NCBI RefSeq assembly: GCF_009602705.1
Contig: NZ_VSWH01000001.1
Coordinates: 1,860,001-1,924,000, forward strand
DNA from: Chryseobacterium vaccae
GTDB lineage: Bacteria > Bacteroidota > Bacteroidia > Flavobacteriales > Weeksellaceae
Direction of reading: 5' to 3'
DNA length: 64,000 bases
Part shown: in pieces, positions 1-64,000 of the stretch
Numbering within the stretch: the stretch's first letter is position 1
Layout of the letters: each line of letters opens with the position of its first letter
The notes under the pieces: model-generated
Database searches by the model: none
What the model saw: only the letters and a program-made list of their open reading frames with translations
Told to the model about the DNA's origin: nothing
Translations under genes and position numbers: made by a program

Positions 1-518
1 TTGATGATATGCGTCCGCTGATCTTCAAAAGCGGAAAAGATGTTCCTCTTTACTGCTATCCAAGAGTAGCCCACGAAATCAAAAACCGTTTCCCTTACGC
101 ATTTGCTGATGTAAGGTATCCCGGTGCACCTGCATTTGAGCTTCATGAAATCGAAAACCAGCCTTTTCATGTTCTGGATACGGAAATCACTCCTGTTGAG
201 GTGATTCATTATAAAATTACGGTCTTCGGATATAAATTTAAAAAGCTGGCTTATATTACAGATGCCGGTTTTATTTCAGAGACAGAAAAGGAAAAGTTAA
301 AAAACCTGGATGTGCTGATCCTAAATTGTATCAGAAAATTTGATCCGCATCCTGCCCATTTTATCCTTCCGGACGTGATCAATCTGTTTGAGGAGCTGAA
401 ACCTAAACAATTATTTTTAACCCACATCAGCCATCACCTCGGACTGCATGATGTTGAAGATAAGCAGCTTCCATCCGGAATGCACCTTGCCTACGACGGA
501 CTGGAAATTGAATTTTAA
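1..518 (+). CDS. MBL-fold metallo-hydrolase, PhnP-like (5' end missing)
   Basis: This is the C-terminal part of a metallo-beta-lactamase-fold hydrolase. The reading frame is open from the first bases of the window, so the true start lies upstream; the ATG at 9 is internal. Visible family features are an 'ITDAGF' strand in the middle and a 'THISHHLG' segment near the end, which supplies late metal-ligand histidines as in PhnP/cyclic-phosphodiesterase-type MBL proteins. The protein is probably cytosolic and housekeeping. It lies outside the mobile element that starts in the tRNA-Leu gene 68 bases downstream, so it marks the host chromosome side of the junction. The exact substrate cannot be told. 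Confidence 0.8.
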   Translation, partial: DDMRPLIFKSGKDVPLYCYPRVAHEIKNRFPYAFADVRYPGAPAFELHEIENQPFHVLDTEITPVEVIHYKITVFGYKFKKLAYITDAGFISETEKEKLKNLDVLILNCIRKFDPHPAHFILPDVINLFEELKPKQLFLTHISHHLGLHDVEDKQLPSGMHLAYDGLEIEF

Positions 519-585
519 AAATTTTCCTCCAAAAAGCTTTCGGACATTAAAAAAAGTTTCTATATTTGCACACCGATTTACAGCA

Positions 586-665
586 GCCCAGGTGGCGGAA
601 TTGGTAGACGCGCTGGTCTCAAACACCAGTTCTTAGGAGTACCGGTTCGATCCCGGTCCTGGGTA
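586..665 (+). tRNA. tRNA-Leu (anticodon CAA)
   Basis: The acceptor stem pairs GCCCAGG (586-592) with CCTGGGT (658-664), followed by discriminator A665. The anticodon stem is CTGGT/ACCAG (613-617 and 625-629) around a seven-base loop with CAA at 620-622. There is a variable arm, as expected for tRNA-Leu, and a TTCGATC T-loop. CCA is not encoded. The 3' half is overlapped on the other strand by the serine recombinase gene, so this tRNA is the likely integration target of the element to its right. Confidence 0.95.
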
Positions 666-2193
666 CAAGACCGGAAAGAGGTGATAATTCACTTTCTTTC
701 CGGTTTTTTTTCGTGCCTAACTCATTGTTTATCTGATATATATAAGAGAGCAAAACATTGGGCCGGGTGGTTCGATAATGATTTTTTGAAAATTGCAATT
801 TTTCAGGAAATATCGAACCAATTATTTTACGTTTTACCTCGATATCCCCATCAGTATACACTTTCCCGAGGTCTACTAGGTTCGATAATGCTTGGTCTAG
901 TAGTTTTTGAAAATCTATTTTCTTATTATCTTTTCCTTTAGTTAATTTAGCTTCGAGCTTTTCAATTTGCCTTTTACAGTCGGTCTTAATTTCAAGATAA
1001 TCTTCATCATCAATTACCTCCTGCATCAGTTTATTTCTTGCCTGTTTCAATCTGCTGTTTAAACGATCTATATCTAATAGAATTGCTTTCCTTTCTTTTG
1101 GGGGATTATTGATTAATTTTTCAAAATTTCGCTCCAGCACCTTTTTCAAATAATTTTTTATAGATGCACGCATTTCCAATGACTGCAATATCTCTAAAAA
1201 TTTAGAATTTAGAATTTCAGATTTGTAACGGTATGAACACGGAGACTTGCAATGGTAATAATAATATTTATTTCCCGAACGTCCCGTAGATGCACTACCG
1301 GTAACCAAATGACCACATTCTGGACAAACTAGAAAACCTCGTAACGGTAAATTATCGTCAGACAATATTTTTACGTTGGGTCTGGCTGGATTGACATTTC
1401 CATCCATTATACATTGAACTTTTTCGAATAATTCTTCACTGATCAAAGGCTCATGAATACTTGTAACAAAATGAGCCTCCTCTTCATTGAATTGTTCCAC
1501 GTAAATTTTCCCACAATATGCAGTATTGCGTAAACTAGCAAGAAAGGCACTTATCTTAACTGACTTTCCTTCCTTTCTGTTCATCATATCCATTATCTGG
1601 CTCGCTGAATATACGCCTTTGGACATTTCGTTAAATGCCCACTGCATGTTAGAAGCTTCCGGTTCCTTCGGGGTTACATACTTTTTTCCATTCTCCGTTA
1701 TTCTGTTAACATAGCCGTAAGGTGCCCTTCCCATTAATCTGCCTTCTTTTTTAGCACGGCGCATTCCATAATAAGTATTCAAAGCGCGCCTGTCGTTTTC
1801 AACTTCTGGCGCAGCAAGATATATAGCCAACATCATTTTATTTTCTGGAATTGAAAGATCTAAAGGTTGTTCAATGGCCTGCGGTTCTACGTTAATTTTC
1901 CTAAGTATATTAATCATTTGATAAGCATCTCCAGCATTCCTGCTGAAGCGATCCCATTTTGTAAAAAGCAGCAGATTTGTTTTTGAGCTTTTTCTCTTAA
2001 GTGTATCCAATAATTTGATCCACTCTGGTCTATTAAAGGTCTTTGCTGAATAATCTTCATAAATGATTTGACCAATTGTAATGCTATTGTTTTCACAGTA
2101 ACGTTTCAATCGTTCCTCCTGATCTCTTTGCGAGTATCCCTTATCTGCTTGCTCATCAGTTGACACACGAATATATAAGTCGGCTTTTTTCAT
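619..2193 (-). CDS. Large serine recombinase (element integrase)
   Basis: This is a 524-residue large serine recombinase that would catalyse integration and excision of the element. The resolvase domain starts at the N-terminus with the catalytic serine (S11) in 'YIRVSTDEQ'. A 'TKWDRFSRN' motif follows near residue 80, then the recombinase domain, a zinc ribbon of CPxCG type around residues 290-320, and a coiled coil (roughly 360-440). The last 15 residues, starting 'VPRTGIEP', are the antisense translation of tRNA-Leu, and the TGA stop falls on the tRNA anticodon loop. The C-terminus is therefore set by the integration site and could differ in the circular form. A 53-residue protein gene lies just upstream. 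The family is certain; the site specificity is inferred from position. Confidence 0.93.
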   Translation of the reverse strand: MKKADLYIRVSTDEQADKGYSQRDQEERLKRYCENNSITIGQIIYEDYSAKTFNRPEWIKLLDTLKRKSSKTNLLLFTKWDRFSRNAGDAYQMINILRKINVEPQAIEQPLDLSIPENKMMLAIYLAAPEVENDRRALNTYYGMRRAKKEGRLMGRAPYGYVNRITENGKKYVTPKEPEASNMQWAFNEMSKGVYSASQIMDMMNRKEGKSVKISAFLASLRNTAYCGKIYVEQFNEEEAHFVTSIHEPLISEELFEKVQCIMDGNVNPARPNVKILSDDNLPLRGFLVCPECGHLVTGSASTGRSGNKYYYYHCKSPCSYRYKSEILNSKFLEILQSLEMRASIKNYLKKVLERNFEKLINNPPKERKAILLDIDRLNSRLKQARNKLMQEVIDDEDYLEIKTDCKRQIEKLEAKLTKGKDNKKIDFQKLLDQALSNLVDLGKVYTDGDIEVKRKIIGSIFPEKLQFSKNHYRTTRPNVLLSYIYQINNELGTKKNRKESELSPLSGLVPRTGIEPVLLRTGV

Positions 2194-2212
2194 ATATAAA
2201 TCTTAGAAAATA

Positions 2213-2374
2213 TTATTGTTCTAAAAAATTCTCAATTGTAATTTTTAAGATCATCGTCAGAAAGCTTAAAATATCTTTCGCCTCTTCAATGCTTAACTCA
2301 GTTCCCTCCTCTTCTTTAAAAATTTTGATAATCTCCTCAACGGTTATATTACTAATTTCAACTTTCTTCTTCAT
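2213..2374 (-). CDS. Small acidic helical protein upstream of recombinase
   Basis: A 53-residue protein starting 'MKKKVEISNITVEE'. The reading frame stays open further upstream to 2500, but that stretch looks non-coding, and the ATG at 2374 gives a compact, charged helical protein rich in Glu, Ile and Lys. It ends 19 bases before the recombinase start on the same strand, so the two are probably co-transcribed. Small proteins of this type often precede serine recombinases in Bacteroidota elements, where a recombination accessory role is plausible. No function is known to me. Confidence 0.55.
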   Translation of the reverse strand: MKKKVEISNITVEEIIKIFKEEEGTELSIEEAKDILSFLTMILKITIENFLEQ

Positions 2375-2500
2375 ACCAATACTTTTTAATAAAAGTATTG
2401 GACAACTGTTCTGAAAGTAAACCCAGACACTTATCTGATGTATTTGGCTTTTAAATATAAATGTGTGACGCTTAAAAACACCTAAAATCAAGCGAAACAC

Positions 2501-2945
2501 TTAACATCCACCATCAGGTAACAAAAATTTTATTTGCAAAAGATGTGATTACGTTTAAATTTATTTTTTAAGTGCAACAAGAGAAAATTGATGCAAAGAA
2601 ATTCATCATTCTTAGATTCAACTAAAATACAAATAAAATCAACAATGTTAACTTAAACATTTATTTCATATACAAAAACAGGTTATTGACTGTTATTAGA
2701 CTTAATATTTTCCATAATAAAACCGGTAAAAAGGCAGCTAAGGTATTGTTGTCAGCCATCTGCTAATCCCACCAAAAGACTACGGCATAAACGGTTTCCT
2801 CCCTGAAGGTACCCTCCAATTATTCCGTTTCCTTTTGGTTTTTATTCTTTGTCAACACTTCATATCTGCTTTCTTTTTTCCGGTTTTTCTTTTGAAAAAT
2901 ATTCAGCGAAGCCTGAAAGGCTTTAAGGAATAAGCTGGGGAAGGG
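2501..2945. other. Non-coding stretch before radC
   Basis: AT-rich in its first 220 bases, then a higher-complexity segment from about 2720 to 2940 directly upstream of radC. I see no convincing gene. The second half may hold the radC promoter and leader; 'GGGGAAGGG' just before the ATG at 2946 is a possible ribosome binding site. Confidence 0.4.
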
Positions 2946-3455
2946 ATGGGAACATATCTAAAATATAACAGGTACGGGAAACTCAAGTCTCTGCCGTACA
3001 AGAGCAATCACATGGATTTTAATATTGTCAATGAAATAAAATTAATCTACTCACGAAAAGGAAATTCTGAGAAATTAATAAGCTGTTCACGTGCTGCCGT
3101 TGATGTATTTCGTCAATACTTTGACTCTGATGAAATAGATTATAGAGAATCATTCTTTGCATTGTACCTAAATCAGGCAAACAAAGTTTTAGGTATCAAG
3201 AAAATATCTGAATCCGGTATTACCTCAACAATAGTTGATGTAAGAATTATTATGCAAGCAGCCCTATTGTGCAATGCAACTGCCATTATAGTAGCACATA
3301 ATCACCCCTCAGGAAATTTAAAACCCTCAGCGGAAGATTTAAAAATTACTCTGAGCATAAAAAGTGCATCAGAATTTTTAAATATTAAATTATTAGATCA
3401 TTGTATTTTAACTTCAACAGATTATATGTCGTTTGCCGATGAAGGACATCTTTGA
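2946..3455 (+). CDS. radC: RadC-family JAB-domain protein
   Basis: A 169-residue RadC/JAB (JAMM-like) domain protein. The metal-binding signature H-x-H-P-x-S-G-N, followed by an Asp ('SAEDLK'), is complete at about residues 118-132. Chromosomal RadC proteins have an N-terminal helix-hairpin-helix region that is absent here, so this is the short form common on Bacteroidota mobile elements. Its biochemical role is unproven; proposals include DNA processing or anti-defence functions. It sits alone on the plus strand between the recombinase and the tra operon and ends in a strong terminator. An alternative start is M23 (3012), but the purine-rich sequence before 2946 favours the longer form. Confidence 0.88.
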   Translation: MGTYLKYNRYGKLKSLPYKSNHMDFNIVNEIKLIYSRKGNSEKLISCSRAAVDVFRQYFDSDEIDYRESFFALYLNQANKVLGIKKISESGITSTIVDVRIIMQAALLCNATAIIVAHNHPSGNLKPSAEDLKITLSIKSASEFLNIKLLDHCILTSTDYMSFADEGHL

Positions 3456-3475
3456 ATAAGTTTTACAATTACTAG

Positions 3476-3506
3476 AATAAGCGACAATTCTTCATTGTCG
3501 CTTATT
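3476..3506 (+). terminator. Terminator after radC
   Basis: Perfect 13-bp inverted repeat (3476-3488 with 3494-3506) around a 5-base loop. The stem core is GCGACAAT/ATTGTCGC, with A/T-rich flanks that serve as U-tracts on either strand. Confidence 0.8.
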
Positions 3507-3516
3507 TAAAATTTGA

Positions 3517-3557
3517 CGAAAAGACAATTCCTTCCCTTGGTCGGAAAAGTCTTTTCG
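3517..3557. repeat. Inverted repeat between radC and tra operon
   Basis: Nine-base arms CGAAAAGAC (3517-3525) and GTCTTTTCG (3549-3557) with a 23-base loop. No poly-U tract follows on either side, so it is less terminator-like than its neighbours. Its role is unknown. Confidence 0.45.
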
Positions 3558-3655
3558 CGCATCTTGAGGAGTAACCCTATTGAAAAATTAGCTTAGATCA
3601 ATTTTCTCAAAAAGGTTACAGGTAAATGGTAAGGTTATCCGCTATAACCTTATAT

Positions 3656-3689
3656 GTAAAAACAAAAGGCCATTTCTGATGAAATAGCC
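3656..3689 (-). terminator. Terminator of the tra operon
   Basis: On the minus strand, GGCTATTTC pairs with GAAATGGCC around a 4-base loop (arms 3681-3689 and 3668-3676), followed by TTTTGTTTTT. It lies 22 bases after the traQ stop and so ends the long minus-strand transfer operon. Confidence 0.8.
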
Positions 3690-3711
3690 TGAAATTTTAA
3701 ATGATGATTTC

Positions 3712-4164
3712 TTATAAAGTTCCTATACTTTGAGGATTAAACTGGAAATTCACTTCCTGCTTATTACCCATATTATCCGAAATCCAAATATCAAAACTTT
3801 GAGAGACTGAAGATTCGGAAGTATAGTATAATCTGAATTCCTTTTTACTTAGTGGATAGAAATCATTAGGGACAAAGGATGGATTGTCAAATAACCGCAA
3901 ACTTCCAACCCCTTCAGACTGAAAATATCGTATCGAGTAAGTAGTACCCGCATAATTCCCACCCGGAATAATACGGCATCTGATCTCTATAGTTTCACCT
4001 TTAGAAATGTATTTCTGAACAGGCATCACCTCTACCTCAAAAGGAAAATTCTGCTGAATTTCCAAATTATCCTTCTCACATGATTGTATAAGTAATAAGA
4101 TCATCACTGGAATGATGAAACACCCTAACAATAATTTAAATTTATGATTAAGTATATATTGCAT
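3712..4164 (-). CDS. traQ: Conjugal transfer protein TraQ (DUF3872)
   Basis: A 150-residue secreted or membrane-anchored protein. It has an N-terminal hydrophobic segment (about 10-28) ending in 'LIQSCEKD', a plausible lipobox with Cys at about 29. The body has the DUF3872/TraQ pattern: 'FPFEVEVMPV', 'IRYFQ..G.G.L', 'PNDFYPL', 'FRLYYTS.S.VSQSFD.WISD..GN'. Family members are the last gene of the Bacteroidetes tra operon, as here, downstream of traO and before the operon terminator. The precise role in the mating apparatus is not established. Confidence 0.85.
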   Translation of the reverse strand: MQYILNHKFKLLLGCFIIPVMILLLIQSCEKDNLEIQQNFPFEVEVMPVQKYISKGETIEIRCRIIPGGNYAGTTYSIRYFQSEGVGSLRLFDNPSFVPNDFYPLSKKEFRLYYTSESSVSQSFDIWISDNMGNKQEVNFQFNPQSIGTL

Positions 4165-4176
4165 TTCATATTATTT

Positions 4177-4737
4177 TTAAAAATTACATCTTATTCCAAC
4201 ACCAAATAGAGCATGTAACTGCGCCATCTGACTATTTTTCAAATAGCGAAGTTGTCCGTTGACCAGAAAGACCAAATGCGGTGTCAGATAGCTTTCAATA
4301 GACAACTTACCATTTACTCCATAAATAAAGTTATCTGTTACAGTAAGCATTGAACCGTCATACAGCAATTCATTGCCTTTATTAATCTGTTCATAACCTG
4401 CCAGACCGCCAATTCCCAAATTAAGATTGACATTTCTCATAATATCCCCCCATATATAAAAACTGTATCCTCCATTGAACAGAAACATTTCTATCGGGAT
4501 TTCGTAGTTGGCATACTCATGATAATTTCTGCTATATTCTGCCAGCCCAAACAAATAATTCCCGTTCTTTCCATAAGAAATAAGCCCTGCTGTTAAAACA
4601 TAATTTTGTTTTTTGGGAGAACTAGGATATATAGAATAGGATATTTCAAATCCTTTTTGCTTCGGAGTCATCTGCTGTGCAAATGACTTTGAACTCACTG
4701 TTAAAACGAAAAGCATTGCTATCAATAATCTGTTCAT
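4177..4737 (-). CDS. traO: Conjugal transfer protein TraO
   Basis: A 186-residue exported protein with a clear signal peptide (MNRLLIAMLFVLTVSSKSFA/Q). The rest is beta-rich, with Tyr/Gly-containing strands and a C-terminal aromatic (ending 'RCNF'), as in the small outer-membrane barrel-like TraO family of CTnDOT-type elements. It lies 1 base from traN and 12 bases from traQ. It is assigned from both sequence character and exact operon position. Its place in the outer part of the transfer channel is inferred from the family. Confidence 0.85.
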   Translation of the reverse strand: MNRLLIAMLFVLTVSSKSFAQQMTPKQKGFEISYSIYPSSPKKQNYVLTAGLISYGKNGNYLFGLAEYSRNYHEYANYEIPIEMFLFNGGYSFYIWGDIMRNVNLNLGIGGLAGYEQINKGNELLYDGSMLTVTDNFIYGVNGKLSIESYLTPHLVFLVNGQLRYLKNSQMAQLHALFGVGIRCNF

Positions 4738-4738
4738 C

Positions 4739-5641
4739 TTAGTTGGTTTTAAAATTTAAACTATTGATCGGTTTCGCATGGATCAGTTCCTTATTCTCAA
4801 GCTGAATTTTTTGGTGCCGTCCTCCGTTTCTTTCAAGAATTTCAATCTCCAAAACCTGATCCTCTAACAAAGTGAATTGCTCCAGTAAATAAACTCCTAT
4901 AAGATTGGAATGGCGAGTTGCAGTCACAGAAGGAGTGTAAACTCTAATTGGTTCCAACAACTTATCCTGAATAACGGTTCTCTTTAAATTCTTCTTATCT
5001 GCAATTTTAAAATTGATTAAATCAATATGATAAGCTATATTGCTGCTGTTATCAACCTGTAAGGTAAAGTAGAATTTATTGTCACTCACGTGTAATGCAC
5101 GGACAGAAAACTGAATACCGAAGCTCTTTGACGCAATATGTTTAATGGTTTTTCGGCTCTTTCGATACAGGCTTTCCATAATCAATTCTGTAAGTGATGA
5201 AGAGCTTCCTTTGAGATCTTCAAAAAGTACATCGGTTGAATATTCCCTTTCAATGCTTCTCTGCATCTTGACAAGATCGTAACTGAGGATATCAGGATAT
5301 GCACTGTAAAAGACATCAAAACTGTAAAATTTTCCATCTTCTGTAATGACTGAAAAATTGGTTTCTTCTTCAAAATCCCTGACGGCCGACTTAACCCGAA
5401 GAACATTTCCGATAGGTTCTGCTTTATTAGCAACCAAAAGATCGCTTCCCAGATCAACGTATTTAATTGTGGAAGGAAAAATCACATGAGTGGTTTTACT
5501 GTAAGTCACTTGCATCCTGAAAGGTTCCAGCTTTGCCCCTTCCAATGAAACATAGGTCATCACGGAATCCTGACCAAATGCTCTGCTTATAAACAGCAGA
5601 AACAGAATAATGAGAATATAACGGCTCTTTAGTGTATTCAT
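4739..5641 (-). CDS. traN: Conjugal transfer protein TraN (DUF4138)
   Basis: A 300-residue protein with an N-terminal signal peptide ending near 'SRAFGQ'. The DUF4138 body shows the features of a VirB9-like, mostly beta, periplasmic protein: 'HVIFPSTIKYVDLGS', 'VLRVKSA', and 'NFSVITEDGKFYSFDV'. In Bacteroidetes type IV systems TraN is thought to form part of the outer-membrane core with TraM (VirB10-like) and TraO. It sits between traM (16-base gap) and traO (1-base gap) in an uninterrupted operon. Confidence 0.9.
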   Translation of the reverse strand: MNTLKSRYILIILFLLFISRAFGQDSVMTYVSLEGAKLEPFRMQVTYSKTTHVIFPSTIKYVDLGSDLLVANKAEPIGNVLRVKSAVRDFEEETNFSVITEDGKFYSFDVFYSAYPDILSYDLVKMQRSIEREYSTDVLFEDLKGSSSSLTELIMESLYRKSRKTIKHIASKSFGIQFSVRALHVSDNKFYFTLQVDNSSNIAYHIDLINFKIADKKNLKRTVIQDKLLEPIRVYTPSVTATRHSNLIGVYLLEQFTLLEDQVLEIEILERNGGRHQKIQLENKELIHAKPINSLNFKTN

Positions 5642-5656
5642 TTTTTAATTTTTTGA

Positions 5657-6955
5657 TTAATTATTTTTGGGTACCAGCAAGACCTGATGGCCTGCTTTTA
5701 CAGTTACTTTTAGCTGCCGCACCCTTTTTTGAAAATAACCAGACAACCCTTGTACAACACCCCTGCTTAAATCGGCAGCAACCTGCTGTCCTGCTGATTG
5801 GGTCATCATAATGTTGGTACCGGAAGCCTGGCTCATATTGGCAACAACATCGCTGACCGCATTTTGCTCCGGTGAATACGGAACATATAACCCCAATTGC
5901 CCATCATTATCGTAGATATTGATTTCTACAGGATAGACGCTGCCTTTATATTGAATGGAGGATATTGTTAACTGAAGTCGCCCACCCTGAAATTTACCTG
6001 AAGCGATAAGCAAACTACCCGGAGGAAGTTCTGTACGCCCTAGCTGCAACGCCTCTATCAGTCTTATGGATAGTGTACTTTCATTGACTATGGTCTTAGT
6101 CTCATAGATAATACCTTGTATCGCATTTTTAGATTGACCTGAAATTACAGTCTCATTTTGAGCATTATAAAACCTATTTTGATTCAAACCTGCAACAAAA
6201 GCACTGTCTGACATCTCTCTGTATAATGAGGAAACAATATTGGAATATGCAGGTCTTACTGAAGTCAGTTTAACTTTCTTTTCAGTAGATTTGTTAGGCT
6301 CTTCTTTTGGTGCAGACTCTTCCTCTCTTGGAGTTGTCGGAAGGTATTTGGCTGCCATCTGATACGATTTTTCCATTAGTTCTAACTGATCGTTCATTCC
6401 AAGACCTGCTGGAATAGGGTTGTTCTGCATCGCCTCATTTTTTAATCTTGAGATTTCTTTCCTTAGATTATTGACTTCCTGATCATCTCTGCCATAGAAA
6501 GAACTCAATGTCTGCTGTGCACTGCGATAACTGTTTATAGCATTCTGATCGGATTGTTGAAGAGTACTCTTATTAGATATTAAAGCAGAAGTATTCCCAT
6601 TCGAATTTAAAGTACTCTGGTCATTCCAATAGTCCGATAAAGTGGTTATTGTATTTCTTTTCTCTTCATTTTTTTGCTCCAAGAGTTGTTGCTCGTAAGC
6701 CTTTTGCTTATCCGACTGCAACTGTCCATCCTTTGCTTGTGGAATAACGGCATTAAAACCTGCTTCTTCAACTAGGGTATTATTGGATTTTGGTTTAAAA
6801 ATAAGGTAAAAGCAAGTTGCGCAAATGGCAGCCATCAGGAAATAAAAAACCGGCTTCTTCACTTTCTCCCATTGGGCTTTGGGATGGTCACTCAATTCAT
6901 TGGAATTTTGAGGAAGATCATTTTCTGTGATTTTAATTTTATCTGAATCTTTCAT
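5657..6955 (-). CDS. traM: Conjugal transfer protein TraM (VirB10-like)
   Basis: A 432-residue VirB10-like protein. It has a short cytoplasmic N-terminus, one membrane segment at about residues 34-53, and a long Gln/Asn-rich, partly coiled-coil linker (about 60-230). A C-terminal beta domain (about 260-432) contains the conserved 'LPPGSLLIA' and 'INIYDNDGQLGLYVP' strands. It probably spans the periplasm, linking the inner-membrane machinery to the TraN/TraO outer part. The start at 6955 lies 3 bases after traL. Length and layout match CTnDOT TraM. Confidence 0.9.
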   Translation of the reverse strand: MKDSDKIKITENDLPQNSNELSDHPKAQWEKVKKPVFYFLMAAICATCFYLIFKPKSNNTLVEEAGFNAVIPQAKDGQLQSDKQKAYEQQLLEQKNEEKRNTITTLSDYWNDQSTLNSNGNTSALISNKSTLQQSDQNAINSYRSAQQTLSSFYGRDDQEVNNLRKEISRLKNEAMQNNPIPAGLGMNDQLELMEKSYQMAAKYLPTTPREEESAPKEEPNKSTEKKVKLTSVRPAYSNIVSSLYREMSDSAFVAGLNQNRFYNAQNETVISGQSKNAIQGIIYETKTIVNESTLSIRLIEALQLGRTELPPGSLLIASGKFQGGRLQLTISSIQYKGSVYPVEINIYDNDGQLGLYVPYSPEQNAVSDVVANMSQASGTNIMMTQSAGQQVAADLSRGVVQGLSGYFQKRVRQLKVTVKAGHQVLLVPKNN

Positions 6956-6958
6956 GCT

Positions 6959-7228
6959 CTATTTTTTTGTTGGTGAGTGTACTATATCATAATATCCTGA
7001 TCCTTTTCCGGTAGTCTTCTTAGAAATTCCGTCAATATGATTGATAGACATGGTATTCCTTCTTTGACCTGTCGAAATAAAGACGTTGATAATGACAATG
7101 ATTGTTAGAAGAACATAACCACCAAAGAAAACTTTGGTTAACAATCTTTGCTTCGCTATAGGAAGAACCTTCCAATGATTTTCCATCTTTAAAACATAAT
7201 GTTCGATTGTATCTCTTAATTTTTTCAT
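6959..7228 (-). CDS. traL: Conjugal transfer protein TraL (DUF3989)
   Basis: A short inner-membrane protein of 89 residues with one hydrophobic segment (about residues 29-50) and a basic N-terminus. The open frame extends to a TTG at 7249, but the ATG at 7228 ('MKKLRDTIEHY') fits the family better and avoids overlap with traK. It lies 3 bases before traM. TraL belongs to the DUF3989 group found only in Bacteroidetes transfer operons; its role in the channel is unknown. Confidence 0.82.
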   Translation of the reverse strand: MKKLRDTIEHYVLKMENHWKVLPIAKQRLLTKVFFGGYVLLTIIVIINVFISTGQRRNTMSINHIDGISKKTTGKGSGYYDIVHSPTKK

Positions 7229-7238
7229 TACGGTCAGG

Positions 7239-7862
7239 TTAGCGTTCAACAGTTTCTACATCTTTGTTTTCAATCACGTTGAATTTTTCTATCGTAAATC
7301 CCTGTGGATTGCTGTCAGACCGTACGGAGTTCACCAGTGAGCAGTTCGTGACCAAATTTCTGATGGTAAGATTACTGGATCTGATAATAAACTGTCTGGC
7401 ATAAGTTTTTACGGCGTAGGGATAACTGTCGAAGTTGGCAACAACACTGTCCACTTCAATCCTCTGCTGGATATTACCGGAAATGATTCTGTTATAGTAT
7501 CCTTTCTCCTGGAGGTCCTTGTAGTAGTTAAATGCGGATTGGTCAGCCAAATTAAAAGCCCTTTTCACATTACTTTCAATCGCATTCTTATCCGGAGCTA
7601 TCGTGAAGAACAATTCATGAAATCTTCTCACATGCTCCCTAGCTTCAACCGGTCTATTGATCGACATATCCTGTGAAAGTGCTACCATCAATGATTTACC
7701 GTTATCCAGCACATAAATCTTCTGACGCTGCTCTTCGGCAAACTCGTAGGATTTAAATACCACCACGCCTACAACACCAAAACACAACACCACAAAAACA
7801 AATGTAAATAATCGGATCTGCTTGAAACTGCTCTCAATATTTCTTAAAGTTTTAAATTCCAT
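7239..7862 (-). CDS. traK: Conjugal transfer protein TraK (VirB8-like position)
   Basis: A 207-residue protein with a short cytoplasmic N-terminus, one membrane helix (about residues 17-37) and a periplasmic domain containing 'ALSQDMSINRPVEAREHVRRFHELFF', a hallmark of Bacteroidetes TraK. The topology matches VirB8-like assembly factors of type IV secretion systems. It lies between traJ (13-base gap) and traL. The ATG at 7862 is the only sensible start. Confidence 0.9.
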   Translation of the reverse strand: MEFKTLRNIESSFKQIRLFTFVFVVLCFGVVGVVVFKSYEFAEEQRQKIYVLDNGKSLMVALSQDMSINRPVEAREHVRRFHELFFTIAPDKNAIESNVKRAFNLADQSAFNYYKDLQEKGYYNRIISGNIQQRIEVDSVVANFDSYPYAVKTYARQFIIRSSNLTIRNLVTNCSLVNSVRSDSNPQGFTIEKFNVIENKDVETVER

Positions 7863-7875
7863 AGAACTGTATTTT

Positions 7876-8868
7876 TTATTTTAATAATCTTCCCGAAATA
7901 TTACCTGTTGCAGAACCTGCTGCAGCGCCCGCAATATTACCCGACTTTGTAGCGGTCTGGTTCACATTACGCATGAAATTGCCTGCTCCTCCTGCCTGTA
8001 TCACCCAGCCTGTAACCGTTGGTACTGTAAAATAGCCGATGATGCCAATCACCATATAAATAATATAAACCGTATTTGAAGTGTCAGGAATAAAAGTGGG
8101 GTCAGCAAGCATCTCTATATCCCGTTCCAGAATAAGGGCCTGGATCTTCGCCAGAATGGCACTGAATATATCGGCAACAGGAAGCCACAAATAAACACTG
8201 ATATATCTTGTCAGCCATTGGGTCAGTGTGGTCTGAAAACCATCCCAGACGGAAATCGCAAAGGCTATCGGTCCCAGGATTGAAAGAACGATCAGAAAGA
8301 AGGTTCTGATGGTATCGATAACCAATGCTGCTGACTGAAAAAGGATTTCAAGAAACTCGCGGAAACCATCTCTGATATCTTTCTTGATCGCAAACATTTC
8401 TCTTTCGATATACATTCCTGACATCGTGACCAAATCAGATGGTGACCATCCAAGTTCTTCCAGTTTTTTGTCAAACTCTTCATTAGAAATCAAATAAGCC
8501 ATCTCTGGATTTCTGAGCATGGCTTCCCGCTCTAAAAGATCTTTTTTCTGCTGTAGTTCATTCATATCCAATACCTGGTTTTCCAACATTGAATGACTTC
8601 CCTGAACAATCGGACTCATAACGCCATTTAATCCTCCTAATACCAATGTTGAAAAAAAAATAATGCAGATGCCAATGGCAAAAGGTCTCAGCATTGGAAA
8701 CAAATCGATGGATTCCGCACGGCTCAATGACTGCCAAACTTTTAATGCCACATAGAATAAAGCGCCTAATCCTGCGACTCCTTTTGCTACAGCAGCCATA
8801 TCAGCGCACATCGGCATCATTTCTTCATAAACGGAACGCAGTACTTCGTGTAAATTGTTCGGTTCCAT
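7876..8868 (-). CDS. traJ: Conjugal transfer protein TraJ (VirB6-like)
   Basis: A 330-residue polytopic membrane protein. Hydrophobic segments lie near residues 20-42, 50-70, 160-205, 225-245 and 265-295. The 'LSILGPIAFAISVWDGF' stretch and the 'LWLPVADIF' motif are typical of TraJ/VirB6-like channel proteins. The C-terminus is Gly/Ala-rich. It sits 1 base from traI and 13 bases from traK. It probably forms part of the inner-membrane DNA conduit. Confidence 0.9.
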   Translation of the reverse strand: MEPNNLHEVLRSVYEEMMPMCADMAAVAKGVAGLGALFYVALKVWQSLSRAESIDLFPMLRPFAIGICIIFFSTLVLGGLNGVMSPIVQGSHSMLENQVLDMNELQQKKDLLEREAMLRNPEMAYLISNEEFDKKLEELGWSPSDLVTMSGMYIEREMFAIKKDIRDGFREFLEILFQSAALVIDTIRTFFLIVLSILGPIAFAISVWDGFQTTLTQWLTRYISVYLWLPVADIFSAILAKIQALILERDIEMLADPTFIPDTSNTVYIIYMVIGIIGYFTVPTVTGWVIQAGGAGNFMRNVNQTATKSGNIAGAAAGSATGNISGRLLK

Positions 8869-8869
8869 C

Positions 8870-9502
8870 TTACCAGTATTTTTGATTGGAGGTTCCGTAA
8901 AGATCTAACACCCTTTGGGTGTTGTTCTGTTTTTTTGCCCTCAGATAGCTTACTGAAATATTCTTATTGGTATAGTAGCGTACAAGATTATGATATGCTT
9001 TCACTTCTTTGTACACTCGATCAATAACATCCATTCTTTCTTTGTCGTTGAGGGACAGGCCGTTGGATGAGATAATTTCTTTGAGTTCTTTCAGCAGCTC
9101 CGTGCTCTCCGTCAAAAGAGCAGAATAACCATTCGCAATAGATGCTAATTCCTGCGCATTAAAGTTGGGGTCATTGAGCATTTTGCCGAAATTATTGACA
9201 TACATTTCAGAAACATCACCCACTAAAAGAACAGTTTGCTGGACCTTTCTGGCATCTTTTACCAGATTATTGACAGCTTTGAGCTTATCATAATACTCTT
9301 TACCCTGCTCGTACACCTTTTTGACCTCGTTGAAGTTCTTAACAACGTTGGACACCGTTGACGAAGTCTGTACAATTTCGTTGGCAGAGTTCAAAATACC
9401 TGATGCCAGATTAGCTGGATCAGTCACTACAAATTGTGCTTTCGCAAATGTTACGGTAGCGAAGAATGCTACCATTACTGTTTTAATGATTAAATTTTTC
9501 AT
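8870..9502 (-). CDS. traI: Conjugal transfer protein TraI (DUF4141, VirB5-like)
   Basis: A 210-residue exported helical protein. A signal peptide (cut after 'TFAKA', about residue 22) precedes 'FVVTDPANLASGILNSANEI', the DUF4141 opening. The rest is predicted as long helices with coiled-coil character, as in VirB5-like minor pilus proteins. The spacing to traG (21 bases) and traJ (1 base) shows tight co-transcription. It should not be confused with the F-plasmid relaxase also called TraI. Confidence 0.88.
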   Translation of the reverse strand: MKNLIIKTVMVAFFATVTFAKAQFVVTDPANLASGILNSANEIVQTSSTVSNVVKNFNEVKKVYEQGKEYYDKLKAVNNLVKDARKVQQTVLLVGDVSEMYVNNFGKMLNDPNFNAQELASIANGYSALLTESTELLKELKEIISSNGLSLNDKERMDVIDRVYKEVKAYHNLVRYYTNKNISVSYLRAKKQNNTQRVLDLYGTSNQKYW

Positions 9503-9523
9503 TGTTATAAAATTTTAAATGAT

Positions 9524-12034
9524 TTAATGGTCTTTTGTATTCGATTTGATTCTCTTAAGAGATATCCTCCTGATGGCATGTTCTACATTACCGTCAAGTT
9601 CTGATGCAAGATTCATCACTTCCATTTTTTCAGTTTCTTCGGTGGTATAAGCCAGATATTCCTCACTGGACACTTCAGTGGCATAGACCGCAGAGTGCGT
9701 TCCGCCTAATCCTATCCAAACCTCTTTGTACAGTCGCTTTGGATCATTGTTCATATTAATTGAAAGAACCTGGGATTTTTCTTTATCAGTCAATCCGAGC
9801 ATTGCCTGGATATCATCGAACTTGTTCATGTACTTCCTTTGGTCAAGAAGAATCTTACAATCCGAATTGTTAATGATACTTTCTTTCACAATCGGTGACT
9901 GGATAATATCATCGACTTCCTGCGTCACTACTATGGCTTCCCCGAAGAATTTCCTTACCGTTTTGAATAAATACTTGATGTACTCCGCCATTCCTTCTTT
10001 AGCAATCGCTTTCCATGCTTCTTCAATTAGTATTAGTTTTCTAATTCCTTTAAGTCTTCGCATCTTATTGATGAAGACCTCCATAATGATAATGGTAACT
10101 ATTGGAAAGAGAATTTTATGATCTTTAATAGCATCGATTTCAAAGACAATGAAACGTTTTGATAAGAGGTCCAGCTGCTTTTCCGAATTGAGCAAATAGT
10201 CATACTCCCCTCCTATGTAGTAAGGTTCCAACACATTGAGAAAGTTCGCAATATCAAAATCCTTTTCTCTGACCTTTTTTCGCTCAAGTACTTTCTGATA
10301 ATCCTCTTTGACAAAGTCATAGAATCCATTGAAAGAGGGTTGTTGTTCGTCGGATTTAATCTTTTCGATATAACCGCTTACTGCATTGGATAATGCCACT
10401 TCCTCAGAACGGGTCGGTGGTTCATCATCTCTTTTCCAAAGCGTTAAAATCAAGGTTTTAATACTCTCTCTTTTTTCGATATCAAAGACGCCGTCATCAG
10501 TATAGAATGGATTGAAAGCAATGGGATTATCCTCTGTATAGGTAAAATAAACCCCGTCCTCTCCTTTGGTTTTTCCTTTAATCAATTCACATAATCCCTG
10601 GTAGGAATTTCCGGTATCAACCAAAAGAACATGAGCACCCTGTTCATAATACTGACGCACCATGTGGTTTGTAAAGAAAGACTTACCGCTGCCTGAAGGT
10701 CCGAGGATGAACTTATTCCGGTTGGTAATGATCCCTTGCTTCATCGGCAGATCAGAAATATCCAAATGAATCGGTTTTCCGGTCAGGCGATCTGCCATTT
10801 TAATACCAAATGGTGACGGTGAATCCTGATAATTGGTTTCCTCGATAAAAAAGCACAATGCAGGTTCAATAAACGTGTAGAAACTTTCTTCACTTGGAAA
10901 ATCTCCTGCATTGCCCGGAATTCCAGCCCAATATAATGTCGCTGTATCGGTAGTATTATGGCGGGGCTTACATTCCATCAATGCTAACGCACTGCCTGTA
11001 TCATTCTTTAACTGCTTTAGCTCATGAGGATTGTCAGACCACGACATCACATTGAAATGAGCACGTATAGACTGTAAACCATAAGAATGGGCTTCATTCA
11101 GATACTTTTCAATCCACTCTTTATTGATCTGATTGGCTCTGCTGTATCTTGCGAGTGAATGCATTTTCCTTGCGGATCTTTCAAACTGCCTAAGATTTTC
11201 ATCACTGTTGTCAATGAACAGATACTGGTTGTATATATGATTGCAGTTTAGTAGAAGTCCCACAGGGGAAGCAAATGACAGCAGACAATCACTGCGGTCC
11301 GTACTCAACTTTTCATAACGGCTGTGTGATGAAACAGTGCCTGGCAAATCTTCAGTGTCAGACAACGTATGCATACTAATACGGTTGTTACCAATCCGCA
11401 TTTCTTCAGATCCCAACTTAATGTCCTGCAATGAGGGATTGGCTTCACGAGATAAAGTGAGATACTGTTCCAGTAAACCTGAGCTTTCTGAAGTTCCTGA
11501 TATCTCATCTTCATTTATTCTTTCGAGATGGATATAACCGCTGTCATTCATTATCCGTTCCAACTGGTCCACAGCTTCTAGAAATCGATGAATAACTTCC
11601 TTGTCCTTAATCTCTTTTGGAATCAGCTTACCTTTGCACAGAGATGAAAAGTTGCTCTGCATCCTCATTCTCTCCTTACTGGTTTTCGTAATGAACAGAT
11701 AGCAGTAGTGATTCAAAAAAGTTCTCTCATTGAAATGCCTTTCAAATGATTTGGAAAGAAAACTCTGGTCTTCCCTTGAAAGATCAGGATTGTAGTTCTC
11801 TTTGATAAACCAGTCCTGCTTGTGAACCACGGTAAAATCCGGAAGCGTCTTGATAGCTTTGAACCATGCGGAGTGCATCGCTTCATACTCAGCGGAAGCA
11901 ACGGTAAACAGTTCCGGAAGTTTAACTTTAAAGCAAACCGTAACGTCAGCGTCCTTTGAAATGATACAGTCATTTTCAATGGCTAACAATGGAAATTTAC
12001 TTTCCAAAGTTGCAGCTTTAGAAGAATTTCTCAT
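9524..12034 (-). CDS. traG: Conjugal transfer ATPase TraG (VirB4-like)
   Basis: An 836-residue VirB4-type ATPase that powers assembly and transport of the mating apparatus. Walker A is 'LGPSGSGKSFF' near residue 450, Walker B is 'KLILIEEAW' near residue 670, and a downstream 'VVTQEVDDI' Gln motif is present. The N-terminal third is the TraG-specific domain. Length is normal for Bacteroidetes TraG. Its start overlaps the end of traF by 4 bases, which suggests translational coupling. This is the most strongly recognisable gene of the operon. Confidence 0.95.
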   Translation of the reverse strand: MRNSSKAATLESKFPLLAIENDCIISKDADVTVCFKVKLPELFTVASAEYEAMHSAWFKAIKTLPDFTVVHKQDWFIKENYNPDLSREDQSFLSKSFERHFNERTFLNHYCYLFITKTSKERMRMQSNFSSLCKGKLIPKEIKDKEVIHRFLEAVDQLERIMNDSGYIHLERINEDEISGTSESSGLLEQYLTLSREANPSLQDIKLGSEEMRIGNNRISMHTLSDTEDLPGTVSSHSRYEKLSTDRSDCLLSFASPVGLLLNCNHIYNQYLFIDNSDENLRQFERSARKMHSLARYSRANQINKEWIEKYLNEAHSYGLQSIRAHFNVMSWSDNPHELKQLKNDTGSALALMECKPRHNTTDTATLYWAGIPGNAGDFPSEESFYTFIEPALCFFIEETNYQDSPSPFGIKMADRLTGKPIHLDISDLPMKQGIITNRNKFILGPSGSGKSFFTNHMVRQYYEQGAHVLLVDTGNSYQGLCELIKGKTKGEDGVYFTYTEDNPIAFNPFYTDDGVFDIEKRESIKTLILTLWKRDDEPPTRSEEVALSNAVSGYIEKIKSDEQQPSFNGFYDFVKEDYQKVLERKKVREKDFDIANFLNVLEPYYIGGEYDYLLNSEKQLDLLSKRFIVFEIDAIKDHKILFPIVTIIIMEVFINKMRRLKGIRKLILIEEAWKAIAKEGMAEYIKYLFKTVRKFFGEAIVVTQEVDDIIQSPIVKESIINNSDCKILLDQRKYMNKFDDIQAMLGLTDKEKSQVLSINMNNDPKRLYKEVWIGLGGTHSAVYATEVSSEEYLAYTTEETEKMEVMNLASELDGNVEHAIRRISLKRIKSNTKDH

Positions 12035-12363
12035 ACACCTGCATTTTTAGGGTTAGCTTTTAGATACCGGTAAATACTCTTACGGCTAATGATGTACTTA
12101 GGATGCTTTCTGCGTGCACCCAATTTCATCAAGCCATGTTCTCCGTATTTTCTGTTCAGCGCAAAAGTCTGCCAGATGAGAAGTCCACTAATGGATCCCC
12201 CTATAATGAGACAGAGATAAGTATTGACACCAGCCATATACATAATCATGACAAAGATCAGCACCCCCAGCAAGCCACCTGCGAAAATAAAAAGGTACTG
12301 TGCTTTAAGACCCTTAAATTCTACTGTCCTCCCTATTCCTTTATTAATATGATAGGTTTTCAT
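12031..12363 (-). CDS. traF: Conjugal transfer protein TraF (DUF4133)
   Basis: A 110-residue inner-membrane protein with two adjacent hydrophobic helices (about residues 22-62) after 'GIGRTVEFKGLKAQYL', the DUF4133/TraF opening. The frame is open to 12411, but 'MKTYHINKG' at 12363 is the family-like start and removes the overlap with traE. VirB3-like proteins share this topology and this place next to the VirB4 ATPase. A 4-base overlap couples it to traG. Confidence 0.85.
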   Translation of the reverse strand: MKTYHINKGIGRTVEFKGLKAQYLFIFAGGLLGVLIFVMIMYMAGVNTYLCLIIGGSISGLLIWQTFALNRKYGEHGLMKLGARRKHPKYIISRKSIYRYLKANPKNAGV

Positions 12364-12373
12364 AATCATCATT

Positions 12374-12679
12374 TTAAAGGAAGAATGAGCGAAGAATTGT
12401 CGCTGCAACAATTAGGAAGATACATGCTCCAAACCAGCTTGCAGCAGTTTTACTGGTGTCTGGATCACCACTGCTGAACTTGTTGTAAACCTTTACACCT
12501 CCGATTAGCCCAACTACAGCACCGATAGCGTAAATTAATTGGGTAGCGGGTTCAAAATAAGAGGTGACCATCTGTGTTGCCTCATTGATTCCCGCGGAAC
12601 CATTACCCTGGGCAAAGACACCACTTACAAGCATCAGGCTTAGACCTAATACCAGAATTTTTTTTCTTTGTCTTTTCAT
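12374..12679 (-). CDS. traE: Conjugal transfer protein TraE (DUF4134, VirB2-like)
   Basis: A 101-residue pilin-like protein with a signal peptide ending near 'GVFA/QGNGSAG'. The mature part has two hydrophobic helices separated by a short polar loop ('VYNKFSSGDPDTSKTAASWF', a DUF4134 mark). This is the layout of VirB2-type major pilins. It is the first gene of the traE-Q transcription unit, so a promoter should lie in 12680-12860, where the divergent nuclease gene also starts. Confidence 0.88.
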   Translation of the reverse strand: MKRQRKKILVLGLSLMLVSGVFAQGNGSAGINEATQMVTSYFEPATQLIYAIGAVVGLIGGVKVYNKFSSGDPDTSKTAASWFGACIFLIVAATILRSFFL

Positions 12680-12833
12680 AATGAATAGATTTTTTGATTA
12701 TGAAACCCGCACTTTACGGGCTTGATGACAAAGATGTCCGGGTCTTAGTACTAAATAACAGGAATGGCAGTGGATGGAATCTTTTGGCTGTTAACAAACC
12801 GTGTGCTGGTCAGAATTCCTGTATAATTAATTG

Positions 12834-12841
12834 TAAATTTG
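12834..12841 (+). promoter_or_regulatory. Putative -7 box for the nuclease gene
   Basis: TAAATTTG fits the Bacteroidota -7 consensus TAnnTTTG and lies 23 bases before the ATG of the DUF1016 gene. No clear -33 TTTG is seen at the right distance. Confidence 0.4.
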
Positions 12842-12864
12842 TAAGGAATTTCAAAAATTAAATC

Positions 12865-13839
12865 ATGGATAAAAGGTTCACGGATATTATTGAGCTCATC
12901 AAACAGTCTCGTAACAATGCGATAAGAAAAGTCAATGAGGAACTCATCGATCTATATTGGAATATTGGTGAGTATATCAGCAAAAAGGTTGAGCTGAGTG
13001 AATGGGGACAATCAGTGGTCAAAGAACTGTCTCTATATATCCAAACCAATGAACCGGAGATCAAAGGATTTTCGGATAAAAATCTTTGGAGGATGAAGCA
13101 GTTTTATGAAAGCTATAAAGAAATTCCAAAAATCTCAACACTGTTGAGAGAAATAAGCTGGTCTCATAATCTAGCCATATTCTCCCGATGTAAATCGATC
13201 GAAGAAAAGGAATTTTATATTAAGTTGACCAAACAGGAAAATTATAGCTTTCGGGAATTAGAGAGACAAATATCCAGCAGCCTTTTTGAAAGAACCATGA
13301 TCGGAAATTCAAAACTCTCAACAGTGTTGAGAGAAACCAATGCTGACATCGCCAATACATTTAAAGACAGCTATGTATTTGACTTTTTAAATCTACCAGA
13401 AACATTCAACGAAAGTGATCTCCAAAAAGGTCTGATCGAGCAGATGAAAAATTTCATTCTGGAATTAGGACGGGATTTCCTTTTTATCAGCGAAGAGTAC
13501 AAAGTACAGGTCGGCAATTCGGATTTTTACATCGATCTTTTATTCTTTCACAGAGGACTGCAATGTCTGGTGGCTTTTGAACTAAAAGCAGATAAATTCA
13601 AACCGGAACATTTGGGTCAGCTTAATTTCTATTTAGAGGCATTGGACAGAGATGTCAAACGTCAGAATGAAAATCCAAGCATCGGCGTCTTGCTGTGCAA
13701 AGACAAAGACAGTGAAGTGGTAGAATATGCTCTCAGCAGAAGCTTATCTCCAACAATGGTTTCTGAATATAAGACTCAACTTCCTGACAAAAAGGTTCTG
13801 CAGAAAAAGCTGCACGAATTGTTTGATAACAGATCTTAA
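12865..13839 (+). CDS. YhcG/DUF1016-family PD-(D/E)xK nuclease
   Basis: A 324-residue protein of the DUF1016 (YhcG-like) family. The N-terminal helical domain starts 'ITDIIELIKQSRNNAIRKVNEELIDLYW' in parts and includes 'ISWSHNL'. The C-terminal nuclease fold carries 'FYIDLLFFHR' and 'AFELKADKFKPEHLGQ', giving the D...E-x-K catalytic pattern. It is encoded on the plus strand between traD and traE, splitting a tra operon that is otherwise all minus strand. It has its own -7 box. This position suggests an inserted accessory gene, perhaps defence or anti-plasmid competition, but no activity is shown. Two near-identical 17-bp palindromes lie inside the gene. Confidence 0.88.
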   Translation: MDKRFTDIIELIKQSRNNAIRKVNEELIDLYWNIGEYISKKVELSEWGQSVVKELSLYIQTNEPEIKGFSDKNLWRMKQFYESYKEIPKISTLLREISWSHNLAIFSRCKSIEEKEFYIKLTKQENYSFRELERQISSSLFERTMIGNSKLSTVLRETNADIANTFKDSYVFDFLNLPETFNESDLQKGLIEQMKNFILELGRDFLFISEEYKVQVGNSDFYIDLLFFHRGLQCLVAFELKADKFKPEHLGQLNFYLEALDRDVKRQNENPSIGVLLCKDKDSEVVEYALSRSLSPTMVSEYKTQLPDKKVLQKKLHELFDNRS

Positions 13840-13856
13840 TTGAAACTTCTTAATAA

Positions 13857-13887
13857 CAAAAGGGGAATTTGCCTAAACAAACTCCCC
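13857..13887 (-). terminator. Terminator overlapping the traD end
   Basis: On the minus strand GGGGAGTTTG pairs with CAAATTCCCC (13887-13878 and 13871-13862), followed by TTTTGTTATT. It ends the traA-B-D transcript and shows that the traE-Q genes need a separate promoter. Confidence 0.75.
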
Positions 13888-14490
13888 AATATCGAAACCT
13901 TCAACACCATCTTTGTCATTGGAAGCTATTCCTTCACCCTCATTCGAAATGCTTTGACTTAACAAATTAGCAATACGCTTCGAAGCACCTCCCAATGAAT
14001 TTTCCAAAAGATCAAAAAGCTCGGTCCCATGAATTTTTTGAATTGTAGCAACTGCTTGTTGTTCTAAGTCAGGTTCCAGCATTTCCATCTGTAGCAGCTG
14101 ACCCGCAGTACTCAATTCCTGAAAGGTAACCCCCGTAGCAAGCCCGCTTTCGACATTGGAGTCCTGATATTTCCAATCTTCTTCCTCCTGCTCCCAATCA
14201 TCCTTGATTAGAATATCATCAAGATTTTTATTCTGAATTACATCAGCGGCTTTCCCGTTTCTGGTTTCTGAATCAAAATTATATTCTGTTAATGAAGTAC
14301 ATTCAAGGTGGCTTTCAAGGGCTTCAACTGGCCAACCTTGTCTTTTTATTTGCTTGGTAGCTCCCATTATCGATGGAGGGCTTTTCTTAGTATTGCTACT
14401 ATCTTTCGCACGAACATTGACTGGGAATCTTCTGTCTAGGAGAATTAGAATGATAGTGATTAATAAACCTATAATGATTATTTTTTCCAT
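13873..14490 (-). CDS. traD: Conjugal transfer protein TraD
   Basis: A 205-residue protein with an N-terminal membrane anchor (about residues 4-18) and a mostly polar, acidic body. The family-like conserved part is near the C-terminus: 'GVTFQELSTAGQLLQMEMLEPDLE' in parts, then 'IHGTELFDLLEN'. It lies 9 bases after traB, and its stop codon lies inside the terminator hairpin. Function is unknown; it is assigned to TraD from this conserved part and its order after traA and traB. Confidence 0.75.
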   Translation of the reverse strand: MEKIIIIGLLITIILILLDRRFPVNVRAKDSSNTKKSPPSIMGATKQIKRQGWPVEALESHLECTSLTEYNFDSETRNGKAADVIQNKNLDDILIKDDWEQEEEDWKYQDSNVESGLATGVTFQELSTAGQLLQMEMLEPDLEQQAVATIQKIHGTELFDLLENSLGGASKRIANLLSQSISNEGEGIASNDKDGVEGFDIGEFV

Positions 14491-14499
14491 AAAATGATA

Positions 14500-14895
14500 T
14501 TAAAAGATTGGACGGTATTTATTATTAAAATCATCAGTGATTTCCTTTTCAAACATTTCAAAATGATACGCCAGTATATTATCCAGATAAGCATACAAAG
14601 GTATTTGGTCGTCTGCAATAATCTGAATAATACGTGAGAGACGTTCGTGATACTCCGAACGGATATAGATACTTTTATCACCCCGCTTAGTCATTGTGTG
14701 GTGGGTCAGAAACTGCTCGACATAGCTTAAATCTGATGTTTTTTTATTCTTTAATTTATTTTTTGTTTCACCTTTCTCCTTTGGAGAATCATCAGTTTTT
14801 GAAAGAACTTCCTTCTTAGGACTTCCTGCCATAATGGACATTAGATATTGTTCATCTATCCCCTTATCATCATTGTTTTTTTTTTCATATTCCAT
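14500..14895 (-). CDS. traB: Conjugal transfer protein TraB (DUF3408)
   Basis: A 131-residue basic protein. The first 60 residues are Lys-rich and disordered. The C-terminal 70 residues carry the DUF3408 pattern 'KRGDKSIYIRSEYHERL' and 'IPLYAYLDNILAYHF', similar to ribbon-helix-helix partners of ParA-type ATPases. It lies 4 bases after traA. A DNA-binding or partition-like partner role with TraA is inferred. Confidence 0.8.
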   Translation of the reverse strand: MEYEKKNNDDKGIDEQYLMSIMAGSPKKEVLSKTDDSPKEKGETKNKLKNKKTSDLSYVEQFLTHHTMTKRGDKSIYIRSEYHERLSRIIQIIADDQIPLYAYLDNILAYHFEMFEKEITDDFNNKYRPIF

Positions 14896-14899
14896 AGTC

Positions 14900-15667
14900 T
14901 TATAGTCTTACAATTCTTAAAAATTCCTCTATGAACTTATCCAGCCTGCATTGAGTCGACAGCTTAGGATCTGCAGGCAGTAATGTTGATCTGAAAACCG
15001 TTTTTGCTGTCAACTCACCTTCTTTCCGAAATCTTTTACTGTCTGCAATCGTTGTTTCCATAAGCTGCAGCCCTAAATCTGTAACCACCTTACTGTAATT
15101 TTTGTACAACATCGTTTTTTCTCTTCTATCAACCTGATTCCAAAATAAATGAATACTTTTAATCCCCGTTCGATTTTCTTTCATCAACACATTCGTCAAT
15201 ACATCAGTGAAACTTAGGGTACTCTCCAATACGACACGGTCCGCGGTAATAGGAGAAAAAATGTAATTGACATTCGTCAAGGTTCTCAGAATACCTGCCG
15301 TATTAACGGTGCCGGGTAAATCTAAAAAGATGACATCGGGTACAATCTCTGAGCCGTTAACATAAGCTTCCATTTCTTCTAAAACCTTATCGGTTTTACT
15401 CTGGAAAATGGGATACGCTTTTTTATTGATCGTCGTAAACTGTTGGTGAGCCATCTTTTTAAAGATCTCATTCTGCATCACCATTTTCAAATCTCTTTCT
15501 CTCATCTGCAGTAAACTGTACTGCGGAAAATCACAGTCAAATACTGCGACCTGATAACCTAACCGGTAATGAAGAAAACTTGCTAGAAGTGATGTAAAAG
15601 TGCTTTTTCCTACGCCTCCTTTTTGAGTGGAAAATGCAATAACTGTGGGTTGTTTTTTTGTTTTCAT
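14900..15667 (-). CDS. traA: ParA-family ATPase TraA
   Basis: A 255-residue ParA/MinD-type ATPase. The deviant Walker A motif 'QKGGVGKSTF' lies at residues 15-24, 'VFDCDFPQYSLLQMRERD' gives the Walker A' Asp region, and 'DVIFLDLPG' is Walker B. It heads the minus-strand traA-traB-traD unit, facing away from the mob genes, with the presumed oriT between them. Such proteins may position the element or support its stability and transfer. Confidence 0.9.
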   Translation of the reverse strand: MKTKKQPTVIAFSTQKGGVGKSTFTSLLASFLHYRLGYQVAVFDCDFPQYSLLQMRERDLKMVMQNEIFKKMAHQQFTTINKKAYPIFQSKTDKVLEEMEAYVNGSEIVPDVIFLDLPGTVNTAGILRTLTNVNYIFSPITADRVVLESTLSFTDVLTNVLMKENRTGIKSIHLFWNQVDRREKTMLYKNYSKVVTDLGLQLMETTIADSKRFRKEGELTAKTVFRSTLLPADPKLSTQCRLDKFIEEFLRIVRL

Positions 15668-16298
15668 TTTAAATGAATTTTAGTTAAACCTAATTTGAAA
15701 GGATGAAGGACAGCAAGCCTTAAGCAATAGTGACTGCATGCTGTATACTTTGCTATCAAGAGTGTTGACGAAGATTCCTGACAGATATATTGGATTACAT
15801 CAGTACTGAATGATTATTGTCTTTACTTCTATCCTGGCAGATTAGCTTTCTTACTCCTATCTCTCACGAATGATATCAAGACGGCTGGCATGCCGGACTG
15901 CAAGAATGCAGGATTTCAACAATGCAGGATGTCCATCACCTCTGCCTTATCAATGTCCTGCCCTCCATCTGTTGCAAATGAAGAACATTTCTATTTCAGT
16001 GCTTATCTAATGGTAGTTCTTGGCAGCACACTTCCTTCTTTGGCTTTGTCTACAATACCGTTTCTCTAATTGATTGTGGTTTACTTTGTTTCAGAAGATT
16101 GAGGAGTGTTTTGAAATGGCAGTGTCTGATAGTATAATGCCTTAAATCTATTCTATTAAAGATATTTCCTTTCACCCGAAAGGGGCAAGTTATGTTTTGA
16201 GTGCCTCATAACCTTTTTGTGCCTCAAAACTACTTGCCCTGGCTGGGGCTATAAAACCACTCCGAAGTCGTGATTTTCTTAACTTTAAATTGGATGAT
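15668..16298. other. Intergenic region with oriT-like sequence (16183-16239)
   Basis: A 630-base gap between the divergent traA and mobA genes, the usual place for an origin of transfer. GGGCAAGT (16183-16190) and ACTTGCCC (16232-16239) form an inverted repeat. Between them GTGCCTCA occurs twice (16201-16208, 16219-16226). A palindromic stretch with GGCATGCC near 15890 and a doubled AATGCAGGAT near 15905-15935 are further repeats. The nick site cannot be assigned by eye. Confidence 0.5.
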
Positions 16299-16733
16299 AT
16301 GGAACCAAATAAAAACAATAAAGGAGGACGTAAGCCCAAGCTGAACCCAAGTAAAAACAGGTATGTATTTAGACTTACTGATGAGGAAAATATAATGTTT
16401 TTAAAATTATATGAGGCTTCTGGAATGAGTAACAAAGCAAAATTTATTACAACAATTTTGTTTCAGAAAGAATTAAAGATTGTAACAGTGGATATTGCAA
16501 CAATGGATTATCATACCCAACTCACTAAATTCTTTTACCAGTTTCAATCGATTGGAAACAATTATAATCAGATTGTAAAAATTTTATATCGAAATTTTAC
16601 AGAGAAAAAAGCGTCTTTCTATCTCTTTAAACTGGAAAATCACACCAAAGATCTAGCATTAATTTGTAAAAAGATTATAGAGCTCACCAAAGAATTTGAG
16701 CAAAACCATATTCAAAAAACTTCTGAAAAATGA
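16299..16733 (+). CDS. mobA: Mobilization protein MobA (relaxosome accessory)
   Basis: A 144-residue basic protein with an N-terminal 'GGRKPKLNP.KNRYVFRLTDEEN' ribbon-helix-helix-like region, followed by a helical part with 'QFQSIGNNYNQIVK', which is typical of MobC/MobA relaxosome accessory proteins. The frame opens at a TTG at 16290, but the ATG at 16299 is the better start. The stop overlaps the mobB start (ATGA). It presumably binds oriT, just upstream, to help the relaxase. Confidence 0.85.
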   Translation: MEPNKNNKGGRKPKLNPSKNRYVFRLTDEENIMFLKLYEASGMSNKAKFITTILFQKELKIVTVDIATMDYHTQLTKFFYQFQSIGNNYNQIVKILYRNFTEKKASFYLFKLENHTKDLALICKKIIELTKEFEQNHIQKTSEK

Positions 16734-17983
16734 TTGCAAAAATTGGAAAAGGTGAAAATCTATGGGGTGCCCTTACCTACAATCAACAAAAAGTTGACAA
16801 CGAAAATGGAACGGTTTTATTCACTAATAAGATTCCTGATTTGTGGGACCATCCTTATTCTGTCAGATTTTTTCATCAGTACTTTGAACCCTATCTGATT
16901 GCCAATAATAAAACTGAAAAACCGGTAAGACATATTTCCCTAAACCCTGACCCCAACGATAAGGTTGATGACAAAATTTATAGAGAAATGGCTCAGCAAT
17001 ATATGCAGGAAATGGGGTACGGTAACCAACCTTATGTAGTGTTTAAACATACGGATATTGACAGGACTCACATTCACATAGTCACCACTTGCGTCCAGAT
17101 CGATGGGAAGAAAATATCAGATCGCTATGATCATTCTCGATCGATGGAAGCCTGTAGAAAACTGGAGAAACAATACAACTTGAAAGTTACTGGTGCGAAT
17201 AGAAATTTAAATCAAAGCTCTATTTTTAAACCTGTAGATTATACTAAGGGGAATATCAAAACACAATTATCCTCGATACTACGACATATGCCTCAAACTT
17301 ACAGCTTTCAAAGTATAGGTGCTTATAGGGCTTTACTTTCTCAATTCAATATTTCCGTTGAAGAAGTTAACGGAGAGCTTCACGGAAAAATGAGAAAAGG
17401 AATGGTCTATTTTGCTACGGATAAAAATGGAAAAAAAATAAGCAATCCTTTTAAATCATCCCTTTTTGGTAGGCATGCAGGAGTAGAAAATATTCAGGAG
17501 CTCATTGAGAAATCTAAAGTGAAAATGAAAAATGATCCATTAAAATTCATTCTTAAAAGAACCATTGAAACAGCAATCAGTACCAGCAGAACTGAAACTG
17601 CATTTAAAAAACAACTGCTTGAACAGGGAACCGCTACGGTCATACGAAAGAATGATGATGGAAGGATTTACGGAATTACATTCATAGACCATAACTCCAA
17701 ATCTGTTTGGAATGGTTCACAGTTAGGTAAAGAGCTTTCAGCCAACTCATTCAACAAACTATGGCATGAGATAGAAACAAAACCTGAAGCCAGTTCATAC
17801 AATAGTTCTAATAATGACATATCATTTGAAAAATCTTCAGAACATTTCTTCAGCAATAACAGCTACGAAGGAGTTCACGGATTCTTTTCCAGTTTATTGT
17901 CCTCAGATACAGATAAGGATCACGAAGAGCAAATTTTTGCGTCTCAAATGAAAAAGCGAGAAAGAAAAAGAAGAAAAAAATAA
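16730..17983 (+). CDS. mobB: Relaxase MobB
   Basis: A 417-residue relaxase/mobilization endonuclease. 'ALTYNQQKV' near the N-terminus offers the candidate nicking Tyr. 'PVRHISLNP' and the metal-binding 'HTDIDRTHIHIVTT' (three His) follow at about residues 63-70 and 105-118. The C-terminal half is less conserved and ends in a strongly basic Lys/Arg tail. It would nick oriT and lead DNA into the transfer channel. Translation is coupled to mobA by overlap. Confidence 0.92.
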   Translation: MIAKIGKGENLWGALTYNQQKVDNENGTVLFTNKIPDLWDHPYSVRFFHQYFEPYLIANNKTEKPVRHISLNPDPNDKVDDKIYREMAQQYMQEMGYGNQPYVVFKHTDIDRTHIHIVTTCVQIDGKKISDRYDHSRSMEACRKLEKQYNLKVTGANRNLNQSSIFKPVDYTKGNIKTQLSSILRHMPQTYSFQSIGAYRALLSQFNISVEEVNGELHGKMRKGMVYFATDKNGKKISNPFKSSLFGRHAGVENIQELIEKSKVKMKNDPLKFILKRTIETAISTSRTETAFKKQLLEQGTATVIRKNDDGRIYGITFIDHNSKSVWNGSQLGKELSANSFNKLWHEIETKPEASSYNSSNNDISFEKSSEHFFSNNSYEGVHGFFSSLLSSDTDKDHEEQIFASQMKKRERKRRKK

Positions 17984-18067
17984 TATTCTTTTCCAAGATG
18001 CTACCCTTATAAATATGTCCTAAGAGCCAAAGCCAGCCAACAGATGCTTGCAACGGCGCATTTATAG

Positions 18068-20110
18068 TTGAGAATACCTAATCCTGTATTTATGCCTCTA
18101 AAATGTGATATGCAGGGTGAAGACGATTTAAGAGGGCTTGCCAAAATCATGGCATTTATGCGAGCGGTCAGCATTATTGTAGTATTAATGCATCTGTATT
18201 GGTTTTGTTACGGATTTTTTGCACAGCGACAATGGACACTGGAACTCGTCAATAAGATACTTTATAATTTTAACAAAACAGCAGGGTTATTTTCTCATGC
18301 CATTTACTCTAAGCTCTTCGCTATTATATTGCTAGGTTTGAGTTGTCTTGGTACAAAAGGCGTAAAGAATGAGATAATCACCCGGAAAAAAATTAGTATC
18401 GCTTTTTCTATTGGTTTTGTCCTATTCTTTTTAAACTCAATTATTTTACAACTTGATACCAGCTTTACAGCTGTACTTTATATTCTATCTACCGGCTCCG
18501 GATACATTTTACTGATGCAGGCAGGAGTCTGGACAGGCCGTTTACTGAAAACGAATTTGATGACCGATGTTTTTAACAATGAGAACGAAAGTTTTCAACA
18601 GGAGACTCAATTACTCTATAACGAGTACTCTGTTAATCTTCCAACCAAGTTCTATTATCAGGGAAAGTGGCATCAGGGATGGATTAATGTGGTTAATCCG
18701 TTTCGTGCCACCATTGTCTTAGGAACCCCGGGCTCAGGAAAATCATACGCCATTGTCAACAACTATATCAGACAGCATATCGAAAAAGGATTTTCGATGT
18801 ACATCTACGATTTTAAATTTGATGATCTGTCTACTATTACTTACAATCATCTTATCAATCATTTCGATGCTTATACAGTAAAGCCGAAATTCTATATCAT
18901 CAACTTTGACGACCCTAGAAAAAGTCATCGTTGTAATCCCTTAAATCCTAATTTTATGACGGATATATCGGATGCGTACGAAGCTGCCTACACCATCATG
19001 TTAAACCTTAACAGAAGCTGGATACAAAAACAGGGCGATTTCTTTGTTGAGAGTCCTATCATACTGCTAGCTGCCATCATATGGTTTCTTAAAATTTATA
19101 AGAACGGCAAATACTGCACTTTTCCACATGCTATTGAACTGTTGAACAAAAAATACAAAGATGTTTTTACGATATTAACATCTTATTCTGAATTAGAGAA
19201 CTACCTCTCTCCTTTTATGGATGCATGGCAGGGCGGTGCACAGGATCAGTTGCAGGGGCAAATCGCGTCTGCAAAGATTCCTTTGTCAAGAATGATCTCA
19301 CCACAATTGTATTGGGTAATGACTGGAGATGATTTTTCTTTAGATATCAATAATCCTGAAGAACCCAAAATATTGTGCGTAGGAAACAATCCGGATCGTC
19401 AGAACATTTATTCTGCCGCGTTAGGATTGTACAATTCAAGAATTGTTAAGCTGATCAATAAAAAAGGACAGTTAAAGAGTTCTGTGATTATTGATGAGCT
19501 TCCCACTATTTATTTCAGAGGCTTGGATAATTTAATTGCAACTGCCAGAAGTAACAAAGTTTCTGTATGTCTCGGATTTCAGGATTTTTCCCAATTGGCC
19601 AGGGACTATGGGGACAAGGAAAGTAAGGTTATTCAGAACACAGTAGGAAATATCTTTAGTGGGCAAGTGGTTGGAGAAACAGCAAAAACCTTATCTGAAC
19701 GTTTTGGAAAAGTACTCCAGAAAAGACAAAGTATATCCATCAATCGCAATGATACTTCAACCTCCATCTCTACCCAATTGGACAGTTTGATTCCTGCTTC
19801 GAAAATCTCAACCCTGACACAGGGATTTTTTGTCGGTGCTGTATCAGATAACTTTGATGAAAGGATTGATCAGAAGATCTTTCATTCGGAGATTGTTGTG
19901 GATACAATTAAGCTTTCTCGGGAGGCGAAAGACTTTCAGAAAATACCAAAGATCCGATCTTTCACTGATATAGACGGAAATGATCTGATGCAAAAACAGA
20001 TTGAAGAAAATTACAAAGGAGTCAAGGCAGATATTCTTAGCATTGTCACCAATGAGATGGACAGAATAAAAAATGATCCCGGCTTACAGCACTTAATGAA
20101 AAATGATTAA
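18068..20110 (+). CDS. mobC: Type IV coupling protein MobC (VirD4/TraG-like)
   Basis: A 680-residue coupling ATPase that brings the relaxase-DNA complex to the transfer channel. Several membrane helices lie in the first 170 residues. Walker A 'LGTPGSGKSYAI' is at about residues 219-230, Walker B 'SVIIDELPTIYF' near 475, and a TraM-recognition-like region follows. The frame starts with TTG at 18068; in-frame ATGs at 18092 and 18110 ('MQGEDDLRGL') are also possible, and the last resembles family N-termini best. It follows mobB by 84 bases. Confidence 0.92.
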   Translation: MRIPNPVFMPLKCDMQGEDDLRGLAKIMAFMRAVSIIVVLMHLYWFCYGFFAQRQWTLELVNKILYNFNKTAGLFSHAIYSKLFAIILLGLSCLGTKGVKNEIITRKKISIAFSIGFVLFFLNSIILQLDTSFTAVLYILSTGSGYILLMQAGVWTGRLLKTNLMTDVFNNENESFQQETQLLYNEYSVNLPTKFYYQGKWHQGWINVVNPFRATIVLGTPGSGKSYAIVNNYIRQHIEKGFSMYIYDFKFDDLSTITYNHLINHFDAYTVKPKFYIINFDDPRKSHRCNPLNPNFMTDISDAYEAAYTIMLNLNRSWIQKQGDFFVESPIILLAAIIWFLKIYKNGKYCTFPHAIELLNKKYKDVFTILTSYSELENYLSPFMDAWQGGAQDQLQGQIASAKIPLSRMISPQLYWVMTGDDFSLDINNPEEPKILCVGNNPDRQNIYSAALGLYNSRIVKLINKKGQLKSSVIIDELPTIYFRGLDNLIATARSNKVSVCLGFQDFSQLARDYGDKESKVIQNTVGNIFSGQVVGETAKTLSERFGKVLQKRQSISINRNDTSTSISTQLDSLIPASKISTLTQGFFVGAVSDNFDERIDQKIFHSEIVVDTIKLSREAKDFQKIPKIRSFTDIDGNDLMQKQIEENYKGVKADILSIVTNEMDRIKNDPGLQHLMKND

Positions 20111-20116
20111 ATAGTG

Positions 20117-20150
20117 AAACCTCAAATACCAAACGATTTGAGGTTTTTAT
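20117..20150 (+). terminator. Terminator after mobC
   Basis: AAACCTCAAAT (20117-20127) pairs with ATTTGAGGTTT (20136-20146), followed by further T residues. It separates mobC from the convergent rteC-like gene. Confidence 0.85.
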
Positions 20151-20162
20151 TGGGTATTTATG

Positions 20163-21008
20163 TTACTCAGCATCATTGTTCATAAAATATTGATTCAAAT
20201 TATCACTCACCAATTGAAGGAATTTGGTTGGTCCCTGTTTTCGGTTACGGATTTCAAAGATGGTTTTATGAAAATTACCCAAATCGCAATCCAATGACTT
20301 TTCTGTAAATTTTATGACCTCGCTTAACTCGATATTACCACCGTTAAAACAACGCATCTGGTAAAGCGCATAGATAAGCTCTATAAGACCGACCTTTGAT
20401 CCCGACCAGCTAAGAGGAGAAAATACTTTTGCAGTAAAGTTATCATTCGAACTTTCAATTTGCTTTTTTAAATACTGATCAAATTGCTGATTGGAAATAA
20501 ATCTGGCGATCATATGATCGTGGGAAGTTGTAAAACTTGGATCATAGTTATAAAACCCGGATGATAGCTTCATCTTCAAATCATAAGAATTACGGACAAA
20601 TATTTTATGATCAAGATAGGTCGCTTCTCGTTTATAGTAACTGTAAAATTCAGAATGCTCCAAATAAAAGTTTTTCAATTTTTCCTGTTCTGCTTCATAA
20701 TATTTTTTTAAAGTCTTATTTCCGGCAGCCGGTTTATGAGATTCAATATCCAATACTGCAGAATAATAAATAAATTTTGAGATAAACTGCGGTTTCAGTT
20801 TTTTAAAAAACAATACCTCTTCAGCAATGTGATCAAAATGGTGGTTTGAAACCAGAAGTTTTAATTTCCTTATCGACTCATCAATAATAAGTAATGCCTT
20901 TTCCGAAGTTTTAATCAGATCATTTCCGTCAGTGTTGACTTCGTTAATCTTTAGATCCAGATCCTCTAATAATTGTGAAGTTCTTTTAAAAATAGTTTTT
21001 GTTACCAT
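20163..21008 (-). CDS. rteC: RteC-domain protein
   Basis: A 281-residue helical protein matching the RteC family: 'FFKKLKPQFISKFIYY', 'YYEAEQEKLKNFYLEH', 'SWSGSKVGLIELIYALYQ' and a C-terminal 'IFEIRNRKQGPTKFLQLVSDNLNQ' in parts. In CTnDOT, RteC activates excision genes in response to the RteA/B system. No rteA or rteB is seen here, so control must differ or the partner genes lie elsewhere. It stands alone on the minus strand between the mob genes and the cargo locus. Confidence 0.88.
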   Translation of the reverse strand: MVTKTIFKRTSQLLEDLDLKINEVNTDGNDLIKTSEKALLIIDESIRKLKLLVSNHHFDHIAEEVLFFKKLKPQFISKFIYYSAVLDIESHKPAAGNKTLKKYYEAEQEKLKNFYLEHSEFYSYYKREATYLDHKIFVRNSYDLKMKLSSGFYNYDPSFTTSHDHMIARFISNQQFDQYLKKQIESSNDNFTAKVFSPLSWSGSKVGLIELIYALYQMRCFNGGNIELSEVIKFTEKSLDCDLGNFHKTIFEIRNRKQGPTKFLQLVSDNLNQYFMNNDAE

Positions 21009-21054
21009 GTCCTTTTTTCAGAAATTTACAAAAATTACCTAAAGCATTACATAA

Positions 21055-22758
21055 TCAACTAATACCCAGCTCCTTTTTCCGATTCTTTATATAATCAGTA
21101 GGTCTTATCCCATTGATATCAAAGAACAGATTTGAAAAGTTCTGACGTGCAGCTATACCGCATTCTTCGGCCAATGCTTCGATAGTATAGTTTAAATATT
21201 TACTGTTGGTATTAAGTAAGTTAGTGATATAATTGATTCTCAGTTCGGCCATGTATTTATTAAAATTCATCCCTTTTTGTTCATTGATATAAACCGAAAG
21301 ATATTGGGAATTGGTTCCCAGCTTTAAAGCAATACTTTTCTGCGTAATCCCTTTCTTTCTGAAATACTGTTCCTGCTCAAACTTCTGAAGCTTTTCTTTT
21401 ATTTCTAAGGCCATTTCCGGGGTAAGAGAAGTCTTTCTTACAGGGAGCTCTATCATTTCTTCTCTTAAAACATCATTGATATTATATTTTCCTTCAGTAA
21501 TTCTCTTTTGGAGAAGCTGATATTGCTTTTTAATCTTTTGATCTCTTCGATGCCGGACAACAAAAAAGCCAAGAATTACACTTCCTGAAGCAATCAGCAT
21601 CTGAGCAAATACTATTTTTTTGGTACTGGATCTCTCGATTTCTTCTTTTGCATCCATCAATGTACGTCGGTCAAAATCTTTATGAAGTTTCAAAGATAAA
21701 TATGGAAAATCTTTACTGATTAAACTATCTGCTTTTAAAAGCTGATTGGTATAGTACAGCTGCTTTTCGACATTCTTATCTTTATAATGATCAATAAGAT
21801 AGTGATAACTCTTATACACCTCAGGAAGTATAAAATCATGTTTGTTGAAAATAGAGTCTATTTTGTTATAACATCCTGTAGCCCTATTTATATTATCCTG
21901 CGCTTCATAAGTTTTACCCAGGTAATAATATACTACAGAAGCCCAGGCGAAATCGTTTCTGTTAAGAATAGTGGGTAAAGATTTTTGCAAGTAATCCCGA
22001 GCACCAACATAATCTTTATTATGAAATCTGGAAATTCCGATGCATTTGAGAAAATAGCTTTTTTCCAATGCAAAATCGCTATTATTGGCGGTTAACCGAT
22101 AACCCAACATACTTAAACTGTCGCTCTTGTTAAAGTTATTCAGATATCTGTTAAGTACGGTCAGTTGATGTAAGCAGTTGAGATACGCCTTCCCATAATT
22201 AAACTTTTCATTTTCATGATGGTTTTCATTCAACTTTGGCCTGTAAAATGAAATACATTCAAGAAAATGTTTCATTGCGTCATCATAATAGCCCAAATGA
22301 CTTTTTACAATTCCTAAATGATAGAGAACTTTATACCGATGGTACTCATCTTTTGAACCTTTTGAGTGGGTATAGGCTTTAATATACTCATTTAAAGCTA
22401 GCTTAAATTTTTTTTGATAAAAATAATAGATGATTCCCTTACTTAGATACTCTTTACTGATATCATCTTGGGTTCCATGCTTTAAGCTGGCAGTAAGCGC
22501 ACTATCAGCATACTTCATTTTGTTTTTAAAGTCAAATTGTCTCGCATCTCTATACCCTTGAATCAGCTTTGAAAAATTATTTTCGTTTTTTGCTTTCTCA
22601 ATGTACAGTTTTACATAGGGCATTGCATGAACGTCATCTATTTCCATTTTTTCATAATGCTTTCTAATTTCACTGAAAGTTTTTTCCTCTTTGTTTTGTG
22701 AAAATAAAAATTGTGAAAAAGTAGGAAATATGATGAGAAAGTAATAAAACTTTTTCAT
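21055..22758 (-). CDS. Membrane-spanning TPR / AraC-type transcription regulator
   Basis: A 567-residue one-protein signalling system. A signal peptide (1-20) is followed by about 350 residues of tetratricopeptide-like helices on the outer side of the inner membrane. One membrane helix spans about 382-401, then a basic linker and a C-terminal AraC-type double helix-turn-helix domain (about 470-567, with 'TIEALAEECGIA.RQNFSNLF' and 'GIRPTDYIKNRK'). It is divergent from the peptide/MauE operon. The 22-bp-period direct repeats in between are a good candidate binding site. The signal sensed is unknown; a cell-surface peptide is one possibility. Confidence 0.85.
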   Translation of the reverse strand: MKKFYYFLIIFPTFSQFLFSQNKEEKTFSEIRKHYEKMEIDDVHAMPYVKLYIEKAKNENNFSKLIQGYRDARQFDFKNKMKYADSALTASLKHGTQDDISKEYLSKGIIYYFYQKKFKLALNEYIKAYTHSKGSKDEYHRYKVLYHLGIVKSHLGYYDDAMKHFLECISFYRPKLNENHHENEKFNYGKAYLNCLHQLTVLNRYLNNFNKSDSLSMLGYRLTANNSDFALEKSYFLKCIGISRFHNKDYVGARDYLQKSLPTILNRNDFAWASVVYYYLGKTYEAQDNINRATGCYNKIDSIFNKHDFILPEVYKSYHYLIDHYKDKNVEKQLYYTNQLLKADSLISKDFPYLSLKLHKDFDRRTLMDAKEEIERSSTKKIVFAQMLIASGSVILGFFVVRHRRDQKIKKQYQLLQKRITEGKYNINDVLREEMIELPVRKTSLTPEMALEIKEKLQKFEQEQYFRKKGITQKSIALKLGTNSQYLSVYINEQKGMNFNKYMAELRINYITNLLNTNSKYLNYTIEALAEECGIAARQNFSNLFFDINGIRPTDYIKNRKKELGIS

Positions 22759-22903
22759 AGCCTGATATTTAGAACCTCACTATCTCAAAAATAAACATTT
22801 ATGTTTTAAATAAATCAAAATTCAATGAATTAAATAACAGAAAGACAAAAATCCTGTAAAACATGCAAATACAACCACTTAAACTCAGATATTCTAATGT
22901 ATT

Positions 22904-22940
22904 AATTTTAAAATTGAGACGTAACAATTTTAAAATAGAG
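22904..22940 (+). promoter_or_regulatory. Direct repeat operator upstream of peptide operon
   Basis: Two 15-base copies of AATTTTAAAATwGAG (w = T, then A) start at 22904 and 22926, a 22-base period of about two helical turns. They lie about 35-70 bases upstream of a -7 box. AraC-type activators commonly bind such repeats, and an AraC-type gene starts divergently at 22758. Confidence 0.6.
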
Positions 22941-22974
22941 CCATATAACAGTTTTTTTTAGCTTAAAAGCCGGA

Positions 22975-22982
22975 TAATTTTG
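22975..22982 (+). promoter_or_regulatory. Putative -7 box of the peptide/MauE operon
   Basis: TAATTTTG fits TAnnTTTG. It lies within a GCCGGAT (22969-22975) / ATCCGGC (23002-23008) inverted repeat and 53 bases before the first ATG. Confidence 0.5.
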
Positions 22983-23035
22983 ACAACAGAATTCTAATAT
23001 AATCCGGCCGGGATAACCAAATTAAAATTATCAAA

Positions 23036-23272
23036 ATGAAAAAGTTTATCCCATTTTTTAGCATAATGATCGCAACAGTTTGTCTACAAAACTGTACCCA
23101 TCGAGATGAAGATATGATCTCAAATAGTGAATATATTGAAAAATCAGAGTCCACAATAAATGGCTTAGTAATGAAACAGGATTCTGCTAAATCTATAGAA
23201 GTAATTGAAGATCCTGGAACAAAAGACCCTCCTGTCAGGGACGGTGATAATTGGCGGCTTACTCAGGATTAA
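23036..23272 (+). CDS. Small lipoprotein-like peptide precursor
   Basis: A 78-residue protein with an N-terminal hydrophobic segment and a lipobox-like 'VCLQNC' (Cys 20), so it is probably exported and perhaps lipid-anchored. The mature part is acidic and ends with a Pro-rich 'DPGTKDPPVRDGDNW' region. It is the first gene of an operon with the 55-residue peptide, MauE protein and DUF6520 protein. I do not know a function. The short size, export signal and redox partner gene make a secreted peptide role conceivable. Confidence 0.6.
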   Translation: MKKFIPFFSIMIATVCLQNCTHRDEDMISNSEYIEKSESTINGLVMKQDSAKSIEVIEDPGTKDPPVRDGDNWRLTQD

Positions 23273-23285
23273 AAAGCAAAAAACT

Positions 23286-23453
23286 ATGATTTCCCATACT
23301 TCCATATCAGTTACTACTGGCGTACCATGTCCAAAGAGTGGCATCTGGGAAAGTGTGGGGAATTTCAAAACAACCGTAGCCCTATTTAAGGGTGAACCGA
23401 TGCCTGAATATTGCGGATGGAAAATCAGATGGAGACTGGTTCAGGTCTGTTAA
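23286..23453 (+). CDS. 55-residue Cys-containing peptide
   Basis: A 55-residue product, 'MISHTSISVTTGVPCPKSG...', with Cys at 15, 43 and 55, the last being the C-terminal residue. The motif C-P-x-S-G-x-W, then K-G-x-x-M-P-x-Y-C-G and W-x-L suggests a compact beta fold. There is no signal peptide. The frame is open upstream to 23205, but that part overlaps the previous gene, and the ATG at 23286 follows its stop by 13 bases. The next gene starts 18 bases on. It is unnamed to my knowledge, and no function can be assigned. Confidence 0.55.
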   Translation: MISHTSISVTTGVPCPKSGIWESVGNFKTTVALFKGEPMPEYCGWKIRWRLVQVC

Positions 23454-23471
23454 ACCCAATAATAACAAGCC

Positions 23472-24992
23472 ATGAAAAACTTCCAAACTATCTTTATCAA
23501 AACTGTTTCCTGCTTTTTTATTCTATTGTTTGTTTATGCAAGTGTGAGCAAATTGTTAGATTTTGAAAACTTCCAAGTTCAAATTGCTCAGTCACCATTA
23601 CTTAGTGCTTATGCAGGTGTTATTTCTTATGCTGTTATTATTGTAGAATTAATTATTGTACTGTTATTAATTTTTCCAAGCAGTAGATTGATTGGATTAT
23701 ACTTATCAACTGCTTTAATGTCAGCATTTACGATCTATATATTTCTCATTTTAAATTACAGTGAATTTGTTCCGTGCTCATGTGGAGGAATCTTAGAAAA
23801 AATGGGATGGACTGAACATCTGATTTTTAATATTCTTTGTGTAATTATGGGAGGTTTATCAGTTCTCACCACCGAAAGAGCAAATCACAAGACTACCCGT
23901 AAAACAGCATTAATCTTAGGAATTTCCAATATGTTGAGTTGTATCCTCGTCATTGTCTTGTTTTTCAAGTCAGAACACATCATAAAACAGGAAAACAATT
24001 TTACCAGAAGGTTTCTGATGCATCCTATTTTAAAAATAAAAAGTATGGATCTGGAGAACCATTCATTTTATTTTGCCGGTGCTAAAAATGAGGAGCTTTA
24101 CTTAGCTAACCGAAGCTTACCTCAAAATATATTAGCAGTTGATTCACTTTTAAAGAAAGCTGTAAATACTAAGATTGATCTGGAGCTCAGCAAATATCCA
24201 TTTAAAAAAATAGAGATTAAAGTTAAAGATCATAATTATTATATCTATGATGGAAATGTTCCCATCATATTAAAAGGCAAATTAGGTGATACACAAAATA
24301 AAGTCATCAGTTTGAATGATGCATTCTTTAGCCAGCTTGAAATTATTGATAGTAATAAAATTGTCATACGTACTCTTTCATCTCAAACCAAAAGTTTAAT
24401 GCTGGGAACCATTTTAATCAATAACAATGGTAAAAATTTTGTGAAACTGTATCCTAATCTGCTTGAAAAGCAAATAGACGGTGTTTTTGATTCTGACGGT
24501 TATCTTTCAGCCGATCCTATAAAACCGACTGTCAGCTATATTTACAGTTATAGAAACCAGTTTCTTGTAATGAACCATTCCATGCAGCTTATTCACAGAT
24601 GGAGAACTGTTGATACGACTAAAATCGCACAGATTAAAGTAACTCCGCTCTCCAATGGAAAATCTAAAATGTCTAAACCTGCATTAAAAGTCAATGGACA
24701 TGCAATCGTATACAGAGGACTCCTATTTAACCCTGCTCAATTAAGAGGAAGGCATGAATCTTTAAACAGATGGCAGGAAAGCAAAGTCATCGACATCTAT
24801 AATACTGCATCTCAGGAATATATTGGCAGTATGTACATCGACAATATTAAAAATAACAGCATGTCAGATTTTAGAGTTACCGACGAGCATTTATACGCAA
24901 TTGTTGGAAATCAGCTGGTACAATATAAACTTACCCAGCCGCTGAAAAAACATTTCAAAAACGGGGAAGCCGAAAACCGTGTTTCAGAGTAG
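23472..24992 (+). CDS. MauE/DoxX-type redox membrane protein with C-terminal extra domain
   Basis: A 506-residue fusion. Residues 1-140 form a four-helix MauE/DoxX-like membrane domain with a 'VPCSCGG' motif (Cys 102 and 104) next to a helix end, as in MauE-type thiol/disulfide proteins. A fifth helix spans about 147-167. About 340 residues follow, rich in beta strands with repeated hydrophobic-polar patterns, possibly a beta-propeller facing the periplasm. Classical MauE has only the membrane part. Neighbours encode Cys-bearing peptides, which fits a role in peptide oxidation, reduction or handling; this is inference. Confidence 0.72.
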   Translation: MKNFQTIFIKTVSCFFILLFVYASVSKLLDFENFQVQIAQSPLLSAYAGVISYAVIIVELIIVLLLIFPSSRLIGLYLSTALMSAFTIYIFLILNYSEFVPCSCGGILEKMGWTEHLIFNILCVIMGGLSVLTTERANHKTTRKTALILGISNMLSCILVIVLFFKSEHIIKQENNFTRRFLMHPILKIKSMDLENHSFYFAGAKNEELYLANRSLPQNILAVDSLLKKAVNTKIDLELSKYPFKKIEIKVKDHNYYIYDGNVPIILKGKLGDTQNKVISLNDAFFSQLEIIDSNKIVIRTLSSQTKSLMLGTILINNNGKNFVKLYPNLLEKQIDGVFDSDGYLSADPIKPTVSYIYSYRNQFLVMNHSMQLIHRWRTVDTTKIAQIKVTPLSNGKSKMSKPALKVNGHAIVYRGLLFNPAQLRGRHESLNRWQESKVIDIYNTASQEYIGSMYIDNIKNNSMSDFRVTDEHLYAIVGNQLVQYKLTQPLKKHFKNGEAENRVSE

Positions 24993-25017
24993 GCAGCAAA
25001 TCAAATATTTTTTTATT

Positions 25018-25290
25018 ATGAAAAAAATTCTTTTTCCTGTTATCCTGGTAGCACTGGGAACAGGGTCAGCTTTTGCCACCATGTTGGCAAAGAAGAGTAC
25101 ACGAGCTTTAGAGCCGGCTTACAGAATTGTTAGCTTGGGCGGTGGTCAGTTCCAATGTGAGGATGCTGATCAGGAATGCAGCAATATCGTTTCCGGTGAT
25201 GTCTGTGAATGGGCATTGGACGACAGTGTTGAACTGCATAGAATCGGTTCAGGCACGATGTGCGGAACACCGCTTTATAAAATTCCTTAG
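25018..25290 (+). CDS. DUF6520-like secreted Cys peptide
   Basis: A 90-residue protein with a good signal peptide ('LGTGSAFA' cut near residue 20). The mature part carries four Cys (47, 54, 63, 82), enough for two disulfides. The frame is open from 24979, overlapping the MauE gene, but the ATG at 25018 gives the signal peptide and is preferred. This resembles the DUF6520 family of small Flavobacteriia proteins usually found beside MauE/DoxX genes. It is a candidate substrate or product of the locus. It is followed by a terminator. Confidence 0.68.
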   Translation: MKKILFPVILVALGTGSAFATMLAKKSTRALEPAYRIVSLGGGQFQCEDADQECSNIVSGDVCEWALDDSVELHRIGSGTMCGTPLYKIP

Positions 25291-25316
25291 TGCTTTATTG
25301 TATTAAGTATTAGATC

Positions 25317-25341
25317 AGGGACGCTATTCAGTGTCCCTTTT
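25317..25341 (+). terminator. Terminator of the peptide/MauE operon
   Basis: AGGGAC (25317-25322) pairs with GTCCCT (25333-25338), followed by TTT. It overlaps the 3' end of the convergent peptidase gene. Confidence 0.65.
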
Positions 25342-27816
25342 CATTTCTTTATCAATCCATCCTATATCTTTCCGGCTTTTCAGGTGATAGTCCCACCACT
25401 CTATGATTTTAGTATTAAGATCCTTGATGTCATCGGAATTTTTCCTGATCGTGTGTTCCTGCTTTTCATACATCAGCACCACCACCTTTTTTCTGTTTCT
25501 TAATAGTCCCATATAAAAGCCCATGGTTTGCGTTGGCGGAATATTCGTATCCTTCTTCCCCGCCCATAGCAATACCGGTGCATTCACTTTCTCAATAAAA
25601 TTGATAGGATTATTTCTGTAATACAGATCCTTATCTTCTGAAAAAGGAATTCCCATTGAAAACTGCCCGGTTTCAAATCTTGAATAGTCTGCTATTTTAA
25701 ACAGTTCATTAAATGAAAAGTAAGTATTCATAATGTCACTTAGACCTGCCCCCGAGATATAGGTTGCAAACCTTTCTGAATGGGTAGCGATAAAGTTGGT
25801 CTCATAACCACCGAATGAGTGTCCTGTTAAACCAATACGCCTGAAATCAATATTGACATTTCCCTGAATCGCATCCAGTCCGGAATGAACACAATCAAGC
25901 GCCGAAATTCCCGGACCCCTGTCATCTGAAACAATATCTGGCCGAAAAACCATGTAATCGTTCTCAAGCAATAGGCGGATATTGAATCCACTGGGTCCCC
26001 AGGCGGGATACAGGTATTTGTTGAACTCATCATGCTGAATACTGTATACCTGTACCACCAAAGGATATTTTTTTGTCTTGTCGAATTTAATGGGATAATA
26101 TAGAACCCCTTTCAGATACTTACCTTCACTATTGGTATATGAAATAACATCCTGCTGTAGGTCTATAGCTTCTTTATCATGAAGGTTGGTTGCATAAAGT
26201 ATCTTCTTTTGACCTGATGACTTGCTTTTGCTGTACAGCTTTGGAGAAAGGTTGTAGTTTTCTTCGATCGAATACATTAAATCATGCCTATCCTTATACG
26301 AGAACATTTTGATCCTGTTGCTGCTGTACGGCAGCATTTCTTTGAGTTTACCTTTATCATAAGAATAATATCCGGAATCATTATGGTCTTCTCTCCTGAT
26401 ATGAAGCATCAACGGTTGAGACATTTCAATAGTTCGTTGTGTTATCTTAAAAGATTCCATCTGATGAATCATTTTTCCAGTGTATTCATGAAAGCTGATT
26501 TTGCTGTTCTCTTGCTTGAAAACTGTTTTTACCACACCTGTTTCCAGATGATAGCTGATCAGTCGGCCTCCTCCTGTAAAGAGTAAGCTGCCATCGGGCA
26601 GAAAGATCGGATAGCTCAGTGTTGTATTATAATCAATAATTTTTTTCTGCTCTAATTGATGATCGTATACCATCCATTGATTCTTATACATCAGAAATCC
26701 AATGGTGTAACGACCACCCTTTCCTATTACCATTTCTGAAGCATTCTCAAAAACAAGTTCAAATTTATTTTCGAAAAGGTCATATCGGTATATATTCAGG
26801 CTTCGGAATCCCCGGTAATCATTATCCTCTTTGGCATTATACGTCCAAAAATAGCGTGGATTGTCTGTCGCTATATAGACCTGCATTGATTTGGGAGAGA
26901 TTGAATGAATTTGATTGTTTTTAACATTCCATAGGCTATACTGATGATCGGTCCATTCTTGGTCCTTATTACGCAGATACTTGTCTCCCCCATACCATAT
27001 TTCTAGTTTTTCTATTTTCTCAGGAGTTTTCTTGACGGAAATATCAATCAAAAAAGTTTCGGAATGACCTGCTTCAGTTACTTTAATGCTTTGGGCTTCT
27101 CCTAGGCTGATCTGGTCGTTATAAAACAGTTGTCCGTCTGATATTCTTAACAATCTTGCCCTGATCTTTCCATTGGAATCTGTTTTTTCTTTTTCCTTTA
27201 GGACAATAAATCTCTCTGATTCTAAAAGATCCATCGCAACAATGTTAGCTGCAGTAGAATAAAGCAGTTTCATAGCGCTGCCATTCCATTTCAATATTTT
27301 ATGAAATCCTCCACTTTTAGCAAGAATATAAACCTGTCCTTGCTCCGAAATAGTATAGTTCAATGTTCCTGCCTCATCGTGACGCACTTTTCCTTGGGAA
27401 TTATAAATTTTCAGGTTTTTATCAGTACCCAATATTACATATTGCTTCAGGGGTTCATTGGCGTTGCAGCGCTGTACACTACCATAAATTTCTCTTTTTT
27501 TTGACTTCAGATCAATGAATTCAGCCCTGCCCGGTCCTGAAGCAAAAACAGCATGATTATTCAGAAAACTGATGTTGCTCTTTTTTAAAATGGTATCGGA
27601 TGGGCTTACTGCTGATTGACGGTCAAACACAAAAACTGAATCAGAATTATTCGCGTACATTTTGGTCAGCAAAACGAATCGCTGATCATCGGATACTTTC
27701 ATCTGACCAATCATTGTTGAGAACCGTGACATCCACTGGTCCAATTCCTTAATCGTTCTCTGCGCTTTATAGCAATGCAGAGAACACAGCAGAATAATAA
27801 AACAATACACTCTCAT
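25324..27816 (-). CDS. S9-family (prolyl oligopeptidase-type) secreted peptidase
   Basis: An 830-residue serine peptidase. The start at 27816 ('MRVYCFIILLCSLHCYKAQ') gives a signal peptide; the longer open frame to 27882 lies inside susD. The first two thirds look like a beta-propeller. The C-terminal alpha/beta-hydrolase domain shows the nucleophile elbow 'GHSFGGYE', an Asp in 'AGKKDTNIPP' and a His in 'EKQEHTI'. The TAATG overlap with the susD stop shows translational coupling. It would cut peptides, probably at the cell envelope, beside a TonB-dependent importer. Confidence 0.88.
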   Translation of the reverse strand: MRVYCFIILLCSLHCYKAQRTIKELDQWMSRFSTMIGQMKVSDDQRFVLLTKMYANNSDSVFVFDRQSAVSPSDTILKKSNISFLNNHAVFASGPGRAEFIDLKSKKREIYGSVQRCNANEPLKQYVILGTDKNLKIYNSQGKVRHDEAGTLNYTISEQGQVYILAKSGGFHKILKWNGSAMKLLYSTAANIVAMDLLESERFIVLKEKEKTDSNGKIRARLLRISDGQLFYNDQISLGEAQSIKVTEAGHSETFLIDISVKKTPEKIEKLEIWYGGDKYLRNKDQEWTDHQYSLWNVKNNQIHSISPKSMQVYIATDNPRYFWTYNAKEDNDYRGFRSLNIYRYDLFENKFELVFENASEMVIGKGGRYTIGFLMYKNQWMVYDHQLEQKKIIDYNTTLSYPIFLPDGSLLFTGGGRLISYHLETGVVKTVFKQENSKISFHEYTGKMIHQMESFKITQRTIEMSQPLMLHIRREDHNDSGYYSYDKGKLKEMLPYSSNRIKMFSYKDRHDLMYSIEENYNLSPKLYSKSKSSGQKKILYATNLHDKEAIDLQQDVISYTNSEGKYLKGVLYYPIKFDKTKKYPLVVQVYSIQHDEFNKYLYPAWGPSGFNIRLLLENDYMVFRPDIVSDDRGPGISALDCVHSGLDAIQGNVNIDFRRIGLTGHSFGGYETNFIATHSERFATYISGAGLSDIMNTYFSFNELFKIADYSRFETGQFSMGIPFSEDKDLYYRNNPINFIEKVNAPVLLWAGKKDTNIPPTQTMGFYMGLLRNRKKVVVLMYEKQEHTIRKNSDDIKDLNTKIIEWWDYHLKSRKDIGWIDKEMKRDTE

Positions 27817-29192
27817 TAATAACCTAAATTTTGAGGATTCAGATGGGTATTGAGCAGCAGTTCCTGTTGTGGAAGAGGCCATACTTTATGCTTATCTTTC
27901 CAGTTGGGCTTAGTCTGCTGTAGTTCATTAAGCTTTTCTGCTCTTTTCAAATCAAGAAAGCGATGTCCCATTTCTGTAAAAAACTCTTTTCTGTTTTCAT
28001 TAAGGATTTCTTCAAGAAGCTGCTGTTGTGTAACAGCACTGCCAAGCAATGGCTGTCCCGCTCTTTGTTTGATCGGATTAATAAACGGTAAAGCCTCCGT
28101 CGTTTTATTTTGCTGTGTCAGAGCCTCTGCCAAAAGCAAATAAGCTTCTTCAAGTCTGAAGACAATGGAATTTTCTGTGGAGTTGGCAGATCTTGCTTTG
28201 TATTTTTCTGCTCTGTACCAGGTGTTACCCCCTACAGTAACCACTCCCATCCAATATTGCTTGCGAAGGTCTCCATTCTGAAATGAGCTGACCAAAGATG
28301 CGGAAAGCGCCATAGAGGTCGGAGCAACATTAGCAAAATAGTAAATCGTTGCTTCCCTTACCGCATCCCCATTGTTTTTAGGTCTGAGCTGCCAGATAAT
28401 ATGGCTGCCATTTTTAAGAAAGACCTTAGTAATATCATTTTGAAACTGATAGAGCGGACTCTGAACAACTGTTTTCAAGGTGGCTTCTGCCTCCATCCAT
28501 TTCAGCTGCTGCATCTGAACCTTGCCGAGAAGAAGCTGCGCTGCTTTTTTATTGATATAGATGCGTTCATTATGACGGTAGGTATCGGAAAGCAGTTCAA
28601 TAGCTTCTTTTATATCAGATTCAATTCTCATCAACACTTCTGCAGAAGATGTTTTTGAAATGCTCTGATTGATCATGTAATTGGTTGTCACAGGATACGG
28701 AATATCCCCGTAAACCTGCTGAACGTAGAAAAAGAGTAAAGAACGGATGACCAGGGTCTCCCCTTTTATCCTTGCTTTATCAGCTTCCGGAATATGATGC
28801 GCCCCTTCCAGCCCTTCGAGTATGGAATTGCTGACATATATTTTCTGATACGCATTATTCCAGAACGAACTTACAAACTGATTGGAATCAATCTGTGTAT
28901 TATTGGACAGTTCAGGCAATCCATTGGTGGCACTGACTGCATAGTAGGTCAGGTCATCAGTGTAGAGACCCAAAAGCCTTCCGCTTTGATCACCCGTAAC
29001 AGGCGATGATTCCCACAATCCGGCATACAATCCTGATAATACTGCGTTGGCAGTCTGGGTATCACTGAAGACGGTTTCTGACAGTATTTGGTTGTCAGGT
29101 AATTCCACTTCAAGAATTTTTTCACACGATACGGCGATGCTCATCAGATAAATGAGCGCTGCCATTATTATAATATTGAATATTGATTTCAT
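27816..29192 (-). CDS. susD: SusD/RagB-family outer-membrane lipoprotein
   Basis: A 458-residue nutrient-binding lipoprotein with a signal peptide and lipobox ('SIAVSC', Cys 23). SusD-type helices follow ('ANAVLSGLYAGLWES', 'AKARIKGETLVIRSLLFFYVQ' in parts), and the C-terminal SusD signature is 'RKEFFTEMGHRFLDLKR'. It forms the lid over the SusC channel encoded upstream (56-base gap). The linked S9 peptidase suggests a peptide rather than a sugar as ligand, similar to RagA/RagB; no glycan-degrading gene is nearby. Confidence 0.9.
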   Translation of the reverse strand: MKSIFNIIIMAALIYLMSIAVSCEKILEVELPDNQILSETVFSDTQTANAVLSGLYAGLWESSPVTGDQSGRLLGLYTDDLTYYAVSATNGLPELSNNTQIDSNQFVSSFWNNAYQKIYVSNSILEGLEGAHHIPEADKARIKGETLVIRSLLFFYVQQVYGDIPYPVTTNYMINQSISKTSSAEVLMRIESDIKEAIELLSDTYRHNERIYINKKAAQLLLGKVQMQQLKWMEAEATLKTVVQSPLYQFQNDITKVFLKNGSHIIWQLRPKNNGDAVREATIYYFANVAPTSMALSASLVSSFQNGDLRKQYWMGVVTVGGNTWYRAEKYKARSANSTENSIVFRLEEAYLLLAEALTQQNKTTEALPFINPIKQRAGQPLLGSAVTQQQLLEEILNENRKEFFTEMGHRFLDLKRAEKLNELQQTKPNWKDKHKVWPLPQQELLLNTHLNPQNLGY

Positions 29193-29247
29193 TGCTTTTA
29201 TATTGGATTAAATAATGTGACGGTCTTCGGTTTCCGTTAAGTATTCA

Positions 29248-32241
29248 TCACAGCGTAAGCTGAATACCAAATGAGTACGTTTTCAAGGGAGGCAGGAATC
29301 CAAATGTGGTCATCTCGGGATCAATTCCAAAGAACTTCGTCCACGTCAAAAGGTTCTGCCCCTGAAAATAAAGCTTGACTTCCCTGAAAACACCTGAATC
29401 CAAAGAAAGATTATAGATAAGCTGCACATTTTTAAGTCTTATAAATGAAGCGTCAGAAACACTGGCATCACTATTTTGAAACAGGCTGTGCGAAGAATTA
29501 GACGTGGAGCGGTACGGCATATAAAGTCCGTTGGGATTCGTAGGCGACCATACATTCAATGCCTCTACTGGGAGATTCGCCATGATGCCCGGAGAAGACA
29601 TTGCTGAATTATAGTTTCGGCTCTGTTGCTTTACAAACTGCAGCAAAAAAGACAAGTTCCAGTTTCGGTAACGTAATTCATTGCTTAGTCCTCCGTAAAA
29701 CTGCTGTCCAAGGTTTCTGATTACCTGCCTGTCATCCGGTGATGCGATCTTTCCATCGCCATTGAAATCGGTAAAATCATAGACCAAGGTATTGGGGTTT
29801 ACCCCCTGAAGCTGGTAGAGTTTAACAATGTTCACAGGCTGTCCGATAACATAGGTATTGGCATAGGATGAACCTTCAAGTCCCGGAAAGGAAATCAGCT
29901 TGTTTCGTGGAATAGTGATATTGAATGAGCTACTCCATGAAAAATTTCCTTTACTGATAATTTTGCCACTGGCCTCAAATTCAAGTCCTGTATTCTGAAT
30001 GACTGCATCCAGATTAGCCAGTACACTGCTGAATCCCGTTACCGAGGAAAGCTGGTAGCCTACCAGTTGATTTCCGGAACGGTTTCGGTAATACGCAGCG
30101 CTTAGATTAAGCCTGTTGTTAAATAGCCCCAATTCAAGAGCGACTTCTGTTTTAACGGTTCTTTCCCAGCTGAAATCAGGATTGTAAAGTTTTGTTGGAG
30201 CCAATCCGGTGCTGCCATTATAGATGAGGTTGGCGGTGGCAAACGTATCCAGGTATTGGTAATCCCCGATATTATCACTTCCCGATGAACCATAACTTGC
30301 TCTCAGCTTTCCAAAACTGAGCCATGAGATGTTCTTCATAAAGTCTTCTTCCGAAAACAGCCATGCTGTCCCAATGGCACCGAATATTGCATATTTATTA
30401 TTCGGACCGAATCTGCTGCTGCCGTCTCTTCTTCCTGTAAGATTAAGGATATATTTTTTATCGTACTGATAGTTGATTCTGCCGAAAAAAGCACCGTATC
30501 GGTATTCAGTACTGATCTGGTCAAGGACGACTTTATTGATTGCAGCCCCTATATTATAGATTAATGCATTACTTTCAAAACCTGATCCCTGAATTTCACC
30601 CCGGTCTGAAACATCTCTCTGATAGGTCCCTCCCACCAGTACATCAAATTTATGGTTACCTGTTTTGTACATCCAGCTTATCTGTGGCTCTATCACCATA
30701 GACAGTCTGTTCTGATTGGATTTTGAAGACATCGAATTGAGGGATGTTGCTCCTGCAGAAGGACTATACGCCGTACTCGGACGAAGTGACCATTCTTCAA
30801 AAGTCTGATAAGTCAAGCCACCGTTGAGCTTAAGCTTAAAGTTTTTAAAAGCTTCATATTCCATGCTGATGTTGTTAAGGAATTGCAGATTGTTATTGGA
30901 ATAAGAGTTCTCAAAGGCAGCTGCGGGATTCGTAAACGTATTGTTCTCCCAGTTAAGGTTACCTTCTGAATCATAGAGAGCAGGAGCATTGGGAGCCAGA
31001 ATATACGACTGTCTTGTTGCATCAGAAGTAATCAGGTTATTGTCTGTTGCTGTAAAAATATTCGATGAGTTGAAACTGAACTTCCTGTCAGCAGACCTAT
31101 GGCTGATATTTCCTGAAATGGTATTGGTTCTGTACCTGAAATCCCTGCCGAACACCGTGGTTTGTTCGTTATGACCAAGACTGAGCAGGAAATTGGTATT
31201 TTCGCCTCCCCCACTGAGTGACAACTGGGTATTAGACAGGGCGGCATAATGACCAATCAGTTCTTTTCTCCAATCCGTATAACGGTTGGAATCCCAGGTT
31301 CCATTGATGTCATAGGCATTAGCGGGGTAGACAGAGATATTGCTGTTGGCGAATGCCTGCTTTCTCATATCAAGATACTGAGCAGTATTCATCATTTTAA
31401 GGTTTGAAATGGCATGGCTCAGGCCATATGAAGAGTTCAGGGTCAGTTTTACCTTTCCCCTTTTCCCTTTTTTGGTGGTCACCAGTACCACTCCGTTAGC
31501 ACCCCGTGAGCCATAGATAGCAGTAGCGTCCGCATCTTTCAGGATCTCGAAACTTTCAATATCGTTAGGATTGATACTATTCAGCGGATTGATGTCTGCA
31601 TTGGGAAGGATACTTCCAGCATAGGAGGAACTGATTCCCGTACCCACGGGAACACCATCAATAATATAAAGTGGCTGATTGCCATCGATTACAGAATTGC
31701 TTCGAGTTCGAAGGCTATTTCTGCCTCTGATCTGAATATCAAATCCACCCCCGGGAGTTCCTGAATTTTGGGTGATACTGACTCCTGCCATTCTTCCCTG
31801 TGCTGCTGACAATACATTGGTCACAGGCTGATTTTCTATATCTTTTGCTGAAACTTTGACGATACTACCGGTTCTTTCTTTGTCTTTAACCTTGTAGTAG
31901 CCAGCGTTGAGAATAACTTCTTCGATTCCCTTTACTTTGTGTTCTAGACTGATATTGACGACGGTCTGATTAGTGAGTGTAAATTTCTCTTCTGCATAAT
32001 CAGGATGTCTGAACAATAGGATGGTATTTTCTGCTGAAACCTGTACTGTATAGGTCCCGTTGTTGCCGGTCATGGTTACCTGGTCACTACCCTCTTGGGA
32101 AATTACGACTCCTGAGAGTGGTTTACCTAATGATGTAACGGTACCGGAAATGGTGCGTGTTTGGGCTTTTGTGGTGATGTTTACAGCGGTAAACATGAGC
32201 CCAAAGAAAATACCTCCTATATGGTAATAGGAATTTTTCAT
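29248..32241 (-). CDS. susC: SusC/RagA-family TonB-dependent transporter
   Basis: A 997-residue outer-membrane transporter. A signal peptide (about 1-27) is followed by a carboxypeptidase-regulatory-like beta domain (about 30-110), the plug domain ('VSAKDIENQPVTNVLSAAQG' region and 'GIEEVILNAGYY'), and a long TonB-dependent barrel ending in an aromatic-rich strand ('YSFGIQLTL'). It is the first gene of susC-susD-S9 peptidase. No separate promoter was seen close to the start; the structured RNA upstream may be its leader. Confidence 0.93.
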   Translation of the reverse strand: MKNSYYHIGGIFFGLMFTAVNITTKAQTRTISGTVTSLGKPLSGVVISQEGSDQVTMTGNNGTYTVQVSAENTILLFRHPDYAEEKFTLTNQTVVNISLEHKVKGIEEVILNAGYYKVKDKERTGSIVKVSAKDIENQPVTNVLSAAQGRMAGVSITQNSGTPGGGFDIQIRGRNSLRTRSNSVIDGNQPLYIIDGVPVGTGISSSYAGSILPNADINPLNSINPNDIESFEILKDADATAIYGSRGANGVVLVTTKKGKRGKVKLTLNSSYGLSHAISNLKMMNTAQYLDMRKQAFANSNISVYPANAYDINGTWDSNRYTDWRKELIGHYAALSNTQLSLSGGGENTNFLLSLGHNEQTTVFGRDFRYRTNTISGNISHRSADRKFSFNSSNIFTATDNNLITSDATRQSYILAPNAPALYDSEGNLNWENNTFTNPAAAFENSYSNNNLQFLNNISMEYEAFKNFKLKLNGGLTYQTFEEWSLRPSTAYSPSAGATSLNSMSSKSNQNRLSMVIEPQISWMYKTGNHKFDVLVGGTYQRDVSDRGEIQGSGFESNALIYNIGAAINKVVLDQISTEYRYGAFFGRINYQYDKKYILNLTGRRDGSSRFGPNNKYAIFGAIGTAWLFSEEDFMKNISWLSFGKLRASYGSSGSDNIGDYQYLDTFATANLIYNGSTGLAPTKLYNPDFSWERTVKTEVALELGLFNNRLNLSAAYYRNRSGNQLVGYQLSSVTGFSSVLANLDAVIQNTGLEFEASGKIISKGNFSWSSSFNITIPRNKLISFPGLEGSSYANTYVIGQPVNIVKLYQLQGVNPNTLVYDFTDFNGDGKIASPDDRQVIRNLGQQFYGGLSNELRYRNWNLSFLLQFVKQQSRNYNSAMSSPGIMANLPVEALNVWSPTNPNGLYMPYRSTSNSSHSLFQNSDASVSDASFIRLKNVQLIYNLSLDSGVFREVKLYFQGQNLLTWTKFFGIDPEMTTFGFLPPLKTYSFGIQLTL

Positions 32242-32599
32242 AGATTTGTAAAGGTTTTTAATTTTTTAAAAGATTAATTACTGAACTACGCTCTTTCCCG
32301 TTGGTCTCCAAACTGTATGGGAAGGGGCTTTTTCCTTTCTTCTGATTTTAAGTTGAGTAGTTTTTTTGATTCATTTTGTAGATAAAGACTTTCCTGATGC
32401 CCTTTGGTATGAAAAAGGACTGGTGAGGTTCTATAGCAGTGACCTTAGGGCACCGGAAAGAATTTAATATAAATGAATCTGTGTTCCCGTGTAAGCTTTT
32501 TAAAGCCGCAATAGGTTGTACACTCCTATTGTATCGTGTAGTCTGATACTATTTTTGAAAGCGGGCTTAGATTTTTATGTAGAGATGGGCGAACTGCAT
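32242..32599. other. Long susC leader region
   Basis: A 358-base stretch without a gene. On the plus strand TTCCC/GGGAA and TTGG/CCAA pairings near 32295-32335 are followed by a T-rich tract, so a small hairpin is possible. I found no TAnnTTTG box facing susC, which suggests that susC is read from further upstream. Confidence 0.35.
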
Positions 32600-32802
32600 T
32601 GAAAAAAGACGGCGTGGGTACTCTACATTATCCGATCCGGGGTACTGGTATACCTTACATGCAGATAAGAGAGCCCACGCCTAGGTCGTGAGCTTAGTAC
32701 TTATCATCTCGCATGTTAAAAATTACCAGTTTTCGAATCGAGATTCTAAGCAATAGCTTCTATATTCTTTGAAGTATCGCAAAGTTACATTTTCTGTAAC
32801 CT
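32600..32802 (-). ncRNA. Structured RNA / attenuator-like leader upstream of susC
   Basis: On the minus strand a long paired structure spans 32681-32611: GGCGTGGG with CCCACGCC, then CTCT/AGAG and TTATC/GATAA inside the same stem. It is followed by GTCTTTTTT, so it ends like an intrinsic terminator near 32600. A TATATTTG -7 box lies at 32816-32809, giving a start near 32802, and the first bases can form a GTTAC/GTAAC hairpin. The product could be a stand-alone RNA of about 200 bases or a leader that controls read-through into susC. No Rfam family was identified. Confidence 0.5.
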
Positions 32803-32831
32803 ATTTTACAAATATAATAAAAAATACCTAC

Positions 32832-32853
32832 AATTCGGATTTAAGTCCGAATT
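32832..32853. promoter_or_regulatory. Palindromic operator between HTH gene and leader RNA
   Basis: Arms AATTCGGA (32832-32839) and TCCGAATT (32846-32853) are perfectly inverted with a 6-base spacer. It lies just upstream of the minus-strand -7 box and 31 bases before the HTH gene, so a dimeric repressor here could control both directions. Confidence 0.55.
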
Positions 32854-32884
32854 ATTTCAAATAATATCGTTTTTATTTGTTATT

Positions 32885-33106
32885 ATGAAAATTGCAAATA
32901 GAAAGATTGTTGAGTTTATAAGGGATAAATGGGTTATTCCTATGAACAATAATAGTCAATTTGCTACTGAAAATAATATTGACGAGAAAACTGTTAGAAG
33001 AATCAGAGAAGATGAAAATTATCAAATTAGTTTAGTTACTATAATGAGAATATGCGAAGCCAAAAATATTAAGATATCCAAATTCTTTGAAATGGTTGGA
33101 CTTTAA
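32885..33106 (+). CDS. Small XRE-like HTH regulator
   Basis: A 73-residue helix-turn-helix protein. The segment 'NNSQFATENNIDEKTVRRI' (about residues 21-39) is a good turn and recognition helix, and 'ISLVTIMRICEAKNIKISKFFE' is the following helical pair of lambda-repressor-like folds. It has no sensor domain. It lies between the susC leader and, convergently, the type I restriction operon, and it may act on the palindrome at 32832. Small regulators of this type often control restriction genes, but hsdR has its own distant promoter. Confidence 0.75.
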   Translation: MKIANRKIVEFIRDKWVIPMNNNSQFATENNIDEKTVRRIREDENYQISLVTIMRICEAKNIKISKFFEMVGL

Positions 33107-33155
33107 AGAAAAATAGAAAAATCCTGACATTGTCAGGATTTTTCTATTTTTCTTT
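33105..33155. terminator. Bidirectional terminator, 24-bp perfect stem
   Basis: The arms 33105-33128 and 33132-33155 are perfectly complementary over 24 bases with a 3-base loop. The GC core is ATCCTGAC/GTCAGGAT and the outer part is A-rich on the left and T-rich on the right, so it terminates both the HTH gene and the convergent hsdM transcript. Confidence 0.85.
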
Positions 33156-33289
33156 ACTATTATCGTATTACATTCAAAATAAAATCAGAGCAAAAATTTA
33201 TTGTATATAATAGAAGAGGCTGAAAGAACTAATTATCTGTGCCTCAATACTACAAACTAACGAAAGACAAAATAGTAGGAATTATTTCA

Positions 33290-34927
33290 TCATATTTCAT
33301 CTAGGCCTAATTCTCTGAGAAAAGAATTATGCAAGTCGGTAGCTTTTTTAATTTTTGAATTGATTCCATTTGGTCCGTTTAGTTTTTTATTAACCTCTTT
33401 CAAATCAATTTGCTTTTCTGCTTCCGATGTACTCACATATCGTGTAATATTTAGATTGTAATCATTTTTAGCGATTTCTTCCAAAGATACTCGTCTTGAA
33501 TAGCGATCTTCTTCCAATCGATCTCTAAAAGTATCAACAATTTTTTGAACATCATCGACACCATGATTCTTTATATCTCTTAAGAAATTTTGACGTTTAC
33601 CTTTTCCGTAATGTTCACTAGCATTTATTATTAAGACATCATCTTGCTTTTTACATTTCTTCAACACAATAATACAAACTGGTATTCCTGTAGAATAAAA
33701 CAGATTACTTGGCAAACCAATAATCGCATCAATGTTATTATCTTTCACAAGCTTCTTACGGATGCGTTCCTCAGCACCACCACGGAATAAAACACCATGA
33801 GGCAAGATGATAGCCATTGTGCCTTGTCTGTTTAAATAATGAAAACCATGTAACAAGAAAGCAAAATCTGCGGCTGATTTTGGAGCTAAACCATAACCTT
33901 TAAAGCGAAAATCTTCAGCCATAGCTTCTGAAGCATCCCATTTTAGACTAAAAGGAGGGTTAGCAACAACGGCATCAAACTCTATTTTTTTTGCTGGATT
34001 GGGTTCGCTTAAAATATTCCAATCATTCTTTAACGTATCACCATGAAAAATCTCAAACTCATTTGTCTTAACGCCATGCAGAAGCATATTCATGCGAGCT
34101 AAGTTATAGGTAGTGATATTTTTCTCTTGTCCGTAAATTTGTCCAATCGTACCGCCTTCGTTTACAATATTTTTACGCACGTTCAACAACAAAGAACCAG
34201 AGCCACATGCAAAATCAATCACTCGATCCAAATTCTTTTTACGTCCTAGACTTGGCTCTTGGCTGTCTAAAGTAACAATCTCTGATAAGATATCTGACAA
34301 ACGTTGTGGCGTATAGAATTCTCCCGCTTTTTTGCCAGAGCCTGCGGCAAACTGCCCAATCAAATACTCATAGGCATCGCCTAAAGCGTCACTATCAGTG
34401 CTAAAGCCGGCAATACCTTCGGCAATTTTAGTAATGATTTTACATAGTTGTTCGTTACGAGCTTCGTAAGTTTTGCCTAATTTATCTGAATTAAGATTAA
34501 TTTCTGAGAATAAACCTTGAAATTCACCGCTAAAACTTTCGTTCTCGATATGTTTAAAACCGTCTTCAAGTTCATTTAGTAAATCATTGCTTTGTGTACG
34601 TGCCAACTCATAAATACTATTCCATAAGTAATTAGGCTGAATCACATAATGCATTTTTTTACGCATCGTTTTCTCAAAGAAAGCGACATCTTCTGCATTT
34701 TCATCGTACCACACGGCTAAAGGGGTACGATTATCGCCTTTTGCTAATTGTGGATAATCCCCACGTAATTCCTTAGCAGCAGCTTGCTCGTAATTAGCCG
34801 ATAAATAGCGCAAAAATAAAAACGAAAGCATGTAATCTCTAAAGTCATCTGCATTCATCGCACCGCGTAAGTCGTCTGCTATATTCCAAAGGGTTTTACC
34901 CAGTTCTTGTTGTTCTTTTTGTGTCAT
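33290..34927 (-). CDS. hsdM: Type I restriction-modification methyltransferase HsdM
   Basis: A 545-residue N6-adenine methyltransferase subunit. It opens with the HsdM N-terminal helical domain ('LGKTLWNIADDLRGAMNADDFRDYML' in parts). 'GEFYTPQ' and the SAM-binding 'DFACGSGSLL' follow, then the catalytic 'NPPF' motif in 'FDAVVANPPFSLKW'. It is the last gene of hsdR-hsdS-AAA-hsdM, 7 bases after the PrrC-like gene. It needs HsdS for target recognition. Confidence 0.95.
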   Translation of the reverse strand: MTQKEQQELGKTLWNIADDLRGAMNADDFRDYMLSFLFLRYLSANYEQAAAKELRGDYPQLAKGDNRTPLAVWYDENAEDVAFFEKTMRKKMHYVIQPNYLWNSIYELARTQSNDLLNELEDGFKHIENESFSGEFQGLFSEINLNSDKLGKTYEARNEQLCKIITKIAEGIAGFSTDSDALGDAYEYLIGQFAAGSGKKAGEFYTPQRLSDILSEIVTLDSQEPSLGRKKNLDRVIDFACGSGSLLLNVRKNIVNEGGTIGQIYGQEKNITTYNLARMNMLLHGVKTNEFEIFHGDTLKNDWNILSEPNPAKKIEFDAVVANPPFSLKWDASEAMAEDFRFKGYGLAPKSAADFAFLLHGFHYLNRQGTMAIILPHGVLFRGGAEERIRKKLVKDNNIDAIIGLPSNLFYSTGIPVCIIVLKKCKKQDDVLIINASEHYGKGKRQNFLRDIKNHGVDDVQKIVDTFRDRLEEDRYSRRVSLEEIAKNDYNLNITRYVSTSEAEKQIDLKEVNKKLNGPNGINSKIKKATDLHNSFLRELGLDEI

Positions 34928-34934
34928 CTCTTTT

Positions 34935-36089
34935 TTATTTTCCAGTTGCTATTTCTGCAACGGGCTGCTCAATTAATAATTCTGGAAGTTCAAATTGATA
35001 TTTGTCGTAAAACGCGTTAAATATTCTTTTGAATAAATCCCTGTTATCATCACCCATTTCCCTAGGTTCGTAAATAGAATACTTACCATGGCTCAACAAA
35101 TTTAAGGCACGTGCAAACAAAACATCATCATCGACACCATATATACATTTTGAAAAATCATCATATCCAAAAAATGTAGCCGTTTTTTCTAAAACACTTC
35201 TTAGCATATTGAAATGATAAGTATTAATTTTGCCTGAATCTACCACTTGCTTTAATTCTGATAATATGGCAACATGATGAAAGAAAGGCGTATCATCTGT
35301 AGCTCTCATAGTATGACCTTCTTCACCATTTTTATGTAAAAAATGTTTAGCTGTTTTATGCTGTCTCAATTCATTGCTCATCACATTAAAAAACAATGCG
35401 TGATGCGATGAAATAACAACATTTACCTTGTCTTTTGCTTTTTTTATTAAATGAGCCAAGTCACTAGCAACAGCAATAGCATTGTTGTCGTCTAATGAAG
35501 AAATAGGATCATCAATATAAATATTTTTTACCCAATTATAAGATTCGTGCCCTTCAATTACCAATTCACAAATTGCCAAAAAAAGACACCAAATAAAAAT
35601 ATTTTCCTCTCCGCGGGAAACTTTGATGTGATCTATTTTTATTAATTCAGGTTCGCCAGAATCAGGATTTTTGTAATTAGGATTTTTAACTTCTTTACTA
35701 AAGACAACATTCCACTTGTCATAATCTATTTTGAAGTCAAAACTTGCATAACGTTCTAGATAAGCGAAAATTCTTTCCTCTAAGGCTAGATCTTTTAATC
35801 CAGAGAAAAATTTAGATTCAGCATTTATTTTAAGTACTCGCTCTGTGTCGTTATCTAAATCATTGTCCCATGAAAATAGATCTTCCGTATAGGCATTAAA
35901 ATATAGCGTATCCGCACCGGGGGTTTTCTTCCTTGTTTTTGCGTAATCTTTAAACTCCATGGAAAGGCGTGTTTTTCCTGTACCATTGTAAGCGTACAGC
36001 AAAACAAAATCATGATTGTTTAAGTCATCTCTCAAACGGACAACCATTTCTCTGAAGGTTTTATAATGGTAATATTTCGTTGCACTCAT
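34935..36089 (-). CDS. PrrC-like ABC-ATPase, candidate anticodon nuclease
   Basis: A 384-residue protein of the AAA_13/PrrC-type ABC-ATPase group. Visible motifs are Walker A 'YNGTGKT' (34-40), the signature-like 'VSRGEEN' (157-163), Walker B with D-loop 'IDDPISSLD' (192-200) and the switch 'SSHH' (227-230). The C-terminal domain has R297-x3-E301 and H334, close to the spacing of the PrrC catalytic triad (Arg320, Glu324, His356). It starts directly after the hsdS stop, inside the restriction operon, as prrC sits in the prr locus. A tRNA-cutting response to restriction inhibition is inferred, not shown. Confidence 0.72.
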   Translation of the reverse strand: MSATKYYHYKTFREMVVRLRDDLNNHDFVLLYAYNGTGKTRLSMEFKDYAKTRKKTPGADTLYFNAYTEDLFSWDNDLDNDTERVLKINAESKFFSGLKDLALEERIFAYLERYASFDFKIDYDKWNVVFSKEVKNPNYKNPDSGEPELIKIDHIKVSRGEENIFIWCLFLAICELVIEGHESYNWVKNIYIDDPISSLDDNNAIAVASDLAHLIKKAKDKVNVVISSHHALFFNVMSNELRQHKTAKHFLHKNGEEGHTMRATDDTPFFHHVAILSELKQVVDSGKINTYHFNMLRSVLEKTATFFGYDDFSKCIYGVDDDVLFARALNLLSHGKYSIYEPREMGDDNRDLFKRIFNAFYDKYQFELPELLIEQPVAEIATGK

Positions 36090-37388
36090 TTAACTCTCTA
36101 TTTTAGGGAACAAGCCTTGCATTAAGCCTTTTTTATGTTCTTTCAATGTTTCTATTTTTTCGCGTTGTGCTACAATCAATTCATCAACTGATGATAATAC
36201 TTCGGCTATTTTTTTTTGTTCTTGTATTTCTGGTATTTTAACAATAAATTTTCTAATATTTTCCATTGTTAAAGCAGGTTGAGAACTTGAAGAAATATAA
36301 CCTGCTATTTCATTTTTTTTAAATGTATCATTATTAAAATACTGTAGAATAAACTGTGGTAAAGCAATAATTTTATTGATTCTTATACGTGCAACATTCG
36401 GTGCCAAATAAAATTTATCATTTTCAGGTATCAACGCTACTTCTCCTATTGTACCAATATAAGTAAACATTAAGTCATCAATATATAGTTTACTTCTACT
36501 AAGCATAGATAAATCACTATTGTCAATATATTTAACATCGTCAAGGCTTAAACTATTATTTTTAATATTTAATCCTCGTAACGCTATAATGCTACCTTTG
36601 TTTTCATACTTAATATGTTTTGTAAATTCATAACCAGCTAGTTTAGAAACATCGGCAAAATCCCCAAGTTTCTTCTCTCTCCAATCACTATTATTCTCAA
36701 ACTCAGGAAAACGGTATTTCGGTTGTGTTTCTTTTTCTTTCGGAAAGAGGTTTTGCATTAAGCCTTTTTTATGTTCCTTCAAGGTAGTAAGCTTTTCCTC
36801 GTACCCTTCAATCACATCATCTAAACTACTTAAACAAGCAGCTATTTTTTTTTGTTCAGCTATATTTTTTGGAATTGATAACTTGAGCTCTACAACTTTA
36901 GTTTTAGATATATTGTATCTTGTGACACCTTGTGCTAATAGAACAACTGCATTTCGATATTCATTATTCTTAAATAAATATTTTGAGAATAAAATGTTAG
37001 GGAATTTTAAATCTAAAGGCCTTAAACCGAAACAAAAACTGTTTAAATAAGTATCGTTATGCGGCTTTTTATCAATTACATTTGTGTAACCAACTTCATT
37101 AGCTGTTTCTGAAGATGTTGTAATCAAAATATCACCATATTCAACTTTATTTTGATTTTCACTAGCATTAATGTTTACCAGAGGACAATCTTCAATCGAT
37201 ATATTGCCACCATCAAAAACTTGCTTATAAGTTATATAAGGTTTACCAGCTCCGAAATCATTTCCTGATTTCCCCGATAATCCCGTATACGATTGCATTA
37301 AGTCTCCAATTTTATATTTTTCCCAACTCCCATCATTTTCAAACTCTGGAAATCTATATTGAGGTATTAAATTATTCTTGCTATTCAT
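36090..37388 (-). CDS. hsdS: Type I restriction specificity subunit HsdS
   Basis: A 432-residue specificity subunit with two target-recognition domains. Each starts with 'RYRFPEFEN'-like sequence and ends with a conserved helix ('LKEHKKGLMQ.LFPK', near residues 208 and 420) that spaces the two half-sites. The two helices are also repeated at DNA level, including a 24-base identical stretch (36117-36140 and 36753-36776). The start overlaps the hsdR end by 8 bases. It sets the DNA sequence methylated and cut. Confidence 0.93.
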   Translation of the reverse strand: MNSKNNLIPQYRFPEFENDGSWEKYKIGDLMQSYTGLSGKSGNDFGAGKPYITYKQVFDGGNISIEDCPLVNINASENQNKVEYGDILITTSSETANEVGYTNVIDKKPHNDTYLNSFCFGLRPLDLKFPNILFSKYLFKNNEYRNAVVLLAQGVTRYNISKTKVVELKLSIPKNIAEQKKIAACLSSLDDVIEGYEEKLTTLKEHKKGLMQNLFPKEKETQPKYRFPEFENNSDWREKKLGDFADVSKLAGYEFTKHIKYENKGSIIALRGLNIKNNSLSLDDVKYIDNSDLSMLSRSKLYIDDLMFTYIGTIGEVALIPENDKFYLAPNVARIRINKIIALPQFILQYFNNDTFKKNEIAGYISSSSQPALTMENIRKFIVKIPEIQEQKKIAEVLSSVDELIVAQREKIETLKEHKKGLMQGLFPKIES

Positions 37389-40383
37389 ATGCTTTCAATC
37401 CTGCTATTTCTTGCCCTTCGGCCAGTTGTTTTAAATAGGGCACTAAATCTTCCATTAATGCCAATTCTTTTTGTGCACGGGCCTTCCATCCTAAATCCAA
37501 GTGTTCGGTAAGGTCGTTTAATTTTTCACCATCAAATACCTTTCTTAGCATAATTAATTCTACAAAAGGTTTTAAAAGCTCTAAAGGAATTTCGTGTTTT
37601 GTTGCCACAGCAATTAATTGGGCATCTTGCTGTTGTTGCTTAAACGCTTGGTACCCTTCTCGAATCTCTTGCTCATCGAGGGCTTCATCCAAAGGTAATT
37701 GATTAATATAAGCAATCATCAAATCACGCTCTTCTAATAAATTCGCGCTAGAGCTCAATAAACTTATCAGCTTCTCCTTAGACATTTTTTGCTTTTTAGG
37801 ATCGCGTTGTGTGTATTCGGCAATCAAGCTCATGATATAGTCATAATCAATCAAAGAAGACGAAAATAATACAAATTCAAAATCCAATTGCTCAGCTGGT
37901 GATTCCTCTGGCTTATTTTTTCCCTTTTGGGCTTCGCGTAATTGCTGAGCCGTTTCCAAGTACATTCCCTTAAAACCACGCAAGGTATCTTCGGGCAATA
38001 CCGTTTCTATCTGTTGCGTTTGAGCTTCATCTAAATCAGTATACTGTTCCAACTGTGTTTTTAATCGTTGTACTTCTTTAAACTTTTGCAAGAATTCCAC
38101 ACGCGCAGCTTCACCTCGCAGGTTACTTACTTCATCGGGTTTACAAGCTAAACCATGCAACGCCATAAAATCGCTTAATTTACTTACAGCATCTTCGTAT
38201 TTTTCAATGACCACAGGGGCTTCATCCACCAACCATATTTCGCGGGCTTGTTTTAGATCACCGTCTGAGAACCTTACAATTGCAGTATCAACCGAATCCT
38301 TTTGATTTCGAAAATCCATGATATTACCATACGGCTTGGTATCATTCAATACACGGTTGGTTCTAGAAAATGCTTGTATTAGGCCGTGGTATTTTAAATT
38401 TTTATCTACATATAACGTATTTAAATACTGTGAGTCAAAGCCTGTCAATAACATATCTACCACGATAACAATATCAATCTTATCTTTATGCGGTACATCT
38501 TGGTTACTGTATTTTTGACTTTTGATACGCGCTTGTACATCTTGGTAATACAAATCGAACTCGTTAATGCTATGATTAGTCCCATATTGATGGTTGTAAT
38601 CTGCTATAATCGATTTTAAAGCCTCTTTTTTTTCATCAGGATCGACTTTGTTGTCTGCCGCTTCTTGTATTAAGTCTTCTTGCAACTGCTTAATATCTGC
38701 TGCATTCTTCTGTGAATTAGCCTCTCCACTCTGGGCAATTGCTTGTGCTGGAGGCGAAAAAACGCATGCAATATTTAAAGGACGGTAATCTTCATCTAAT
38801 GCCTTACGTTCTGCTTGTAGTTCTTTAAACAATTGATAGTAGGCAATGGCATTATTAATTGAAGCCGTTGCCAATACCGCATTAAATTTACGTTGGTTGG
38901 TTGCCCCATCATGTTTTTCAAGAATAGCATCAGCTACCGCTTTACGAGCGCCCGCTTCGGTAATCAATTCTTTTGCAACGCCATCTGCTTTAAAATAATC
39001 AATATGAAAGCGTAAAACGTTCTTATCATCAATAGCATGGGTAATGGTATATGCGTGTAATTGCTTCTCGAATATATCTTCGGTAATCTGATAACGTCCC
39101 TCTCCACCATCAATTTTTTTATAACTTGCATTATCTTCAAAAATCGGCGTACCGGTAAACCCAAATAATTGAGCATTTGGGAAAAACTCTTTTATAGCTT
39201 TATGATTATCTCCGAACTGCGAACGGTGACATTCATCAAAAATAAATACTACACGTTTTTCTTTAAGCGGAGCTAAACGCTCAGCGTAATTATTTTTATT
39301 CTTAGGATCGAGAGCAATACCTAATTTTTGAATAGTAGTTACAATAACTTTATCGGCATAATCGGTAGATAATAAACGACGGACTAAACTTTCTGTATTG
39401 GTATTTTCCTCAACGCTTCCTTCTTGGAATTTGTTAAACTCCAATCTTGTTTGTCTGTCTAAATCTTTACGATCTACCACAAATAAACATTTTTCTATGT
39501 TTGGATTACTCTTTAATAGTGTAGATGTTTTAAATGAAGTTAATGTTTTACCAGAGCCTGTGGTATGCCATATGTATCCATTACCACGGTTTTCATCAAT
39601 ACAATTTACAATGGCTTCAACTGCATAAATCTGATAAGGACGCATTACCAATATCTTTTGCTCCGTTTCAACCAATACCATATAGCGACTAATCATTTCA
39701 CCAAGCGTACACTTCGCTAAGAACTTAGATGTAAATTTATCTAAAGCCGTTATTTTTTTATTCTTATCATTGGCATATTGATAAATAGGCAAGAATTGCT
39801 CATCAGCATTAAAAATAAAATGCTGATTGCGATTATTAGCAAAGTAATACGTATTACTGCGATTACTCACGATAAATAATTGCATAAAACACAGCAACGA
39901 GTTTTTATATCCGTTACCAGCATCGTTTTTATAATCCACGATTTGTTGCATAGCTCTTCGCGGGCTAATCTCAAAAGTTTTAAGTTCTATCTGTACTAAC
40001 GGCAATCCATTTAATAGTAAAATAACATCATAACGGTGGTTGCTATCTTCGGTATTCATCCGTAATTGATTGATGACTTCAAAATCATTTTTACACCAAT
40101 CCTTGATATTGACTAAAGTATATTGCAAAGGTGTACCATCTTCTCTATAAAAGGTATTACGATTACGTAACAATTTAGCAGCCTTAAATTCATCAGGCTG
40201 TATAATTTCTTCTTTTAAGCGATTGAATTCACTATCGTTTAATTTTACACGGTTAAGTGCTTCAAACTTTTCTTTGAAGTTTCTTTCCAGACTTTCTCGA
40301 TTCCTAATATCCGGACGATAAGTATATTTCTGCTCAGTTAATTGCTTAATTAAATCATCTTCAATATGTTGTTCTTTGGTCAT
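37381..40383 (-). CDS. hsdR: Type I restriction endonuclease/translocase HsdR
   Basis: A 1000-residue motor subunit. The N-terminal nuclease domain shows 'YDVILLLNGLPLVQIELK' (D...E-x-K). The helicase part has Walker A 'TTGSGKTLTSF' and 'FDECHRSQFGDN' (a DEAH-like box), plus 'GFTGTP' and 'QAFSRTNR' motifs. A coiled-coil C-terminal region mediates assembly. It is first in the operon, with a -7 box 33 bases upstream. Length is typical and no break is seen, so the system appears intact. Confidence 0.95.
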   Translation of the reverse strand: MTKEQHIEDDLIKQLTEQKYTYRPDIRNRESLERNFKEKFEALNRVKLNDSEFNRLKEEIIQPDEFKAAKLLRNRNTFYREDGTPLQYTLVNIKDWCKNDFEVINQLRMNTEDSNHRYDVILLLNGLPLVQIELKTFEISPRRAMQQIVDYKNDAGNGYKNSLLCFMQLFIVSNRSNTYYFANNRNQHFIFNADEQFLPIYQYANDKNKKITALDKFTSKFLAKCTLGEMISRYMVLVETEQKILVMRPYQIYAVEAIVNCIDENRGNGYIWHTTGSGKTLTSFKTSTLLKSNPNIEKCLFVVDRKDLDRQTRLEFNKFQEGSVEENTNTESLVRRLLSTDYADKVIVTTIQKLGIALDPKNKNNYAERLAPLKEKRVVFIFDECHRSQFGDNHKAIKEFFPNAQLFGFTGTPIFEDNASYKKIDGGEGRYQITEDIFEKQLHAYTITHAIDDKNVLRFHIDYFKADGVAKELITEAGARKAVADAILEKHDGATNQRKFNAVLATASINNAIAYYQLFKELQAERKALDEDYRPLNIACVFSPPAQAIAQSGEANSQKNAADIKQLQEDLIQEAADNKVDPDEKKEALKSIIADYNHQYGTNHSINEFDLYYQDVQARIKSQKYSNQDVPHKDKIDIVIVVDMLLTGFDSQYLNTLYVDKNLKYHGLIQAFSRTNRVLNDTKPYGNIMDFRNQKDSVDTAIVRFSDGDLKQAREIWLVDEAPVVIEKYEDAVSKLSDFMALHGLACKPDEVSNLRGEAARVEFLQKFKEVQRLKTQLEQYTDLDEAQTQQIETVLPEDTLRGFKGMYLETAQQLREAQKGKNKPEESPAEQLDFEFVLFSSSLIDYDYIMSLIAEYTQRDPKKQKMSKEKLISLLSSSANLLEERDLMIAYINQLPLDEALDEQEIREGYQAFKQQQQDAQLIAVATKHEIPLELLKPFVELIMLRKVFDGEKLNDLTEHLDLGWKARAQKELALMEDLVPYLKQLAEGQEIAGLKAYE

Positions 40384-40415
40384 GTTTATTTAATCTGAGT
40401 AAACGTTTTAACTTT

Positions 40416-40423
40416 CAAATATA
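40416..40423 (-). promoter_or_regulatory. Putative -7 box of the hsd operon
   Basis: Minus-strand TATATTTG matches TAnnTTTG and lies 33 bases before the hsdR ATG. The expected -33 TTTG appears only as a one-mismatch form. Confidence 0.5.
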
Positions 40424-40891
40424 CAACTAGCAACCGAAATAGGAAACGTCAATACTTGATAATAAATAAAACTTTGATCATTTATTCCATGTCATAGCCA
40501 TTAGATATTATTGACTTACATTTTGAATCATTTCTATACAAAGAAATAGGTAAATTGATTAGCAAAATTAACGCAAGAAATATTTTATGAATAAAATGAG
40601 AAAATGAAATTGTTAAAAACTTCCTGATAAGGATGCAGCAAAAAGATAATAAATCCAATCCATCCAATGCTTTTGTTTAGTTTTATACTGGATTAAAGCT
40701 GTCTACCTATGCATTAATCCTATTAATAATGAATGTTCTTTTGTAAAGTCTTTCATCAAATTTTTTTTCTCTATCCGGAATAATGCCATTTACGGCTTTC
40801 CGTAATGAAAATGATGACCAAAAATTTACTTTTGATCTGGTATTAATCTGTTTTGATATCAAAATAATTATTAATTAATCTTTATTGTACT
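40424..40891. other. Intergenic region between hsdR and the proline-rich peptide
   Basis: A 468-base AT-rich gap. A 61-codon open frame on the minus strand (40482-40667) is hydrophobic and has no other coding signs, so it is not called. The region must hold the plus-strand promoter of the small gene at 40892. I see no mobile element in it. Confidence 0.4.
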
Positions 40892-41032
40892 ATGAATGCA
40901 ATCGAAGCAATCAAGCCTGGGCCTAAGCCTAAAAAACCGGATGGAGAACCTGACAGAAGAAGAAGGGTAACACCTCCCAATCAACCGAAGCATCCAAAGC
41001 TAAAACCTCACGAACACGAAAAAGGGGATTAG
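40892..41032 (+). CDS. 46-residue basic proline-rich peptide
   Basis: A short open frame encoding M-N-A-I-E-A-I then a Pro/Lys/Arg-rich tail with 'KPGPKPKKPDGEPDRRRR' and 'HPKLKPHEHEKGD'. Eleven of 46 residues are Pro and the charge is strongly positive. There is no signal peptide. It ends 20 bases before a perfect terminator hairpin, so it has the layout of a real one-gene transcript. No function is known to me; a nucleic-acid-binding or secreted peptide role would be guesswork. Confidence 0.5.
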   Translation: MNAIEAIKPGPKPKKPDGEPDRRRRVTPPNQPKHPKLKPHEHEKGD

Positions 41033-41052
41033 ACTTGGATAAAATGTAAAAT

Positions 41053-41080
41053 GAAGAAGCAGCTCATTGGCTGCTTCTTC
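41053..41080. terminator. Terminator after the proline-rich peptide
   Basis: Perfect 11-bp stem GAAGAAGCAGC/GCTGCTTCTTC with a 6-base loop. It lies between the small plus-strand gene and the convergent topB end and can serve both. Confidence 0.75.
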
Positions 41081-41100
41081 ACATTATTATTTTCTTTAAA

Positions 41101-43188
41101 TTAATTAGTGTTTCCAAATTCAAATGATGTATTAAAATCATTTTTTAGAATGATAAAAGCATCAAACTTTTTACCGCTTTTGCTCTTCATATTCTTGATG
41201 AGTGATGTTTTGTTTTGAGTTAATAGTAAAGTTATATCTGTAATACTAATTTGTACTCCGCATATCATTCTAAAGAGAATCCAATTGCATTGTTCATCGG
41301 GGCATTTAACGATTTTATCCTTGATAATAAGATGATGTTGTTGGCATTTGGGGCAATTGAGTTGTGGGATGTTTTCTTGGGGAATATGAAGTGATAAAAG
41401 TTCGCTGGTTATTTCTGTTGTGTAGTCTTGGATGTCGTTCATGAATTGGTCTTTGTTGAGTTCACCTTTTTCAATTTTATCTAATGCCATTTCCCATTCT
41501 GCGGTCATTTGGACATTGGCTATTTTTTTGTCTTTGACAAGGTTGTAAACCTGTAAACCTTTATCTGTAGGATGCAACGTTTTGCTTTTCCTGATAATAT
41601 AGTTTCTGCTGAGCAGAGTTTCAATAATGGAAGCTCTGGTGGCTGGAGTTCCGATGCCGATATTGGAGAGTGCTTTTTGTTCTTCTTTATTTTCAATAGA
41701 TCTGCCTGCGTTTTCCATCGCTGATAAAAGGTCCGCTTCTGTATAAAGCTTGGGAGGTTGCGTTACTTTTTCCAATAATTCTGTTTTAGATATTTTCAGC
41801 TCATCTCCGACTTTGAATTCCGGAAGTTCAGTAAGGGCTTCATTTTTATTATTGGAATTTTCATTGTCAGATAGAATTCCTTTGATGGCTCGCCAGCCTT
41901 TGCTGAGTATTTTTGATCCCTTGATTTGGAATTCATAATGATGTACTTTGATGGTGATGTGGCTGACTTGCTTTGTACAGGCATGGGATAGGGATTCCAA
42001 TAAGCGGTAAGCAATCATCTCATAAATGGCTTTTTCAGTAGCAGTAAGTGCGGATGGAACTTTCGTAGTGATAAGCAAACCGTGATGATCCGTCACTTTT
42101 ACATCATTGACGATCCGCTTGTTGAAGTTCCCGAATTTTAAAGTCGATACAGCCGTTTTGAATGGGTCGGATGTATTAAGGATTCTGACCAGCTCAGGAA
42201 TTTCAGGCCATAAATCTTCAGGAATATACTTGCTGCCGGTTCTGGGATAGGTAATAAATTTCTTTTCATACAAGCTTTGGGCAATCTGTAAAACCTCATC
42301 GGCAGAAAGGCCAAGCTTTCTGTTGGCTTCTTTCTGTAATTCTGTGAGATCAAAAAGTAAGGGAGATTGCTCCTGTACTGTTGTAATAGATACATCTTCT
42401 ACAAAAGCTCTTCCCTCCCGTTCTATGGATTTTTGGATTTGTTCTGTCTGCTTTTTTTCTTCCCACTGTAATTGTGAAATACTGGTGAAGTCCGTATATT
42501 CTTTTCTATGGCTCAGCTGGATTTGAAAATACTTTTGCTTGGTGAAGTTTTGATGTTGCAGGAATCTATGACAGATGAGAGCAAGCGTTGGTGTCTGCAC
42601 TCTGCCTAATGAATAAACGTCTTGGTTTCCGGCGATAGTTAATGCCTGGGTAGCATTGATTCCTACGAGCCAGTCCGCTTCACTTCTTGCTTTTGCGGCC
42701 TGATACAATCCATCAAAGGCATCGCCTGGCTGAAGGTTTTTAAATCCGTCCTGTATTGCTTTTTCTGTAAGGGAACTGATCCATAGTCTCTCAAAAGGTT
42801 TGTTGCATTGTATGTAGTGATAGATATAGCGGAAGATCAGCTCTCCTTCCCTTCCTGCATCTGTTGCCACAATAATACTGCTGCATTGATTGATGACTTG
42901 TTTTATGGTGTTGAGTTGTTTTAAAGCGAAAGGATCAGGCTCATAGCCGTTTGCTTTCTTTAGTTTTTTAGGAGTCAGAATAAAAGGGTCTGGAAAGATA
43001 GGCAAAGAGGTTTTGTTAAAGCCTTTTATACCATAATCTTCCGGCATTCCCAATGCGATCAGATGTCCCAATGCCCAGGTGACACAATATCCGTTACCGG
43101 ACAAGTAACCGTCTTTTTTTTCATGAGCTCCTAACAAATGTGCAATTTCTCTTGCGACGCTCGGTTTTTCTGCGATGATTGCTTTCAT
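41101..43188 (-). CDS. topB: DNA topoisomerase III (element-borne TopB)
   Basis: A 695-residue type IA topoisomerase. The N-terminal TOPRIM domain begins 'AIIAEKPSVAREIA' and includes 'ATDAGREGELIFRY'. The active-site Tyr is in 'KFITYPRTGSKYIPED'. The C-terminus has a Cys-containing zinc-ribbon-like part ('LNCPKCQQHH', 'KCPDEQCNW'). Such TopB copies are a constant part of Bacteroidetes conjugative elements and are thought to help resolve element DNA. The DUF3945-type gene lies 20 bases upstream on the same strand. Confidence 0.94.
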   Translation of the reverse strand: MKAIIAEKPSVAREIAHLLGAHEKKDGYLSGNGYCVTWALGHLIALGMPEDYGIKGFNKTSLPIFPDPFILTPKKLKKANGYEPDPFALKQLNTIKQVINQCSSIIVATDAGREGELIFRYIYHYIQCNKPFERLWISSLTEKAIQDGFKNLQPGDAFDGLYQAAKARSEADWLVGINATQALTIAGNQDVYSLGRVQTPTLALICHRFLQHQNFTKQKYFQIQLSHRKEYTDFTSISQLQWEEKKQTEQIQKSIEREGRAFVEDVSITTVQEQSPLLFDLTELQKEANRKLGLSADEVLQIAQSLYEKKFITYPRTGSKYIPEDLWPEIPELVRILNTSDPFKTAVSTLKFGNFNKRIVNDVKVTDHHGLLITTKVPSALTATEKAIYEMIAYRLLESLSHACTKQVSHITIKVHHYEFQIKGSKILSKGWRAIKGILSDNENSNNKNEALTELPEFKVGDELKISKTELLEKVTQPPKLYTEADLLSAMENAGRSIENKEEQKALSNIGIGTPATRASIIETLLSRNYIIRKSKTLHPTDKGLQVYNLVKDKKIANVQMTAEWEMALDKIEKGELNKDQFMNDIQDYTTEITSELLSLHIPQENIPQLNCPKCQQHHLIIKDKIVKCPDEQCNWILFRMICGVQISITDITLLLTQNKTSLIKNMKSKSGKKFDAFIILKNDFNTSFEFGNTN

Positions 43189-43208
43189 ATCATGGATTTA
43201 AATGATTA

Positions 43209-44657
43209 TTATAGTTTTTGTCCCCTTGGTTTTCTAACCTTTTTTTGCTGATCTTCCTGCTGTTGATTGGCAGGCTGCTGCTGTTTTGATTCTAAAGGCT
43301 CCTTTACATTTTTAGTAGCTTCATTGGTTTTACCCTGGGTGTTAACCGCGGTTTGGGTGTTGTGATCCTCTGTAGGTTTTGCCTCTTTAAGTTTATTAGG
43401 ATGGGTAAAGGAGAATTCGGTTTTGGAGGTTTCTTTGTTGAAGGTAATATACCCCTGATAGGCTTTGCCTTTGGCATCCGTAAGGCCGTCAATATAAATG
43501 GTTTGCCCGGCTTTGAACTTTTCATACTGGGAATCGTCCAGTTCTTTTCCTCTGAATACTTTAGGTGCTTCTTTATCTGTATGCTGAGTTTGCTGTTGGT
43601 TATGATGATATTGACTTTGTTGTTGATTCTGATTATTATTGAACAGAAATTCCACATAGCGCTTATCCGCGTTGAATTGTACGGTGGCATCGAAAAGCTC
43701 ACCTTTTTTAGAGGTCATGCCTTCAAGATATAAAGGTTTTCCTTCCAGTAAGATTTGTTTCTGATGTTCATTGAGCCTAATTCCTTTAATTTCATCAGGA
43801 ATTTTCATGTATTCCGCTCGATAGGCAACCAGTTCATTGGTGAGACGATCACGGCTGATGACTGATGGAATGATTTCATCGGTTTTAGGATTGACCAGAT
43901 CCACTACCCTGCCCATATTCCCGGTTTCTTTCAGGTTCTTTTTGTCTTCATCACTGAACTGATGACCTAAGAATTTATTATTGAGGTTCGGCTCTTTGCG
44001 GATGCCATGCAAATGAACAGCAACCTGTCCTGTATCTCCTGTCTGAAGGGAAAGCCTGACATCCATCTTGCTCACTGCCGTTCCCAGATTAATGGTGATG
44101 GGAATTAATGTATTGGTTTTAAAACCTCTGAGTAATGAATCCATAGCGTTCATCTTTTCAAGCTTCTCCTGATTAAGGCCGAATTTCTCCATCGTTTTCC
44201 AGTCGATCTGTTCAGGCTGAAAACGATATTCCTGATTGTCTGTGTTGTTGTCCATTGTATTTTGATTTTTGGGATTATTATTGTGTTGAGGTAAAACTTC
44301 GTAGTCTTTCAGCTTTTCTTTTTCTTCGGGGGATGCCTGATCAACATACTTCTGAAGATCCTTGGCGGTATTGACAGCATCATATTCTGAAACCTTGAAA
44401 AAGTTGAAATGCGTGGGGTTTTTAAGCTGCCGGTAAAAGTTGGAAAAGAAATTGGAGAACAGATCGCCGTGTTTATCAACCCTGATCAACTGCTCATTAT
44501 CCTTTTTTTCTTGTAGAGGAACCTTTTGCAGATTCCCATCCTGATCAATTCCTTTAACCATTTCAACCTGGTTGGTATGAATGTTCAGCACTATCAAAGT
44601 GTCTGTTGATGGTTTGAATCCACCAGATTCCTGTGAATTTATCAATTCATCTTCCAT
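43209..44657 (-). CDS. DUF3945/DUF4099-type element protein
   Basis: A 482-residue protein typical of Bacteroidetes conjugative elements. 'IDWKTMEKFGLNQEKLEKMNAMDSLLRG' is the DUF4099 opening, and repeated DUF3945-like segments ('LNEHQKQILLEGKPLYLEGMT', 'LDDSQYEKFKAGQTIYIDGL' in parts) occur in the second half. The C-terminal 90 residues are low-complexity, rich in Gln, Lys and Asn. It is encoded directly upstream of topB. Its function is unknown; the tight link to topB suggests a joint role in element DNA handling. Confidence 0.85.
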   Translation of the reverse strand: MEDELINSQESGGFKPSTDTLIVLNIHTNQVEMVKGIDQDGNLQKVPLQEKKDNEQLIRVDKHGDLFSNFFSNFYRQLKNPTHFNFFKVSEYDAVNTAKDLQKYVDQASPEEKEKLKDYEVLPQHNNNPKNQNTMDNNTDNQEYRFQPEQIDWKTMEKFGLNQEKLEKMNAMDSLLRGFKTNTLIPITINLGTAVSKMDVRLSLQTGDTGQVAVHLHGIRKEPNLNNKFLGHQFSDEDKKNLKETGNMGRVVDLVNPKTDEIIPSVISRDRLTNELVAYRAEYMKIPDEIKGIRLNEHQKQILLEGKPLYLEGMTSKKGELFDATVQFNADKRYVEFLFNNNQNQQQSQYHHNQQQTQHTDKEAPKVFRGKELDDSQYEKFKAGQTIYIDGLTDAKGKAYQGYITFNKETSKTEFSFTHPNKLKEAKPTEDHNTQTAVNTQGKTNEATKNVKEPLESKQQQPANQQQEDQQKKVRKPRGQKL

Positions 44658-44755
44658 TGTATTTTACTTAATGGAACGAAGGTATAGGCTTAATTAAGTG
44701 ACTCGTAAAGATTGGAATGGTGATGAATGATTTGGCGGTGGATGTCTTGCTACTA

Positions 44756-45037
44756 TCAAGAGTTTAAACACTCCCGGATCAATTGATGGACATCAGAAAG
44801 CTTATAATACAGCTTTCCGCTGATAGTATAGTAAGGCAGCTTTTTATCAGTCCGGTACCGCTGTAATGATCGGGAACTTATTTTTAAAAGCTGTAAAACA
44901 TCCTGGTTATCCAGAAGCTGCTCTCCGTCTACTTCTATAAATCTGGATTGGTTCTTAAGCATCTGTTCTTTCAGTAGGTCAAATCTTTCCATAATTCTCT
45001 CCATCCAGGCTATAAATTCTGTTCTTTCGATATTCAT
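44756..45037 (-). CDS. Excisionase-like HTH protein
   Basis: A 93-residue DNA-binding protein of the MerR/excisionase-like HTH_17 group: 'LLDNQDVLQLLKISSRSLQRYRTDKKLPYYTISGKLYY' is the winged-helix region in parts. The frame is open to 45079, but 'MNIERTEFIAWMERI' at 45037 is the usual start of these proteins. It lies upstream of the DUF3945 gene and near the tyrosine recombinase, so a role in excision or in regulation of this block is plausible. Confidence 0.82.
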   Translation of the reverse strand: MNIERTEFIAWMERIMERFDLLKEQMLKNQSRFIEVDGEQLLDNQDVLQLLKISSRSLQRYRTDKKLPYYTISGKLYYKLSDVHQLIRECLNS

Positions 45038-45103
45038 AATGGTGATTTTTATGATTATTGGTGATGTAAAATTGAACAAGAGAAATCATATAAAATCACT
45101 AGT

Positions 45104-45121
45104 TTTTCGTAGTAACGAAAA
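45104..45121. promoter_or_regulatory. Palindrome upstream of the excisionase-like gene
   Basis: TTTTCGT (45104-45110) and ACGAAAA (45115-45121) are inverted with a 4-base spacer, 67 bases before the ATG at 45037. It is a possible autoregulatory site. Confidence 0.4.
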
Positions 45122-45256
45122 GATTTTGTTTTTTTAATGTTAAAATTTATTTCCAGAATCTAATTATATGACAATGAAAGCCTCGTGGATAGACAAGAAA
45201 AAGAAGGTTTTGAAAAAGACTTAAGAGTGGTTAAAAAAATATGATAGCCTATCAGT

Positions 45257-45281
45257 CCCCAGCATGAAATTTCATGTGGGG
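45257..45281 (+). terminator. Hairpin of terminator type
   Basis: CCCC-A-GCATGAAA pairs with TTTCATG-T-GGGG (45257-45281), followed by a T-rich stretch. No certain plus-strand gene precedes it; an 18-codon frame at about 45167 is too short to call. The rest of the 45122-45443 gap shows nothing else. Confidence 0.5.
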
Positions 45282-45443
45282 TTATAGTTTTATTCTTCTC
45301 AATTTATATACACCTGTGAATCAGGAATGATACTATTGAAAAATCAGTAATCAATAAGACATTTTCAGCCGTCTGCAAGTAAAATGCTGATTAGATTGCT
45401 GTAAATATTAAATTAAAGAAGATTGCTTCCTCCAATTATTGAG

Positions 45444-46700
45444 TTAACTGGCGGCCATGCCTCCAAAATAACTTTCCTTATATGTTTTGTCAAAATAGTT
45501 ACCCAAACTGATAGTATGGCTTTCATCTACAGGATTAATATATTTCATAAACATCTGCTCTGTAGTATGTCCGGTTGCCTGCATTAGTAAAGGAGTGGGA
45601 ATTTTCCCATAAAAGTTAGTTGCAAAACTTCTTCGCCCAATATGACTGGTGAGTGCTTCCCATTTTTCAACTATTAATTTTTTTACCCTGTGCCCTACAC
45701 GTTTTACCGCATTTACAGACTCATTGAGCTGAGCAATCCGGCCAATTTGTTTAATATGGTTATTGTATTTTGTAGCGGAAAGTTTTATAGGAAAATTATT
45801 TTTATACCGTTTAATAATTTCTAAAACAACAGGATGTATGGGCAGCAGGATCTCTTTTTTTGTTTTTTGCTGGATGAAGGAGATACACACCCGGTCATTC
45901 ACTTTCTTCATTTGATCTGAATTAAATTTCATAAAATCTGAGACTCTCTGACCGGTATAGCAACTTATAAGAAGCCAGTCTTTGGCAGCCTGCAGCTCCC
46001 TTGGGACTTTAACCTTTCCTATTTTCATCACTTCCTTTTCAGTAAGATTTATGACGATTCTGTTTTGCCTCTCCCGTCTTATATCCAATTCCCTGACAGC
46101 AGTTCTTATACCCTTTCTTTCAGCGAAGTTTAGAATTGTTTTAATAAAATGAATAGTTCTGTATATAGTGTTCTCACTGTAAGCCTCTTCCTTTCCAAAA
46201 GAAATAAATCTTCTGATAAAATCTCCATCCATACTATTTACGTACAGTCTCTTAGCTGTAAAACCTTCAAACCTCTCAATAAGGTTAAAAAATACCTTGT
46301 ATCTTTTGTAAGTTGACTGGCAAATGTATTCTTGTTTTGAGGAAATATACATATTGATAAAACAAAGCAGTGAATCTTTTGGATAATCCTCTTTCTCTTT
46401 ACTGCAGAGATTTTTTATTTCTTTGAACAGATATCTTTGTGAAGAAAGTTTTCCCTTAGACCGATCTTCTTCAATACACTCTGCTAACCGTATTTTCAGA
46501 GCATCTAGCTTAGTATTAATTTTTTTATAGCACTTCAGGTAAATATTATTGGGACGTTGTTTTTTACTGTCCCAATCTTCCTGGCAGATTCTCAGCGGAG
46601 TTTTGAAATTGAAGAGCGGCTGACCCGATTGATTTTCAATTTTTAAATGAATAGATTCTTTTGCCAATCCACGATCAGAAATGAAAAATTTAAAAGTCAT
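45444..46700 (-). CDS. Tyrosine recombinase / site-specific integrase
   Basis: A 418-residue tyrosine recombinase. It has an N-terminal arm-binding-like region, a SAM-like core-binding domain (about 105-200), then the catalytic domain with Arg in 'CYTGQRVSDF', 'HIGRRSFATNF' (His-x-x-Arg), 'GHTTEQMFMKY' (second His and the Tyr nucleophile). All key residues are present. Beyond its start lie a well-formed promoter and a 17-bp inverted repeat pair (46745-46761, 46956-46972). It could be an element integrase or, like Bacteroides Tsr enzymes, a DNA invertase. Confidence 0.93.
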   Translation of the reverse strand: MTFKFFISDRGLAKESIHLKIENQSGQPLFNFKTPLRICQEDWDSKKQRPNNIYLKCYKKINTKLDALKIRLAECIEEDRSKGKLSSQRYLFKEIKNLCSKEKEDYPKDSLLCFINMYISSKQEYICQSTYKRYKVFFNLIERFEGFTAKRLYVNSMDGDFIRRFISFGKEEAYSENTIYRTIHFIKTILNFAERKGIRTAVRELDIRRERQNRIVINLTEKEVMKIGKVKVPRELQAAKDWLLISCYTGQRVSDFMKFNSDQMKKVNDRVCISFIQQKTKKEILLPIHPVVLEIIKRYKNNFPIKLSATKYNNHIKQIGRIAQLNESVNAVKRVGHRVKKLIVEKWEALTSHIGRRSFATNFYGKIPTPLLMQATGHTTEQMFMKYINPVDESHTISLGNYFDKTYKESYFGGMAAS

Positions 46701-46740
46701 TGCTAGAAATATTAGGTTAATTTCCAGCTAATATAAATCA

Positions 46741-46767
46741 AAAGGTAGTCCTGTTTAGACTACCTTT
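46741..46767. repeat. Inverted repeat left copy (recombinase site candidate)
   Basis: A self-palindromic sequence: AAAGGTAGTC, 7-base spacer, GACTACCTTT. Bases 46745-46761 are a 17-base exact inverted match to 46956-46972. It lies 41 bases upstream of the recombinase start. Confidence 0.7.
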
Positions 46768-46773
46768 CACTTA

Positions 46774-46804
46774 CAAATATATAATAAATATTTTACTAGG
46801 CAAA
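46774..46804 (-). promoter_or_regulatory. Promoter facing the tyrosine recombinase, inside the repeat pair
   Basis: On the minus strand TTTG (46804-46801), 19 bases, then TATATTTG (46781-46774) match the Bacteroidota promoter consensus in sequence and spacing. It lies between the two inverted repeats. If the segment inverted, it would point at the small gene at 47015. Confidence 0.65.
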
Positions 46805-46955
46805 CAAAATTAACTTTTTGCTTATTAATATTTTAACTGGATTAAGAATGTTTTTTGTTAAAAATTACACATTATCACAAATAACTAACATAATTCAATT
46901 ACAACAATTACTCATTTATGAATAAACTCATATGCAGATATATATCATAAAAAAA

Positions 46956-46972
46956 AGTCTAAACAGGACTAC
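46956..46972. repeat. Inverted repeat right copy
   Basis: Exact 17-base reverse complement of 46745-46761 (core GTCTAAACAGGACTAC). The segment between the copies is 194 bases and AT-rich. No strong plus-strand TAnnTTTG box was found in it. Confidence 0.7.
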
Positions 46973-47014
46973 TTTATGTAAACACACATGAAATTAACAC
47001 AACAACCTAAAAAA

Positions 47015-47146
47015 ATGGAAAAATTTTTATTATTAAATCCCCGACTCTGCCCGATAGAGTCTTCTCAAACTGAAATGAATGTCTCCATTCCAAATCTTAT
47101 TTGGATGAAAAAAAAGTATAAGCTTATTTGGGACAGTATTAGCTAA
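47015..47146 (+). CDS. Possible 43-residue peptide
   Basis: A short frame 'MEKFLLLNPRLCPIES...' containing two 'LIW' motifs and a Lys-rich centre, one Cys. It starts 42 bases after the right inverted repeat and is followed by a terminator at 47211. No family is recognised. It is listed because it is the only frame that an inverted promoter would drive before that terminator. Confidence 0.3.
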   Translation: MEKFLLLNPRLCPIESSQTEMNVSIPNLIWMKKKYKLIWDSIS

Positions 47147-47210
47147 ATACATACACACTTACCGACACGCTTCATTCACTTAATAAATATTATTTATAAG
47201 TTTTTACTGT

Positions 47211-47250
47211 GGCGGGTGCGTTGCTCTACAGCTTTTGCCCGCCAATTTTT
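47211..47250 (+). terminator. Intrinsic terminator
   Basis: GGCGGG (47211-47216) pairs with CCCGCC (47238-47243), followed by AATTTTT. It would end transcripts from the 47015 region. Confidence 0.65.
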
Positions 47251-47321
47251 AGAAATAATGAAAACGTATTAATAACATACAATTTATAAAATTTCCCAAA
47301 AAAGTGATTTAATATAATATT

Positions 47322-47397
47322 TAAGCCCCTTCTGGTTTCCCTCAAATATGCCACTATCACAATACACAGGTGATGAGAAAGAAAGGGGCTTATTTTT
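47322..47397 (+). ncRNA. Structured leader or small RNA before the surface-protein genes
   Basis: TAAGCCCCTT (47322-47331) pairs with AAGGGGCTTA (47383-47392), followed by TTTTTT. Inside, TTTC/GAAA, CTC/GAG and ATCAC/GTGAT pairings can extend the fold. It ends 55 bases before the next ATG, so it could be an attenuator-like leader or a separate RNA with an intrinsic terminator. Confidence 0.45.
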
Positions 47398-47451
47398 TAT
47401 ATGTGAATGGCACATTATGTAACAAAATCAATCTTTTATAAAAATAGGATT

Positions 47452-48207
47452 ATGAAAAAAAAACTTATTTTAATCTTGGCTATTAATAGCCTCAGTATTA
47501 GCGCACAGCAAGGAGGAGTTGGCATTGGGACTACAAACCCGGACCCATCCGCTGCTCTGGATATAACTGCTGCCAATAAAGGGATTCAACTTCCACTCGT
47601 TGCACTCACTTCTACTCTAGACATAACAACAGTTGCCAATCCTAAAACAGGATTTATTGTTTACAACACAGCTGCAGCCGGGACAGGGAATACTTCTGTT
47701 ACCAAAGGCCTGTATGCCTATAATGGAACGGTATGGGAAAAAATGTGGTCGAAACAGGAGGTAAAAACCGAAGTTGCAAAAATTCCATTTATAACCCCTG
47801 TTTTTGCGGCAAGTAATATAGCAGCCTCAGGAAGTATAGCAGCCGGTACAATTACAAATCTCACATTTAATACTTTATACAAGGATTTTCCGGTTGGTGC
47901 TCAGGGTAGCCCGGCTTATACAGGATACAGGGTACAAACTGCAGGTGGATATGTAATTTCCTTTAATGTGGATATAAGAAATGTCTCCGGGGACACCAAT
48001 GGAGGGGCTATGGTTTATGTACAAAAAAACGGAGTCAATATATGCAGCTATGGAACAGATAAACGATATCAGTTCGGAGGTGTATCAAGTACCTGCAGTG
48101 TAAAACTGGTAGCCAATGACCTTATAACATTCAGGGTACAGTCTTCTAATGCCGCATATCAGATTACAAACCCTAATGTTTCCATTTCCAAAATATCAAA
48201 TAACTAA
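47452..48207 (+). CDS. Secreted surface protein, paralogue 1
   Basis: A 251-residue exported protein. The start at 47452 gives a signal peptide (MKKKLILILAINSLSISA/Q); the frame is open to 47407. After the signal, 'GVGIGTTNPDPSAALDI' and 'NKGIQLPLVAL' match an N-terminal block common in Flavobacteriia surface proteins. The C-terminal half is a beta-rich C1q-like domain ('FNTLYKDFPVG', 'YRVQTAGGYVISFNVDI' in parts). It is the first of three tandem paralogues. A role in adhesion or envelope structure is a guess. Confidence 0.75.
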   Translation: MKKKLILILAINSLSISAQQGGVGIGTTNPDPSAALDITAANKGIQLPLVALTSTLDITTVANPKTGFIVYNTAAAGTGNTSVTKGLYAYNGTVWEKMWSKQEVKTEVAKIPFITPVFAASNIAASGSIAAGTITNLTFNTLYKDFPVGAQGSPAYTGYRVQTAGGYVISFNVDIRNVSGDTNGGAMVYVQKNGVNICSYGTDKRYQFGGVSSTCSVKLVANDLITFRVQSSNAAYQITNPNVSISKISNN

Positions 48208-48216
48208 ATCAATCTT

Positions 48217-48975
48217 ATGAAATCAAAACTTCTCATCTTATTTCTGGGATTAATGGCCATTATGAATAATGCCCAGATGGTGATAGGATCAGCCAATGTT
48301 TCACAATCAGCCATTTTAAAACTCGACTCCAACAATAAAGCACTAAGGGTTCCAAGTTTATCTGTGACGGATAATGCTGATGCAGCAAGTCCTATTGCTT
48401 CTCCGTCAACAGGCGTAATGTTTTATAATTCCAATTCAAATACTGCCAGCGATATCATTAAAGGAATAACCTATTGGGGAAGTGATAATAAATATCACCA
48501 TCAGGCAAATGCAACATCAACTGATGATATTATCGCAACTGCAAATATTCCTTTGCTAATCTTCAGTGCTGCTGTTGGTCAAAAAGCCACTGTCCCTGTA
48601 GGGTCTTCCGGAGGAGGAGCCTATACCACTCTTACCCTCATTCCTTCAGAAATTGTCTTCGATAAATATTCCGGATGGATTACTGCCACAAGCCAATATA
48701 AAATCCCATCGAATGGAATATATATGCTTGAGTTTATTTCTGAAATGTCGAATACAGGAAACATTGGAGGAACTACTATTCATGATATATTAAAAGGGAC
48801 TACTTCACTTGTCAGCGCATTTGGAAGGGATAACTTAATCAACAACAGGATGTACACTACCATAATCAGCACCCAGAACTTAACTTTAAATGACCTTATG
48901 ACTTTTAAATATATCTATACCGCCAATAACTACAGAATTGAATCCGGAACAATCAACATTTATAAATATCAGTAA
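48217..48975 (+). CDS. Secreted surface protein, paralogue 2
   Basis: A 252-residue exported protein with a signal peptide ending near 'IMNNAQ'. It shares the layout of its neighbours: 'VIGSANVSQSAILKLDSNNKALRVPSL' replaces the more usual GIGTTNP block, then a short linker and a C-terminal beta-sandwich ('GIYMLEFISEMS'). Sequence divergence from paralogue 1 is high, so the copies are old. It lies 9 bases after paralogue 1 and 2 bases before paralogue 3, so all three are one operon. Confidence 0.72.
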   Translation: MKSKLLILFLGLMAIMNNAQMVIGSANVSQSAILKLDSNNKALRVPSLSVTDNADAASPIASPSTGVMFYNSNSNTASDIIKGITYWGSDNKYHHQANATSTDDIIATANIPLLIFSAAVGQKATVPVGSSGGGAYTTLTLIPSEIVFDKYSGWITATSQYKIPSNGIYMLEFISEMSNTGNIGGTTIHDILKGTTSLVSAFGRDNLINNRMYTTIISTQNLTLNDLMTFKYIYTANNYRIESGTINIYKYQ

Positions 48976-48977
48976 TT

Positions 48978-49775
48978 ATGAAAAAACAAATTATCTATAT
49001 ATTATACCTGCTGTTTATTTCTTGCAGCATATCGATAAAGTCTCAGGTAGGCATAGGATTAAACAATCCTGATACCAGCACAATACTGGATGTATATAGT
49101 ACCAATAAAGGATTACTAATTCCAAGAGTCCAATTACTGGGAACCGATGATATCACTACAATTTCTGTAACATCCTCAACAAACTCGCCGGAACAAGGCA
49201 CTTTGGTATATAATCTTTTGAACAGTGGTACCTCTCCCAATAATGTATTCCAGGATACATTTTATATTTGGACAGGCACCCAATGGGAAAGCATTGGAGA
49301 GACCGCCGATGTTCATACAGAAATAAACAATAATAATCTGACCAAGGTTTTATTTGCCGGAAAACCGGCAGTGGTCGCTGCAACCTATACAATGCCTAAC
49401 TATTCAGCCTGGACTACAATGAATTTTACAACAGAAAATGTGGACATAGGAAATATTCATAGTGGTGGAACATTTACAGTGCCAGCAACGGGCCTGTACT
49501 CATTTTTTGGAGATGTCTCTTTACGATTATCAAGTACTAATGGTAACTCTAAGGCATTTGGGGCCCGGATTTTTAACAGTACAACCTCTACAGTATTGGC
49601 TATTTCATATTATGGAACAGGGGCAGGAGGTGCACAAGGAGATATGCCATTGTATTGGATGGGTAACTTAACCGCCGGGGACCAAATTCAGGTCCAATAC
49701 AGAATGAGAGCAGATAACTCAAGTACATTGTCTACAGCCACTGTTTCCAGTATAACTGTAAGAAAACATTTTTAA
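48978..49775 (+). CDS. Secreted surface protein, paralogue 3
   Basis: A 265-residue exported protein with a hydrophobic N-terminus containing a Cys ('FISCSISIKSQ'), possibly a lipoprotein signal. It has 'VGIGLNNPDTSTILDV' and 'NKGLLIPRVQLLGTDD', the same block as paralogue 1, a short 'FYIWTGTQWESIG' linker and a C-terminal C1q-like beta domain ending 'SITVRKHF'. It is the last gene of the three-gene unit. No terminator is obvious in the 290 bases that follow. Confidence 0.75.
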   Translation: MKKQIIYILYLLFISCSISIKSQVGIGLNNPDTSTILDVYSTNKGLLIPRVQLLGTDDITTISVTSSTNSPEQGTLVYNLLNSGTSPNNVFQDTFYIWTGTQWESIGETADVHTEINNNNLTKVLFAGKPAVVAATYTMPNYSAWTTMNFTTENVDIGNIHSGGTFTVPATGLYSFFGDVSLRLSSTNGNSKAFGARIFNSTTSTVLAISYYGTGAGGAQGDMPLYWMGNLTAGDQIQVQYRMRADNSSTLSTATVSSITVRKHF

Positions 49776-50067
49776 AATAATCTTAATCATTACAATTTTC
49801 CTTTGGAATCTTAAAAACACAAATTAATCATAAATAATATGTAAACAGACCTAAAATTCATTCATTATTTGCATTAGCCCTGGAAATAGAGTGTGGATTA
49901 ATGAAATCGTTTCAATCAAACATATTTTAATTAGAATGAAAGGTAAAATGAGAGCATAGGATAGATTTATTTGATAGAAACGGGAAAATTTAGATATGCT
50001 CACAATTAAAATTAATTGAAATGTGGATGTCAGGCATGTTTTATTAGTTAATAAATAACTGTAAATA
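49776..50067. other. Gap between surface-protein and HTH genes
   Basis: An AT-rich gap of 292 bases without a convincing gene, repeat or hairpin. The minus-strand open frame here is a shadow of the next gene. Confidence 0.4.
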
Positions 50068-50502
50068 ATGAATTTTAAAAAGATATACATAGGGAAAATG
50101 ATTAAAGAAAAAGTTATAGAAAATGAGATAGATATATCTCGTATCTGTAACTTTTTCAAATTTTCGGCAGGAGAAATTGAAAAAATGTACGAAGCCCAAA
50201 GTTTGGACTGCGAAATCCTTTTGAAGTGGAGCAAGCTTTTGGAATATGATTTTTTTAGAATATACTCCCAGCATTTGATTCTGTATTCTCCCTCATCTAA
50301 AGGGAAAGTAAAAACATTAACAACAAAATCTTCCCTTCCAAAATTCCGGAAAAATATTTATACCAAAGAAATAATAGATTTTATTATTGAGCAGATAGAG
50401 GCTGGAGAAATAACAAGAAATCACGTAATTGAAAGGTATAGAATTCCCAAAACAACTTTATTTAAATGGATTAATAAATATAAATCCAGTAATGAAAAAT
50501 AA
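50068..50502 (+). CDS. HTH protein with transposase-type C-terminal HTH
   Basis: A 144-residue protein. The N-terminal half ('IDISRICNFFKFSAGEIEKMYEAQSLDCEILLKWSKLLEYDFFRIYSQHLILY' in parts) is a helical domain seen repeatedly in Chryseobacterium-type small regulators. The C-terminal half has 'EITRNHVIERYRIPKTTLFKWINKY', a homeodomain-like HTH as in IS3 OrfA. It overlaps the next gene by 11 bases. There is no transposase catalytic gene, so this is probably a regulator or a domesticated transposase part. Confidence 0.65.
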   Translation: MNFKKIYIGKMIKEKVIENEIDISRICNFFKFSAGEIEKMYEAQSLDCEILLKWSKLLEYDFFRIYSQHLILYSPSSKGKVKTLTTKSSLPKFRKNIYTKEIIDFIIEQIEAGEITRNHVIERYRIPKTTLFKWINKYKSSNEK

Positions 50503-50854
50503 AATCCAAATTATGATTTCAAAAAAAACTACTCCAAATTATAAACAGATTTATACTGATATAATCAAGATTAAGTTTCCGGAAAAAAAGGAAAAATGCA
50601 TTTCCCTGCTTAATAAAGCTGATTTATCCCAAATAGATATTATAGAACTCAACAATATAATTTTTGAGAAGCAGGATAAAGAAATAGAAAAATTTAATCA
50701 GAGACTTCGTTCTTATGATCTCGCTTCAATTCAAAAAATTCTTGATTATCAGAAGAGATACAAATATAATAATAGCCAACTGGCACATCATTTTGGATTA
50801 AGCCGAAATACAGTTACAAAATGGAAAAAAATGATTTCTAAACATCATGTTTAA
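50492..50854 (+). CDS. HTH protein, partner of the preceding gene
   Basis: A 120-residue protein ending in 'KYNNSQLAHHFGLSRNTVTKWKKM', a clear helix-turn-helix of transposase/homeodomain-like type. The rest is helical and Lys-rich. The start at 50492 overlaps the preceding gene; 50513 is an alternative. The pair looks like two co-translated DNA-binding proteins. The function is unknown. Confidence 0.6.
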   Translation: MKNKIQIMISKKTTPNYKQIYTDIIKIKFPEKKEKCISLLNKADLSQIDIIELNNIIFEKQDKEIEKFNQRLRSYDLASIQKILDYQKRYKYNNSQLAHHFGLSRNTVTKWKKMISKHHV

Positions 50855-50964
50855 GTGCAATAGCCTATTAAATTTTATTTTTAAGTACATCAGCTTCTTT
50901 CCTGAACATCAGGTAAACTTAACGGGATTATTTAACTTTAAATTAAAATATTTATATTAGCAGT

Positions 50965-50987
50965 ATCCCACATTATGGGATTTTTTT
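50965..50987 (+). terminator. Intrinsic terminator 1
   Basis: ATCCCA (50965-50970) pairs with TGGGAT (50976-50981), followed by a run of T. It ends the HTH gene pair. Confidence 0.65.
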
Positions 50988-51007
50988 CATCATTTGTGTT
51001 TTTTGAG

Positions 51008-51029
51008 CTTCCCTTCGGGGAAGTTTTTT
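51008..51029 (+). terminator. Intrinsic terminator 2
   Basis: CTTCCC (51008-51013), loop TTCG, GGGAAG (51018-51023), then TTTTTT. A stable UUCG tetraloop hairpin, just before the convergent repressor gene end. Confidence 0.8.
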
Positions 51030-51055
51030 GATTATGCTATGTACTCAAAATAAAT

Positions 51056-51832
51056 TCAATTCTTATCTCCCATTTTTTCTTTGATCTGTTTGATATCGGT
51101 TTTAATTTCTGTAATAAAGTTTTGAATATGGTGTTCCGCAAATTCATCAGGCTCATATTCTTTAGTATTAATACTACAGGCAAATTCCCAGATCTCTTTA
51201 ATTTCAGATAATGGTATTTTATAAGGCTCATAAAATTGATTGTCAGCCTTCACCCATATACCATCTGCTTCATGAAACTGAAACCTTTTATAACTGATAC
51301 CATCATTGGTGGTAATGAACACATACGTTCTGTCCGTTTTCAGGTCCGAAAGGTTTTCTACATATTTTCCCACGATATAGGTTCCGTTCTTATAGGGGGG
51401 CATTGAATCTCCGTCAGCCGGAAATGCCCTGAACTTACCCCCTTTTAGAAAAGGTAATGATATGGTCTCCAGACTTTCTATGTATTCCGGATCTCCATAG
51501 CCATTCAGGTAGCCCATAGAAGCTTTTTGGGGAATAATCTCAATCTGATTGTTTCCATCCTGATCAATCTTTATAGGCAGAACGATTCGATTGTCAGGAA
51601 GCTCCATGAGTTCCTCTATAGAAAATTTTCTGACATCTACAGTCAACAATAAGTCGATGCTTATGTTATAGAATTTTGAAATTCTAAGCAATATTTCAAT
51701 AGGAGGTTCTGTTCTGCCATATTCATAGGCGACATATCTGGATCGGGTAAGAAATAATAGATCTGCCAGTTCTTGCTGAGTCATATTTTTCTTTCCTCTC
51801 AAAAACACGATGTTATCAGAGAATTTTGACAT
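51056..51832 (-). CDS. LexA-like repressor (XRE HTH plus S24 peptidase)
   Basis: A 258-residue repressor. The N-terminal XRE helix-turn-helix includes 'MTQQELADLLFLTRSRYVAYEYGRTEPP'-like sequence. The C-terminal S24/LexA autoprotease domain has the catalytic Ser in 'FPADGDSMPPY' and Lys in 'GISYKRFQ'; 'ASMGYLNGYGD' is the probable cleavage region. The frame is open to 51853, but 'MSKFSDNIVFLR' at 51832 is the likely start. It is divergent from the polymerase genes, with a palindrome between. It likely represses them until DNA damage triggers self-cleavage. Confidence 0.88.
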   Translation of the reverse strand: MSKFSDNIVFLRGKKNMTQQELADLLFLTRSRYVAYEYGRTEPPIEILLRISKFYNISIDLLLTVDVRKFSIEELMELPDNRIVLPIKIDQDGNNQIEIIPQKASMGYLNGYGDPEYIESLETISLPFLKGGKFRAFPADGDSMPPYKNGTYIVGKYVENLSDLKTDRTYVFITTNDGISYKRFQFHEADGIWVKADNQFYEPYKIPLSEIKEIWEFACSINTKEYEPDEFAEHHIQNFITEIKTDIKQIKEKMGDKN

Positions 51833-51859
51833 TGTTACAATTTTAGACAACAAAAATAC

Positions 51860-51888
51860 AAAATTAGTTTCAAAACGTGACTAATTTT
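51860..51888. promoter_or_regulatory. Operator between repressor and polymerase genes
   Basis: AAAATTAGT (51860-51868) and ACTAATTTT (51880-51888) are perfectly inverted, with an 11-base spacer. The site ends 5 bases before the polymerase ATG, so bound repressor would block both promoters. Confidence 0.65.
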
Positions 51889-51893
51889 ATCAC

Positions 51894-53036
51894 ATGGAAA
51901 GAGCAATTGTACATATGGATCTGGATACGTTCTTTGTTTCCTGTGAAAGGCTGAAAAACTCTGAACTGGAGAAAAAGCCTATCATCATAGGAGGTGGAGA
52001 TCGTGGTGTAGTGGCGTCCTGCTCTTATGAAACCCGCTTTTTCGGAGTCAGAAGTGCGATGCCGATTAAAATGGCTCTGCGGCTGTGCCCCGAAGCCAAA
52101 GTAATTAAGGGAGATATGGAAATGTATTCCAAAATGTCCCATATGGTAACAGAGATTATCCAGGAAAAAGTTCCTGTTCTTGAAAAAGCAAGTATTGATG
52201 AATTTTATCTTGACCTTTCCGGAATGGACCAGTTTTTCGGATGCTATAAATGGACCCATGAAATCGCAGAAAGCGTACAGAAAAACACAGGATTACCGAT
52301 AAGTTTTGCTTTATCTACCAATAAGACCGTATCCAAAATCGGAACCGGGGAATCAAAGCCAACCGGAAGGTTTGAAGTCAAACAGCATGACATTCAATCA
52401 TTCTTAAACCCGCTTTCGGTAAAGAAAATTCCTATGGTCGGCGATGTGACCTTTCAGCTGCTCTCTAGACTGGGGATCAGAACGATACAAACGCTTTCAG
52501 AAATGCCTGTTGATGTGCTTAGGCAGCTAATTGGCAAAAATGGAAATGAACTCTGGAAAAAAGCACACGGAATTGATGAAACCCCTGTAGTTCCTTATTC
52601 AGAACGAAAATCCATTTCTACAGAAGATACTTTTGCTCAGGATAGCATCGATATTCAGGGTATTCAAAGTATACTCTCAGGAATGGTTGAAAAACTCTGT
52701 TATCAGCTCCGGGCAGAGAAATGGCTGGTATCGGTAGTGGTGGTAAAACTCCGGTATTCCAATTTTGATACCGAAACCAAACAATGCAGAATTCCTTACA
52801 CCTCAGCTGACCATACCCTGCTCAGGTATGTTTTAGAACTCTTTAAAAAAGTATATACCAGACGTATGAGAATCAGGTTAGTTGGAATAAAGTTTACCGG
52901 ACTGGTTCACGGGTGCCATCAAATGGATCTTTTTGAAGATACGGAAGAGTTGATATCTCTGTATCAGACAATGGATAAAATCAAGAACAGGTTTGGAACT
53001 TCAAGTGTAGGAAGAGCCTCAGGTTTATTAAAATAA
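51894..53036 (+). CDS. dinB: Y-family DNA polymerase (DinB/UmuC-type)
   Basis: A 380-residue translesion polymerase. The palm motifs are 'HMDLDTFFVS' (N-terminus) and 'ASIDEFYLDLSG' (about 103-114), with all catalytic acids present. 'IPMVGDVT' is the helix-hairpin-helix region and 'RKSISTEDTF' starts the little finger. A beta-clamp-binding 'QMDLF' lies near the C-terminus. It lies 7 bases before the dnaE gene. With the LexA-like repressor it forms a damage-inducible mutagenesis cassette. Confidence 0.93.
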   Translation: MERAIVHMDLDTFFVSCERLKNSELEKKPIIIGGGDRGVVASCSYETRFFGVRSAMPIKMALRLCPEAKVIKGDMEMYSKMSHMVTEIIQEKVPVLEKASIDEFYLDLSGMDQFFGCYKWTHEIAESVQKNTGLPISFALSTNKTVSKIGTGESKPTGRFEVKQHDIQSFLNPLSVKKIPMVGDVTFQLLSRLGIRTIQTLSEMPVDVLRQLIGKNGNELWKKAHGIDETPVVPYSERKSISTEDTFAQDSIDIQGIQSILSGMVEKLCYQLRAEKWLVSVVVVKLRYSNFDTETKQCRIPYTSADHTLLRYVLELFKKVYTRRMRIRLVGIKFTGLVHGCHQMDLFEDTEELISLYQTMDKIKNRFGTSSVGRASGLLK

Positions 53037-53043
53037 TTACAAC

Positions 53044-56000
53044 ATGTTTCTGAATTGTCATTCTTATCACAGCCTTCGGTATGGAACCATTTCTATTAAA
53101 GAACTGGTTGATCAGGCTGTTCGTTTTAATATTAAAACCCTGGCTCTTACAGACATCAATACCATTACCGGGATCTATGATTTCTATAAGCTTTGTCAGG
53201 ATCATAAGATCAAACCGATCATCGGAGTGGAAATACGGGTTCAGAATGAACTGTATTATATCTGCCTGGCGAAAAATCAAAAAAGCATTGCAGAAGTCAA
53301 CAGGCTTTTAACCGCATACAACTGTGAAGACATTGAAATTCCTAAAGCCAATCCTGATTTTACAGATACTTTTGTTATTTACCCACTGGAGAATATTCCT
53401 GAAAAATTAGCAGATCATGAATTTATAGGCATCAGACAGAACCAGCTCAACCTTTTGATTCAACCGGAATTAAAACAATTCATTCATAAAATGGTTATTC
53501 TTCATCCGGTTACCTTTACAACCTCTGAAGAATATGAGCTTCATAAAATACTAAGGGCTATTGATCACAATACCTTGATCAGTAAGCTTACAGAAGCTGA
53601 TTGCTGTAAGGACAACGAAATGTTTACTGATAAAAAAGAGCTTCTGGCTCAATTTTACCATGAGCCACAGATTATTGAAAATACAAAGTATATTGTTAAT
53701 AGCTGTCATTTTGATTTTGATTTTTCAACACCTAAAAACAAAAAGCATTTCACTGACAGCAGGGAAAATGATTTTGAGCTTTTAAAACAGTTAGCCTACC
53801 AGGGACTTTCAAAAAGATACTCCGAGGATAACCTGCAGGCAAAAGCAAGAGTGGATAAAGAGTTAATGGTTATTGAACAGCTTAATTTCTGTGCTTATTT
53901 TCTCATCACCTGGGATATTATCCAGTATAGCAACCGGATGGGATTTATGCATGTAGGAAGAGGCAGCGGTGCCAATTCCATTGTTAGTTACTGCATCGGT
54001 ATTACTGATATATGTCCTCTCGAACTGGACCTATATTTTGAGAGATTTTTAAACCTCAACCGTAAAACACCTCCAGACTTTGACATAGACTGGAGTTGGC
54101 AGACCAGAGATATCATATTGGAATATATTTTTGATAAATACGGAAAAGACTATGTTGCCTTCTGCGGGACCAATGTTGAATTTAAATACCGTTCTATTTT
54201 CCGGGAAGTAGGAAAAGTTTTCGGACTTCCGAAAGAGGAACTGGATATGCTTGCAACAAAACCGATTCAGGAACATGATACTAATTCGGTATCCAGGCAG
54301 GTTCATTACTACGGAAAATTGCTGGAAAAGTTTCCTAATCAGAGAAGCATGCATTCCTGCGGAATTTTGATCTCAGAAGAGTCTATCACTAACTATTCCG
54401 CTCTCGAAATGCCACCCAAAGGTTTTCCAATTGTACAGTTCGATATGTATACCGCCGAAGAAATTGGCCTCGAAAAATTTGATATCCTCTCACAGAGAGG
54501 TTTAGGTACCATTAACGACACTGTAAAACTGGTTAAGGAAAAAAGAGGAATCGATATCGATATCCGCGATACTTCTCTGTCAAAAGATGAAGCCAAGTGC
54601 AATGAATTCTTAAGCTCTGGAAAAACCATCGGCTGTTTTTATATTGAATCTCCAGCCATGCGGGGATTACTCCGCAGGCTGAAATGTGACAATTACAAAG
54701 TCCTGGTAGCCGCCTCCTCTATTATACGCCCGGGTGTTGCCCAAAGCGGGATGATGCGGGAATATATTTTCAGGCATAACAATCCCACAAAGTTTGAATA
54801 CTTCCATGAGGTTTTTGAAAAGGAATTAGGAGAAACCTATGGCATTATGGTCTATCAGGAAGATGTTATTAAAATTGCCCTGCACTTCGGAGGATTATCC
54901 GCTCCCGATGGTGATGTGCTAAGAAGAGCCATGAGCGGCAAAGGCCGTTCTTTATCTGCATTACAGAAAGTAAAAGATAATTTCTTTGAGTCCTGTAAAA
55001 AGCTGGGACATCCTGAACAATTGTCTATGGAAGTATACCGCCAGATAGAATCCTTTGCAGGCTATTCATTCTGTAAAGCCCATTCTGCTTCCTATGCCGT
55101 TGAAAGCTATCAGAGCTTATACCTCAAAGTCTACTATCCCATCGAATTTATGGTTTCCGCTATCAATAACGGTGGAGGTTTCTACAGAACCGAAGTCTAC
55201 ATTCATGAGGCCAGGATGTCGGGAGCTGCAATTCATAATCCCTGCGTCAATTTAAGTAATTATCAGACAACAGTCTATGGTTCGGACGTTTATTTGGGAT
55301 TGATGCATATTGAAAGACTGGAAACAAGGTTAGCACAACTGGTCCCTGAAGAAAGAACCCAGAATGGAGAGTATACCTCTCTTGAAAACTTTGTTAAAAG
55401 GATTCCTATCGGCATCGAAACATTGCAGATTCTAATCTTTATCGGAGCATTCCGCTTTACCGGAAAACAGAAGCATGAGCTGCTCATTGAATCAAGATTT
55501 CTTCTTGGAAATAATAAAGTTGCTTTCAGGCATTTGACTTTACTGGACGAACCTCAGAAAGATTATCAACTTCCCACAATAGAAAGAAATCCATTTGAAG
55601 ATGCTTTTGATGAAATAGAAATATTAGGATTTCCTGTTTCTTTCAGCCCTTTTGATTTATTACAAACCCGATACAGAGGTTCTGTTTTGGTAAAAGATTT
55701 ATTGAAGTTTCATAAACATCAGGTTAAAATGCTGGCCTATCTGATTTCAAGGAAGCATGTTCCTACCAAGAAAGGTACAATGTACTTCGGAACCTGGATT
55801 GATGCTGAAGGACAATATTTTGATACCGCTCATTTTCCAAATTGCCTTGAAGAATACCCTTTTCAGGGCGGTGGCTGTTATCTTCTATTGGGAACCGTAG
55901 AGGTCGATTTTCATTTTCCTACTGTTACCATTCATAAAATGGCCAAAATGCCTTTTATTCCGGATTCAAGATATTCAATGGATAAAGAGAAGTCATTGGA

Positions 56001-56094
56001 AGCCCAACGTAATTTGCATGAGGATGTCAGTATGACGTGGCGCAAGCCATATCCACAGGAACATGAGATTGGATTGCCAAGGCAAAAGATGTAG
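53044..56094 (+). CDS. dnaE2: Second DNA polymerase III alpha subunit (DnaE2-like)
   Basis: A 1016-residue C-family polymerase. The N-terminal PHP domain starts 'NCHSYHSLRYG', and the catalytic core shows 'GRGSGANSIVSYC' and 'PPDFDIDW' (catalytic Asp pair). Housekeeping DnaE of Bacteroidota is longer, about 1450 residues or more; this shorter form lacks much of the C-terminal region and fits error-prone DnaE2/ImuC. It is co-transcribed with the Y-family polymerase. It probably extends from lesions bypassed by its partner. Confidence 0.92.
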   Translation: MFLNCHSYHSLRYGTISIKELVDQAVRFNIKTLALTDINTITGIYDFYKLCQDHKIKPIIGVEIRVQNELYYICLAKNQKSIAEVNRLLTAYNCEDIEIPKANPDFTDTFVIYPLENIPEKLADHEFIGIRQNQLNLLIQPELKQFIHKMVILHPVTFTTSEEYELHKILRAIDHNTLISKLTEADCCKDNEMFTDKKELLAQFYHEPQIIENTKYIVNSCHFDFDFSTPKNKKHFTDSRENDFELLKQLAYQGLSKRYSEDNLQAKARVDKELMVIEQLNFCAYFLITWDIIQYSNRMGFMHVGRGSGANSIVSYCIGITDICPLELDLYFERFLNLNRKTPPDFDIDWSWQTRDIILEYIFDKYGKDYVAFCGTNVEFKYRSIFREVGKVFGLPKEELDMLATKPIQEHDTNSVSRQVHYYGKLLEKFPNQRSMHSCGILISEESITNYSALEMPPKGFPIVQFDMYTAEEIGLEKFDILSQRGLGTINDTVKLVKEKRGIDIDIRDTSLSKDEAKCNEFLSSGKTIGCFYIESPAMRGLLRRLKCDNYKVLVAASSIIRPGVAQSGMMREYIFRHNNPTKFEYFHEVFEKELGETYGIMVYQEDVIKIALHFGGLSAPDGDVLRRAMSGKGRSLSALQKVKDNFFESCKKLGHPEQLSMEVYRQIESFAGYSFCKAHSASYAVESYQSLYLKVYYPIEFMVSAINNGGGFYRTEVYIHEARMSGAAIHNPCVNLSNYQTTVYGSDVYLGLMHIERLETRLAQLVPEERTQNGEYTSLENFVKRIPIGIETLQILIFIGAFRFTGKQKHELLIESRFLLGNNKVAFRHLTLLDEPQKDYQLPTIERNPFEDAFDEIEILGFPVSFSPFDLLQTRYRGSVLVKDLLKFHKHQVKMLAYLISRKHVPTKKGTMYFGTWIDAEGQYFDTAHFPNCLEEYPFQGGGCYLLLGTVEVDFHFPTVTIHKMAKMPFIPDSRYSMDKEKSLEAQRNLHEDVSMTWRKPYPQEHEIGLPRQKM

Positions 56095-56160
56095 CATCCG
56101 AAATTACTAAAAAAAGATATCTTTAATTATTTTCAGTATTTATCTAGACTTCTCTTAATA

Positions 56161-56191
56161 AAAAAAGGAGTTATCTTTCGATAAGCTCCTT
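56161..56191 (-). terminator. Terminator shared by dnaE2 and the broken TolC gene
   Basis: AAGGAG and TTATC (56165-56175) pair with GATAA and CTCCTT (56180-56191) with one bulged G. On the minus strand a run of T follows (TTTTTTT from 56166 down), so it suits the minus-strand gene best. Confidence 0.65.
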
Positions 56192-56213
56192 AATTTAAAA
56201 TAACTATAAAGTA

Positions 56214-56340
56214 TTAGTGAGAAGTAACATCTAATAAAGCCGGTAGACTCTTATCCCAACCGCCACCAAGTGCCTCTATACACGGCAACACTTGCTTTCA
56301 ACTGATTGACCTTTTTTCCAACCAGTTCAAATTTATTGTA
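56214..56340 (-). pseudogene. Remnant of an RND efflux outer-membrane (TolC-type) gene
   Basis: The minus strand reads 'NQLKASVAVY' and then, after a frameshift, 'EALGGGWDKSLP' up to 'DVTSH' and a stop. This is the usual C-terminus of TolC/NodT-family efflux outer-membrane proteins in Bacteroidota. Only about 40 codons remain and the rest of the gene is missing. The terminator downstream of it survives. Confidence 0.75.
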
Positions 56341-56344
56341 CAAA

Positions 56345-57060
56345 TCTAAATTTATACTTACTTTTGTACAATGAAAGATTAGGAAGAATTGAAAAGAAAA
56401 TACTGGAGATTTCCCCGGAACAATTAAACAAAGAGGGCGGAAGCAATTGCATTTATTTTACGGCTTTCGACGATGTTTTATCGTTAGGCGTATAGGAAAA
56501 GAACGAATTGATCAACCAAATGACGAGGGAACGAAATATCTATTCCCAAAACCTAACCCGGAGAAGGATTACATTAGTGGATAAATAAGACTGCAAGGTT
56601 CAACCACTCATTTGGGTATATTGCAAACTCAAAATCGACAAGATGCCTATCTTGTCGATCAACTAATAACAATAATCGAATGAATGGATGAAAATCTTTT
56701 CCTATGGTTCGATTTCCTGGCGAAATTACAAAAATTTGAGTAAAACTATGCTTTCCACAGCCTTTCATTTCGGCTTCCAATTTATTTGGAATTATCATTA
56801 TACAGGAAACAGCAAATAAAAAGGCTAAATTTCACCGGTATGGCCAATGCCTTTGTGAAAATGATCCGTCTAATCGTTTAGCAATCCGTACCATACCATA
56901 ATGAAAGTCTATATATCAGAACAAGAATCATCACCCGAGACAGCTTTCGGCATTCTTATCCTCGATAACTTTTATCAGTTGCGGAAACATCGATATAGAA
57001 GATAGTATTCCGGCAGCGATTTCCAACAGGCTTTCATCATCGTAGTCTACTCATTCCCTT
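56345..57060. other. Degraded region without intact genes
   Basis: Several short frames exist on both strands but all are broken by stops. The plus strand reads 'ISPEQLNKEGGSNCIYF' near 56410-56470, which looks like once-coding sequence. A 74-codon minus frame (56574-56798) shows no recognisable motif. The region is best seen as decayed genes. Confidence 0.45.
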
Positions 57061-57067
57061 ATTATCC

Positions 57068-57251
57068 TTACGCTTCATCTTTGGTATTTTTCACTAGACC
57101 AATGCTCCCAGAAAAGAAAATTAAGCCAAGAAAACCAACGACACCCAAAGTAGTGTAGCCTGGCTTTTATTGATGAGCTCATACCCCGAGTATATTAAAC
57201 CAACGATGCCAAGAACTGTCAATATGGTTCCAAAAATTCTTTTAACGTTTA
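57068..57251 (-). pseudogene. Frameshifted small membrane protein gene
   Basis: The minus strand reads 'NVKRIFGTILTVLGIVGLIY' and then, after one frameshift, 'VVGFLGLIFFSGSIGLVKNT' to the final 'KDEA' and stop. The two halves are a known layout of small two-helix membrane proteins of Bacteroidota. The first codon is ATA where ATG would be expected, so both start and frame are lost. Confidence 0.7.
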
Positions 57252-57297
57252 TAGCTTTTTATTTTAAGGATATATTGGATGTTAATCAATTATATTT

Positions 57298-57430
57298 TTA
57301 TTGATAATGCTTGTCTACTATATGCTTTAAGTCAATCCCTTGTTTAATTTGGCTCAAAAGAACCAAATCATCGATAAAAGTGTTTGAAGATGAACTCTTT
57401 AGGGTCAAAGAACCGACATTTGAAGATCAA
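57298..57430 (-). pseudogene. Short C-terminal gene remnant
   Basis: A minus-strand frame ends in 'LVLLSQIKQGIDLKHIVDKH' plus two residues and a stop. The amino-acid pattern looks protein-like but the upstream part is broken. The family is not recognised. Confidence 0.4.
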
Positions 57431-57725
57431 TTCTTTGTTGTTTTTTCCGCCACGTAATCATCTCGTCTCAATTATCCGCCTGTATTTAATATATGATTAT
57501 GTTGATTCAAAATTTTGGACAAAATCGCTCATAGCAGCTTTTACAGTATTTTTTTAGAGGCCTGTATAAAATAGCATTATATCCGTAGGAAACTCCTTTC
57601 TTCACGATTTAAACCTACCTCTAATAATATAAGAAAAAATTAGTATGATTTCTAAAGTTTTCTAAAACAAAATCTAAAGCAAGAAAGAGGATTGAAACAG
57701 CTATTTTCAAATGAGGAGGACAATC

Positions 57726-57824
57726 TCAATCAGTAATATTTTGCGAAATTATTCCACACGCGATTACTAGAACTGTTTCCCCAATAACAGCTGTTATAAT
57801 GATCCAATATATAATTTTTTCCAT
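57726..57824 (-). CDS. Possible 32-residue membrane peptide
   Basis: A complete short frame, M-E-K-I-I-Y-W then a hydrophobic helix, Cys and a polar end. It starts 70 bases downstream of norB and is on the same strand, so it could be a leftover or a tiny membrane protein. There is little support beyond the intact frame. Bases 57431-57725 show nothing. Confidence 0.25.
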   Translation of the reverse strand: MEKIIYWIIITAVIGETVLVIACGIISQNITD

Positions 57825-57894
57825 TCAAAAGAAATCTGAACAAAATAAAACTAAACTTAATCTAAATACACACCTGACTAATTTTAATAAATGT

Positions 57895-59250
57895 CTATTT
57901 AATGTATTTATTTTCAAATTGTTTGCCATACAGTTTTCTAGCTAGTATGACAATGATGTGGCCGATCATTGGATAGATTATAATACAAATCCCTATGATT
58001 AAGCCAGTTCCAAATAAGCCAAATATAATATGTAAAACTTGCATAGAATCCTGAAACATACCAAAAGAGATCTGATCTGAAAAGTAAATCCATTTTGAAC
58101 GTTTAACTCCCATCACCAGCAATATAAGCCAAAATCCTAAGAATGAAGCATTAAAGATCCGGCTTCCCAGAAAAATAGTCTTTTTAACTTTTGGTCTCAT
58201 TCCTTTTACAATTTCCAGGATAAAACTTACAGAAGACAACAGAATAGTGGTATTAATCCCGATGATAGTTCCCATAGAATGAGCCACCGTAATGTGTGTT
58301 CCATGTGTAAAAAGATTAATGGCAGGAATGGAAATCAACAATGCTAAAAACAGGTTCAGAAAGATCCATAACTCTGATAACATCAGCATACGGTAAGATA
58401 CTGAAAACTGTTTCTTACTTTGTGCCGGAATATCTTTTTTCCAAAGATAGATGATTCTTAGCAGGATGATCCATTCCGTCATACTGATGATATATGCTAA
58501 ATAACGGATCCATTCTGCATTCGGAACGGGATAAATGTGATGTGCCCAATTGAACATCACATTAATAAGACCGAGGAAGAAAAAAAAGAATCCCGTTTTT
58601 GAATGGCTGTAACCTGACTTTCCACTGTTTCTTTCCATTACATACATAGAGGTACCGTATACCAACATATTCCATGCCCCTACATAGGCACCGCCTGCTT
58701 TCCACTGCATCGTAAGGTTTTGAGTATAGTGTTCTCTGAAGTAAGGCAGGATCCAGAGGTGAGCTTCTGTAAAATGAAAAATCATCAATACGATTCCCGT
58801 TCCCCACATCCAGTAATATACAGGCCAACGGGAAAAAGTACGCCACATCACACGAAAATAATAAATTCCGAACAAGATCCATCCTAAAAGAATAGGTACA
58901 TAGAAACCATGAGGAAATTCAAGGTATTCTTTTCCTTCAAATTTCTTGAATATATAACAAGCCGCTATCAATATACCCGTAAATGTAAAGACCCAAAATT
59001 GCCACTTCATAATCCCTGAGCTTGTCTTATCATTCTGGATATACCACATGATCCCGCCAATAGCTGTCATAAAGATCCATGAAAGGGCAAAAAGAGTATG
59101 TAACGGCCGAAGAACAGTAAATGGAAATATGGTTTTAGCAAAATCCGGAACCGCATACTGTACACCAGATAAAAAACCAACAAAAAGACACAGTACCAGG
59201 CTCAGCAGCCCGATCAGTATATAATAGAAAGGATAAGCGTTATTTTTCAT
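57895..59250 (-). CDS. norB: Nitric oxide reductase large subunit NorB
   Basis: A 451-residue, 12-helix heme-copper oxidase-family protein that reduces NO to N2O. The heme and metal ligands are visible: His in 'LRPLHTLF' (low-spin heme), 'EAHLW' and 'AHHIYP' (metal site), and 'HITVAHSMG' (both hemes). It overlaps the norC end by 11 bases, the usual norCB pair, and is encoded last. It is membrane-bound. The quinol-fused qNOR form is excluded because norC is separate. Confidence 0.9.
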   Translation of the reverse strand: MKNNAYPFYYILIGLLSLVLCLFVGFLSGVQYAVPDFAKTIFPFTVLRPLHTLFALSWIFMTAIGGIMWYIQNDKTSSGIMKWQFWVFTFTGILIAACYIFKKFEGKEYLEFPHGFYVPILLGWILFGIYYFRVMWRTFSRWPVYYWMWGTGIVLMIFHFTEAHLWILPYFREHYTQNLTMQWKAGGAYVGAWNMLVYGTSMYVMERNSGKSGYSHSKTGFFFFFLGLINVMFNWAHHIYPVPNAEWIRYLAYIISMTEWIILLRIIYLWKKDIPAQSKKQFSVSYRMLMLSELWIFLNLFLALLISIPAINLFTHGTHITVAHSMGTIIGINTTILLSSVSFILEIVKGMRPKVKKTIFLGSRIFNASFLGFWLILLVMGVKRSKWIYFSDQISFGMFQDSMQVLHIIFGLFGTGLIIGICIIIYPMIGHIIVILARKLYGKQFENKYIK

Positions 59251-59674
59251 TTTTTACTTTTTGTGGATAGTCTACCCATCCGCCATAATTGATCACAGCA
59301 TTCTGCGTTGGATAATACCCCGTTCTATCAACTTCTTTTAAAAATTGTAGGATCTGGTCCTGCTGATCAGGCGAAAAATCGAATTTGGGCATGGATTTGA
59401 TCCCGCTGATCATCATTACCTTTAGATATTCATCACTTTTATCAGGCCTGGACATAACATTAGTAAGATCCGGGCCTAAATATCCCCCCAGACCATACAG
59501 TTGATGACAAGCATTACAATTATTTTCCAGCCACAGTCTCTCACCGTTCAAGGCTTTTTCTGAAAGCTTAAAATCACCGTAATCTGCCTTTTCAGTATAA
59601 ATTTCTCTATTGTAGAATGCGTAGATGAAAACCATGAAAAGAAAGATGCCCGCGTAGTATTTATTCATCTTCAT
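59240..59674 (-). CDS. norC: Nitric oxide reductase cytochrome c subunit NorC
   Basis: A 144-residue membrane-anchored cytochrome c. One membrane helix lies near residues 8-22. A single heme site 'CNACHQLYG' (C-x-x-C-H) and the sixth-ligand Met in 'MISGIKSMPKFDFS' are visible. The frame is open to 59809, but the ATG at 59674 or 59668 gives the normal NorC size and membrane anchor. It passes electrons to NorB. Its start overlaps the end of a small upstream frame. Confidence 0.9.
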   Translation of the reverse strand: MKMNKYYAGIFLFMVFIYAFYNREIYTEKADYGDFKLSEKALNGERLWLENNCNACHQLYGLGGYLGPDLTNVMSRPDKSDEYLKVMMISGIKSMPKFDFSPDQQDQILQFLKEVDRTGYYPTQNAVINYGGWVDYPQKVKNEK

Positions 59675-59843
59675 TGATATTATGTTGTATGAATCTAAGT
59701 CTGTAGTGATCTCCAAATAAAACATTCTTCCTATTGGGGACGTTAGGAGCCGGGATCTGCCGGAATAAGGCTGAGTAAAAATGTGTACTTTTTTTCTGCT
59801 TCTGAACATATAGGATAATTTCCATCCGCGTAATACTCCTCAT
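59661..59843 (-). CDS. Possible 60-residue leader frame upstream of norC
   Basis: An intact frame, 'MRSITRMEIILYVQKQKK...', that ends within the first codons of norC, so its translation could be coupled to norC. It lies inside the predicted long norC leader. The product is basic, has no Cys, and belongs to no family I know. It may be a leader frame or chance. Confidence 0.3.
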   Translation of the reverse strand: MRSITRMEIILYVQKQKKSTHFYSALFRQIPAPNVPNRKNVLFGDHYRLRFIQHNINEDE

Positions 59844-59938
59844 AATGAATATTTTAATTACTTGAAATGATGATAATACAACCTCGAATCATATACTCCA
59901 TTGATCGCTTTATGTATAGAATAACATGATTTATGACA

Positions 59939-59946
59939 CAAAAATA
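59939..59946 (-). promoter_or_regulatory. Putative -7 box for norC
   Basis: Minus-strand TATTTTTG fits TAnnTTTG. Transcription would begin near 59932, giving a leader of about 260 bases before norC. Confidence 0.45.
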
Positions 59947-59960
59947 GAAAAAAAATCTAT

Positions 59961-59982
59961 AATAAGACAAAAATGTCTTATT
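59961..59982. promoter_or_regulatory. Palindrome shared by nor and nar promoters
   Basis: AATAAGACA (59961-59969), 4 bases, TGTCTTATT (59974-59982), a perfect inverted repeat. It lies about 5 bases upstream of the narK -7 box and 14 bases upstream of the norC -7 box. It is a candidate site for a NO- or oxygen-sensing regulator; none is encoded in the window. Confidence 0.6.
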
Positions 59983-59987
59983 TATAA

Positions 59988-59995
59988 TATCTTTG
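59988..59995 (+). promoter_or_regulatory. Putative -7 box of the narK operon
   Basis: TATCTTTG matches TAnnTTTG exactly, 36 bases before the narK ATG. Confidence 0.6.
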
Positions 59996-60031
59996 TGCAA
60001 GTAAACTAGATTATTAAAAAAAACCGAAACA

Positions 60032-61519
60032 ATGAACGCAAATTTATCTTCCGCCCACAGAATTCTGTTTCTGAATACTTTGGCATTTACGATCTGTTTT
60101 GCCTGTTGGACTTTAAACGGTGTTTTAGTTACTTATCTTGTTGACAACAATATTTTCAACTGGTCTGTGGTAGAAACAGGCTGGCTTTTGGGAATCCCTA
60201 TTCTTTCAGGCTCTATCATGAGACTTCCCTTAGGGATTTTAACAGATAAATATGGAGGAAAACCTGTATTCTCAACTTTACTTTTACTTTGCAGCATACC
60301 TTTATTTTTATTATATTTTGCAGATTCTTATTGGATCTATTTGTTATTAAGTGTCCTATTCGGAATGGTGGGCACAGCATTTGCCGTAGGTATTGCCTTC
60401 ACTTCTGCTTGGTACCCGAAAGAATGGCAGGGACGTGCATTGGGAATATTCGGAATGGGAAATGCAGGAGCTGCTCTTACTACATTTTTTGCTCCTACTC
60501 TGCTCAATTATCTATCTGCTGATGATCCGGAAAACGGATGGAGAATGCTTCCCATCATCTACGGAATTACGTTAACGATCATCGGATTTATATTCCTGTT
60601 TTTTGTTGAAAATAAAAAAGCAGCAGTTCAGAACAAATCAGTAAAACAGCTTCTTAATCCTTTAAGCAAAATCAGGGTTTGGCGATTCGGTCTGTATTAT
60701 TTTCTGGTATTCGGCCTGTTTGTTGCTTTCTCACAATGGTTATTGCCTTATTATGTAAGTGTTTACCAAACTTCATTGGTTTTAGCAGGACTTCTTACTT
60801 CCGCATTCAGTTTACCGAGCGGTGTGATCCGTGCATTTGGAGGCTATCTCTCAGATAAATTCGGGGCCAGAAAAGTCATGTACTGGGTACTCTATTCTTC
60901 TCTGGTCTTAAGCGGATTATTGATGCTTCCTAAAATGGAGATTTTGACACCGGGAAAAGGAATCACTGCAAAAAAAACAGGAACAGTTCAATCCATTGAA
61001 AAAGATAAGATTATTCTTGATAACGGAGAATTCAGCATCAGTTCAAAACCTGAAATACCTCAGCAAACCTCTGTATTACCCAAATCATTTTCATGGCAGG
61101 AAGTTTTGGTAAAACACAATGAAAAAGTACAGAAAAAACAACTTTTAGCACAGGGCGTTACCCTCATCAAATTTGAAGCACATATATGGGTTTTCTCCAT
61201 TCTTGTCATTCTTATTGGCATTATGTGGGGAATCGGTAAAGCGGCCGTCTACAAACATATCCCTGAATACTTTCCGAATGAAGTGGGTGTTGTTGGTGGA
61301 ATGGTAGGGCTTATCGGTGGTTTAGGAGGCTTCATTGGACCTATCTTATTTGGTTATCTCCTAGATTTTTCAGGATTATGGACCAGCTCATGGATTTTCG
61401 TGTTCCTGGTTTCAGCCATATCTCTTTTCTGGATGAATACAATAATCAAAAAAATGACACATAAAGAAGCACCACACATTAAGGATAGAATTGAACATGT
61501 CAATTGCAACAAAGATTAA
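60032..61519 (+). CDS. narK: Nitrate/nitrite MFS transporter NarK1 with inserted soluble domain
   Basis: A 495-residue major-facilitator transporter of the nitrate/nitrite porter family. It has about 12 helices, with the NarK-type 'GMGNAGAALTTFFAP' motif (141-155) and 'YFPNEVGVVGGMVGLIGGLGGF' (about 413-434, given in parts). Residues about 301-384 are an insertion between helices: 'TGTVQSIEKDKIILDNGE' and 'VLVKHNEKVQKKQLLAQG' resemble the barrel-sandwich fold of biotinyl/lipoyl-like domains. It is the first gene after the shared palindrome, followed by a second narK. Confidence 0.88.
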   Translation: MNANLSSAHRILFLNTLAFTICFACWTLNGVLVTYLVDNNIFNWSVVETGWLLGIPILSGSIMRLPLGILTDKYGGKPVFSTLLLLCSIPLFLLYFADSYWIYLLLSVLFGMVGTAFAVGIAFTSAWYPKEWQGRALGIFGMGNAGAALTTFFAPTLLNYLSADDPENGWRMLPIIYGITLTIIGFIFLFFVENKKAAVQNKSVKQLLNPLSKIRVWRFGLYYFLVFGLFVAFSQWLLPYYVSVYQTSLVLAGLLTSAFSLPSGVIRAFGGYLSDKFGARKVMYWVLYSSLVLSGLLMLPKMEILTPGKGITAKKTGTVQSIEKDKIILDNGEFSISSKPEIPQQTSVLPKSFSWQEVLVKHNEKVQKKQLLAQGVTLIKFEAHIWVFSILVILIGIMWGIGKAAVYKHIPEYFPNEVGVVGGMVGLIGGLGGFIGPILFGYLLDFSGLWTSSWIFVFLVSAISLFWMNTIIKKMTHKEAPHIKDRIEHVNCNKD

Positions 61520-61549
61520 CATTAAACCCAAAAATAAACAACTAAAAAG

Positions 61550-62881
61550 ATGAATGACTCACATTGGCTCACCAACTATGACTCTTCCAACGAAGAATTC
61601 TGGAAACGCAGCGGCAAAAAAACAGCATGGAAAACATTGACCATTACGACTGCGGCTCTCACCTTATCTTTCGCGACCTGGTTTTTATACAGCGTCATCG
61701 TTATCAAACTTCCTCACATTGGCTTTCAGTTCACAGATGACCAGCTATTCTGGATGGGAGCAATGCCCGGATTAGCGGGAGGGCTTCTAAGAATTGTCAA
61801 TACATTTCTAATTCCTATCTATGGTACCAGAAAGGTAGTTTCTGTCAGTTCACTCATCAAGATCATTCCTGTGGTCATGCTTGGATTTGCCGTTATGAAT
61901 CCTGAGACATCCTTCACTTATTTTATGGTGATTGGATTCTTGTTGGGAATCGGTGGTGGAGACTTTTCATCTTTTATGCCTTCAACATCCTTATTTTTCC
62001 CGAAAAAAGAAGCCGGAACCGCACTCGGTATTCAGGCTGGAATCGGTAATTTTGGAGTAAGCCTGGTACAGTTGCTTTCACCACTTGTGATCAGTTTAAG
62101 TATCTTTTCATTCATGGGGGGTGGCGAGATCATTGTGGAAACAGGTAAAACCATCTACTTGGAAAATATTGCGTTCATCTATGTTATTCCACTATTTATC
62201 ATTGGAATCTGGGCATGGTTCTCATTAAAAAGTATTCCGGTAAAGGCATCTTTCAAAGAGCAATTGGACATCTTCAAGGATAAACATACCCTGTACTGTA
62301 CAATGACCTATATCATGACCTTCGGGATTTTTGCAGGGTTTTCGGCATCCTTCCCTATGATGATCAAAAACCTGTATGTTCCTTTAGACAAAAACCTTGA
62401 TCCGCTACAGTTTGCATTTTACGGACCGCTTATTGGTTCAGCATCCAGAGTGATCTTTGGAAAAGTTGCTGATAAGATCGGAGGTGCATTACTTACACAG
62501 GTTACCGGAATAGCATTGATCATCCTGATTTGCAGATTGATTCTCGGAGGATATTTAACACCTACTTCTCCCGATCAGTTCGAGGGTTTCCTATTTATCG
62601 TTTTAGCCATCTTTTTCTTCACAGGAATTGGAAATGCAGCAACGTTCAAGCAATTCCCAGTCATTTTCTCAGATTCTCCGAGAAAAGCAGCCGGAGTTAT
62701 AGGCTGGACTGCAGCAGTGGCCGCTTTCGGACCTTTTGTGTTCAATGTTTTGATCACACAATCCAGAATGATGACAGGTGATTCAAGGCTCTTTTTCTGG
62801 TTTTTGGTAGTGGGTTGCGTAATGGCTACAGCTGTCAACTGGCATTTCTATACCAAATCGGGATGTGAAAGACCTTGTTAA
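61550..62881 (+). CDS. narK: Nitrate/nitrite MFS transporter NarK2
   Basis: A 443-residue nitrate/nitrite porter without the extra domain of its neighbour. 'GIGGGDFSSFMPSTSLFFP' and 'GIQAGIGNFGVSLVQ' are the two nitrate-signature regions. It starts 30 bases after narK1, so the two are co-transcribed. Two-member NarK1-NarK2 pairs are common and may split nitrate/proton symport and nitrate/nitrite exchange; some are fused in one protein. Which is which cannot be decided here. Confidence 0.9.
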   Translation: MNDSHWLTNYDSSNEEFWKRSGKKTAWKTLTITTAALTLSFATWFLYSVIVIKLPHIGFQFTDDQLFWMGAMPGLAGGLLRIVNTFLIPIYGTRKVVSVSSLIKIIPVVMLGFAVMNPETSFTYFMVIGFLLGIGGGDFSSFMPSTSLFFPKKEAGTALGIQAGIGNFGVSLVQLLSPLVISLSIFSFMGGGEIIVETGKTIYLENIAFIYVIPLFIIGIWAWFSLKSIPVKASFKEQLDIFKDKHTLYCTMTYIMTFGIFAGFSASFPMMIKNLYVPLDKNLDPLQFAFYGPLIGSASRVIFGKVADKIGGALLTQVTGIALIILICRLILGGYLTPTSPDQFEGFLFIVLAIFFFTGIGNAATFKQFPVIFSDSPRKAAGVIGWTAAVAAFGPFVFNVLITQSRMMTGDSRLFFWFLVVGCVMATAVNWHFYTKSGCERPC

Positions 62882-62902
62882 TAATAAAAACTTAAAAAAA
62901 AA

Positions 62903-63373
62903 ATGAAAAAAAACCTCATGTTACTGATGATGATGATGATATCCATCATCCTGAATGTTGTTCTGGTCTATAAATTCTTTTATCAGGGCGAAAAAGTGAT
63001 CATTAAAAAAGACAGCAGATCCGAGATAAAAATGACCAAAGAAAACCGTGAATATGTGATGGCAGAAATGCGGGGTTTCTTGGAAAGTGTACAAAAGATC
63101 AATGACGGAATTGCTAAAAACGATCCCAATATGGTCGCCGGTGTTGGTCAGCAATCCGGAGCCTGTAAGATAAATACCATTCCTCAGGGACTGGTAAGAT
63201 CTTTACCCTATGAGTTCAAACAAATGGGCTTTCATACCCATGAACTTTTTGATGTAATGTCAAAAATGGCCAAGCAAAAATACGACAGACAGGAAATTCA
63301 GGTGAAAATGAATGAACTTCTCAACAACTGTGTTGCTTGTCATCAAACTTATAAAATAACCGCTGAACCTTAA
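62903..63373 (+). CDS. Membrane-anchored cytochrome c, c'-like
   Basis: A 156-residue protein with an N-terminal anchor (about residues 4-27) and a helical body with a single heme site 'CVACHQTY' near the C-terminus (about 143-150). A C-terminal C-x-x-C-H in a four-helix protein is the layout of cytochrome c'-like proteins, which bind NO or carry electrons. It lies between narK2 and the porin gene in the same transcript. It may detoxify NO or serve the nitrogen-oxide chain. Confidence 0.75.
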   Translation: MKKNLMLLMMMMISIILNVVLVYKFFYQGEKVIIKKDSRSEIKMTKENREYVMAEMRGFLESVQKINDGIAKNDPNMVAGVGQQSGACKINTIPQGLVRSLPYEFKQMGFHTHELFDVMSKMAKQKYDRQEIQVKMNELLNNCVACHQTYKITAEP

Positions 63374-63377
63374 TGAA

Positions 63378-64000
63378 ATGTTTAAGAACAAAATTACTTT
63401 AGGCATTTTAAGCCTCGCTTTCGGATTGGCCAATGCACAAATGGATAGTCTGAAAATGAACATTGATCTGCGAACACGAGCAGAACTGGATAATGGAGCA
63501 AGAACCCTCATTCCAAAAGGGAAATCTGCAGAGACAACTGTTCTTTCCCGTGCTCGAGTCGGAATAGATTATTATTATAAAAACCTGGAAGTTTACCTCA
63601 GTGCACAGGATGTAAGAACATGGGGAGAAACAGCTTCTAATACAGGAAAAAATCAGAACTTCACCATTCATGAAGCCTGGGCAAAATATCAGTTTTCAGG
63701 CCAATTTTCTTTGAAACTAGGGAAACAGATTCTTTCCTACGACAACGAACGTTTACTTGGGACATTGGATTGGATGATGCAGGGACGAAGTTTTGAAACT
63801 TTGAAAGGTATTTATACCCTAAGTCCGAATTCTAAAATCGAAGCTGCAATCACCTACAACAATGATGATAATGATACCAATGATTTGTCCGAAAAAGAGA
63901 TTTACAGCATTTCGGAGGGTGGAGAAATCACAAAATCACTTCAGGTTTTGCATTATCAATTTACCGGAAACAACAAATTCCTATTCTCAGCCATCGCTCT
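63378..64000 (+). CDS. Alginate-export-type outer-membrane porin (3' end missing)
   Basis: The frame runs off the window end after 207 codons. It starts at 63378, 4 bases after the cytochrome gene, with a signal peptide (cut near 'LANA/Q'). Then come beta strands typical of the alginate_exp barrel family: 'MNIDLRTRAELDNGAR', 'LSRARVGIDYYY', 'EAWAKYQFSGQFSLKLGKQ' and 'SYDNERLLGTLDW'. In nitrogen-oxide operons of Bacteroidota such porins may let nitrate or nitrite cross the outer membrane. Confidence 0.75.
   Translation, partial: MFKNKITLGILSLAFGLANAQMDSLKMNIDLRTRAELDNGARTLIPKGKSAETTVLSRARVGIDYYYKNLEVYLSAQDVRTWGETASNTGKNQNFTIHEAWAKYQFSGQFSLKLGKQILSYDNERLLGTLDWMMQGRSFETLKGIYTLSPNSKIEAAITYNNDDNDTNDLSEKEIYSISEGGEITKSLQVLHYQFTGNNKFLFSAIA

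What the first reader, a model, noticed from the sequence alone, without database searches (positions are those of the whole stretch)
20163..32802. Possible undescribed peptide system: TPR/AraC sensor, tiny peptides, MauE redox fusion, SusCD and S9 peptidase
On one mobile element lie a membrane-spanning regulator, a divergent operon with a lipoprotein-like peptide, a 55-residue Cys peptide, a MauE fusion and a 4-Cys secreted peptide, and a convergent TonB importer with a secreted peptidase. Together they resemble a make-oxidise-sense-import circuit for peptides. I know of MauE/DUF6520 neighbours in Flavobacteriia but no described system of this composition.
Basis: inference. Interest (0 to 1): 0.8.

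Follow-up and report, generated by a model that had tools for sequence, protein, structure and literature searches.

The report
Swappable secreted-peptide and importer gene cassette
On a mobile element of a Chryseobacterium-like bacterium sits a five-gene cassette, shared by many related bacteria, that encodes a small four-cysteine secreted peptide beside its own outer-membrane importer and peptidase; its specificity part is swapped as a block between strains, which suggests a private peptide that cells make, recognise and take up.

Summary
The genes are there, and their association is not chance. The unit is a mauE-propeller fusion, a 4-Cys secreted DUF6520-like peptide, then convergent S9 peptidase, SusD and SusC. 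It is complete and in order in 68 of 72 loci with enough flank. A peptide-first search gave 25 of 25 loci with the MauE fusion upstream; 15 of 15 read further had SusCD.

Protein distances form linkage blocks: regulator, RteC and the 55-aa Cys peptide, loosely joined by the MauE membrane domain and SusC N-terminus; against propeller, peptide, S9, SusD and SusC plug/barrel. In one relative the junctions lie inside mauE and susC. Peptide-signal loci such as agr are built this way (recalled). Two wirings of regulators exist.

The peptide gene's leader is Rfam DUF805b RNA, for which I find a covarying pseudoknot.

Best reading: a private peptide, oxidised, then taken up and cut by its cognate SusCD-S9, which reports to the regulator. 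Function is inferred. I found no description in the searches made. Interest 0.75.

The parts
20163..21008 (-). RteC-type ICE regulator (backbone block)
   Evidence: PF09357 209.5 bits; distances track the regulator, r 0.88; in 39 of 80 related loci
21055..22758 (-). TPR + one membrane segment + HTH_18 (AraC-type) regulator (backbone block)
   Evidence: PF13424 and PF07719 over cut-off, HTH_18 30.9 bits just under its cut-off 33.6; hydrophobic segment 381-402; three paralogues in the own genome at 26-36% identity; in 52 of 80 related loci
23036..23272 (+). lipoprotein-like peptide, divergent partner of the regulator
   Evidence: found in 28 of 80 loci, always divergent from the regulator (28 of 28); my ORF filter undercounts it (it dropped the window's own copy); no family over cut-off
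23286..23453 (+). 55-aa CPxSGxW peptide with 3 Cys, no obvious signal peptide (backbone block)
   Evidence: relatives in 35 of 80 loci; tracks regulator r 0.87, not secreted peptide r 0.21
23472..24992 (+). MauE fusion: redox-type membrane domain with CSCGG, fifth helix, C-terminal beta-propeller-like domain
   Evidence: PF07291 106.4 bits; AlphaFold2 mean pLDDT 82, helices to residue 174 then beta strands; Foldseek matches of propeller type
24960..24995 (+). DUF805b RNA (RF02914) across the mauE stop codon, leader of the peptide gene. P1 24961-24964 with 24977-24980; pseudoknot P2 24969-24971 with 24992-24994
   Evidence: 44.2 bits, gathering 35.6; at the same place in 80 of 80 related loci; pair counts
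25018..25290 (+). 90-aa secreted peptide precursor, 4 conserved Cys, DUF6520-like
   Evidence: exactly 4 Cys after residue 24 in 80 of 80 open peptides, window included; A2; PF20130 22.3 bits, sub-threshold; 53 of 53 A2 members match at E<=0.01
25324..27882 (-). S9-family peptidase, presumably periplasmic
   Evidence: PF00326 77.7 bits; Ser, Asp and His align with solved S9 peptidases 8wt1 and 7ep9 (catalytic roles recalled)
27816..29192 (-). SusD-like surface lipoprotein
   Evidence: PF14322 84.8 and PF07980 72.6 bits
29248..32241 (-). SusC-like TonB-dependent outer-membrane protein; the N-terminal CarbopepD_reg_2-like region tends to go with the backbone, plug and barrel with the cassette
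   Evidence: TIGR04056 674.2 bits; identity profile; distance blocks; RagA among solved relatives

Best explanation
A private-peptide circuit carried by an integrative conjugative element. (1) mauE and the peptide gene are read as one message, and the pseudoknot RNA across the mauE stop codon controls how much peptide is made (position and structure supported, role and co-transcription inferred). (2) The 90-aa precursor is exported by its signal peptide; its four cysteines are paired with help from the MauE membrane domain, and the fused propeller holds this particular peptide (inferred). (3) The mature peptide, alone or with a bound cargo, is released and taken back by the cognate SusD-SusC pair, and the S9 peptidase cuts it in the periplasm (inferred). 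(4) The SusC N-terminal region passes occupancy to the regulator: TPR/HTH type here, FecR/ECF sigma in the other wiring (inferred). Shown: the specificity part (propeller, peptide, S9, SusD, SusC plug and barrel) is inherited and exchanged as one block, while the generic ends tend to stay with the regulator.
For: Fixed gene order in 68 of 72 loci, and in a second family (f3) found from the peptide alone: MauE upstream 25 of 25, SusD and SusC 15 of 15, S9 14 of 15. Distance correlations over 25 loci: among the cassette parts 0.70-0.92, regulator against cassette parts 0.25-0.40. Block swap: L069, L070, L072 and L076 keep regulator and RteC at 92-97% identity to the window while MauE is 48-50%, peptide 30-50%, S9 32-35%, SusD 48-59%, SusC 61-69%. 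Junctions in L072: inside mauE near codons 105-120, inside susC between about codons 120 and 240. SusC N-terminus is 28% identical between the two wirings against 58.5% for the barrel. Solved SusC relatives include RagA, a peptide importer (function recalled). S9 triad retained.
Against: No test of ligand, oxidation or signalling. Four loci with full flank (L040, L043, L094, L104) have MauE and peptide but no S9-SusCD beside them, and two with shorter flanks (L082, L092) show other genes there, so the peptide can do without the importer, or these are decaying. Linkage alone would give correlated distances without contact between the proteins. The jackknife differences for the regulator side are weak (SusC N minus barrel 0.295, se 0.225; MauE N minus propeller 0.276, se 0.208). 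MauE_N and SusC_N correlate at only 0.35 with each other, and MauE_N at 0.37-0.50 with cassette parts, so the generic block is loose. In L070 the left junction lies at or before the start of mauE. An STN signalling domain was seen in 1 of 5 type-2 SusCs, sub-threshold, and not in a sixth.
Confidence: 0.45

Rival explanations
1. A peptide-foraging locus. SusCD-S9 imports and cuts environmental peptides, as RagAB does; MauE-propeller and the DUF6520-like protein are accessory parts, for example a disulfide-stabilised small subunit of the SusCD complex. Allele swapping reflects phages or antibodies that attack the surface parts.
For: RagA is among the solved relatives; four RagAB alleles with variable binding sites are described in the abstract of PMC11817032. 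Other SusC-like genes are common in the own genome (15 further matches, some of them pieces of one gene). Barrel and SusD vary as surface parts would.
Against: Does not by itself explain why the MauE propeller and the mature peptide (33% mean identity) co-vary with the barrel (r 0.86 and 0.79), nor loci with MauE and peptide but no SusCD.
Confidence: 0.25
2. A bacteriocin-type competition system: the 4-Cys peptide harms near relatives, entering through SusCD of the same type, and the S9 peptidase protects the producer by cutting it.
For: Mobile, polymorphic, secreted Cys peptide; the same RNA leader precedes short leader-type, mostly double-glycine peptides in 17 of 40 RNA sites looked at; S9 resembles lasso isopeptidase weakly (43.6 bits).
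Against: A producer that also carries its own dedicated importer would be unusual (recalled); the isopeptidase score is far below its cut-off of 400; peptides are near identical within a close group (98-99% in L031 and L032).
Confidence: 0.15
3. A pheromone that controls transfer or exclusion of the conjugative element itself, with RteC and the TPR/HTH regulator as the output.
For: RteC, regulator and Cys peptide form one linkage block next to mobilisation-type genes; RteC recurs in 39 of 80 loci, and 33 of the 35 loci with the Cys peptide have it.
Against: None of the 26 loci of the second wiring has RteC, and 11 of them show no match to any of the ICE proteins tested within the flank held.
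Confidence: 0.1
4. Chance neighbours, cargo genes that merely landed together.
For: Mobile elements do collect unrelated cargo.
Against: Order and convergent orientation kept at about 50% MauE identity across several genera and families.
Confidence: 0.01

Closest known systems
RagAB of Porphyromonas gingivalis (SusCD-type peptide importer with alleles)
   Same: SusC/SusD pair; RagA matches the window SusC at 7.2e-63; allelic variation of binding parts (abstract of PMC11817032)
   Different: No self-encoded secreted peptide, MauE-propeller, S9 or RNA leader is mentioned in that abstract; here propeller, peptide, S9, SusD and barrel co-vary
agr / comQXP pherotype loci of Gram-positives (recalled)
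   Same: Maturation protein, peptide and receptor part vary together while downstream regulators stay constant
   Different: Gram-negative, outer-membrane SusCD in place of a histidine-kinase receptor; no autoinduction shown
Lasso peptide isopeptidase AtxE2 with TonB uptake (recalled)
   Same: S9-type peptidase beside a TonB-dependent protein and a peptide gene
   Different: Isopeptidase model scores 43.6 against a cut-off of 400; the peptide has a signal peptide and 4 Cys; I noticed no lasso maturation genes but did not search for them
DUF6520 (PF20130)
   Same: Signal peptide and Cys pattern; all 53 A2 members match at E<=0.01
   Different: Window member is below the curated cut-off; Pfam gives no function
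DUF805b RNA (RF02914)
   Same: Matches above gathering score
   Different: The Rfam structure line shows one hairpin; here a second, crossing helix covaries

Membership tests
DUF6520 (PF20130) | Curated whole-protein cut-off 25.4 bits | tested here: not met
   22.3 bits for the window peptide; relatives match better, best 1.1e-11
DUF6520 (PF20130) | Signal peptide plus 4 conserved Cys in relatives (as seen in A2) | tested here: met
   signal peptide judged by eye
MauE (PF07291) | Domain over curated cut-off | tested here: met
   106.4 against 27 bits
MauE (PF07291) | Redox activity in peptide folding | not testable with these tools
   CSCGG invariant in 28 sequences is only suggestive
SusC/RagA importer | TIGR04056 over cut-off and SusD partner | tested here: met
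   674.2 against 368.25 bits; SusD PF14322 and PF07980 over cut-off
SusC/RagA importer | Peptide transport | not testable with these tools
   no assay
TonB-dependent transducer with FecR/ECF sigma | FecR and sigma gene next to SusC | tested here: not met
   not found at the window; present in 24 of 80 related loci
Atxe2-type lasso isopeptidase | NF033523 cut-off 400 bits | tested here: not met
   43.6 bits
S9 peptidase | PF00326 over cut-off and Ser/Asp/His aligned | tested here: met
   77.7 against 22.6 bits; alignment
agr-like pherotype locus (works like) | Peptide, maturation part and receptor part exchanged as a block under a constant regulator | tested here: met
agr-like pherotype locus (works like) | Peptide induces its own operon | not testable with these tools
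   no expression data
DUF805b RNA (RF02914) | Score over gathering 35.6 | tested here: met
   44.2 bits
CTnDOT-type integrative conjugative element | RteC and Tra/Mob genes around the cargo, defined ends | tested here: inconclusive
   RteC tested; Tra/Mob names recalled from the sequence; ends not mapped (one search showed no clear terminal repeat)

The most novel reading that the evidence does not exclude
Bacteroidota possess a widespread, mobile class of self-made peptide ligands: a peptide, its dedicated oxidising and holding membrane protein, an outer-membrane SusCD receptor and a peptidase form exchangeable, pherotype-like alleles. They would be the first SusCD systems, as far as I recall, that make their own substrate, with the SusC N-terminus as the plug-in to whichever regulator is resident and a pseudoknot RNA, shared with bacteriocin-like peptide genes, setting the peptide dose.
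Probability: 0.35. Interest if true: 0.92.

Novelty: new variant of a known kind. Interest (0 to 1): 0.75.

Why it matters
SusCD pairs are known as importers of food (recalled). A SusCD pair that travels with its own secreted 4-Cys peptide, and whose ligand-facing half is swapped together with that peptide, would be a private signal or private carrier in a phylum with few known peptide signals (recalled). It is common in its family: 157 of 296 genomes have a match to the MauE fusion (E<=1e-5, some perhaps to the MauE domain alone) and 139 to the peptide (E<=0.001). The swap junctions name the parts expected to touch the peptide, so the model can be tested directly. The pseudoknot gives a named RNA of unknown role a concrete structure to test.

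Tried and rejected
Chance co-occurrence: rejected. One seven-part circuit including regulator and Cys peptide: rejected as a single inheritance unit. Lasso isopeptidase membership: rejected on score. Immunity protein (TaeI) for the 55-aa peptide: the window frame hit at E 0.0071, 2 of 4 relatives at 0.057 and 0.19 and 2 of 4 not at all, against a cut-off of 450 bits; dropped. Known fold for the peptide: mature part modelled at pLDDT about 90, no PDB match at E<=0.001. Plasmids: no match for the MauE fusion in 72,556 records. PF20130 search of the own genome found nothing, a limit of that model. Papers: DUF6520 0; NVEALA 0; MauE with SusC and SusD 1, where the MauE hit is an author name; searches seen as listings (three papers of them opened). 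The paper I recalled for DUF805b (doi 10.1093/nar/gkx699) is not held and no held paper uses that name, so whether the pseudoknot was noted before is unknown. My patterns misparsed L103 and L106, L182 and L184; these were read by eye. The own RNA model found only 2 of 25 second-family loci at E<=0.01, because the loop and tail letters differ there; the copies were found by pattern. In one search the script read one strand only; one search repeats it on both. For alignment A4 two of five measures did not beat the shuffles (265/500 and 470/500); for P2 on A3 two stood at 22/500.
Full report
What is in the window. The stretch 20163-32802 holds RteC, a TPR/HTH_18 regulator with one membrane segment, a lipoprotein-like peptide, a 55-aa Cys peptide, a MauE fusion, a 4-Cys secreted peptide, and a convergent S9-SusD-SusC set. 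The genome is 5.13 Mb in two contigs; the closest named relatives of this locus are Chryseobacterium, so the window is Chryseobacterium-like by inference. To the left lie genes that look like ParA, mobilisation and transfer proteins; to the right lies what looks like a type I restriction set (names recalled from the sequence). I did not map the ends of the element; one search showed no clear terminal repeat.

The cassette is a real unit. An alignment of the MauE fusion (A1) found 406 places in named genomes, of which the best 80 were kept. In 72 of these 80 the sequence held runs at least 8.3 kb past mauE, and 68 of the 72 have peptide, S9, SusD and SusC in the window's order and orientation. 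The four exceptions (L040, L043, L094, L104) keep MauE and peptide without S9-SusCD beside them; two loci with shorter flanks (L082, L092) also show other genes there. Of 81 loci, window included, 80 have an open peptide gene, and all 80 have exactly four cysteines after residue 24. In the remaining one, L073, the gene has an internal stop. The loci include Chryseobacterium, Kaistella, Empedobacter, Cloacibacterium, Flavobacterium, Pedobacter, Sphingobacterium, Chitinophaga, Draconibacterium and Sunxiuqinia.

An independent start from the peptide. In 296 genomes of the family, 157 match the MauE fusion (E<=1e-5; the weaker ones may be the MauE domain alone) and 139 the peptide (E<=0.001, a few near that limit). 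Each output listed 150 hits; 138 of the 150 in each list lie next to a member of the other list. In 395 genomes drawn from the phylum, 20 have the peptide at E<=1e-5: five of the window's genus and 15 of one other family (f3; 14 of one genus, 1 of another), which I take for Flavobacteriaceae by inference. It was thus rare in the rest of that sample, although named loci show it in Pedobacter, Sphingobacterium and others. The 30 loci returned include 25 from f3; all 25 have the MauE fusion directly upstream, in two cases split. Of these I read 15 more widely: all 15 have SusD and SusC (SusC in two pieces in L201) and 14 have S9.

Two blocks, not one circuit. I compared protein distances across loci. 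Of 71 complete cassettes 62 remained after removing those over 95% alike in MauE; of 31 that also have regulator and RteC, 25 remained, and 21 of these have the Cys peptide. RteC and regulator agree at r 0.88, and the Cys peptide with them at 0.84-0.87. Propeller, mature peptide, S9, SusD and SusC plug or barrel agree at 0.70-0.92. The regulator agrees with these at only 0.25-0.40. The SusC N-terminal 125 residues agree with regulator and RteC (0.60, 0.63) and not with the peptide (0.22). The MauE membrane domain is intermediate (0.60 with regulator, 0.43 with peptide, 0.35 with SusC N). Jackknife errors make the peptide-side contrast for SusC firm (0.57, se 0.162), the one for MauE moderate (0.357, se 0.203), and the regulator-side contrasts weak (0.295, se 0.225; 0.276, se 0.208).

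Junctions. In L072 the window's DNA is matched at 88% from 13476 to 23830, that is into mauE; inside mauE identity is 92-95% to about codon 105 and then falls to 44-61%. In susC it is 82-93% for the first 180 codons and 52-67% after that. L070 shows the same swap with the left junction at or before the start of mauE (67% in its first window) and the right one in susC after about codon 120-180 (81-94%, then 57-73%). L069 and L076 have the same blast pattern but were not profiled. The regulator and RteC of these four are 92-97% identical to the window while the peptide is 30-50% and S9 32-35%. The cassette of L069 is instead close to that of L065 (peptide 83%, SusC 82%), which has a different regulator (37%). 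So the parts that would face a ligand move together, and the parts that would face TonB or the regulator tend to stay.

Two wirings. Thirty-five of 80 loci have the 55-aa Cys peptide, all 35 with the TPR/HTH regulator; none of the 28 with enough flank has FecR/sigma, 7 could not be judged. Twenty-six of 80 have instead a 260-aa HTH_18 protein directly before mauE; none has both; 19 have neither. FecR and an ECF sigma gene lie beside SusC in 24, 23 of them of the second kind. Eight of the 26 also have a TPR/HTH regulator somewhere in the locus. RteC is in 33 of the 35 and in none of the 26. The SusC N-terminus is 28% identical between the two kinds and 61% and 45% within them, whereas the barrel is 58.5% between and 60% and 64% within. 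CarbopepD_reg_2 is over its cut-off in 3 of 4 type-1 SusCs examined, the window's own being just under it; it was not seen in six type-2 SusCs, one of which gave a sub-threshold STN hit. The lipoprotein-like peptide is divergent from the regulator in 28 of 28 loci where it was found.

The proteins. The MauE fusion is modelled with helices to residue 174 and beta structure after that (mean pLDDT 82). Foldseek returns propeller-type proteins (type recalled), among them the Bacteroides protein 3s9j, at low superposition (TM by query at most 0.40 in the rows shown). CSCGG is invariant in 28 sequences. The mature peptide is modelled at pLDDT about 90 as a beta-rich domain, with no PDB match at E<=0.001. 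S9 keeps Ser, Asp and His. Mean identity over 62 cassettes: SusC 58%, SusD 53%, MauE 50%, peptide 38% (33% in the mature part, 55% in the signal part), S9 32%. The peptide and the peptidase change fastest, as expected if one cuts the other, though other causes are possible.

The RNA. Rfam DUF805b lies at 24960-24995 with 44.2 bits; the mauE stop codon is inside it. A model built from 58 of the 81 copies finds it at the same place in 80 of 80 related loci (E<=1e-8; most of them helped to build the model) with one further weak match. It lies 15-27 bases before the peptide start by pattern (L073 is a fallback value). It is read by mauE in different frames, giving tails such as GEAEN, GKPKT or RGSRKP, or lies wholly after the stop, so the conservation is of nucleic acid. 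The Rfam line shows one hairpin. I propose a second helix, loop 24969-24971 with tail 24992-24994. In 58 sequences it is paired in 174 of 174 cells, with compensatory change in 2 of 3 pairs; two of five measures were reached by 22 of 500 shuffles. An alignment of 25 of those and 24 of 25 second-family copies, where the helix can have 4 pairs such as GATC with GATC or GACT with AGTC, shows compensatory change in all 4 pairs, with 52 such cells against 18.4 in shuffles and at most 6 when slid; two of five measures there do not beat the shuffles, and the outer pair is unpaired in 23 of 49. Relatedness within the two groups inflates such counts. The own genome has 10 matches at E<=0.001, 6 of them over the gathering score. 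Of 40 RNA sites of the own and related genomes looked at, 17 are followed by a short leader-type peptide gene (46-76 aa, mostly with a double glycine), 2 by a cassette peptide, 4 could not be read, and the rest by other genes (counted by eye). So it is a shared leader, not specific to this cassette.

How it most likely works. A private peptide is made under the RNA leader, exported, oxidised with the MauE domain and held by the propeller, released, taken back by its own SusCD, cut by S9, and reported through the SusC N-terminus to the resident regulator. The unit, block exchange, wirings and RNA structure are supported by the calls; every functional step is inferred. I give it 0.45. Rivals are peptide foraging (0.25), competition peptide (0.15) and an element-transfer pheromone (0.1).

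Against the literature. DUF6520 occurs in 0 held papers, NVEALA in 0. MauE, SusC and SusD together occur in one, where MauE is an author name. The passages I saw of two ICE papers mention TonB-dependent receptors as cargo (PMC6491836; PMC8768576) but not this set. RagAB alleles are described in the abstract of PMC11817032. Searches were seen as listings only. Most subscription papers are not held.

Noticed in passing
L111, L112, L124, L127, L133, L142, L144, L146, L147 and others (centre of each locus): The DUF805b RNA precedes genes for short leader-type, mostly double-glycine Cys peptides in 17 of 40 sites looked at; it may mark a wider set of secreted or bacteriocin-like peptides, with loop and tail again complementary (for example TCC with GGA).
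   Followed up: partly
window 24960-24992: The end of the mauE coding region is dictated by the RNA: the same bases give GEAEN, GKPKT or RGSRKP tails in different frames.
   Followed up: yes
L094:13131-18600: A MauE-peptide pair without S9-SusCD lies beside genes that look like Cas2, Cas1 and a 1408-aa Cas9 (names recalled from the sequence).
   Followed up: no
L195 (two peptide genes at 9098-9373 and 9700-9972): One distant locus has two peptide genes in tandem after mauE.
   Followed up: no
L073 (after mauE): The peptide gene has an internal stop in a locus that keeps S9, SusD and SusC.
   Followed up: no
window 33290-40383: What looks like a type I restriction set follows the cassette; the protein at 36090-37388 has an internal 84-base repeat, as specificity subunits do (recalled).
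   Followed up: no
window 51056-56094: An XRE/LexA-like regulator, a Y-family polymerase-like protein and a DnaE-like alpha subunit in a row, resembling a mobile mutasome cassette (recalled; not tested).
   Followed up: no
window 586-2193: A recombinase-like gene (619-2193, minus) overlaps a tRNA-Leu (586-666, plus) (name recalled), a likely integration site.
   Followed up: no
G000:C1 178178-179800: A 36%-identical paralogue of the TPR/HTH regulator elsewhere in the genome, near a SusD-like gene (recalled) and a SusC match at 172235.
   Followed up: partly
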